From Lysobacterales bacterium (GTDB lineage: Bacteria > Pseudomonadota > Gammaproteobacteria > Xanthomonadales > Marinicellaceae): 32,891 nucleotides of DNA. The DNA lies in the NCBI GenBank assembly GCA_020442725.1, contig JAGRJO010000005.1:1-32891 (forward strand). Reading direction: 5' to 3'. Made by a program: the position numbers and the translations under genes. The first letter of the stretch is position 1; the number at the start of each line of letters is the position of its first letter. This document shows positions 1 through 32,891 of this stretch, in pieces. The notes beneath the pieces are model-generated. The model made no database searches, was not told where the DNA came from, and was given only the letters and a program-made list of their open reading frames with translations.

Positions 1-63
1 GTTCCAAAAGAGCTTTACGACCAGTTGTCAAATATTAAAAAAATGTTAAATGAGCAAAAATAA
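1..63 (+). CDS. 3' end of an upstream gene (partial)
   Basis: Frame 1 is open from the first base to a TAA at 61-63 and encodes a short charged helical tail ending LNEQK. It is cut by the window start, so the product cannot be identified. The tail is followed by about 170 bases of AT-rich non-coding DNA before the TonB receptor, which suits the end of a separate gene. A chance open frame of 20 codons cannot be excluded. Confidence 0.4.
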   Translation, partial: VPKELYDQLSNIKKMLNEQK

Positions 64-237
64 CTACTTTAATCAATCATTTCAGGTGATTGTTATTGAA
101 TGTGTATTTTTGTAAAAAATTTGTTAATAAAAGATAAAAAAAACGCATCTCACTCTTTTTTTTGTATTATTTAAATGTTAATATTCCGTCGGAAGAGAGG
201 ATTTCTAACACGATAATAACTTTTTTAGAGGAGACTC

Positions 238-2892
238 ATGGATAAATATTTGGAGAAACAAATGAAAATAAAGCGTAATCCTATTGCTAGCGCAATTAAA
301 ACTGCTTTGTATTCTGGTCTGGTTGCTTCAGTTGCACTTGGTGGTGTAGCTTTCGCACAAGATGAAGACGAGGGTGCAGATAAAGAAAAACTTGATAAAC
401 AAGTTGTTACTGGTTCACGTATTAAACGTTCTGACGTTGCACAAGCGTTACCTGTAACTACAATTACACGTGAAGAAATTGAATTAAGCGGTGAATCTTC
501 TGCTGCTGACTTCATTCGTAGCTTAACATTCAACAGTGCGGGTTCATTCCGTCCACAATCTGGTAGCTCTGCTCAAGGTGTGTCTGCTGTTAGTTTGCGT
601 GGCTTGGGTTCTTCAAGAACATTGGTGCTGATTGATGGTCGTAGACTACCTGCTTCGCCATCTACTGGTAGCAACCAAGATTTGAACACAATTCCAGCTG
701 GTGCGATTGAAAGAATTGAAGTTCTTTCTGATGGTGCTTCTGCGATTTACGGTTCAGATGCAATCGGTGGTGTAATCAACGTAATTTTACGTACTGATTT
801 CCAAGGTGTTGAAATGATGATTGGTGGAGCTGAAGCTTCTATTCCTGCTCATGGCGGTGACAGAGAAGAAGGTTCTATCGTATTTGGTGCTTCAGGTGAC
901 CGTTCACGTTTATTAGCAGGTGTTTCATGGAATAGTCGTGAAATTGTTTTTGCACGTGATTATCCATGGTATTCGCCAGGTCTTTCGACATATGGTAATA
1001 ACATGGAAAGTTGGTTTGTTACAGGAAATACAGTTAATCCTGATACAGGTGCTTATGAATATGATATACTTTTGCAGTCATTGCCTGGTGCTTGTAACTT
1101 CCCGGGTACGGCTTTCACTCCAGTAACTACCTCGCAAGGTTTGCCTTTCTGTGGTTTTAATTTTGCTTCGGTATCTGCTGATGATGCGTCAACTGATAAC
1201 CAGTCTTTCTATGCGAAAGGTTCTTATGACGTGAATGATGACTGGCAGGTTTGGATGAATGTTTCTGTTGCAGAAACAGAATCTTTCGGACGTTATGCTC
1301 CGGTTCCTGATTATGCGTATGTATCTGCAAGTAGCCCAAACAATCCAACCAATCCAAGTTCACCATATTATAATCCTAACTTGACTAATTTATATGGTCA
1401 ACCGGTAGTGAATCAGCCGATTGCGGTTTATCACCGTTATGACGCACTTGGAAATCGTGACAGTACTGTAACTAACAGACTGACAAGATTCCAATTGGGT
1501 ACAACTGGTAATATTGGTAATGCTGAAGTTGAATTTGGTGTAACACGTTCTAACAACAGAACTTTTGACATTGGTAACAACTACTTGTTACGTTCAGCTG
1601 CTCGTGCAGCAATTGAGTCTGGTGCTTATGACCTATGGAATCCGTATGGTAACTCGCCAACAACTCTGAACAGTATGAAAGTTGTTATTTCAAGAATCAG
1701 TAAATATGACTTGGATGAGATGTTTGGTTCTGTTGCATTTGATATGTTTGAAATGGAAAATGGTCCAGTATCTGTATATGTCGGTGCTGAAACACAAAAA
1801 ATCAAATACTCGGATCAATATGATTCATTGTCAGAAGCTGGCCAAATCGGTGGTTCGGCTGGTAACTCAGCAGCGGGTAATCGCGACGTAGATTCGATTT
1901 ACTTCGAAGCATTGGTTCCATTCCTACCTAATTTGGAAATGTCTTTAGCTGGTCGTTATGACGATTATTCTGATTTTGGTAGTGAGTTTTCACCAAAAGT
2001 TTCTTTCCGTTATCAACCATTGGATAATCTGACTTTACGTGCTTCTTATGGTGAAGGTTTCAGAGCTCCAACTTTGGATATCTTAACTCAGAAAGATTCT
2101 TTCTCAGCAGACACTATTCAAGATGATCCTACTTGTTTGGCTTTAGGTCAGGCAGCAGGTTGTCGTGTACAAGTTGATGCAACAGTTACAGCTAATCCAA
2201 ACTTGTCAGCAGAAACTTCTAAGCAATACTCTTTAGGACTTGCTTATGAGCCTGTTGATTGGATGAACATGACTTTGGATTATTATAATATCGAAATTGA
2301 CAATAGAATTCGTTCATTCACTTCTGCATACTTAATCTATCTAGGGAATGAAGGTTTGGAATTGCCTCCTGGATTGTCTGTAAATCGTAACTCAACTACA
2401 GGTCGTATTACTGGAATTGTTAGAGGTTTCGGTAACCAAGGTGTTGTTGAAACATCTGGTCTTGATTTGAATGTAAGGTTCAATTATGAGTTCTTAGGTG
2501 GTCAGGTTTCTAATAATTTCCAAATTTCACATGTATTAGACTCTTCTGTTGATGGTGGTCGCGATACAGCTGGTGAAGCAGGTCTTCCTTCTCATCGTGC
2601 GATTTTGAATAACACTTATTCTTATGGAGATTGGAATGTAGCTTGGAACATCAATTATATTGATTCCCAATCAGCTGATAGTACTTATGATGCAGCTCCT
2701 TCTTGGACAACTCATGATCTACAATTTAACTACAACGCTCCTTGGGATGGTAAGTTTACAGTAGGTGCAAGAAATCTATTTGAAAAATATCCTCCTATCG
2801 GTTTAGGTGCGATTGGTGATCGTGATTATGACTATTATTTATATGATGGTTTTGGTCGTGTGACTTACTTCAGATATACTCAAACTTTCTAA
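238..2892 (+). CDS. TonB-dependent outer-membrane receptor
   Basis: This is an 884-residue outer-membrane active transporter, energised by TonB-ExbBD, that takes up a substrate I cannot name. A signal peptide (hydrophobic stretch about 20-38, ending AFA before QDEDEG) is followed by a TonB-box-like segment (VVTGSRIKR, about 56-64). The plug domain (about 65-180) contains the typical LIDGRRLP and GASAIYGSDAIGGVINVI motifs. The rest is a 22-strand-type barrel with aromatic-rich strands, ending in Phe as outer-membrane barrels do. The start at 238 has AGAGGAGA just upstream; a second in-frame ATG at 262 is also preceded by GGAGA and would give a shorter signal peptide. The gene is monocistronic, bounded by a terminator at 2914-2943. 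No STN signalling domain is seen, so it is not a classical transducer. By eye it is less AT-rich than the operon that follows. The family is certain, the substrate is not. Confidence 0.95.
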   Translation: MDKYLEKQMKIKRNPIASAIKTALYSGLVASVALGGVAFAQDEDEGADKEKLDKQVVTGSRIKRSDVAQALPVTTITREEIELSGESSAADFIRSLTFNSAGSFRPQSGSSAQGVSAVSLRGLGSSRTLVLIDGRRLPASPSTGSNQDLNTIPAGAIERIEVLSDGASAIYGSDAIGGVINVILRTDFQGVEMMIGGAEASIPAHGGDREEGSIVFGASGDRSRLLAGVSWNSREIVFARDYPWYSPGLSTYGNNMESWFVTGNTVNPDTGAYEYDILLQSLPGACNFPGTAFTPVTTSQGLPFCGFNFASVSADDASTDNQSFYAKGSYDVNDDWQVWMNVSVAETESFGRYAPVPDYAYVSASSPNNPTNPSSPYYNPNLTNLYGQPVVNQPIAVYHRYDALGNRDSTVTNRLTRFQLGTTGNIGNAEVEFGVTRSNNRTFDIGNNYLLRSAARAAIESGAYDLWNPYGNSPTTLNSMKVVISRISKYDLDEMFGSVAFDMFEMENGPVSVYVGAETQKIKYSDQYDSLSEAGQIGGSAGNSAAGNRDVDSIYFEALVPFLPNLEMSLAGRYDDYSDFGSEFSPKVSFRYQPLDNLTLRASYGEGFRAPTLDILTQKDSFSADTIQDDPTCLALGQAAGCRVQVDATVTANPNLSAETSKQYSLGLAYEPVDWMNMTLDYYNIEIDNRIRSFTSAYLIYLGNEGLELPPGLSVNRNSTTGRITGIVRGFGNQGVVETSGLDLNVRFNYEFLGGQVSNNFQISHVLDSSVDGGRDTAGEAGLPSHRAILNNTYSYGDWNVAWNINYIDSQSADSTYDAAPSWTTHDLQFNYNAPWDGKFTVGARNLFEKYPPIGLGAIGDRDYDYYLYDGFGRVTYFRYTQTF

Positions 2893-2913
2893 TTGAAAGT
2901 TAAGTAACTGGGT

Positions 2914-2943
2914 AAAAAGGGCATACTCGTTATGCCCTTTTTT
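2914..2943 (+). terminator. Rho-independent terminator after the TonB receptor
   Basis: A perfect 12-bp stem (AAAAAGGGCATA pairing with TATGCCCTTTTT) with a five-base loop CTCGT is followed by further T residues. It lies 21 bases after the receptor stop codon and separates that gene from the sulfotransferase operon. Confidence 0.92.
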
Positions 2944-2990
2944 ATTCTGTCGGATTTTTATTTCAAGTTTTCTTCAATGATTAAATAGAC

Positions 2991-2996
2991 TATAAT
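2991..2996 (+). promoter_or_regulatory. Probable -10 element of the sulfotransferase operon
   Basis: A perfect TATAAT lies 36 bases before the ATG at 3033, after the receptor terminator. No good -35 hexamer sits at 16-18 bases upstream, so the promoter may be weak or activator-dependent. No Shine-Dalgarno sequence is visible before the 3033 start. Confidence 0.4.
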
Positions 2997-3032
2997 TCAT
3001 ATAATTACATATTTAAAAATATTATAGTTTTT

Positions 3033-4583
3033 ATGAATGGTCAATTACAACAGGACATCGACTTACTTCTTCAGCAACAACAATACTCAAGTGCTCATAA
3101 ACTTCTTAAATCTTTAATAAAAAAAAATAAAAGAGATCCTGAGCTTTATCGTTTAATAGGAATTGTTTTTCTACATGAAAAGAAGTTATTACAATCAGAA
3201 AAGAGTTTTAAACAAGCATTAGTACTCGATAAAAACCATGAGCAAACTCTTCTGAACTTAGCTTTCATTAAACAAATTAAAGCTGATTATATAACAGGTA
3301 TTAAGCTTGTATCTCGAGTTTTAGAAATATCTCCTGACTCGGTGGAAGCTCATTATTTGATGGCAAATTTATTTAAGGCACAAAATAATTTTGAAAAAGC
3401 TGAAGTCCATTTTTTAAAAACACTAGAGCTCCAACCTCAGTATATTGATTGTTTATTAAATTATGCATTATTGTTAAAAAATAATGGAAAAACGGAACAA
3501 GCAGTTGAACAAATTCATAAGGCATTAGCTATCAACCCGTACCAACCGCAAGTTTACTGGATGCTTGCTGATTTAAAAACATACAAATTTAAAAATGACG
3601 AGATACTTTTTATTGAGCAAATGCTTGAAAAAGTAACTTATCATAGGGATATCCAAACTCTTCTTTTTGCAAAAGCAAAATATTTAGAAGATAATAAAAA
3701 GTATAAAAAGTCATTCGATATCCTAACTAAAGCCAATGAAATTAAATTTATAAGCTTTAACCGTGCACCAACTGATTGGAAAAAATTATACAATGAAATT
3801 AAAAAAATATTTCAAAACAAATACGATGATTTCAATCAAGCTCAAATAAGTGATAATGAAAATATTCCCATATTCATTGCTGGAATGCCAAGATCAGGCT
3901 CCACTTTGGTTGAACAAATAGTTGCAACACATTCAAAAGTAACAGGGGCAAGTGAACTGCTAGCTTTGAAAAATATAATGCAAGACCTTAAGGGGGGATT
4001 TCCTCATGGGCTTACGAATTTAAATAATAAACAATTGATGCAGCTTGGTGAGAATTACTTAATAAATACTAGTAAATATCATAAAGAAACAAATATATTT
4101 ACAGATAAATACCATGCAAATTTTATATATTTGGGCTTTATTTTAATGACAAATCCGAATGCTCGTTTCATTCACACAAAGAGAAACTCGATGGATGTTT
4201 GTCTAAGTACTTTCAAACAGAACTTTGCACAAGGAAACGAATATAGCTTTAACTTGAAAGAATTAGTTGATTATCATTTCTTTGAAAAAAAAATGGTAAA
4301 AATTTGGAAGAAATATTTTCCTAAGCAAATTCATACTGTGAAATATGAAAAGGTTGTGAAAAACCCTGATTTACAAATTAGAAAATTATTAGACTTTCTA
4401 AATTTAGAATTTGAGCTTAACTGCATGAATTTTTATAAAACCAAACGCAGTATTAATACAGCAAGTGCTGCTCAAGTTTCCCAACCGATTTATAAAAAAG
4501 CAGTTAAGCATTATAAAAAATATGGCGACTCACTCAAGGAACTGAAATCAATGATTAAAGGTAAACTAAATGGACGATGGTAA
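3033..4583 (+). CDS. TPR-repeat sulfotransferase
   Basis: This is a predicted cytoplasmic enzyme of 516 residues that transfers a sulfo group from PAPS to an unknown acceptor. The N-terminal half (about 1-250) is a run of tetratricopeptide repeats, recognisable by recurring AxxxxxxALxLxP-type helices, a protein- or peptide-binding scaffold. The C-terminal half (about 275-500) is a Sulfotransfer_3-type domain. The 5'-phosphosulfate loop is IAGMPRSGSTLVEQ (about 282-295), and the 3'-phosphate-binding segment HTKRNSMDVCLS has Arg at about 384. It is the first gene of a compact operon, and its last 14 bases overlap the methyltransferase. Homologous TPR-sulfotransferases often sit beside TonB receptors in proteobacteria (recollection, not searched). 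The TPR half suggests a protein or peptide acceptor, as with tyrosine sulfotransferases, but this is inference. The gene looks markedly AT-rich next to the preceding receptor. Confidence 0.9.
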   Translation: MNGQLQQDIDLLLQQQQYSSAHKLLKSLIKKNKRDPELYRLIGIVFLHEKKLLQSEKSFKQALVLDKNHEQTLLNLAFIKQIKADYITGIKLVSRVLEISPDSVEAHYLMANLFKAQNNFEKAEVHFLKTLELQPQYIDCLLNYALLLKNNGKTEQAVEQIHKALAINPYQPQVYWMLADLKTYKFKNDEILFIEQMLEKVTYHRDIQTLLFAKAKYLEDNKKYKKSFDILTKANEIKFISFNRAPTDWKKLYNEIKKIFQNKYDDFNQAQISDNENIPIFIAGMPRSGSTLVEQIVATHSKVTGASELLALKNIMQDLKGGFPHGLTNLNNKQLMQLGENYLINTSKYHKETNIFTDKYHANFIYLGFILMTNPNARFIHTKRNSMDVCLSTFKQNFAQGNEYSFNLKELVDYHFFEKKMVKIWKKYFPKQIHTVKYEKVVKNPDLQIRKLLDFLNLEFELNCMNFYKTKRSINTASAAQVSQPIYKKAVKHYKKYGDSLKELKSMIKGKLNGRW

Positions 4584-5511
4584 TAACAAGTCACAACATT
4601 GGAGCGAATACTGGAAAAGTGGTCAGTTAACCTCGTTACCACAAGATTTTGTGGAAAATTATAGTGGCGAAATTTTAGATGCTTGGGAGAGTAGATTTAA
4701 GACTTTAAGTAATAATTCAAAAATCTTAGATTTATGTGCCGGCAATTGTGCCGTTTCAATTCTAGCATCACAATATTCCAGAAATTTTGATAAAAATTTC
4801 AAAGTCACTGCGACTGATGCGGCAGATATAAATAAAAAGCAAATTATTGAACGATTCCCTGTTGTCGAAAGGGATATACAAAATATAGAAATTGTAGCTA
4901 ACACATATTTAGAAGATTTAGAATTAGCTTCGGCAAATTTTGACTTAATAACCAGCCAATACGGTATTGAATACTGTGATTGGAAAATTGCAGCTGATAA
5001 AGTTTATCAATTATTAAAAAAGAGAGGAGAGTTCACAATGATTTCTCATAGTGGCTCGACCGACATCATTAAACAAATGGAAGTTGAAAGAAATGACTAT
5101 CTGATTCTCTCAAACTCTGAGTTGCTCAGTCAAGTTAGAAAATTTTATACAGGAAAGAATGATTATTTTGATTTCAGAGATAAACTTAAAAAAATTCAGC
5201 CAGAAATTGTACGACATTTTCAAAAATTAAACTCCCCATTACTTCGTTCTGTTTTAATGCTCATGGATAATTTGTATCACATGTCAGAAATTGAATTAAC
5301 TGCAAATAAAGAAAGAATTCTTGGTTTTGTATCACAACTTCAATTCGCAGAGTTGAGAATGAATGATTTGTTATCAGTCACACAAAGAATTAATAACAAC
5401 CCAAATTGGTATCATGCATTTGAAGAAAAGGGTCTAAAACTTCAAACAAAGAAAGATATATATTACAACAGTAACCAAAACAGTGGTGTTTTATACACAT
5501 TTATTAAATAA
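4570..5511 (+). CDS. Class I SAM-dependent methyltransferase
   Basis: This is a 313-residue cytoplasmic enzyme. A Rossmann-type SAM-binding core lies at about 45-160. Motif I is ILDLCAGNCAVSILA (about 51-65), the acidic strand-2 end is VTATDAADI, and the post-motif region is FDLITSQYGIEY, where the Tyr-Gly-Ile replaces the usual acidic/aromatic pattern. The C-terminal half (about 170-313) is helical and unrecognised, and probably holds the acceptor site. The ATG at 4570 lies inside the end of the sulfotransferase gene, giving a 14-base overlap that suggests translational coupling. The S9 peptidase starts 20 bases after the stop. The methyl acceptor is unknown; O- or N-methylation of the same molecule handled by its operon partners is the simplest idea. 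Confidence 0.85.
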   Translation: MDDGNNKSQHWSEYWKSGQLTSLPQDFVENYSGEILDAWESRFKTLSNNSKILDLCAGNCAVSILASQYSRNFDKNFKVTATDAADINKKQIIERFPVVERDIQNIEIVANTYLEDLELASANFDLITSQYGIEYCDWKIAADKVYQLLKKRGEFTMISHSGSTDIIKQMEVERNDYLILSNSELLSQVRKFYTGKNDYFDFRDKLKKIQPEIVRHFQKLNSPLLRSVLMLMDNLYHMSEIELTANKERILGFVSQLQFAELRMNDLLSVTQRINNNPNWYHAFEEKGLKLQTKKDIYYNSNQNSGVLYTFIK

Positions 5512-5531
5512 ATCGAAAAAAGGAAAAAATT

Positions 5532-7499
5532 ATGAAAAAAATTATCATATTAAGTCTGATTTTCTTTGTTTTTACATCAATTCAAGCAAAAGAAATTCCA
5601 CTAAAAGACTTTGCCCAGAAATCACAAATTAATAATATAAAAATATCGCCGAATGGTAAACATTTGGCATACACCTATGAAGATGAAACTGAAATTAAGC
5701 TCGGAATCATGGATATAAAAAACAAAAAAGGAGTATTTACCTTTGATGTAGGCAAGGAGCGAGAAGTCTCACAATATTGGTGGGTTAATGATGAAAGAAT
5801 ATTAGTTCTGGCATCAAATATAACAGGTTGGCTTGATGGTGCCAGAAAAGACCCAATTCTATTTGCAGTAGATATAGATGGCAAAAAGAGGGTTAATCTA
5901 TGGCTCTATCAAATGGCAAGTTTATCTATGGTATCACTTTTGGAAGATGATCCAAAAAATGTATTGATGCTGAAAAGACATTATACAGACAAAGGCGAAG
6001 GGAATTTAGTTAAGTTAAATGTCTACACTGGAAAAACAATTTATGTTGATGATTCTCCGAAACCGGTTGGAGAGAGTAGAGATTCTGTTATTTATTCGAT
6101 TGATGTGGACTTAAATGAAAAGCCAAGAATTGCATTTGAATACGATCCAAAAGACAGAAACAATTTTGATGATGATACAGTCAATTTACACTATAAAGAC
6201 TTTAATCAAGAATGGCATCATCTGGAATTGCCGAAAGTAAAGAAAAAAGTACCAGTTGTCTCATTTATAGGTATTCATAAAAACAATGGAATATTATATT
6301 TTGTATCTGATCATGATTTAGAAGATGGCGGGACACTAGGATTATTTTCATTCAACATTGAAACTCAAAAGATTGATAAGTTATTTAGACATCCGGATGT
6401 TGATATAGCTGGCTCTGTTGTCGGATCTGAAGGAGAAATGCTGGGAGTTTATTATGATGCAGGCTATCGGAATTATTTTTATTTGACAGATGAAAAGTTA
6501 AATGAAGAAATTGGATTCCATAAGTCACTAAGAGCAGCATTTAAAAACGAAAACGTAACTGTTTATAATTATAACAAAAAAAGGGATTTAGCATCAGTTC
6601 ATGTTTATAGTGATAAAAATCCCGGAGATTTCTATATTTTTGACAGGAAGAAAAATAGTGCAAAATATTTAGCAAGCTCCAGACCGAGTATTAAGCCAAA
6701 AGATATGGCTTCTGTAGAGCCATTCATTATGAATGCCAGAGATGGCTTAAAAATGTATGGCCAAATGACGATTCCACCTGGGAAAGAATTAAAAAATCTA
6801 CCATTGGTTATTTATCCACATGGTGGCCCTTATGGAGCAAAAGATTATTGGGGATGGGATAACAGAGCACAAATGCTGGCAAACAGAGGTTACCTGGTGA
6901 TTCAATTGGATTATCGTGGGTCCGGTGGGTATGGTGAGCCATTTGAGAAAGCCGGCGATCAAGAGTGGGGTTATAAAATGCAGGATGATTTAACAGATGT
7001 AACTCATTGGGCAATCAATCAAGGTTATGCTGATAAAGATAGAGTTTGTATTCATGGAGTGAGTTACGGTGGTTATGCGTCCATGCAAGCAGTTGTAAAA
7101 GAACCGGATTTATATAAATGTTCGATACCGGATGCGGGTATCTACGATGTTGAATTACAATGGAAAAAAGCGGATTCTTTTAAAGGAGGTAGAACTAAAC
7201 AGAAAGAGTACTACATGAAAAAAATGATGGGAGATGATTACGAAAATGTAATGCCTAAAATATCCCCCGCACATCATGTTGATAAACTTAAAGCCAAATT
7301 ATTATTAGTTCATGGTCATGATGATGTTAGGGTTCCAATTGAAAATGCATACTTCTTGGAGAAAAAATTAAAAGAAGCTGGTAAGCCTTATGAAACAATT
7401 TATAAAAAGAAAGAAGGTCATGGCTTTCATAAAATAGAAAATCGTATCGAACTTTATGAAAAAATCTTAAAGTTTCTTGATGAAAACATAGGGCATTAA
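5532..7499 (+). CDS. Exported S9-family (prolyl oligopeptidase-like) serine peptidase
   Basis: This 655-residue serine peptidase is predicted to act in the periplasm, since it begins with a clear signal peptide (MKKIIILSLIFFVFTSIQA, cleavage before KEIP). Residues about 25-390 form the seven-bladed propeller region typical of S9 enzymes. The C-terminal alpha/beta hydrolase domain carries the full triad: Ser511 in GVSYGGY, Asp598 in HGHDDVRVP and His630 in EGHGFH. Length and layout match acylaminoacyl/dipeptidyl-peptidase relatives (S9C-like). It is the third gene of the operon, 20 bases after the methyltransferase and 15 before the radical SAM gene. Related S9 peptidases act as lasso-peptide isopeptidases beside TonB receptors in Caulobacterales, so a role in opening or trimming a modified peptide is plausible, but no lasso cyclase is present here. 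Confidence 0.92.
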   Translation: MKKIIILSLIFFVFTSIQAKEIPLKDFAQKSQINNIKISPNGKHLAYTYEDETEIKLGIMDIKNKKGVFTFDVGKEREVSQYWWVNDERILVLASNITGWLDGARKDPILFAVDIDGKKRVNLWLYQMASLSMVSLLEDDPKNVLMLKRHYTDKGEGNLVKLNVYTGKTIYVDDSPKPVGESRDSVIYSIDVDLNEKPRIAFEYDPKDRNNFDDDTVNLHYKDFNQEWHHLELPKVKKKVPVVSFIGIHKNNGILYFVSDHDLEDGGTLGLFSFNIETQKIDKLFRHPDVDIAGSVVGSEGEMLGVYYDAGYRNYFYLTDEKLNEEIGFHKSLRAAFKNENVTVYNYNKKRDLASVHVYSDKNPGDFYIFDRKKNSAKYLASSRPSIKPKDMASVEPFIMNARDGLKMYGQMTIPPGKELKNLPLVIYPHGGPYGAKDYWGWDNRAQMLANRGYLVIQLDYRGSGGYGEPFEKAGDQEWGYKMQDDLTDVTHWAINQGYADKDRVCIHGVSYGGYASMQAVVKEPDLYKCSIPDAGIYDVELQWKKADSFKGGRTKQKEYYMKKMMGDDYENVMPKISPAHHVDKLKAKLLLVHGHDDVRVPIENAYFLEKKLKEAGKPYETIYKKKEGHGFHKIENRIELYEKILKFLDENIGH

Positions 7500-7514
7500 G
7501 CAAGGTAAAATCAG

Positions 7515-10034
7515 TTGGAATACATTCTCAATCCTGAAATAATCATTTTACAAAAAGATGGTCAGTTTATTACTGACTCTTTGAGTTCAATTGATAAAAA
7601 ATACCGAATGGAGTCGGTAGATTTGATTATTTTAAACAACTTTATAACTCCTTGTACAATAAAGAAGTCCGTTGATAGTTTTGTCAGTGGACTTCAATTT
7701 ATAGATGTTTATACACAACAAGAAGATATACGGTTTGCAGAAAATAAAATCAGGGGTTACATTGAGCACTCTATATTAGTCAATGCAAATACTACCGGCG
7801 ACTATTTAACGAATTGTAAAGATATAAAAAAAATTAATAGTTTGCCAGTAACTGATTCTAAATGTTCTGTAGAAAAGAAATACAAACTCAGCAATAATTT
7901 TGCTCTTCTTGTCTCTGAACAAGGCTTTCTGATTAGTCTTTCTCATCAAGAAGAATATTATCAGTTACCGTTAGAATATTTATTGGTTTTATCTTCTGTG
8001 GTTGGAAGAAAAACAATGAATGAAGTGATATCCGAATTAGGTATTATCAAAAAAGAAGATGTAGAGAAAATCTTTTACCAATTGGCAGAAAAGAAATTAA
8101 TTATTGAAGAAGTAAAACACCCATTTCTTTCTCTGCAGACGACCAGTCAAATTAAACAGGAAAATCAAGTTTCTCAAAAGCAAAGCTGGAAGGACTTAGA
8201 ATCTGATAACAGGATCCCTGTCTATTTTGTTCCACACATGGAAAATCATTATCCTTTGGCATTAGGGCTTTTGCACAGCTCTCTAAGTCACTATGATGGT
8301 GGAAGACTTCAAAAAATATTCAATTTCATTCCAATTTCGTATTTCACACCTGAAGTACTGCTCAATCAGGTTTATAGAAAATTTGGTAAAGGGATATGGT
8401 TATTTTCCAACTATATGTGGTCAATTGATTTGAATTTGAAAATATCAAAATTAGTTAAAAATCACAATCCGGAAAACATAACAATTCATGGCGGACCGAG
8501 TACTCCCAATTACTTACAAGCCAGCAGGGATTTTATGAACAAAAATAATTCAGTTGATATTTCTGTTCATAATGAGGGCGAAGTTACAATTTGTGAGGTT
8601 TTAGATAGTATTTTGATAAATCATAATCGGTTGGAGTTCGATAATGAAAAGCTCAGTGGAGTACAGGGCATCACCTATCGCCATCCGAATCAAGATGGAG
8701 AATATATTAAAACTGCTAACAGAGAGAGAATGGCTGAACCTGACCAAATTCCATCCCCTTACATTGAGGGTACATTTGATGGCTATGACGGACGGGTTGA
8801 TGCAGCGATTGTGGAATCAAATCGCGGATGCCCTTTTGGATGTACATTTTGTGATTGGGGTTCGGCTATCAGTCAAAAAGTCAGAAAATACGATTTAGAG
8901 CGAGTAAAAAACGAAATACGTTGGATAGCTGAAAAATCGACAAAGATTTTATGGATAGCCGATGCCAATTTCGGTATGTATGACCGAGATATTGAATTGG
9001 CTTCCTTTATTGTTGAAATGAAGAAAAAGCATGGTTTTCCTCAAGAAGTGGTTGTTAACTATACAAAAAATTCCACCTGGAGGCTGGCAGAAATTATTAA
9101 AATATTTACAGAAGGTCAAATTGTCAGTCAGGGTATCATATCAATACAAACTACAGATGAAAAAACTCTAGAAGTTATCAACAGGAAAAACATCAAAACT
9201 GAAAAATATGATGAACTGGCTCAAGTATTCTCTGATTTGAATCTGCCATTATCAACAGACTTAATGATAGGGCTGCCGGGAATTACTGTTCAGGCATTTA
9301 AAAATGACTTGCAAAGATATATGGATTTGGATGTGTCGGTCAAAGCCTATCCAACTCAGTTATTACCGAATAGCCCCATGGCAAATCCGGAATATTTGGA
9401 AAAGTATCAGATTAAAACTGATGAAAATGATTTCATCATATCGTCTTTCAGTTTCAGTGAAGACGAACTCAAGCTGATGAAGCAACTGAATCGTTACTAC
9501 ATGATTGCTGATGGATACTCTGTATTGAGATATGTCATGAGATATTTGCAATGGGAGTATCAAGTTAAGGCAATAGATTTTTTACACGATTTATTGATGG
9601 AAATAAACTCCAATACTGAAGAACTTCCGTTTACGAGTTGGGTGTTTCGGTATTTTGATACAGCAAAATTCATTCCGGTGGGTTGGTATCGGTTTTATGC
9701 TGAAATTAGTGAGTATATCGTGAAAACTTATCCTCAAGTGAATACTCAAGAATTATCCGAAATCATAAAATTAAATCAGTCCTGTATGCCTGTTGATAGT
9801 TGTGATTATCCTCTGTCAATCGAGTTGAAATATGATTGTGAGAATTATTTTAAACACAATTTGTCGGTAACAGATGATGAACGTAAGAAACTTTATGAGT
9901 TTGGTAATGCCACATTTAGTATAGATGATCCCGGATTGATGGCTCATATCAATTATGAATCTTTACAATATGACTCCCATCAGTACTTTTGGGAGCTAGA
10001 TTCCTCAATATCTCGCGCAAAATCAAAAGTGTAG
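7515..10034 (+). CDS. Cobalamin-binding-type radical SAM enzyme with tandem N-terminal PqqD-like domains
   Basis: This is an 839-residue enzyme. The start is TTG at 7515, preceded by AAGG at 7502-7505; no ATG fits better. Residues about 1-90 and 121-200 look like two related winged-helix units of the PqqD/RRE sort, each ending in a helix with a 'no longer needed loop then hydrophobic strand' pattern (for example KLIIEE). Residues about 215-375 form a B12-binding-like Rossmann domain with HGGPSTP (His325). The radical SAM core has the CxxxCxxC cluster ligands Cys439, Cys443 and Cys446 in CPFGCTFCDWG, then WIADANFGMYDRD and DLMIGLPGIT. A helical C-terminal domain of about 200 residues follows. 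Such enzymes methylate unreactive carbons or do other radical chemistry. It is the last gene of the operon. The substrate is unknown; a ribosomal peptide is suggested only by the PqqD-like modules. Confidence 0.88.
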   Translation: MEYILNPEIIILQKDGQFITDSLSSIDKKYRMESVDLIILNNFITPCTIKKSVDSFVSGLQFIDVYTQQEDIRFAENKIRGYIEHSILVNANTTGDYLTNCKDIKKINSLPVTDSKCSVEKKYKLSNNFALLVSEQGFLISLSHQEEYYQLPLEYLLVLSSVVGRKTMNEVISELGIIKKEDVEKIFYQLAEKKLIIEEVKHPFLSLQTTSQIKQENQVSQKQSWKDLESDNRIPVYFVPHMENHYPLALGLLHSSLSHYDGGRLQKIFNFIPISYFTPEVLLNQVYRKFGKGIWLFSNYMWSIDLNLKISKLVKNHNPENITIHGGPSTPNYLQASRDFMNKNNSVDISVHNEGEVTICEVLDSILINHNRLEFDNEKLSGVQGITYRHPNQDGEYIKTANRERMAEPDQIPSPYIEGTFDGYDGRVDAAIVESNRGCPFGCTFCDWGSAISQKVRKYDLERVKNEIRWIAEKSTKILWIADANFGMYDRDIELASFIVEMKKKHGFPQEVVVNYTKNSTWRLAEIIKIFTEGQIVSQGIISIQTTDEKTLEVINRKNIKTEKYDELAQVFSDLNLPLSTDLMIGLPGITVQAFKNDLQRYMDLDVSVKAYPTQLLPNSPMANPEYLEKYQIKTDENDFIISSFSFSEDELKLMKQLNRYYMIADGYSVLRYVMRYLQWEYQVKAIDFLHDLLMEINSNTEELPFTSWVFRYFDTAKFIPVGWYRFYAEISEYIVKTYPQVNTQELSEIIKLNQSCMPVDSCDYPLSIELKYDCENYFKHNLSVTDDERKKLYEFGNATFSIDDPGLMAHINYESLQYDSHQYFWELDSSISRAKSKV

Positions 10035-10103
10035 CAATCATTCAGTCTTGGTTAAGATTAATTAAATTAATATATCAATTACAAACCAAAATTGAGGTGT
10101 CTT

Positions 10104-10502
10104 ATGAAAAAGTTATTAGTTTCAATGTTATTTGTTTCAGCCCTAGCTTTTGCAGGTGATTATTTTGCGAATCCGGGAGATGATGCCGCAAAGCTCGTTT
10201 TAAAATCCAATAAGTCAACACAAAGAATTTCATCTGTTATTCTTCAAGAGGTCAATGGCGATTTAGTTTCCCCTCGTGAAAATGCAGTGTGGTTAAAGCC
10301 TGGCGAGTATCAATTGAGGTTGGCTCCGGTGATATTAAATAACACCGCTCCGGGAACTCAAAAATCTTTAAAGAGAAAAACAGATAATGTGAACAATATG
10401 CTCAATATTACGGTTGAATCGGGCAAAACATATTATCTTGGCTTTGATTCAAGTGATGAAGAGGTGAAAAACTGGAAGCCCGTTGTTTGGAAAGAAGAAT
10501 AA
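10104..10502 (+). CDS. Small exported protein of unknown function
   Basis: This is a 132-residue protein that I do not recognise. The start ATG at 10104 has GAGG at 10094-10097, and the protein opens with a signal peptide (MKKLLVSMLFVSALAFA, cleavage before GDYFANPG). The mature part is short and beta-rich, with VWLKPGEYQLRL and an ending motif SGKTYYLGFD then WKPVVW. This resembles small periplasmic beta-sandwich proteins in which a 'PGxYxLxL' strand precedes a 'GxxYYL' strand. It contains no cysteine in the mature part. It lies 69 bases after the radical SAM gene and could be the last member of that operon or a separate gene. An upstream in-frame TTG at 10092 is less likely because it overlaps the ribosome-binding site. 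Confidence 0.8.
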   Translation: MKKLLVSMLFVSALAFAGDYFANPGDDAAKLVLKSNKSTQRISSVILQEVNGDLVSPRENAVWLKPGEYQLRLAPVILNNTAPGTQKSLKRKTDNVNNMLNITVESGKTYYLGFDSSDEEVKNWKPVVWKEE

Positions 10503-10567
10503 CCTTTGCATCCTGGAATGAATTGTATAAAATATTACAGATATAGTTTTTAAATTAGGGGATTATT

Positions 10568-10984
10568 ATGTTTTGGGTGTTTTTGTTAACTATGATTATT
10601 GTCGGGGCGATTGCTGCATCTGGATTCATTCAGAGCAAAATCGAACAAAGTAAAGTGGCATTTGAGTTTTCAAAACCTTATGAAGGTTGGATTGGGCTTG
10701 TTTCACTTGTTCTAGGTTTATACTGGTTTTTTGAACTTCTCTTTAATCTTGGCACAAGGCTGAAATGGGTTCCGGTGTTGACAATAATTTATTTGGTTGC
10801 AATTGTAGTATTAATTGTTCTAGCATTGATGATGTCTAAAAGTTTATTAAAAAGCCTTATGGGTGAGAATAAAGCATCAGAGTTTGTTGACAGTACAGCT
10901 GGTAAATTTGAGTCTCTGAAGGAAAAACTAGGTCTGGTTGCTATAGGCTTAGCTCTCTTACTTTTTATAATCAGAATCACATAA
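10568..10984 (+). CDS. Small integral membrane protein, unknown function
   Basis: This is a 138-residue inner-membrane protein with about four hydrophobic helices, at approximately 3-20, 41-60, 68-88 and 121-136. A more polar segment (about 92-118, GENKASEFVDSTAGKFESLKEKLG) probably forms an amphipathic cytoplasmic or periplasmic helix. The ATG at 10568 follows GGGG at 10557-10560. I recognise no family. The gene is followed by a strong terminator shared with the convergent ung gene. Its link to the genes upstream is only positional. Confidence 0.75.
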   Translation: MFWVFLLTMIIVGAIAASGFIQSKIEQSKVAFEFSKPYEGWIGLVSLVLGLYWFFELLFNLGTRLKWVPVLTIIYLVAIVVLIVLALMMSKSLLKSLMGENKASEFVDSTAGKFESLKEKLGLVAIGLALLLFIIRIT

Positions 10985-11007
10985 ATTAGTTATTAGCGTT
11001 TCAAATA

Positions 11008-11047
11008 AAGCCTCTTAGGAAATTATTTTTTTAAGGGGCTTTTTTTA
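11008..11047 (+). terminator. Rho-independent terminator between the membrane protein and ung
   Basis: A 10-bp stem (AAGCCTCTTA with TAAGGGGCTT, one G-U pair) and a 14-base loop are followed by seven T residues. It sits at the convergence of the plus-strand membrane-protein gene and the minus-strand ung gene, whose stop codon lies in the T tract. Confidence 0.8.
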
Positions 11048-11728
11048 TATGTTTTTGATTTTCCAATCAATAGGTTGGATTCCATTTTCGATAAGATATT
11101 TATTACATTTGGAAAAATGCTGGCATCCAAAGAATCCTCGATGAGCTGAAAGCGGACTTGGATGGACTGTTTTCAAAATTAGGTTTTCATTAGGGTTAAT
11201 TGAAGCTCCTTTTTTATGAGCATAAGATCCCCATAACATGTAAACAATGTGTGTATGATGCTGATTGAGTTCTGAAATAATTTTATCGGTAAAAGTTTCC
11301 CAGCCTTTGTTTTGATGACTTCCTGCCATACTTTGATTAACAGTAAGAACACTATTTAGCAACAAAACTCCCTGATTCGCCCAGCTCTGTAAATTCCCAT
11401 GGTTTGGAACTTGAAAACCAATATCATCATGAAGTTCTTTGTAAATATTCTTCAAAGAAGGTGGGATAGCAATTCCTTTATTCACTGAAAAACACAATCC
11501 GTGTGCCTGATTCGGACCATGATAGGGATCTTGACCGATAATAACTACTTTCACTTTTTCCAGCGGTGTAGAGTTCAAAGCATTGAAAATATTTTCGCCT
11601 TTAGGATAAATAACCTTACCTTGTTGTTTTTGAGTTAACAAAAAGGATTTCAAATTTTTCATATAAGGGAGTTCAAACTCATCCTTTAGGACATTCAGCC
11701 AGCTGGGATGGAGTTTGACTTCAGCCAT
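11045..11728 (-). CDS. ung: Uracil-DNA glycosylase
   Basis: This 227-residue family 1 uracil-DNA glycosylase removes uracil from DNA as the first step of base-excision repair. The water-activating motif is GQDPYH (Asp67, His70), followed by GPNQAHGLCFSV for uracil binding. The leucine-loop motif HPSPLSAHRGFFG (about residue 188-200) holds the catalytic His. Length and order match the E. coli enzyme. The gene starts 3 bases after the stop of the double-receiver gene on the same strand, so the two are probably co-transcribed from upstream of 12535. It ends in the shared terminator at 11008-11047. Confidence 0.97.
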   Translation of the reverse strand: MAEVKLHPSWLNVLKDEFELPYMKNLKSFLLTQKQQGKVIYPKGENIFNALNSTPLEKVKVVIIGQDPYHGPNQAHGLCFSVNKGIAIPPSLKNIYKELHDDIGFQVPNHGNLQSWANQGVLLLNSVLTVNQSMAGSHQNKGWETFTDKIISELNQHHTHIVYMLWGSYAHKKGASINPNENLILKTVHPSPLSAHRGFFGCQHFSKCNKYLIENGIQPIDWKIKNI

Positions 11729-11731
11729 AGA

Positions 11732-12535
11732 CTAAGATTTTGCTGAATTCATTTGAAACTGTTTGAAACGAATCTGGAACTGGACTTTTTTTATAAGAAT
11801 TTCGTTATCAACCGGTTTTAGAACTAAATCATTAGCACCGGATTTGAGGATTTTCTTTTGATTTTTTTCGTTCTCGTCGCCTGTCATCACGACCATTGGA
11901 AGTTCAATTTTATTGATCTGTAAAATCTCACGCACATACTCAATCAGCCATTGAGCCGTTTCATTATCTTTCAAATAATAATCGGAAAGAATCACATCAT
12001 ATTTAGTAATCGCATGTTCTTTATTTTCCAATAATTCGATGGCATCCGTAATTGACAAAACATGATCACATGACAGCTCGTGATTTGCGAGATTTTTCTT
12101 AGTTGCATGGGCAACAACTCTGGAATCTTCGATATACAAAACATGACCTTTGACATTTTCTTCCGGTGCAAGAATCCCTTTAATAAAAAATTCCAGACCA
12201 CTTTGACCTTTAGACTTATCTAAATAATCAGTCACATCGGCATCCATGTGTCTTTGTTGAACCCGGTGGTCAACATCTCCGGAGATAACAAGAACAGGAA
12301 TATAATGCTGATTGGCACGAACAAATTTACAAATTTCCACGCCATCACCATCAGATAAGAGCAAAGATGTAATGAGCATGTCAATCGAGTTATCGGTAAT
12401 AATCTCTTTAGCTTGAGCCACATTGTCAGCTAAAAAAATTTCACTTTCAGGTTTAATTTTTTGAACTGTTTTTTTGGTTAGGGCTCGTGCTAATTTTGAG
12501 TTATCAACGATAAGTATATTTGCAATTTCGGACAT
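11732..12535 (-). CDS. Double-receiver response regulator with a degenerate first receiver
   Basis: This is a 267-residue signalling protein made of two CheY-like receiver domains (about 6-122 and 131-258) with no output domain. In the first, the phospho-acceptor Asp is Ser57 (DMLITSLLLSDGDG), while Ser85 and Lys107 remain at the switch and Lys positions, so this domain should not be phosphorylated in the usual way. In the second, the acidic pair Glu136-Asp137, the acceptor Asp185 (VILSDYYL), the Thr in VVMTGD and the Lys in VLKP are all present. Such double-receiver proteins may act as phosphate sinks or partner-binding modules, or feed chemotaxis or c-di-GMP pathways. No kinase is adjacent. 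Its promoter region is divergent with the MoxR operon and contains a 20-bp-spaced direct repeat. Confidence 0.88.
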   Translation of the reverse strand: MSEIANILIVDNSKLARALTKKTVQKIKPESEIFLADNVAQAKEIITDNSIDMLITSLLLSDGDGVEICKFVRANQHYIPVLVISGDVDHRVQQRHMDADVTDYLDKSKGQSGLEFFIKGILAPEENVKGHVLYIEDSRVVAHATKKNLANHELSCDHVLSITDAIELLENKEHAITKYDVILSDYYLKDNETAQWLIEYVREILQINKIELPMVVMTGDENEKNQKKILKSGANDLVLKPVDNEILIKKVQFQIRFKQFQMNSAKS

Positions 12536-12566
12536 TTAACCTGCAATCAAACAAAAGTAATCACAT

Positions 12567-12595
12567 TTTACTAGATGCTTATATGATTTACTAGA
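12567..12595. repeat. Paired direct repeat TTTACTAGA in the divergent promoter region
   Basis: The nonamer TTTACTAGA occurs at 12567-12575 and again at 12587-12595, exactly 20 bases apart, close to two helical turns. It lies 32 bases upstream of the double-receiver gene, in the 170-base or so region divergent to the MoxR operon. Same-face spacing suggests a dimeric regulator site, but I know no protein with this motif. Confidence 0.4.
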
Positions 12596-12738
12596 ACAGA
12601 TTGGCAGAATTCAATGAAAGCGATTTTGCAGAAAATTGAAATTTTTCATAAATTTGTTGTCATAATTTTTGGCAAGATTTCAATTGATGATTTGCTTTCA
12701 TTAAGATGAGAACTGGTTTATTATGTTTAAAAAAACAA

Positions 12739-13665
12739 ATGGAGAATACATTGCAGAATCAACTGATACTCAAAGCGATTGAAGAGGTGAGTCACAAGTT
12801 ATTTGATAAACAAAAACAGATAGAGTTAGCTTTTGCATGTATTCTTGCAAACGGGCATTTGCTTATTGAAGACAAACCAGGTTTAGGTAAAACCACTCTG
12901 GCGAATGCCATGGCTCAAGTATTGGGTTTAAGCTTCAGAAGAATTCAGTTTACCAGTGACATGCTTCCAAGTGATGTTTTGGGCGTTTCTATTTTCCAGC
13001 CGAACACGTCTGAGTTTAAGTTTTTTCAAGGACCAATTTTTACACGACTGTTGCTGGCTGATGAATTGAACCGCGGTACTCCAAGAACTCAGAGCGCTTT
13101 GTTGGAGGCGATGGCTGAGAAGCAGGTGAGTGTCGATGGCAAAACTTATCCACTGGAAAAACCATTTTTTGTGATTGCCACGCAAAATCCAACAGATGAA
13201 GCCGGAACATTTCCTTTGCCGGATTCACAATTGGATCGTTTTACGGTCAGTATTTCACTCGGCTACCCTTCTGAACAATCTGAAAGACAGCTCTATTCGG
13301 ATCAGTTTGCTTCCGCTTTTAGAACACCTTTGAAAAAAGTGGTTGATGAGAAACATCTTCTCCAGGTCCAGGAACATATTGAGTCGCTTTATGCCGGAGA
13401 TGAAGTTAAAGATTATCTTCAACAATTGGTTGCCAAAACTCGAAGCCACAGTCTTTTGGTTGATGGTTTGTCACCAAGAGCCGGGCTGGCAATGTTTCGA
13501 TTGTCTCAGGCAATCGCTTTTATCGATGGTCGTGATTTTGTGATTCCAGAGGATGTGAAAAATGCCTTCACGCCGGTCGCTCAGCATAGGATGAGAAGTC
13601 GTTCAGTTCAGAAAAAAGTGAAGAATATCTTATCGGAAATTCTGCATGAAACAAAAATCCCGTAA
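12739..13665 (+). CDS. MoxR-family AAA+ ATPase
   Basis: This is a 308-residue AAA+ ATPase of the MoxR group, thought to act as a chaperone maturing partner proteins. Walker A is DKPGLGKTT, Walker B is LLLADELNR, and the MoxR-typical segments TQSALLEAMAEKQV, ATQNPTDEAGTFPLP and QLDRF all appear, followed by the lid domain with SPRAGLAM. The start is uncertain. In-frame ATGs lie at 12706 and 12739, neither with a ribosome-binding site, and a TTG at 12751 is preceded by GGAG at 12741-12744. I chose 12739 because the family usually begins close to this point. Its end overlaps the DUF58 gene by 20 bases. The MoxR-DUF58-transglutaminase order is a widespread conserved operon. Confidence 0.92.
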   Translation: MENTLQNQLILKAIEEVSHKLFDKQKQIELAFACILANGHLLIEDKPGLGKTTLANAMAQVLGLSFRRIQFTSDMLPSDVLGVSIFQPNTSEFKFFQGPIFTRLLLADELNRGTPRTQSALLEAMAEKQVSVDGKTYPLEKPFFVIATQNPTDEAGTFPLPDSQLDRFTVSISLGYPSEQSERQLYSDQFASAFRTPLKKVVDEKHLLQVQEHIESLYAGDEVKDYLQQLVAKTRSHSLLVDGLSPRAGLAMFRLSQAIAFIDGRDFVIPEDVKNAFTPVAQHRMRSRSVQKKVKNILSEILHETKIP

Positions 13666-14632
13666 TTCAGAGTCATTTAAAGACCGGCTATTTGCCAAAT
13701 TTGCTCCGAATCTGGTTTTGCATAAAAGTCCCGAAACTTTGCCTCTGAACTTAAATTGGAGAAGAATTTTTGTATTACCGACAAAGCCCGGAATATTCTT
13801 TGGATTTGTTACTTTTTTGATGCTGATTGCCAGTCTGAATTTTAATAATAATCTGGGTTTAATGATGACATTCTTGCTGTTTGGAATTGCTCAGGTTGCA
13901 CTTTACAGAACTTTTTTAAATTTGAAGAGTTTGACAATTCATCATGTTGAGGCTCAGCCGGTTTTTGCCGGTGAAGTAGCAATATTTAAATTACACTTAA
14001 AAACAACTGAAACAAAATTTGATATTGGCACAAAGAATAAGAGCTATGAAAATAGCGTGTTGGAGGTGATACCTGATCAACTCAGTAGTATTAAACACCG
14101 GCTGAGATCACAGAAACGAGGGTGGTTGCAATGTGATAAGGTTAAAATTTACAGCTCTTTTCCGTTTGGAATTTTTTACGCCTGGGTTTGGGTGAATATT
14201 GGTGAGAAATGTTTGGTTTATCCAATTCCGGAGGTGAATCCTCCACCGCTTCCACAAAATGCCGGAGATGAAGGAGATGCCTCCAAAATAACTCACGGTG
14301 ATGATTTTCATGGCTTAAAACCTTTTCAGTCAGGAGATTCTTTGCGGTTGATTGCATGGAAAAGAACGGCTCAAACCGGAGAGTTAATTAGTCGTGAGTT
14401 TCAGCAACATCAGGGCGATAAATTGCTATTGGACTATTCAACTGTTCCATTGTCAGATATGGAAATGAAACTTTCCCGATTGACAGCTTGGGTTTTGAAG
14501 GCTCAAAAATTGCAATTGGATTATTGCTTGAAATTACCGGGGTTTGACTCTGGCTTTGGATATTCTAATGAACATTATCTGAAATGCTTAAAAGCGTTGG
14601 CATTATTTGGACTGGAAAATGAAACTGACTAA
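13646..14632 (+). CDS. DUF58 membrane-anchored protein
   Basis: This is a 328-residue protein with two hydrophobic helices (about 48-66 and 70-88) followed by a soluble region. It carries the DUF58 signature GDDFHGLKPFQSGDSLRLIAW around residue 215-235, continuing to TGELISREFQ. The region after the helices is beta-rich with an RGW...F.FPFG... pattern, as in other members. DUF58 proteins have a von Willebrand-like fold and are encoded between a MoxR ATPase and a transglutaminase, as here. They are probably clients of the ATPase. The gene overlaps MoxR by 20 bases and the TgpA gene by 14, so all three are translationally coupled. Confidence 0.9.
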   Translation: MKQKSRNSESFKDRLFAKFAPNLVLHKSPETLPLNLNWRRIFVLPTKPGIFFGFVTFLMLIASLNFNNNLGLMMTFLLFGIAQVALYRTFLNLKSLTIHHVEAQPVFAGEVAIFKLHLKTTETKFDIGTKNKSYENSVLEVIPDQLSSIKHRLRSQKRGWLQCDKVKIYSSFPFGIFYAWVWVNIGEKCLVYPIPEVNPPPLPQNAGDEGDASKITHGDDFHGLKPFQSGDSLRLIAWKRTAQTGELISREFQQHQGDKLLLDYSTVPLSDMEMKLSRLTAWVLKAQKLQLDYCLKLPGFDSGFGYSNEHYLKCLKALALFGLENETD

Positions 14633-16616
14633 AGCAGAAATTTACAGTTTGAGTTCCAAACAGATATTCTGGATATTGTTGTCGGTTGTTATTTCCACGT
14701 TACCTCATATTCCGCGGCTTCCAATCTGGTTTCCGATTTTGTTATTGATGGCTGTAACCATTCGTTGGTTAACAGTACGAAGAAGGGTTCGTCCATTGCC
14801 CGGTTTTGTCGTTGCTTTTATGACGGTGTTTCTGACATTGGTCATTGTTTATGTGCATGGAATCGGTCTGAATCGGGAGCTAAGTGTCACGATTTTAGCT
14901 GTTATGACGGTCTTAAAAGTCCTCGAAACCTGGCGAAAACGTGATGCCTGGATGGTGGTGACTCTTTGTTACTTTGTGATTCTGACGCGTTTTTTCTATA
15001 GCCAGGATATTTTGCTGATTCTCTATTTGCTTGCTTCGGTTCTGGTGATAACCCACACATTATTTGTTTTACAACATAATGATGATGGCAAATACTTCCT
15101 CAAATCAGAGATTAAACAAACCGGTAGTTTAATGCTGGCAGGAATACCTTTGGCGGCATTGTTTTTTCTATTCTTTCCTCGGTTGGGCAGTCCGATTTGG
15201 GGTTCTCCTGACTTTTTTGGAAGCGGTAAAACAGGCATTAGTGAAGAAATGTCACCGGGTAGTATTTCTCAATTGTTTAGTGATGATTCAACAGCTTTCA
15301 GGGTTGTATTTGATAGCGAAATTCCTGAAATGTCGCAGTTATACTGGCGAGGACCGGTGCTGTGGGATTTTGATGGAATGACCTGGAGCCGAAATAAAAA
15401 GGTAAGTTCTGTTAAAAGAGATTTGAAAAAACCAAACGACCTTCCAATCGTTCATTATGAAGTCGAACTGGAACCAACCGGTCAAAAATATCTTTTTGCT
15501 TTGGATTATATTGTCGATTTTCCCTCAAAAGCGGACTTGAAAGCAGATTCACAACTAATGACCGAACTCGATATCAATCAATTGCGACATTATCAAGCCA
15601 GTTCTGTGATACAGCCATTTAATTCCTATGAAACATTATCAAGAGCGGATTTTGAAAGATTATTAGATTTGCCAACCGGTTACAACTCCAAAACCCAACA
15701 ACTGGTTCAAACGTGGAAATCATCCACAAAATCACCTCTTGAGTTGATTCAAAAAATACTTCAATGGTTTGCTGAAGATGAATTTTATTACAGTTACACT
15801 CCGCCGTTATTACAGGGAGATACCGTTGATCAGTTTTTGTTTGAAACCAAAAGTGGTTTCTGTGAGCATTATGCATCGGCTTTCACTTATATGATGCGTG
15901 CAGCCGGTGTACCTGCCCGAATTGTCACCGGTTATCAAGGCGGAACTGTAAACGAAGAATATTTACAAGTCAAACAGTCTGATGCTCATGCCTGGTCTGA
16001 GGTCTGGATTCACGGAAAAGGCTGGATGAGAGTTGATCCAACGGCGGCAGTTTCACCTTTGAGAGTGGAGCGAGGTTCGCAAGCATTAATCTCTGAAAAC
16101 TCCCGCAGTTGGCATGATACAGAGTGGTATAGAAAACTAGGTGAAAAGTATGATCGTGTGCGCCACAAATGGAATAAGTGGATTCGGGAATATAATGCTT
16201 TGAAACAAAAAGCATTATTTCAAATTATTGGATTCGAGAAACAAGATGCTAAAGCGATTGTGATTGTATTAGGAAGCATCATGCTGGCTACAACTGTTTT
16301 GGTTATGCTGTTTTTATATTTGACACGACCCAAACAAAAACTGAGTCAATATGATAAAGTTCTCAATCAATTCATAAAATTATTTGCCAAAGACGGCTTA
16401 ACGAAACTCAATTATCAAGGAGTGATTGAGTATTCCGAATTGATAAAAAAACAATATCCTCAGCTGAAAGATGAAATTGATAAATTCATCAGTTTATATA
16501 TCAAACTCAGATTTTCAAAATCTCCCAAAAAAATACAAAAAGCAGATTCACAACTTCAAAATTATCTGAAAGCTATCCGCCAGAAAATGATTAATGTCAA
16601 AAAACAGGTTGATTAG
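14619..16616 (+). CDS. tgpA: TgpA-like membrane transglutaminase (DUF3488 plus transglutaminase plus DUF4129 tail)
   Basis: This is a 665-residue inner-membrane protein. Residues about 1-190 hold a cluster of transmembrane helices (DUF3488). A periplasmic transglutaminase-like domain at about 380-490 has the Cys-His-Asp triad: Cys415 (SGFCEHYA), His457 (DAHAWSEVW) and Asp473 (MRVDPTAA). A further helix lies at about 545-568, followed by a cytoplasmic DUF4129-like tail. TgpA of Pseudomonas aeruginosa has this architecture and its periplasmic domain has been reported to show transglutaminase activity. The ATG at 14619 overlaps the DUF58 stop by 14 bases. An in-frame TTG at 14607 would add four residues and is less likely. 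It is the last gene of the operon. Confidence 0.92.
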   Translation: MKLTKAEIYSLSSKQIFWILLSVVISTLPHIPRLPIWFPILLLMAVTIRWLTVRRRVRPLPGFVVAFMTVFLTLVIVYVHGIGLNRELSVTILAVMTVLKVLETWRKRDAWMVVTLCYFVILTRFFYSQDILLILYLLASVLVITHTLFVLQHNDDGKYFLKSEIKQTGSLMLAGIPLAALFFLFFPRLGSPIWGSPDFFGSGKTGISEEMSPGSISQLFSDDSTAFRVVFDSEIPEMSQLYWRGPVLWDFDGMTWSRNKKVSSVKRDLKKPNDLPIVHYEVELEPTGQKYLFALDYIVDFPSKADLKADSQLMTELDINQLRHYQASSVIQPFNSYETLSRADFERLLDLPTGYNSKTQQLVQTWKSSTKSPLELIQKILQWFAEDEFYYSYTPPLLQGDTVDQFLFETKSGFCEHYASAFTYMMRAAGVPARIVTGYQGGTVNEEYLQVKQSDAHAWSEVWIHGKGWMRVDPTAAVSPLRVERGSQALISENSRSWHDTEWYRKLGEKYDRVRHKWNKWIREYNALKQKALFQIIGFEKQDAKAIVIVLGSIMLATTVLVMLFLYLTRPKQKLSQYDKVLNQFIKLFAKDGLTKLNYQGVIEYSELIKKQYPQLKDEIDKFISLYIKLRFSKSPKKIQKADSQLQNYLKAIRQKMINVKKQVD

Positions 16617-16673
16617 TATGTGATACGATTCAATTTTGTTTAGAATGATGTCGCTAAAAAATTGGAGTGGAGT

Positions 16674-18503
16674 GTGAAAAAAATATATTTGATTATTTTA
16701 TTATTAGGAAATTTAGCTTACGCAGAAACTGAAGTTGTTAATGGAGCTGGTTTTGTAACTGTAGGTTCAACAGCAAGTGGTTGTGATTTTTCAAATATAA
16801 CAACTGCATTGAATAATCTTGGAGGAGCTACAGAAGTCAGGATTGTTAGCAACACATATGATGAAAATCTGGTTCTTTTTTCTGGAATCTCTATGCGCGG
16901 AGGCTTTACAAGTTGTGCCAATGCCAATGCCAATATCAGTGATAATCATTTGAGAGCAACAATTCAGGGGTTGGTGTCCAGTGATAATCCGGTAATATGG
17001 ATAAACGGATCGATTTCATCTCCAAGAGATTTTGTATTCGAAAATCTTGTCATTGAGAATGGATATTCTGATTTAGAACCCGGTGGCGGCTTGTATGCGA
17101 GTCATGTTAATGGCTCACTAACAATTAAGAATGTCTCAATTCAGAATAACTCATCAGCTGTCGGTGGCGGAGGGTTGGCTATCATCAATCAATCGTCTTC
17201 ATTTCACACACAAGTAGATATTGAAAACTCAAGTTTTTATAGCAATGACGCTTTAGCAGGGTTTTCAGGAGGTGGAATATATTGTGTGACATCCGGAGCA
17301 GGAACTTCTTTGAACATGAATATTTCCAATTACTCTTCTGTCAGATTCAATCATGCTATTGCATCCGGTGCACTCGGTGGAAATGGAGGAGGCATTTATA
17401 GTAATGGCTGTGTAATTAATTTCTATTCCGGATCATCTTCCATCCCGGCGGTTTGGGGAATCGATTCAAACACAGCTGATAATAATGGCGGCGGAATCTA
17501 TGCGACAGGTGGTTCGTATATTTCTTTAAATGGAAACCAATGTATAGGAGCAACATGTAATGGTGATCCTGATTCTCTCCCCGTCAGTCTAACACAGAAT
17601 ACTGCTAATGTTGGAGGAGCTGTCTATCTGGGAGGAACAGACACTTATATGGAAATCCTGGATGGATGGATTTATAATAATACGGCTAATGTACAGGGAG
17701 GAGCAATAGCTTTATTCGATAAATCCTATTTGTTCGTTAGGAGATCGAACAAGGAATGCTGGAACGAGGAAAGATGTAATTTCTTTTCTGCAAATCGCAC
17801 ACAAGGAGGAAGCGGAGGAGCGATTTATACAGAAAGCTCCAATGTGGCATCTAGTGTCAATGTGCAAATCAGCAATGCTTTTTTTGAAGATAACAGAGCC
17901 GCGACGGGAACGGCGATTTCTGCGAGGACTCCGGATGGTGTTACACCGGGACATGTTGCAGGTGTACAAATTGATAATAGCGTATTTAACCACAATGGTA
18001 ATAATGGAAATGGAGGTTATCTGGATAACTATGTCATTAGCGCTATATTAGGAGCTGTCATAAAGGTTTATGAAAGCACATTTGCCGATAACAACGCAGA
18101 AATAGCTGTGTTTCAGATACATAGTGCAAATGGTTCGCAGTTGAAAATGCAAAACTCAATTGTTCATGATAGCAGTTCGGGAACTGTCATAAATTCAACC
18201 TTTCAAGGAAGTACCGATGTTCGTTGTTTAATTGCACACGAGATAGCATCTTTTGTTACACCTCCATTAAACCCATCAGGAACATTTGATCCTCAGTTTG
18301 TTAATCCGGCGAGTAGAGATTATCATATTGCAGCAACTTCTCCTGTTAGAGACTTGTGTGATGCATCTGATTTATTGTTTGGTAAAGATATGGACTTTGA
18401 GAATCGTGGCTGGGATGACCCAACAATTAGTGGTGATCCTTATGATGTCGGAGCCGATGAAACTTATGCCAGTGATATTATTTTTGAAGATGGGTTTGAA
18501 TAA
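16674..18503 (+). CDS. Secreted right-handed beta-helix protein with choice-of-anchor Q region and IFEDGFE C-terminus
   Basis: This is a 609-residue exported protein. GTG at 16674 is the likely start: GGAG at 16664-16667 is well placed and the protein then opens with a clean signal peptide (MKKIYLIILLLGNLAYA). The mature part is a series of short strands with repeated NxAxxGGGIY and GGAI motifs (about 130-420), the pattern of polymorphic outer-membrane protein repeats and parallel beta-helices. It is followed by DPQFVNPASRDYHI and SPVRDLCDASD, typical of the 'choice-of-anchor Q' region. The last residues are DIIFEDGFE, a short C-terminal motif common in secreted proteins of Lysobacterales-like bacteria and possibly an export or sorting tag. 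It carries several cysteines, consistent with an extracytoplasmic location. It may be an adhesin or surface protein; that is inference. Confidence 0.85.
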   Translation: MKKIYLIILLLGNLAYAETEVVNGAGFVTVGSTASGCDFSNITTALNNLGGATEVRIVSNTYDENLVLFSGISMRGGFTSCANANANISDNHLRATIQGLVSSDNPVIWINGSISSPRDFVFENLVIENGYSDLEPGGGLYASHVNGSLTIKNVSIQNNSSAVGGGGLAIINQSSSFHTQVDIENSSFYSNDALAGFSGGGIYCVTSGAGTSLNMNISNYSSVRFNHAIASGALGGNGGGIYSNGCVINFYSGSSSIPAVWGIDSNTADNNGGGIYATGGSYISLNGNQCIGATCNGDPDSLPVSLTQNTANVGGAVYLGGTDTYMEILDGWIYNNTANVQGGAIALFDKSYLFVRRSNKECWNEERCNFFSANRTQGGSGGAIYTESSNVASSVNVQISNAFFEDNRAATGTAISARTPDGVTPGHVAGVQIDNSVFNHNGNNGNGGYLDNYVISAILGAVIKVYESTFADNNAEIAVFQIHSANGSQLKMQNSIVHDSSSGTVINSTFQGSTDVRCLIAHEIASFVTPPLNPSGTFDPQFVNPASRDYHIAATSPVRDLCDASDLLFGKDMDFENRGWDDPTISGDPYDVGADETYASDIIFEDGFE

Positions 18504-18504
18504 G

Positions 18505-18538
18505 CATTAAAAAAAGAGAGCTTCCGCGAAGCTCTCTC
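18505..18538 (-). terminator. Rho-independent terminator of the copper receptor
   Basis: On the minus strand a perfect stem (GAGAGCTTC with GAAGCTCTC, three-base loop) is followed by a run of seven T residues. On the plus strand no T run follows the hairpin, so it serves the minus-strand receptor, not the beta-helix gene. Confidence 0.85.
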
Positions 18539-18573
18539 AGTAAATATCTGCATTGAAAAGAATAGGGCGAGGG

Positions 18574-20640
18574 TTACCAATGCAGATAGAGATTGAAATA
18601 AATATTTCTGCCTTCTCCCGGTAATCTGTAGGCTTGTAAATTTGAAGCATCAAAACCGACATCTGTATTCAGATTGTTGCGGTTATAACCATTCAGGTGG
18701 TTGTAATATTGTTTATTAAAAACATTATTCATGCCAAAAGCGATATTTGCGGAATCAGTGAGTTTAATATTCGATGCTAAATTCAGCAAACCATAACCGG
18801 GAGTTGTTTTTTCCTTATTAGTTGATGAAATATTTTCCTGAGACTGATAAGCGACAATCTCAGAAGATAGACTCCAGTTGGAATTGGCATAAACCAGCTC
18901 AATTCGGGTGTTCAAAGGTGCAATTCGATAAAGGTTATCGTCAATATCTTTGCGTTTTCCGCGAACATAGGATGTGACGTTATTCAAAGTGAGACTGGAG
19001 TTGAATTTGTAACTGAACTCCATATCTGCACCGTAAAGTTCCGCATTCACATTGTTGAATGTCAAAGTATTTGGTGGAGTCGGTGAGCTGGTTGTCGGTG
19101 TTCCTTGAATGTAGTCGCTGATATCATGATAAAAAACATGTGGCGAGAAACTCAGTTTGTCATTGCTGAAGTTTAAACCCAGCTCAAGTTGGTTGGCTTT
19201 CTCGGGTTTGAGGTTTAAATTTCCGAAATATTGCAAACCATCTGCCATTCCTGCTGTGGCTTCTAAAGGCAACCACAAATAGCGTTCCTGATAACTTGGA
19301 GAACGAGTTTTTCGCGCGAAACCATATTCTAAAGAGAGGTCATCATTAATCTTTTGCTCAAAAGTGATGGCTAAATCCAGATTGTTATCGTTGATATTTC
19401 TATCTAAATTATTGAATCTGTCTTGTAAGGCTCTATGCAAATTGCCCATAGAGTTTTGCATCATGGAAACGGAAGAATACACATCAGCAGCACTCATATC
19501 CACAAAAGTGTATCTCAAGCCGGTTGTCATTTGAATTTTTTCGGATAGTTTCTTTTCAAGTTCAGCAAATGCGCTGTGCCTGTATTTCCGTGTATCAAAA
19601 TTGGTAATACTAAACATAGGATTATCAGGATTTGTAATTGTAGCTTGATGAGCTGTGAAATCTCCCTCAAGTCCAAATGTCAAATTCCCAAAAGCTTGAT
19701 TGGAATTTGCTGTTAGTGAGTAGCTATTGTTGTTCACTTGAGTGAGTGAGTCTTTTTTATCTGTAGTGGAGCGAAACAAATAATTGTTCATCAAATGGTC
19801 GGTATTTTGATGAGAGAACTGCGAATTCAGAGATAAACTATCATTAACTCTTAACGCATGTTCCAAACTAATTACGCCACCTTCAGCATAAACAATGTCC
19901 ATTGGTAATGAAGGCGTTCCTGTATTGCCGGTATCGTTATAGTTGAGTTTTAGTTTGAGTTCCTGATTATCAGATTTGAAGTTGTAGCCAAACATATAGA
20001 AATCGCGGTTATATTCTGTACTGTAATTTTTACCGTTCGGAAATTTAAAACTGTCACCGCTTTCACTATCAAAACCGAGATAGATATTATGGAATTCAGA
20101 TGTGCCTGATAAAAGGACTGATGTTTTTTTGCCAGAGTTAACCGTTGAAAACCCTGAACTGACATCACCATGCAATTGAAATGCTTCTGACTGATTGATA
20201 TTTTCTTTGGCGATAACGCTAATACTTCCTCCGATGGATTCGATAGCGGAACTAACCGGAGAAATTCCACGTTTTAAAACCACCGCATCAACCATCGAAG
20301 CGGGAATATGGCTCATTGCAGTATCCATTGAGTTTGAGCAAGATTCTTGCATGGTGATGTTATCAATTTGAACATTGACGCGGTTACCGAATAAACCGCG
20401 ATATTGGGCGATGCCGGATAGAGGACCATTTCTATTGACATTCGCTCCGGGAATTTTTTTCAGAACTTCAGGCGTGTCGATGATGCTTTGAGCATTTTCC
20501 GGAAGTAATTTGACAATATTCTGTTGGTTGTTTTCATGTCCGATAACTTCGATATTATCTAACTCTTCTTTGTCAGTTAAGGTTTGTGTGAAAGCAAGTG
20601 ATGATGAAGTTAGAAGTAACGACAATATGGTTTTATTCAT
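18574..20640 (-). CDS. OprC/NosA-like TonB-dependent copper receptor
   Basis: This is a 688-residue outer-membrane receptor, probably for copper. The start ATG at 20640 has GAGA just upstream and gives a proper signal peptide (MNKTILSLLLTSSSLAFTQ); longer in-frame starts begin in the promoter region. The plug carries RGLFGNRVNVQIDNI and GISPVSSAIESIGGSISV, close to the OprC/NosA pattern. Two motifs match the published copper site of Pseudomonas OprC: C101xxxM105 (in ESCSNSMD) and H282xM284 (in DHLMNN), about 181 residues apart, as in OprC (about 180). The C-terminal strand ends YLHW, so the terminal aromatic is Trp. It is divergent from regB, across 129 bases containing a promoter and a perfect palindrome. 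Metal choice is inferred from motifs. Confidence 0.9.
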   Translation of the reverse strand: MNKTILSLLLTSSSLAFTQTLTDKEELDNIEVIGHENNQQNIVKLLPENAQSIIDTPEVLKKIPGANVNRNGPLSGIAQYRGLFGNRVNVQIDNITMQESCSNSMDTAMSHIPASMVDAVVLKRGISPVSSAIESIGGSISVIAKENINQSEAFQLHGDVSSGFSTVNSGKKTSVLLSGTSEFHNIYLGFDSESGDSFKFPNGKNYSTEYNRDFYMFGYNFKSDNQELKLKLNYNDTGNTGTPSLPMDIVYAEGGVISLEHALRVNDSLSLNSQFSHQNTDHLMNNYLFRSTTDKKDSLTQVNNNSYSLTANSNQAFGNLTFGLEGDFTAHQATITNPDNPMFSITNFDTRKYRHSAFAELEKKLSEKIQMTTGLRYTFVDMSAADVYSSVSMMQNSMGNLHRALQDRFNNLDRNINDNNLDLAITFEQKINDDLSLEYGFARKTRSPSYQERYLWLPLEATAGMADGLQYFGNLNLKPEKANQLELGLNFSNDKLSFSPHVFYHDISDYIQGTPTTSSPTPPNTLTFNNVNAELYGADMEFSYKFNSSLTLNNVTSYVRGKRKDIDDNLYRIAPLNTRIELVYANSNWSLSSEIVAYQSQENISSTNKEKTTPGYGLLNLASNIKLTDSANIAFGMNNVFNKQYYNHLNGYNRNNLNTDVGFDASNLQAYRLPGEGRNIYFNLYLHW

Positions 20641-20673
20641 GTTCTCAGTATTTTTTATTCGAATTCGGGCGAC

Positions 20674-20702
20674 ATGATACTTGTTCAGGCAGGATTGGTA
20701 AA
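20674..20702 (-). promoter_or_regulatory. Sigma-70-type promoter of the copper receptor
   Basis: On the minus strand, TTTACC (plus-strand 20697-20702) and TATCAT (20674-20679) are separated by exactly 17 bases. Transcription would start near 20667, about 27 bases before the receptor ATG. The palindrome at 20703-20719 abuts the -35 box. Confidence 0.6.
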
Positions 20703-20719
20703 TGCGACAAATTGTCGCA
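20703..20719. promoter_or_regulatory. Perfect palindrome resembling a RegA/PrrA binding site
   Basis: TGCGACAAATTGTCGCA is a perfect inverted repeat (8-base arms, one central base). It contains GCGAC-N5-GTCGC, matching the GCGNC-Nx-GNCGC form known for RegA/PrrA sites. It is centred about 44 bases upstream of the predicted receptor start point, where class II activators sit, and lies between the receptor and regB. A further half-site GCGAC occurs at 20669-20673. Confidence 0.65.
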
Positions 20720-20769
20720 CCAAAGACGTTGAGGTAACAAAAATACTCAAAGTGGTTTAAAATTCCCAA

Positions 20770-21987
20770 ATGAATCATTTTTCACGTCATGTTACTGCAT
20801 TTTGGCTTAGAAATTTTCTGATAGTCGGTCAGATTGTCGTTTGGTTTACTACCAGAAACATCTGGAACATCATTTATCCGAGTTCAGTTTTGACTCTTAG
20901 CGGCATGTATTTTTTGATAAATATACTGTTCTGGCTGACAAGAAAAAACAGTAATGACTGGATATTCTTTTTTCAGCTTTTGATTGATATTGTTGAGCTG
21001 TCCTTGTTCTTTTATTTAACCGGCGGTTCGAGCAATCCTTTTACTTGGTTTTTGCTCATTCCAATCATATTTTCAGCTACCACGTTACGCTCAAAACACA
21101 CATGGTTGCTGACACTTTCTGCTGTTATATCCTACACTTTACTGATTAAATTCTTTCAGCCTGTAAGTATGGAAGCAAGTATGCATCACAACCATCACCA
21201 AACCAGTTTTAGCCAGCATTTGATTGGTATGTGGCTTGGCTTTATTGTCATTGCTTTGTTGTTATCTTGGGTGATTATTGGTCTAGTAAATAATATTCGC
21301 AGAAAAGATTCCCAGCTGATGCAGGCGAGTCTCAATCAGGCGAAAAATGATAAAATACTGGCTTTGGCGACTTTAGCAACTGGTTCCGCACATGAGTTGG
21401 GAACACCTCTGGCAACCATAAACATCATCATTAAAGAGATGTTGAAGAATCCGCAACTTGTTGATTTTCATAAACAATTACAAATTGTGGAATCTCAAGT
21501 TTACAGATGTAAAGATTCTCTGACACAAATTACAGCCTCAACAGGAACGACACAAGCTATTAAAGGCAAGAAGTTGACTGTTGGGAAGTTCATTGAAAAA
21601 GTTCTGAACTCTATTCATCCACCAGAATCAGTTCAACTGGAAACGAAAGTTTGTGAGTTCACCAATCAACAACAGATGATTTCAGATAAAACTTTGGTTC
21701 AGGCTTTGGTAAATATTATCAATAATTCCTTTCAGGCAGAGTCCACAAAAGTTGTTCTTAAGAGTGAGATTTCATCCGATGAGTTAAATTTTATAATTAC
21801 AGATAATGGAAAAGGTCTCGATGAAGAATTTGGCAAGCCGATAGATTCGGATAAAGAGTTTGGCATGGGCTTGGGGCTGTTTTTGGCTCACGCAACCATT
21901 CAAAGATTTTCCGGAAGTATTAATGTAAAAGATGTGGATTCATCCGGTACTCAAATTGTTATTTCATTGCCGATATTGCAAACATGA
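20770..21987 (+). CDS. regB: RegB/PrrB-type redox sensor histidine kinase
   Basis: This is a 405-residue membrane histidine kinase sensing respiratory redox state and phosphorylating RegA. Six transmembrane helices lie in about 12-175. The periplasmic loop between helices 3 and 4 has the RegB hallmark GGSSNPF (85-91), linked to quinone binding. The H-box is GSAHELGTPLATI with His208. Cys247 in SQVYRCKDSL matches the conserved 'redox-box' cysteine. The ATPase domain (about 300-405) has NxxxNS (INNSF), DNGKGLD and GMGLGLFLA. The ATG at 20770 has no Shine-Dalgarno sequence, and a stop at 20758 prevents a longer start. The loop between helices 5 and 6 contains MHHNHH (138-143), a possible metal site. 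The stop overlaps regA by four bases. Equivalent names elsewhere are prrB, actS and roxS. Confidence 0.93.
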   Translation: MNHFSRHVTAFWLRNFLIVGQIVVWFTTRNIWNIIYPSSVLTLSGMYFLINILFWLTRKNSNDWIFFFQLLIDIVELSLFFYLTGGSSNPFTWFLLIPIIFSATTLRSKHTWLLTLSAVISYTLLIKFFQPVSMEASMHHNHHQTSFSQHLIGMWLGFIVIALLLSWVIIGLVNNIRRKDSQLMQASLNQAKNDKILALATLATGSAHELGTPLATINIIIKEMLKNPQLVDFHKQLQIVESQVYRCKDSLTQITASTGTTQAIKGKKLTVGKFIEKVLNSIHPPESVQLETKVCEFTNQQQMISDKTLVQALVNIINNSFQAESTKVVLKSEISSDELNFIITDNGKGLDEEFGKPIDSDKEFGMGLGLFLAHATIQRFSGSINVKDVDSSGTQIVISLPILQT

Positions 21988-22538
21988 AAGAAAGAATCCT
22001 AGTTATTGACGATGATGAGATATTTTGTGAAGTTCTGGCAGGGGCTTTGCGAAACAGAGGATTTATTGTTGAAACGGCAAATAATTTTTCACAAACCGAA
22101 CAAATAACCAAGAAGTTTTATCCTGATAAAGCAGTTGTGGACTTGCGGATTGGTGAGGATTCGGGACTCAAAGTTTGCGAGTTCTTATTGGCTGAATTTC
22201 CGGAAGTTTCAATTGTGATATTAACCGGCTATGCCAGCATAGCAACCGCCGTGGAATCCATTAAGTTGGGTGTGAAACACTATTTAACCAAGCCGACCGA
22301 CGTTGACAGTATTTTGGCAGCTTTAAATATTGAAGAAGCGGATACTGATATTCCAATTCCGGAAAAACCATTACCGGTGAAACGATTGGAGTGGGAACAT
22401 TTGCAAAAAGTCTTATCGGAAAATGACGGAAACATCTCAAAAGCAGCTGAGCAGTTGAATATGCATCGTCGAACATTACAAAGAAAGCTGAAAAAGAGAC
22501 CTGTCAAAGATAGTGCAGAACAAAAAATAAATGACTAA
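21984..22538 (+). CDS. regA: RegA/PrrA-type response regulator
   Basis: This is a 184-residue response regulator partner of RegB. The receiver domain (about 1-120) has the DDD acidic pocket (ILVIDDDE), the phospho-acceptor Asp in KAVVDLRIGEDSGL, the conserved Thr in VILTGYAS and Lys in YLTKP. The C-terminal Fis-type helix-turn-helix (about 135-175) contains GNISKAAEQLNMHRRTLQRKL, the near-invariant DNA-reading helix of the RegA family. It starts at an ATGA overlap with regB, so the two are coupled. RegA-type regulators control genes for respiratory oxidases, carbon and nitrogen fixation and, by the palindrome at 20703-20719, probably the divergent copper receptor. Confidence 0.95.
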   Translation: MKERILVIDDDEIFCEVLAGALRNRGFIVETANNFSQTEQITKKFYPDKAVVDLRIGEDSGLKVCEFLLAEFPEVSIVILTGYASIATAVESIKLGVKHYLTKPTDVDSILAALNIEEADTDIPIPEKPLPVKRLEWEHLQKVLSENDGNISKAAEQLNMHRRTLQRKLKKRPVKDSAEQKIND

Positions 22539-22603
22539 CAGCCTATTTTAAATTCTCTTCAAATTGATTAGAATTGAATCTTCTAATTTTCTAACATACT
22601 TCC

Positions 22604-23041
22604 ATGTCAAAAAAAGTCGCTAAAACTCACTCTCGTTCGGAAGTGATTCGTGATACTTTTGTACTGCAATTAAAACTGATTGTTGATGGTTTTAGGGATT
22701 TGTTATTAATGCCCGCCGTGTTTTTTGCAACAGTTTTTGGGTTAATCAAGCACCAAAAGCAACCAGGAAGATATATGTATCGTTTGCTGAGTTATGGCAA
22801 AGTTTCTGAAAAATGGATTGGGCTGTTTGATGATGCTGACAAGGACATAATGTCGCCAATTGATGTACAGGAAAAGAAACTGGATGATTTGTTAAAACGG
22901 GCTCAGACCACTTTGGAATCGAAATATATTGATGAACAGACTAAATCAAAAATATTGAATAAGTTAGATGTCGTTCTGGATGAAATCAACCATAAAATGA
23001 AAGCTAAACCAGCTGAAAAACCTAAAACCACAAACAGTTAA
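22604..23041 (+). CDS. Conserved hypothetical protein with one hydrophobic segment
   Basis: This is a 145-residue protein that I cannot assign to a family. It is basic at the N-terminus, with a hydrophobic segment at about 33-49 (DLLLMPAVFFATVFGLI), possibly a single membrane helix. A charged helical C-terminal half follows (about 85-130) with heptad-like leucines, then a Lys/Pro-rich tail. It contains no cysteines. It begins 65 bases after regA. The ATG has no strong ribosome-binding site in front (ACTTCC precedes it), so translation may be weak. A separate transcript is possible. Its position after regA does not by itself imply a link. Confidence 0.7.
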   Translation: MSKKVAKTHSRSEVIRDTFVLQLKLIVDGFRDLLLMPAVFFATVFGLIKHQKQPGRYMYRLLSYGKVSEKWIGLFDDADKDIMSPIDVQEKKLDDLLKRAQTTLESKYIDEQTKSKILNKLDVVLDEINHKMKAKPAEKPKTTNS

Positions 23042-23167
23042 TTCCAATTGAATTGAAACATATCTAAAATACTAACCTGAACCTAAAATAAACAGCTTTT
23101 TTTGATTCAGGATAAATTCAGGAATATTTTCATAAACTAGAGTCGTAATCTTTTCAGGAGAACGACT

Positions 23168-23734
23168 ATGAGACATTTTAAATACATTTTAACTTTCGTA
23201 TCTGCTTTAGCATTGAGTACTTTGGCTGTTGCTGACAAAGGACATGCAAAACACGGTTCTTTTTCAGGAAAGCCTCAGAGCAAGCACAGCGTTGGTGGAA
23301 AGCATCGGGGCTATTCTGAGAGCCGACACTCATACGGCAATAATCACCAAAATTACGGATATAATAACAGACACAATAACTATCGACATGATAGCAGAAG
23401 AGATTATGGTCATCATGACTATGGCAATAATCACAGAAGAAATTACGGTTATCATGACTACAGAAGATATGACAATAACCGCTACAGAAATTACCGTCAT
23501 TACAATAATTATCGCCCTTATTATCAAAGCCGTTATCAGTATCGTCCATTAAGAGGTTTAGGATATTACTTTAGCCGTCCCGGGTATGGGTACGGACATT
23601 GGCATGATGGAATGTGGTGTGTCACTGTTCATCCACAGTCTTATTACTATGATTATTACTCAAACTACCCATACGACGGTGGCTGGAGATATGGCGATGG
23701 GGATTACGGAATAAACTTCTATTTTAGATTCTAA
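23168..23734 (+). CDS. Exported His/Tyr/Asn/Arg-rich low-complexity protein
   Basis: This is a 188-residue protein with a signal peptide (MRHFKYILTFVSALALSTLAVA, cleavage before DKGHAKHG) and an ATG at 23168 preceded by AGGAG at 23156-23160. Residues about 45-125 are built of short imperfect repeats of the form NxYGxHDY, HRRNYG and YNNR, made almost only of His, Tyr, Asn, Arg, Gly and Asp. The C-terminal part (about 130-188) is Tyr/Gly-rich and ends NFYFRF. Its many histidines could bind metal or heme, and its tyrosines could cross-link; both are inference. No known domain is visible. Reverse-strand open frames over the repeat region arise from the biased codons and are not genes. A strong terminator follows. 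Confidence 0.78.
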   Translation: MRHFKYILTFVSALALSTLAVADKGHAKHGSFSGKPQSKHSVGGKHRGYSESRHSYGNNHQNYGYNNRHNNYRHDSRRDYGHHDYGNNHRRNYGYHDYRRYDNNRYRNYRHYNNYRPYYQSRYQYRPLRGLGYYFSRPGYGYGHWHDGMWCVTVHPQSYYYDYYSNYPYDGGWRYGDGDYGINFYFRF

Positions 23735-23756
23735 GCCGATAAAACCTAAGTTGAAG

Positions 23757-23787
23757 AAAGCCTGTTGAGTTTCAGCAGGCTTTTTTT
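23757..23787 (+). terminator. Rho-independent terminator after the His/Tyr-rich gene
   Basis: A 12-bp stem (AAAGCCTGTTGA with TCAGCAGGCTTT, one G-U pair) and a three-base loop GTT are followed by a T run. It overlaps the minus-strand pabB stop codon and ends the plus-strand His/Tyr-rich gene. Confidence 0.88.
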
Positions 23788-25093
23788 ATTGCAAACTCTT
23801 AATCAATGCTCTGGCCTTGTGCATTGACTCTTCGGCTTCATTCTCGGCAATGGAGTCGTAAACAATTCCGGCTCCGGCATGAAGAGTGAGTTCGTTGTTT
23901 GTTAATGTAAAAGTGCGAATCAGTATGTTTAAATCCATTCTGCCATCATCGGTAATGTATCCGAACGAGCCGGTATAAGCTCCGCGTGGATAATCCTCAA
24001 GTTCGTCGATGATTTCCATGCAATGAATTTTGGGACAGCCGGTGATAGTACCACCCGGAAAAGTGGATTTGATAGCATCATAATAGGTGGTGTTCTTTTT
24101 CAGCTTCCCAATTACATTCGATACGATGTGATGAACTTTTTCATAAGACTCAATCGTCATAAACTCATTGACTTTAACCGTTCCGGGGCGGCTAACTCTT
24201 CCCAAATCATTCCGTTCCAAATCAATAAGCATAATATGTTCTGCTTGTTCTTTGGGATGATTGATGAGTTCTTGAACTAATAGTTTGTCATGTTCCAAAT
24301 CAGTTCCACGAGGCCGGGTTCCTGCAATCGGGCGTGTTTCAATAACTTGATTTTCGACTTTTATGAGTCGCTCTGGTGACGAACTGATGACCGAAAAATT
24401 TTCTGTTTGTAAAAGGCCTGCAAATGGTGCCGGATTGTGTTTTGACAACGATTGGTAGAGCGAAAATACATCAATTTTTTCTTTAGATTCAATATTCCAC
24501 TTTCGAGCCAGATTAACCTGATAGACATCGCCTTTTTTGATGTAATCAATCACTTTTCTCACATTATTTTTGTAGAGTTCTACGTCATCATTTTGTAATT
24601 TCAATTGTGAATTTTCGGATACCGGAATTGTTTTTTGCTTCAATAGTATCTTCTTCAGTTTGCCGAGTCTTTTTTTGGAGTCAGCAACAATCCAAGCCTG
24701 ATTTTTAATATGGTCGATAACAATGGACGAATGACTGCGAAAAGCTAAAGCCAGTGGTTGTCTTTCATCATGTTTGACATTTTGTAACTTGGTTTCCCAC
24801 GCTTTGATTGCAGAGTAACTTAGATAAAGAAACCAACCGGAATAAAACGGTAAGGGAAAATCTTTCTTAGATTTGGGTATTTTCTTATCAAACTTCTTAA
24901 ATAACCGATTGAGTTGCCCTTGTGAATAGGCAAAGCGAATGTCCTTTGATTTTTTAAAAAGAATGCTGTAACGACCGGTGATTTCGTTAACAATATGGCT
25001 ATTGAGTAATGCCGGGAATTTCTTAGGGAAACTTCGAGCCAGAGCTTGTAAATCAGGAACTGTTTCCAGCTTGGCTCGAAATTGTTTTTTCAC
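23786..25093 (-). CDS. pabB: Aminodeoxychorismate synthase component I (PabB-like)
   Basis: This is a 435-residue chorismate-binding enzyme of the PabB/TrpE family. PabB with PabA makes 4-amino-4-deoxychorismate for folate. The chorismate domain (about 165-430) holds IETRPIAGTRPRG, IDLERNDLGRV, GTVKV, TFPGGTITGCPK and AYTGSFGYI. Against PabB, the active-site Lys of E. coli PabB (PIKGT) is Ala257 here (PIAGT), which is the TrpE-like residue; this matters for mechanism. Context supports PabB: it lies 11 bases downstream of fabF, the order found in Xanthomonadales (acpP-fabF-pabB). The start is GTG at 25093 with no clear ribosome-binding site. No mltG follows as it does in those genomes, since this block ends at a convergent gene. 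Confidence 0.8.
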   Translation of the reverse strand: MKKQFRAKLETVPDLQALARSFPKKFPALLNSHIVNEITGRYSILFKKSKDIRFAYSQGQLNRLFKKFDKKIPKSKKDFPLPFYSGWFLYLSYSAIKAWETKLQNVKHDERQPLALAFRSHSSIVIDHIKNQAWIVADSKKRLGKLKKILLKQKTIPVSENSQLKLQNDDVELYKNNVRKVIDYIKKGDVYQVNLARKWNIESKEKIDVFSLYQSLSKHNPAPFAGLLQTENFSVISSSPERLIKVENQVIETRPIAGTRPRGTDLEHDKLLVQELINHPKEQAEHIMLIDLERNDLGRVSRPGTVKVNEFMTIESYEKVHHIVSNVIGKLKKNTTYYDAIKSTFPGGTITGCPKIHCMEIIDELEDYPRGAYTGSFGYITDDGRMDLNILIRTFTLTNNELTLHAGAGIVYDSIAENEAEESMHKARALIKSLQ

Positions 25094-25104
25094 GAATTTT
25101 GTGA

Positions 25105-26343
25105 TTATACTTTTTGAAACACAACGGTTGCATTGGTTCCGCCAAACCCAAATGAATTTGACATGACAATATTAACTTCTGCATCTCGTGAGTCATTTGC
25201 AATGTAATCTAAGTCACATCCTTCACCCGGGTTATCCAAGTTGATGGTTCCCGGTAACACCTGATCACGAATGGAAAGCACGCTGAATATCGCTTCAACA
25301 CCACCGGCTGCACCCAGCAAATGTCCGGTCATGGATTTAGTTGAACCAACAGCCGTTTTATAAGCATAATCTCCCAGAGCAGTCTTGATTGCATCGGTCT
25401 CTCCTCTGTCGCCCAGAGGTGTGGAAGTTCCGTGTGCGTTGATGTAATCAATTTGTTCCGGGTTGATTTTAGCATCCTTCATCGCATTAACTATGCATCT
25501 CGCCGCTCCTTCTCCCGCCGGTGATGGTGATGTCATGTGGTAAGCATCCGAACTCATGCCAAACCCAATGATTTCAGCATAAATCTTAGCTCCACGAGCT
25601 TTTGCATGTTCATACTCTTCGAGCACCAGAACGCCCGCACCGTCACCCAATACGAAACCATCACGATCCTGATCCCAAGGTCTGGAGGCTCGTTTAGGGT
25701 CGTCATTTCGTGTGGACAATGCTTTTGCAGAGGCAAATCCTCCAATTGCTAAAGGTGTTGTCGCATACTCACAACCACCACACACGATGGCATCGGCTTC
25801 ACCATAAATGATGGAACGCATAGCTAAGCCAATATTATGTGTTGCTGTCGAACAAGCGGTTACTGCTGAAAAACTCGGTCCCTTGATTCCATACATAATC
25901 GAAAGATGACCACCGGCCATATTGATAATGGTGCTGGGAACAAAGAACGGTGAGATTCTTCGTGCCCCTTTTTCCAGCCATGTCTCTGTGGTTTTCTGAA
26001 TACCATAAATACCACCAATACCGGCACCGATATAAATACCGACTCTTTCAGCATTGTCGTCATTAATTTCTAAACCGGAATCAGCGATAGCATCAACTCC
26101 GGCTGCAATTCCATAATGCATAAAAGGATCCATTTTGCGGGATTCCTTTTTGTTGATATATTTGTCAATATCCAAATCTCTGATTTCCCCTGCAATGGTG
26201 CAAGCAAAATCGGTTGTATCAAAGTGAGTGAGCTGGTCAATACCACTATTGCCCGCTACTATGTTCTTCCAGGCTGTATCAATGGAGTTTCCAACAGGTG
26301 ATACAATCCCCAAACCTGTTACTACAACTCTTCTTTGTTTCAT
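25105..26343 (-). CDS. fabF: Beta-ketoacyl-ACP synthase II
   Basis: This is a 412-residue cytosolic condensing enzyme that elongates acyl-ACP with malonyl-ACP in fatty acid synthesis. The Cys-His-His triad is complete: Cys164 in TACSTATHN, His304 in NAHGTSTPLGD and His341 in MTGHLLGAAGG. Length and motif spacing match FabF (KAS II), not FabB. The upstream neighbour is acpP, 80 bases away with a hairpin between, and pabB follows 11 bases downstream. The start ATG is preceded by AGGGG. Confidence 0.97.
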   Translation of the reverse strand: MKQRRVVVTGLGIVSPVGNSIDTAWKNIVAGNSGIDQLTHFDTTDFACTIAGEIRDLDIDKYINKKESRKMDPFMHYGIAAGVDAIADSGLEINDDNAERVGIYIGAGIGGIYGIQKTTETWLEKGARRISPFFVPSTIINMAGGHLSIMYGIKGPSFSAVTACSTATHNIGLAMRSIIYGEADAIVCGGCEYATTPLAIGGFASAKALSTRNDDPKRASRPWDQDRDGFVLGDGAGVLVLEEYEHAKARGAKIYAEIIGFGMSSDAYHMTSPSPAGEGAARCIVNAMKDAKINPEQIDYINAHGTSTPLGDRGETDAIKTALGDYAYKTAVGSTKSMTGHLLGAAGGVEAIFSVLSIRDQVLPGTINLDNPGEGCDLDYIANDSRDAEVNIVMSNSFGFGGTNATVVFQKV

Positions 26344-26363
26344 AAAATCGTTCCCCTATTAAA

Positions 26364-26394
26364 TTAAAAAAGCCACGTAACATGACGCAGCTTT
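26364..26394 (-). terminator. Weak terminator or attenuator between acpP and fabF
   Basis: On the minus strand, AAAGCTGCGT pairs with ACGTGGCTTT (two wobble pairs), with a six-base loop and a following T-rich run. It sits between acpP and fabF and may lower fabF and pabB expression relative to acpP. Confidence 0.55.
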
Positions 26395-26423
26395 ATCTAA
26401 AGTTCAGTAATCAGCCCTGAAGA

Positions 26424-26663
26424 TTAGGCGTTAGCTACTACATAGTCAATAGCACCTTGAACGGTTGTGATTTTGTCTGCATCAGACTCAGGAATTTCAC
26501 AATCAAATTCTTCTTCCAAAGCCATAACCAACTCAACAGTATCCAGTGAGTCAGCACCTAAATCATCAACAAATGAAGCACTGTTATTCAACTCAGATGC
26601 ATCAACATCCAGATCCAGTTGCTCAACAATAATTTCTTTAACGCGTTGCTCTTTATCGCTCAT
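26424..26663 (-). CDS. acpP: Acyl carrier protein
   Basis: This is a 79-residue acidic carrier protein for fatty acid synthesis. The phosphopantetheine site is Ser39 in [18 protein letters not shown], the classic AcpP motif, and the remaining helices match the usual four-helix fold. The start codon has AAGGGG upstream. A promoter is predicted at 26724-26752, so acpP heads the acpP-fabF-pabB transcript. The attenuator-like hairpin after it fits the high ACP demand of the cell. Confidence 0.97.
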
Positions 26664-26723
26664 CTTGTTTTGTACCCCTTGGTGTAAATATAAATTTCGT
26701 GTGGTATTTTATGCAATGATAAA

Positions 26724-26752
26724 ATAATAATCCAGTAATTAGTCCGGCTCAA
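26724..26752 (-). promoter_or_regulatory. Sigma-70-type promoter of acpP
   Basis: On the minus strand, TTGAGC and TATTAT are separated by exactly 17 bases. Transcription would start about 54 bases before the acpP ATG. Confidence 0.55.
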
Positions 26753-26800
26753 AGGCATATATACCGGATAATTTGTCGTGATTGTCGCTAAAATGGTTGG

Positions 26801-27412
26801 TTATTTACCATATTTCGCTTCGTTATACATTTTTAAATCTTCTTCGAATTTCTCCTCAACGGTACTCACTTCCGCTTTTTTGGTTTCAATAAATTCGATT
26901 TGATAAGAAATCTTTTCATCAACGGCTTTAATTCTTGATTGTAATGAATCTGAAACCGGTTGACCTTTGCGTTCTGAGTCAGCTGCCATTGAGACCAATT
27001 GCTCACGGCTGTTTTTTTGAAACTCAAGGTTTTGTTGAGCGGATTCGATATTTTTTTTCAGTGCAAAGAGTCTTTCTTCTTTCAATCTTTCAATTTCTTT
27101 TTCACTGGTATAAGCCTTCAGGATGTTTTGACGCTTGACTTCTTCTTCAGCAGCTAATTTTTCTTCCGCTTCTTGCTGTCTTTTTTGCTCGGCGAGTTGA
27201 TTTTCGACTTCTTTATCGACAACTTTTTCAACAACAATTCCGTGTTCGTTTAGCTCCTTATGTTCTTTATCAATTTGCTCTGGTGGAACTTTGTCACTGT
27301 ATGTAACACGACCGTTTTCATCCACCCATTTGTACATTTTTTTCTTTGCTGAGGCATCAGAAAAAAACAAAAACAAGGATAAAACCAAGAGGACAAACTT
27401 CACATTATGCAT
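26801..27412 (-). CDS. DUF4124 domain coiled-coil periplasmic protein
   Basis: This is a 203-residue exported protein. A signal peptide (MHNVKFVLLVLSLFLFFSDASA) is followed by the DUF4124 motif YKWVDENGRVTYSDKVPP (about 27-44). The rest (about 60-190) is a strongly charged Glu/Lys/Gln-rich coiled coil. DUF4124 occurs at the start of many small periplasmic proteins of unknown function in gammaproteobacteria. It lies 18 bases downstream of the AmpE-like gene in the same direction, so the two are probably co-transcribed. No function can be assigned. Confidence 0.85.
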   Translation of the reverse strand: MHNVKFVLLVLSLFLFFSDASAKKKMYKWVDENGRVTYSDKVPPEQIDKEHKELNEHGIVVEKVVDKEVENQLAEQKRQQEAEEKLAAEEEVKRQNILKAYTSEKEIERLKEERLFALKKNIESAQQNLEFQKNSREQLVSMAADSERKGQPVSDSLQSRIKAVDEKISYQIEFIETKKAEVSTVEEKFEEDLKMYNEAKYGK

Positions 27413-27430
27413 TTCAATAAACCTTAAATT

Positions 27431-28216
27431 TTAAATTGCTAAAATAACTTGAATAGATACTACCACAAGCCAAACCACCAGCATTCTTTTCAAAACGCTT
27501 AATGTCACCAATTCGACATTTTTTTGTTCGTCAGGTTCAATTTCGCAAATTTCAACCGCGAAATCTGTTGCCTCATACAAAAAACTGTCATCCATGGATT
27601 TGATATTTTCAAAGCTCATATAAGGTTTGCATTTTTTGAAAATTCTTTCAAAATCACTGGCGATTGCCAGAGAAATAACCATCATCCATGCTGCCGGGAA
27701 GTTGAGCACTTTCATCAGACGCGTTGTCGTACTTTTCAATTCATTATCATTTTCAGTATAAAAATCGAGTCGCTCGCTTAAACGATAAATTAAAGCACCG
27801 GCAACTCCTAAAACAACATACCAGAAAAAAACTCCAAACCAACGATGCATGGAAACTTCAGTCATGGTTTTAATTAAAGTTGAGACTTTGGTGTTTTTTC
27901 TCAATCCCAGTCTTTTGTGAATTTCTCCGCTTTCGGCATCTTCTTTGAGACTATGTGGTCCAATGACATAAAAAAGAATCAAAACTGAAACCAATAACAC
28001 ACCCAAAACAGAACCAAAAAGAAGCGAAAGTATGAAGTAAATTACCGTTACCGGAATTGCAACTGTAAGAATTACATTTAATTCAGGGCTTTTAATTCCG
28101 CTAGATTTTTCAAACCACCTTGCCCAGTTTTTGTACCAGGTAAAATCGCGCAGTTTATCCGGTTTTTTGATGGTGTGACTGATTAAATAAGCGAGTATGA
28201 GTGCCAGTAATTTCAT
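27431..28216 (-). CDS. ampE: AmpE-like inner-membrane protein
   Basis: This is a 261-residue inner-membrane protein of the CobD/CbiB-related AmpE group. AmpE was named from the ampDE operon of enterobacteria; its molecular role is unclear. Hydrophobic segments lie at about 1-14, 47-85, 124-145, 170-187 and 245-261. The conserved stretch RWFGVFFWYVVLGVAGALIYRL is followed by LDFYTEND, a pattern I associate with AmpE. AmpD is not next to it here, so a beta-lactamase link is only by name. The DUF4124 gene follows 18 bases downstream. The length is close to the roughly 280 residues of E. coli AmpE. Confidence 0.65.
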   Translation of the reverse strand: MKLLALILAYLISHTIKKPDKLRDFTWYKNWARWFEKSSGIKSPELNVILTVAIPVTVIYFILSLLFGSVLGVLLVSVLILFYVIGPHSLKEDAESGEIHKRLGLRKNTKVSTLIKTMTEVSMHRWFGVFFWYVVLGVAGALIYRLSERLDFYTENDNELKSTTTRLMKVLNFPAAWMMVISLAIASDFERIFKKCKPYMSFENIKSMDDSFLYEATDFAVEICEIEPDEQKNVELVTLSVLKRMLVVWLVVVSIQVILAI

Positions 28217-28503
28217 TTAAGATTGTAACAATACAAGTAGCGATAATTATAACATGCTCCAATGAAGTTTAGCTGAATGTGCTATTTAATAAAGCGTATT
28301 TATCTGCTTTTCAATTTACATAGTCGAAGTTTGAAAAACTAATTATTAAATAATATGATTCTCTGTATTAATTCACAAAAATCTAACATATTTTGTGCTA
28401 AGATTTTGGAATCTTGCTGAAATTGTGTTTTGACCAAACCACTAAACTCAGTTCGGTGAGATAAGGACTTATATTTTTTAAATTATTGACAGAGGAAATA
28501 CCT
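28217..28503 (+). other. Promoter region before the metalloprotease
   Basis: This 287-base gap is the longest in the window, and it separates the divergent AmpE-like gene and metalloprotease. It contains a good plus-strand promoter at 28331-28359 and a small perfect hairpin AAGATTTTGGAATCTT near 28401. No coding sequence, repeat or further signal was found. Confidence 0.6.
28331..28359 (+). promoter_or_regulatory. Sigma-70-type promoter of the metalloprotease
   Basis: TTGAAA (28331-28336) and TATGAT (28354-28359) are separated by exactly 17 bases. Transcription would start near 28366, giving a leader of about 138 bases before the ATG at 28504. Confidence 0.6.
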
Positions 28504-30141
28504 ATGAAAAAATACATACATACATACATACATACATACATTTTAGCGTGCCTGATATTTGCATCAGTTTCTCACGCAGTTAATTACCATGCTATTGAAA
28601 ATCGACCGGATTTTGTAAGTCTCAATCCGCAACCAATGACGAATGAACATATCTTCAAGGCTGGTTTAGGACATGAGAATGCCTTAATCAATGCCAGTTA
28701 TATTCGTTTTAATAAACGTGCCTTAAGTGTTTTCAAAGGAGAGAATGGCAAATTCTATGAAGCCCCAAACACACAAATGTCAGGTCAACAAATACCCATC
28801 AAAGTTCCTGACAGCAACCAACCATTATTTCTCAATTTTGAGAATGTTCAGAATCTGATAGAAGGAGAGGATGTTGTCACTTATACAGGGCATGTAGAAG
28901 GTGATACCGGGAATTTCTTCACAATCTCTGTTGATGGTGATAATGTTATGGGCAAGATCAATTATGGCAAATTTATTTATATCATCGCACCACTGGAAGG
29001 TCCCGGCAATAAACACTCCATTGCCAAATTGGAAAAGAGGTTGATGAATAAGGATACTAGCGAAGATGTTATTGGTGAAGAAGGTATTGAAAAAAAAGCT
29101 GTTAATTATGTTGAAAAATGGGCTAACGGTACAGGTTATGTAAAAGTATTGTTCTACTTCTCCAGTGATGTCTATTGGCCGAGTGCTTATGTTAGCACAA
29201 TTGTATCTGAAATGAATGCGGCACTTTTTCGTAGCGGAGTCGCTTCCAATAACTCTATATCATCTGCCGGTATGAAAATTATAAACTCCACTTTTTCAGG
29301 ACAATGTAAATATGATATTTTGAATAAAATGGGTTACTCATTAAGCGAATTTTCTAATATACAACAAGATATAGTTACTTATGGAGCTGATATTGCAGTC
29401 TTAATTGTTAGATCAAATACAGGTCAGCAATGTCAAGCTGGATTTAGTGGTAGAGTAGGTGGCTTAGCTTATGGCTATTTATCACAATATCCATTTGCAG
29501 TAGTCGCAGACTCTTATGCTTTGGGAGATTTGACAGCATTGCATGAGATTGGGCATATATTTGGTGGTGCTCATGCTGTTGCAGGGGGATATCCGGGTGT
29601 TTACTCATATTCCAGAGGCCTAATTTATTTTGATCACCAAAACCCGGATAATAGTTGGCAAACCATTATGGGTGCTTATGGAACAGGCTCTGATGACTGT
29701 GTCTTTAATGGTCCATATTCACCCTGTGAAAGAATAGATTATTTCTCAAATCCGAGTAAGTATTACAATGGGATTGCTACCGGTGCTTCCAATAGAAATA
29801 TGAAACAATCATTAAATAATACAATGCCAATAGTTTCGGGATGGAGAGGGAATGCTTTGACTGTACCTTCAGCGCCCAATCCAATCTCATCGCAAAGCGG
29901 AGCTTGCTATGGTATGAATACAATTCACTGGACAGCGCAATCGAGCGCAACACAATATAAACTCTATTCATCCTCAAGTTCATCATTTGGTTCTCCGGCA
30001 CTAGTATATAGTGGTTCAGCAACAGGAACATTCATAAATGTAGCTGGAACTGAGTATTTAAGGGCAAAAGCTTGTAACTCAGCAGGTTGCAGCGCATATA
30101 GCAATCAAGTCGTTGCCACATATACAAATGGTTGTTTTTAA
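28504..30141 (+). CDS. Secreted metzincin-type zinc metalloprotease, repeat-tract signal peptide
   Basis: This is a 545-residue exported zinc protease. The ATG at 28504 has AGAGGA at 28491-28496. The signal peptide (about 1-28, ending SHA) is encoded by 7.5 tandem copies of ATAC, giving the repeat IHTY. A pro-region-like segment (about 30-190) precedes the catalytic domain (about 205-440). The zinc motif HEIGHIFGGAH has His347, Glu348, His351 and His357, followed by a candidate Met-turn Met389 in IMGAY, as in metzincins (M12-like). The C-terminal domain (about 445-540) resembles fibronectin type III, a carbohydrate- or surface-binding module. Cysteine pairs suit a secreted enzyme. The target is unknown. 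See the phase-variation finding. Confidence 0.88.
   Translation: MKKYIHTYIHTYILACLIFASVSHAVNYHAIENRPDFVSLNPQPMTNEHIFKAGLGHENALINASYIRFNKRALSVFKGENGKFYEAPNTQMSGQQIPIKVPDSNQPLFLNFENVQNLIEGEDVVTYTGHVEGDTGNFFTISVDGDNVMGKINYGKFIYIIAPLEGPGNKHSIAKLEKRLMNKDTSEDVIGEEGIEKKAVNYVEKWANGTGYVKVLFYFSSDVYWPSAYVSTIVSEMNAALFRSGVASNNSISSAGMKIINSTFSGQCKYDILNKMGYSLSEFSNIQQDIVTYGADIAVLIVRSNTGQQCQAGFSGRVGGLAYGYLSQYPFAVVADSYALGDLTALHEIGHIFGGAHAVAGGYPGVYSYSRGLIYFDHQNPDNSWQTIMGAYGTGSDDCVFNGPYSPCERIDYFSNPSKYYNGIATGASNRNMKQSLNNTMPIVSGWRGNALTVPSAPNPISSQSGACYGMNTIHWTAQSSATQYKLYSSSSSSFGSPALVYSGSATGTFINVAGTEYLRAKACNSAGCSAYSNQVVATYTNGCF
28512..28541 (+). repeat. Tetranucleotide tandem repeat (ATAC)7.5 inside the protease signal peptide
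   Basis: Seven perfect ATAC units plus AT occupy 28512-28541, three codons after the start. Loss of one unit puts the frame directly onto a TAG. Gain of one unit reaches a TAA about 14 codons after the tract. Such tracts change length by slipped-strand mispairing. Confidence 0.97.
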
Positions 30142-30177
30142 ATTGAACATTACGAAAATATTGATTTCTACGAATTG

Positions 30178-30709
30178 TGGAAACCAGTACTAAACCTCAA
30201 GGAGTTATTGATATGAAAAAATTAATATTCGCATTATTACTCATTTTTTGTTATTTATCTGTATCCGCCCAACAAGGTCCTGTAGCTCCTTGTGTGGACT
30301 GTGAGTCTCTATCAAAACGAACCGAACCTCATAATGGGATGTGGTATAACCCGGATCAATCAGGAAGCGGAATGACTCTTGACATACAGGATGGCAAACT
30401 GTTTGGAGTGGTTTTTGGGTACGATGATGATGGAAAGTCCAGATGGTGGACATTTGTTAACGATTTATCACCTTCTGATGAACCCAATATCATGTGGACG
30501 CTCAATGCTGATTTGATGCAGTTTGAGAATGGCAATAGTTTTAACAATGATTATGTTTTTCCTACTCAAACAGATTATGAGGGACAAATTTCACTGAAGT
30601 TCACACAAAAAAATCATGCTCTGTACAGTATCAATGGTGGAGAAGAGCAAAATATTGTGCCAATTATCTTTGGTGTTACAAAAAGCAGAGATTTTCCTGA
30701 ACAGACATC
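30178..30709 (+). repeat. First copy of a 532-base near-identical tandem duplication
   Basis: This stretch, starting 35 bases before the ATG and covering the first 165 codons, is nearly identical to 31266-31797 (offset 1088 bases). In the coding part I count only four amino-acid differences by eye. The copies diverge abruptly after the shared PEQTS codons. Confidence 0.9.
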
Positions 30710-31157
30710 TTTCCAGTTTCCTGAATTAAAAGGTGTTTGGACTTTGTTATATACGCTTAATCCTGAAATTGGTAATCCAATATATGCTCCATACCAGCCT
30801 TTTAATAACTTTTCTGAAACAATTGTTATAGGAAATAAAATAATTGCTGATGCAAATCAGGATGGAATCAATGAAACCCATTATCCGGTTTATTACTTTT
30901 ATCCTTTAATTTACCCTGAATATTTGTTATGGGGTGATATCACATGCCAACTTATTTCAGATGATGAAATTGTAAGTCCCGGTTGTGAGTTTAGAAAAGA
31001 TTATGGTTTATTTGGAAATGATCCAAGCAACAAACCACTTTTCAAAATGAAACTTGGCGGATTGGGTGCCTATCGTCTTTTCGGAGAAGATCAGGATGGT
31101 CATACTTTTGAAGCGATAAAAATCAGTTCGGATACAGGAATATTTTTTAATAATTAG
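30213..31157 (+). CDS. Secreted hypothetical protein, paralog 1
   Basis: This is a 314-residue exported protein. The ATG at 30213 has AAGGAG at about 30199-30204. A signal peptide (MKKLIFALLLIFCYLSVSA) precedes QQGPVAPCVDC. The mature start has the motif MWYNPDQSGSGMTLD, then GKLFGVVFGYDDDGKSRWWTF. This is a 'SGxG...F.YD..G...WW' beta-domain I have seen in secreted proteins of Lysobacterales-like bacteria, often without any assigned function. The C-terminal part ends KMKLGGLGAYRLFGED then GHTFE. The next gene is a paralog: the two share almost all of residues 1-165, then diverge. They follow the metalloprotease in the same direction. The function is unknown. Confidence 0.85.
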   Translation: MKKLIFALLLIFCYLSVSAQQGPVAPCVDCESLSKRTEPHNGMWYNPDQSGSGMTLDIQDGKLFGVVFGYDDDGKSRWWTFVNDLSPSDEPNIMWTLNADLMQFENGNSFNNDYVFPTQTDYEGQISLKFTQKNHALYSINGGEEQNIVPIIFGVTKSRDFPEQTSFQFPELKGVWTLLYTLNPEIGNPIYAPYQPFNNFSETIVIGNKIIADANQDGINETHYPVYYFYPLIYPEYLLWGDITCQLISDDEIVSPGCEFRKDYGLFGNDPSNKPLFKMKLGGLGAYRLFGEDQDGHTFEAIKISSDTGIFFNN

Positions 31158-31249
31158 TGTTATTCGTTAGACTTGGATGAAGTAATTTTGCACTGGCAAC
31201 CCAATGTTATCATCAATCATTTGTAAAATAAAATTGTGACAATATTTTC

Positions 31250-31274
31250 TGGTTTCCATGATTTCTGGAAACCA
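31250..31274 (+). repeat. Perfect inverted repeat before paralog 2
   Basis: TGGTTTCCA (31250-31258) and TGGAAACCA (31266-31274) form a perfect 9-bp inverted repeat with a seven-base gap, 26 bases before the ATG. Paralog 1 has only the right arm at the matching position. Confidence 0.6.
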
Positions 31275-31797
31275 ATACTAAACCTCAAGGAGTTATTGAT
31301 ATGAAAAAATTAATATTCGCTTTATTACTCATTTTTTGTTATTTATCTGTATCCGCCCAACAAGGTCCTGTGGCTCCTTGTGTGGACTGTGAGTCTCTAT
31401 CAAAACGAACCGAACCTCATAATGGGATGTGGTATAATCCGGATCAATCAGGAAGCGGAATGACTCTTGATGTTCAGGATGGCAAACTGTTTGGCGTGGT
31501 TTTTGGATACGATGATGATGGAAAGTCCAGATGGTGGACATTTGTAAACGATTTATCACCTTCTAATGAACCCAATATCATGTGGACACTCAATGCTGAT
31601 TTGATGCAGTTTGAGAATGGCAATAGTTTCAATAATGATTATATTTTTCCCACTCAAACCAATTATGAGGGACAAATTTCACTCAAGTTCACACAAAAAA
31701 ATCATGCTCTGTACAGTATCAATGGTGGTGAAGAGCAAAATATCGTGCCAATTATCTTTGGTGTTACAAAAAGCAGAGATTTTCCTGAACAAACATC
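31266..31797 (+). repeat. Second copy of the 532-base tandem duplication
   Basis: This matches 30178-30709 with offset 1088 and no insertions or deletions visible by eye. It carries the ribosome-binding site, the start codon and the first 165 codons of paralog 2. Confidence 0.9.
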
Positions 31798-32215
31798 CTA
31801 TTTAATTCCAGAGCTAGAGGGAGTTTGGACTTTTGTTTATCAATACAATGAGAGTCATCCAGATGTTCCTCCAGAGCCATATAATATATTTTCAGAAGCG
31901 GTAGTAATATCTTCTAAAAATATTGGTGATATCACACAAGATGGTATTATTGATATTGGGTTTTCTGTCAGTAGATATGACTTTTTCCCAAACAGTCACC
32001 ATATTGGCTTTATTTATTGCTATGTTACTGAAGAAAGTAATGAGGTTGTCGGTCCATCATGTGAGTTTCTGGACACAAGAGGATTGTTGGGAGATATTGA
32101 AATCAAACCCGTTTATAAAATGAAACTTGGTGGAATAGGTGCATTTAGATTGTTTGGTGAAGATGTTGGAGGCCATACATTTGAAGGTATAAGAATTAAT
32201 GCTAAAGACTATTAA
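31301..32215 (+). CDS. Secreted hypothetical protein, paralog 2
   Basis: This is a 304-residue paralog of the preceding gene, with the same signal peptide, NPDQSGSGMTLD and YDDDGKSRWWTF motifs. Residues after about 165 differ widely but keep the landmarks PEL.GVWT, a CEF motif, KMKLGG.GA.RLFGED and GHTFE. The two genes are therefore homologous throughout, with only the 5' half made nearly identical. No terminator with a T run follows; an imperfect hairpin lies at 32303-32337. The function is unknown. Confidence 0.85.
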   Translation: MKKLIFALLLIFCYLSVSAQQGPVAPCVDCESLSKRTEPHNGMWYNPDQSGSGMTLDVQDGKLFGVVFGYDDDGKSRWWTFVNDLSPSNEPNIMWTLNADLMQFENGNSFNNDYIFPTQTNYEGQISLKFTQKNHALYSINGGEEQNIVPIIFGVTKSRDFPEQTSYLIPELEGVWTFVYQYNESHPDVPPEPYNIFSEAVVISSKNIGDITQDGIIDIGFSVSRYDFFPNSHHIGFIYCYVTEESNEVVGPSCEFLDTRGLLGDIEIKPVYKMKLGGIGAFRLFGEDVGGHTFEGIRINAKDY

Positions 32216-32302
32216 AATTGATAATATAAAATATTGTCTCTGAAAACAGCTATGAATGATGAGTTTTCAATACTGCTACAATCATTGTAATACCGATTAT
32301 AA

Positions 32303-32337
32303 ATGATGTTGGCTCATTTGGTCAGAGCCGACATCAT
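32303..32337. repeat. Imperfect 13-bp inverted repeat between paralog 2 and rlmD
   Basis: ATGATGTTGGCTC and GAGCCGACATCAT pair with one T-G wobble on the plus strand and enclose a nine-base loop. It sits between two convergent genes. No clear T run follows on either strand, so terminator function is uncertain. Confidence 0.45.
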
Positions 32338-32362
32338 GAAAGTTGAAGAAATTATCAATATC

Positions 32363-32891
32363 TTATCTTTTAAATAATGCCATGGATTCAACATGTGAGG
32401 TGTGGGGAAACATGTCCATCACGCCGGCACTGATGAGTTTAAAACCAAGTTCATTCACCAGATAATCCGTGTCTCTTGCCAGACTTGCGGGATGGCAGGA
32501 AACATAAAGCAATGTGTCTGCTTTGGTTCGTGCAATTAATGGCAGTATTTCAAAGGCTCCACTGCGAGGCGGGTCAATCAGAACTTTGGTGTATTCTTTT
32601 TGAAACCAGTCAGAACTTTCATGATTTAAACGCAAATCAGCAACGTGAAATTCGATATTTTGCAAATTGTTAATTTTTGAGTTGTGCTCAGCTCTTTCAA
32701 CCAAAGACTTTTCACCTTCAACACCAACCACTTGTTTCACCTTTGTTGCCAACGGCAATGTAAAGTTGCCTAAACCGCAGAATAAATCCAGAATCACATC
32801 GTTTTCAGAGATTTCCAATAATGATAATGCCTGCGCAATCATTTTTTCGTTCATTCTTTTGTTAACCTGAATGAAGTCGCTTGGCAAGAAT
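32363..32891 (-). CDS. rlmD: 23S rRNA (uracil-1939-C5)-methyltransferase RlmD, C-terminal part (partial)
   Basis: This is the C-terminal methyltransferase half of a larger RNA methyltransferase, cut by the window end; its N-terminal TRAM domain and iron-sulfur ligands lie outside. The visible part has DFIQVN, motif I DLFCGLGNFTLPLA, the DPPRSGA segment and YVSCHPASLARD, where the Cys of SCHP is the catalytic nucleophile. These match RlmD (RumA), which methylates U1939 of 23S rRNA with SAM. The frame runs open to the window edge without a start codon. The inverted repeat at 32303-32337 lies 25 bases beyond its stop. Confidence 0.92.
   Translation of the reverse strand, partial: FLPSDFIQVNKRMNEKMIAQALSLLEISENDVILDLFCGLGNFTLPLATKVKQVVGVEGEKSLVERAEHNSKINNLQNIEFHVADLRLNHESSDWFQKEYTKVLIDPPRSGAFEILPLIARTKADTLLYVSCHPASLARDTDYLVNELGFKLISAGVMDMFPHTSHVESMALFKR

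Follow-up and report, generated by a model that had tools for sequence, protein, structure and literature searches.

Which substrate could a sulfotransferase, a methyltransferase, an exported peptidase and a radical SAM enzyme share, when their genes follow that of a TonB-dependent receptor? The question arises from a 32,891-nucleotide stretch of DNA from a marine-type bacterium of the Lysobacterales (the window), in which a first-pass annotation had seen a peptide or small-molecule modification pathway tied to uptake. We find that the recurring association of receptor, methyltransferase and radical SAM enzyme supports such a tie, and an RRE-like fold favors a polypeptide over the small molecule. 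In our best explanation, a proposal that we consider evenly balanced, a polypeptide-tailoring module guided by RREs is coupled to the TonB-dependent receptor.

Gene layout, enzyme families and base composition

The four genes are tightly packed (Table 1). The sulfotransferase and methyltransferase genes overlap by 14 bases, and gaps of 20 and 15 bases precede the peptidase and radical SAM genes, respectively. Coordinates and spacing were as first annotated, profile searches agreed with the four families named there, and the receptor placed ahead of the operon was present with both plug and barrel. Because the receptor/operon junction contains a strong terminator-like hairpin followed by a T-rich tail, the receptor gene and the operon probably form separate transcripts.

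Table 1. Positions of the receptor gene, the operon genes and associated elements in the window.
Feature	Position	Strand	Evidence
TonB-dependent receptor, 884 aa	238..2892	+	Pfam Plug 8.8e-23, beta-barrel 2.8e-41
Intrinsic-terminator-like hairpin, receptor/operon junction	2914..2942	+	12 pairs, T-rich tail; consensus match only
TPR-sulfotransferase, 516 aa	3033..4583	+	Sulfotransfer_3 4.8e-36 and TPR repeats
Class-I SAM methyltransferase, distinct family, 313 aa	4570..5511	+	Methyltransf_25/11 weak; conserved family alignment
S9 family serine peptidase, N-terminal signal peptide	5532..7499	+	Peptidase_S9 1.9e-52; homolog alignment
B12-type radical SAM enzyme, TTG start	7515..10034	+	Radical_SAM 1.6e-17; AF2 model; TokK/CysS fold
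Tandem RRE/PqqD-like modules, N-terminus of radical SAM protein	7515..8189	+	AF2 and VIA-align

The TPR-sulfotransferase scored 125.5 bits against Sulfotransfer_3 (cutoff 27), exceeded the cutoffs of TPR families, and carries a PAPS-loop-like motif, PRSGSTLVEQI; no signal peptide was seen in it. Related TPR-sulfotransferases were located at eight loci (L015, L033, L035, L043, L158, L159, L161 and L234). The methyltransferase gave a weak but typical class-I match (best E 2.9e-05). The S9 protein falls within Peptidase_S9, and its catalytic triad is intact, with Ser511, Asp598 and His630 invariant across 9 homologs. It scored below the cutoffs for the lasso peptide isopeptidase AtxE2 (NF033523; 53.7 bits, cutoff 400) and the dipeptidyl-peptidase Dpp5 (NF053518; 84.8 bits, cutoff 900).

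The operon had also been described as AT-rich, which was taken as a hint of acquisition. The lower total GC was confirmed (0.295-0.344 in the four genes, 0.35-0.45 in the remaining window genes), but the hint is weak. The four genes have GC3 values of 0.236-0.315 and those of other window genes go as low as 0.27; most of the deficit sits in codon positions 1 and 2, that is, in protein composition. AT-richness was rejected as proof of transfer because GC3 in the operon is not lower than in the receptor gene (0.233), and base composition makes at best a weak argument for horizontal acquisition. The radical SAM gene was nevertheless gained or lost within the genus of the window, as the other 10 sampled genomes of that genus lack it. 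In genus g274 of the sample, 11 genomes carry the gene and 7 do not.

Recurrence in related genomes

At 41 related loci with the radical SAM enzyme, the receptor type was present at 20 and the methyltransferase likewise at 20. Where the radical SAM gene stands alone, receptor and methyltransferase genes usually adjoin elsewhere in the same genome. By genome, 26 of 28 tested genomes with the radical SAM gene contained the methyltransferase, and 26 of 28 a receptor 47-72% identical to that of the window, which we regard as the partner receptor of the system. The three genes are linked repeatedly, in differing orders and orientations. When 200 genomes from the order were compared, 19 of the 23 that carry the radical SAM gene gave strict methyltransferase matches, against 20 of the 177 that lack it (Fisher p = 2e-12, not corrected for phylogeny), and the two genes lay no more than 2.5 kb apart in 13 of the 23. 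Carriers of the system include Marinicella litoralis, Arsukibacterium ikkense and Aliikangiella coralliicola.

The exact four-family set was recovered in only two other genomes (L015 and L033). The refutation proposed with the annotation, families that seldom occur together, fails for receptor, methyltransferase and radical SAM enzyme, which are strongly associated. These three form the conserved core; the S9 peptidase, with homologs in-locus at 8 of the 41 radical SAM loci and at no fewer than five further receptor-methyltransferase loci, is optional, as is the sulfotransferase. Genomes that lack the radical SAM enzyme often have a 2OG-Fe(II) oxygenase (PF13759) in its stead, and the receptor-methyltransferase pair may also be accompanied by a TPR-2OG protein, a second sulfotransferase or a TPR-GT41 glycosyltransferase. 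Known polypeptide modifiers occur in the families of all these neighbors, which lends support to polypeptide tailoring. In several genomes the pair adjoins a DUF3450-ExbB-ExbD-TonB cluster, which supports active uptake.

The radical SAM enzyme and its probable substrate

In the radical SAM protein the cysteines of the CX3CX2C motif (Cys439, 443 and 446) are invariant. The catalytic part of its AF2 model (pLDDT 87) adopts the TokK/CysS fold (Foldseek against TokK, E 1.4e-35, TM (target) 0.71), and the protein has sequence matches to both TokK and CysS; its score for the KedN5 family NF033712 was 248.4 bits, below the cutoff of 700. The KedN5 similarity, the TokK and CysS matches and the modeled fold support the B12 type, and motif and fold point to a B12-dependent member of the TokK/CysS-like superfamily, probably a C-methyltransferase. 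Clade-B relatives (33-41% identity) occur in varied gene contexts that give no common clue to a substrate, and viral contigs yielded only partial matches, mostly in the catalytic part.

Modeled alone (AF2, pLDDT 87), the N-terminal domain shows two tandem RRE/PqqD-like modules, residues 1-97 and 113-199. VIA-align Z scores for module 1 were 11.0 with TigE, 10.9 with MccB, 9.8 with TbiB1 and 8.8 with PbtF; module 2 reached 7.5 with PqqD. The order found in this region is the one that defines RREs (PMC12710340), and in structure the region comes closest to peptide-recognition domains from peptide-modifying systems (TigE, MccB, MibB, NisB, TbiB1, PbtF and PqqD). RRE-like folds occur too in DNA-binding and NRPS-associated proteins, with VIA-align Z scores of 8.4 for 3dee and 7.9 for the oxidase BmdC. 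By sequence profile the region retrieved only TfuB1, weakly (E 1.4). Its mean identity is 16%, compared with 57% for the catalytic part, and such fast divergence fits the tracking of a changing recognition sequence. Tandem RRE-like modules are indicative of a ribosomally made polypeptide, and this predicted fold tips the likelihood toward a polypeptide substrate and away from a free small molecule.

In the order of steps and direction of transport that we infer, the radical SAM protein would grip a ribosomally made polypeptide in the cytoplasm with its two RRE-like domains and C-methylate one of its unactivated carbons. Methyl and sulfate groups would be added by the class-I methyltransferase and the TPR-sulfotransferase, respectively. 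In the periplasm the exported S9 peptidase would trim or degrade the peptide; the finished peptide, or a peptide-ligand complex, would return through the dedicated receptor, driven by TonB energy. Polypeptide tailoring as such has somewhat better than an even chance in our judgment; that a separately encoded peptide is taken up by the receptor is more tentative, and falls somewhat short of one. We take the likeliest substrate to be a peptide whose own gene lies apart from this set. The operon junctions leave no room for a precursor gene, and the search for a co-occurring small ORF proposed with the annotation, run around about 60 loci, returned no plausible conserved candidate. The small ORF families that recurred at the most loci were rejected, being ExbD, frames on the strand opposite ExbD, housekeeping genes, further antisense frames or frames derived from SRP RNA. 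Six loci encode a small lipoprotein with the pattern C....TGS......C, which is absent from the window; as a candidate precursor it was judged unproven. No exporter was found near the operon either, so the earlier remark that neither precursor nor exporter is visible stands for the operon. These two absences, the lack of a significant sequence match to RREs and the presence of similar folds in DNA-binding and NRPS-associated proteins all weaken polypeptide tailoring.

A further point against it is that the best-studied relatives, TokK and CysS, like KedN5 have small molecules or tethered intermediates as substrates. On a small-molecule reading, the receptor would re-import a metallophore-like product, or an imported compound would be processed, as has been proposed for the oxygenases associated with PiuA, Fiu and CciT. 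Pairs of a receptor and a 2OG oxygenase are indeed known (fiu-ybiX, piuA-piuC and cciT-cciO; PMC12004943). Tailoring commonly includes aryl sulfation and methylation. We nevertheless regard a small-molecule substrate as rather unlikely: the tandem RRE-like domain would be left without an obvious role, the window contains no NRPS, PKS or other scaffold-making cluster, and the receptor scored below the NCBIfam cutoffs for siderophore receptors (TIGR01783; 59.6 bits, cutoff 223.5) and B12 receptors (TIGR01779; 116.8 bits, cutoff 599.7). Cobalamin riboswitches, which would point to B12 uptake, gave no match in the window or in the five related loci scanned with Rfam; the sole match in that scan was an SRP RNA at one locus (L164).

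Alternatively, the enzymes could act on the receptor or on some other envelope protein, with the cytoplasmic enzymes methylating, sulfating or hydroxylating the unfolded receptor before export so as to tune ligand binding or hide it from phages and bacteriocins. The receptor is the sole conserved non-enzyme of the set, usually encoded directly upstream of the methyltransferase, and both the missing precursor gene and the polypeptide modifiers among the accompanying families would be in keeping with this. However, no receptor position convincingly tracked whether the radical SAM gene was present, the only difference being a weak one, A652 to S/G, based on four comparison sequences; one genome (G448) has adjacent TPR-sulfotransferase, radical SAM and methyltransferase genes but no such receptor at E 1e-60; and divergence in the RRE-like region far outpaces that of the receptor. 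We therefore consider a receptor substrate improbable, and slightly more so its fuller version, in which dedicated, interchangeable enzymes guided by RRE and TPR domains (for C-methylation by B12 radical SAM chemistry, methylation, sulfation, hydroxylation and perhaps O-glycosylation) chemically re-tool the surface of one uptake receptor.

That the four genes are neighbors by chance, or share only regulation while doing unrelated jobs, is highly improbable, and for the core unlikely on the observed linkage: S9 and sulfotransferase genes are missing from most relatives, and in Glaciecola-type genomes the radical SAM gene is accompanied by metA-metH instead, yet the core genes co-occur strongly by genome and are repeatedly linked in varied orders and orientations, and the two optional families reappear at receptor-methyltransferase loci.

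Comparison with known systems

The annotation did not recognize the combination as a described system, and we found no description of it in the open-access literature searched. If the RRE-guided tailoring of an imported peptide is correct, a widespread group of Gammaproteobacteria would produce a so far unseen peptide, methylated and sulfated, and import it by way of a receptor dedicated to it; the tandem RRE-B12 enzyme would then be a searchable marker for this peptide. Were the receptor the substrate, this would be a new way to alter an outer-membrane transporter.

With RaxST-type tyrosine sulfation the window shares a PAPS-dependent sulfotransferase family, here TPR-fused and in a TonB receptor context, with no RaxX-like peptide seen. 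The fiu-ybiX, piuA-piuC and cciT-cciO pairs of receptor and modifying oxygenase are mirrored in relatives that lack the radical SAM gene; the window, in contrast, has no oxygenase, a larger set with methyl and sulfate transfer, and a receptor outside the siderophore-receptor cutoffs. AtxE2-type lasso-peptide uptake clusters likewise place a TonB receptor and an S9-family peptidase beside peptide-modifying genes, but the S9 protein of the window lies far under the isopeptidase cutoff, no lasso synthetase genes occur in the window, and no leader peptidase or cyclase genes stand beside the receptor among its genes. The C-methyltransferases TokK, CysS and KedN5 have the catalytic fold and CX3CX2C motif in common with the window enzyme, which differs in its two N-terminal RRE-like modules and in lacking a carbapenem, NRPS or PKS context. 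RRE-dependent RiPP clusters (PqqD/PqqE, TigE, lasso B1 proteins) share a peptide-recognition-like fold fused to or partnering a modifying enzyme; no precursor gene was found near the window system, which combines tandem modules with a sulfotransferase, a methyltransferase and a TonB receptor and would thereby join RRE-guided peptide modification to TonB-dependent uptake, two fields that seldom meet.

Operon layout and encoded proteins

The four genes lie exactly where the first-pass annotation had placed them, with the same overlap and spacings, and domain searches returned the families it had named, including a methyltransferase (MT). The hairpin downstream of the receptor gene suggests, from sequence, that receptor and operon may be separate transcripts.

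Features of the window discussed in the text
Feature	Position	Strand	Remarks	Family evidence
TonB receptor	238-2892	+	upstream of operon, same strand	
12-pair hairpin with T-rich tail	2914-2942		between receptor and operon	consensus match
TPR-sulfotransferase	3033-4583	+		domain searches
MT	4570-5511	+	14-base overlap with TPR-sulfotransferase gene	domain searches
S9 peptidase	5532-7499	+	20-base gap after MT	domain searches
Radical SAM	7515-10034	+	15-base gap after S9 gene; TTG start	domain searches
MoxR ATPase, 328-aa protein, TgpA-like transglutaminase, 613-aa protein	12706-16616		first three overlap serially, 613-aa protein follows; 328-aa and 613-aa proteins without Pfam match	
Second TonB receptor / PilS-like histidine kinase	18574-21987	- / +	starts 20778 / 20770; divergent start codons overlap by 9 bases	
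Reprolysin-like M12B metalloprotease	28486-30141		region 28486-32215	
Two proteins after M12B gene	30177-31157; 31301-32215		without Pfam match	

The S9 protein has an intact catalytic triad and begins with MKKIIILSLIFFVFTSIQA, judged by eye a typical signal peptide; by the same inspection none was seen in the other three proteins. It failed the curated cutoffs for the isopeptidase AtxE2 and for Dpp5, and the receptor fell outside those of the siderophore and B12 receptor families. The radical SAM protein scored under the KedN5 cutoff. An Actinomycetes MAG (L069:1-14553) has a head-to-tail array of KedN5-like radical SAM ORFs, at least five in number.

In the radical SAM alignment the CX3CX2C motif is invariant. 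The AlphaFold2 model is good (pLDDT 87), and Foldseek matches its catalytic part to TokK and CysS (E 1e-35 to 1e-32). The two tandem N-terminal modules, also at pLDDT 87 when folded alone, resemble RiPP recognition elements (RREs): TigE (Z 11.0), MccB (10.9), MibB and NisB (both 10.7), TbiB1 (9.8), lasso B1 (9.3) and PbtF (8.8), with PqqD matching the second module (7.5). They show the order of elements that defines an RRE (PMC12710340), but this fold is also that of DNA-binding winged helices (3dee, Z 8.4), and radical SAM proteins are known to give false RRE matches (PMC7470986). Profile searches alone gave no significant RRE match in this region, where mean identity among relatives is 16%, versus 57% for the rest of the protein.

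Recurrence of the gene families

A single scan across 84,980 species genomes yielded 80 loci. In 41 of them (L009-L047, L049, L053) the radical SAM relatives align over the full protein or most of it, at 44-60% identity. They belong to Gammaproteobacteria (Marinicella, Arsukibacterium, Rheinheimera, Glaciecola, Aliikangiella, Kangiellaceae, Lysobacterales, Wenzhouxiangella) and one Rubrivivax MAG. The proposed association of the four families held in part: a homologue of the window's receptor and an MT each lie near the radical SAM gene in 20 of the 41 loci, but S9 in 8 and TPR-sulfotransferase in 4, and the complete set recurs only in L015 and L033. Gene orders and orientations vary. The radical SAM gene is solitary in most Marinicella and in Glaciecola-type genomes; in seven Glaciecola-type loci (L018, L019, L030, L034, L041, L042, L045) it comes after metA and the methionine synthase gene metH, which is split into two ORFs.

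Counting linked and unlinked cases, MT and receptor were each present in 26 of 28 genomes searched, and 12 of the unlinked genomes have the two close together at another site. Genome G470 carries receptor, radical SAM, TPR-sulfotransferase and MT, in that order, as one unit (L234). Among 200 genomes of the window's order, 23 have the radical SAM gene; strict MT matches (E 1e-70 or better) occurred in 19 of these vs. 20 of the 177 without it (Fisher's exact p = 2e-12, a guide only, as the test ignores shared ancestry). The two genes lie no more than 2.5 kb apart in 13 of the 23. Exceptions are G520 (radical SAM, no MT match), G448 (TPR-sulfotransferase-radical SAM-MT, no such receptor) and G476 (divergent receptor). 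At the G476 locus (L235) a stretch of about 18 kb contains this receptor together with MT, several TPR-sulfotransferase-like ORFs, radical SAM, a TonB cluster and a 2OG-like ORF.

The toolkit around the receptor-MT pair is modular. In relatives lacking radical SAM, members of the window's genus included, a 2OG-Fe(II) oxygenase (PF13759) often accompanies the pair, as if replacing the radical SAM gene; at L215:8224-8871, L224:8041-8772 and relatives it lies next to receptor and MT or between them. Elsewhere the pair adjoins additional TPR-sulfotransferases, a Sulfotransfer_1 protein, a TPR-2OG oxygenase, a TPR-GT41 (OGT-like) glycosyltransferase (L196:5613-7514), S9 peptidases or a DUF3450-ExbB-ExbD-TonB energy cluster. 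These enzyme families include known polypeptide modifiers.

Composition and gene gain or loss

The operon had been described as AT-rich, hinting at acquisition. Total GC of its genes (0.295-0.344) is indeed below that of the receptor (0.397) and the remaining window genes, mainly at codon positions 1 and 2. From composition alone the argument for acquisition is weak, because GC3 (0.236-0.315) is not below the receptor's (0.233) and four further window genes have 0.27-0.28. More telling is gene presence: the radical SAM gene is missing from all 10 other sampled genomes of the window's genus and found in 11 other sampled members of its family, thus gain or loss occurred.

Candidate substrates and relation to known systems

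The modelled RRE-like modules suggest a polypeptide of ribosomal origin as radical SAM substrate. As first remarked, no precursor is visible nearby: around some 60 loci no conserved small ORF fitted, and the genes of the window's operon are packed too tightly to accommodate one. A polypeptide substrate would then be either a precursor encoded elsewhere or a known neighbour. Small lipoproteins with a C....TGS......C pattern (for example L021:9485-9790 and L020:4075-4389) stand beside MT or radical SAM in six loci; the TGS in this pattern is similar to VTGSRI, with which the receptor plug begins.

TokK and CysS act on small molecules. As the receptor-oxygenase pairs fiu-ybiX, piuA-piuC and cciT-cciO have also been proposed to process imported compounds (PMC12004943), a small molecule is, by analogy, a possible substrate. 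The receptor, although the enzymes' only constant neighbour, is somewhat disfavoured as obligatory substrate since G448 lacks it and the RRE-like region changes fast; nor does any receptor position convincingly track radical SAM presence, with just four close receptors from genomes without the gene.

Computation established families, folds and co-occurrence; substrate, order and direction in the following scheme are inferred. In the cytoplasm, the B12 radical SAM enzyme would perform RRE-guided C-methylation of the polypeptide, with methylation by MT and sulfation by the TPR-sulfotransferase; the S9 peptidase would process the product in the periplasm, and the receptor would provide TonB-driven import at the outer membrane.

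The combination had not been recognised as a described system, and the open-access papers searched contained no description of it. Since a precursor was sought and none found, it does not qualify as a RiPP cluster, but it would work like RRE-dependent peptide-tailoring systems.
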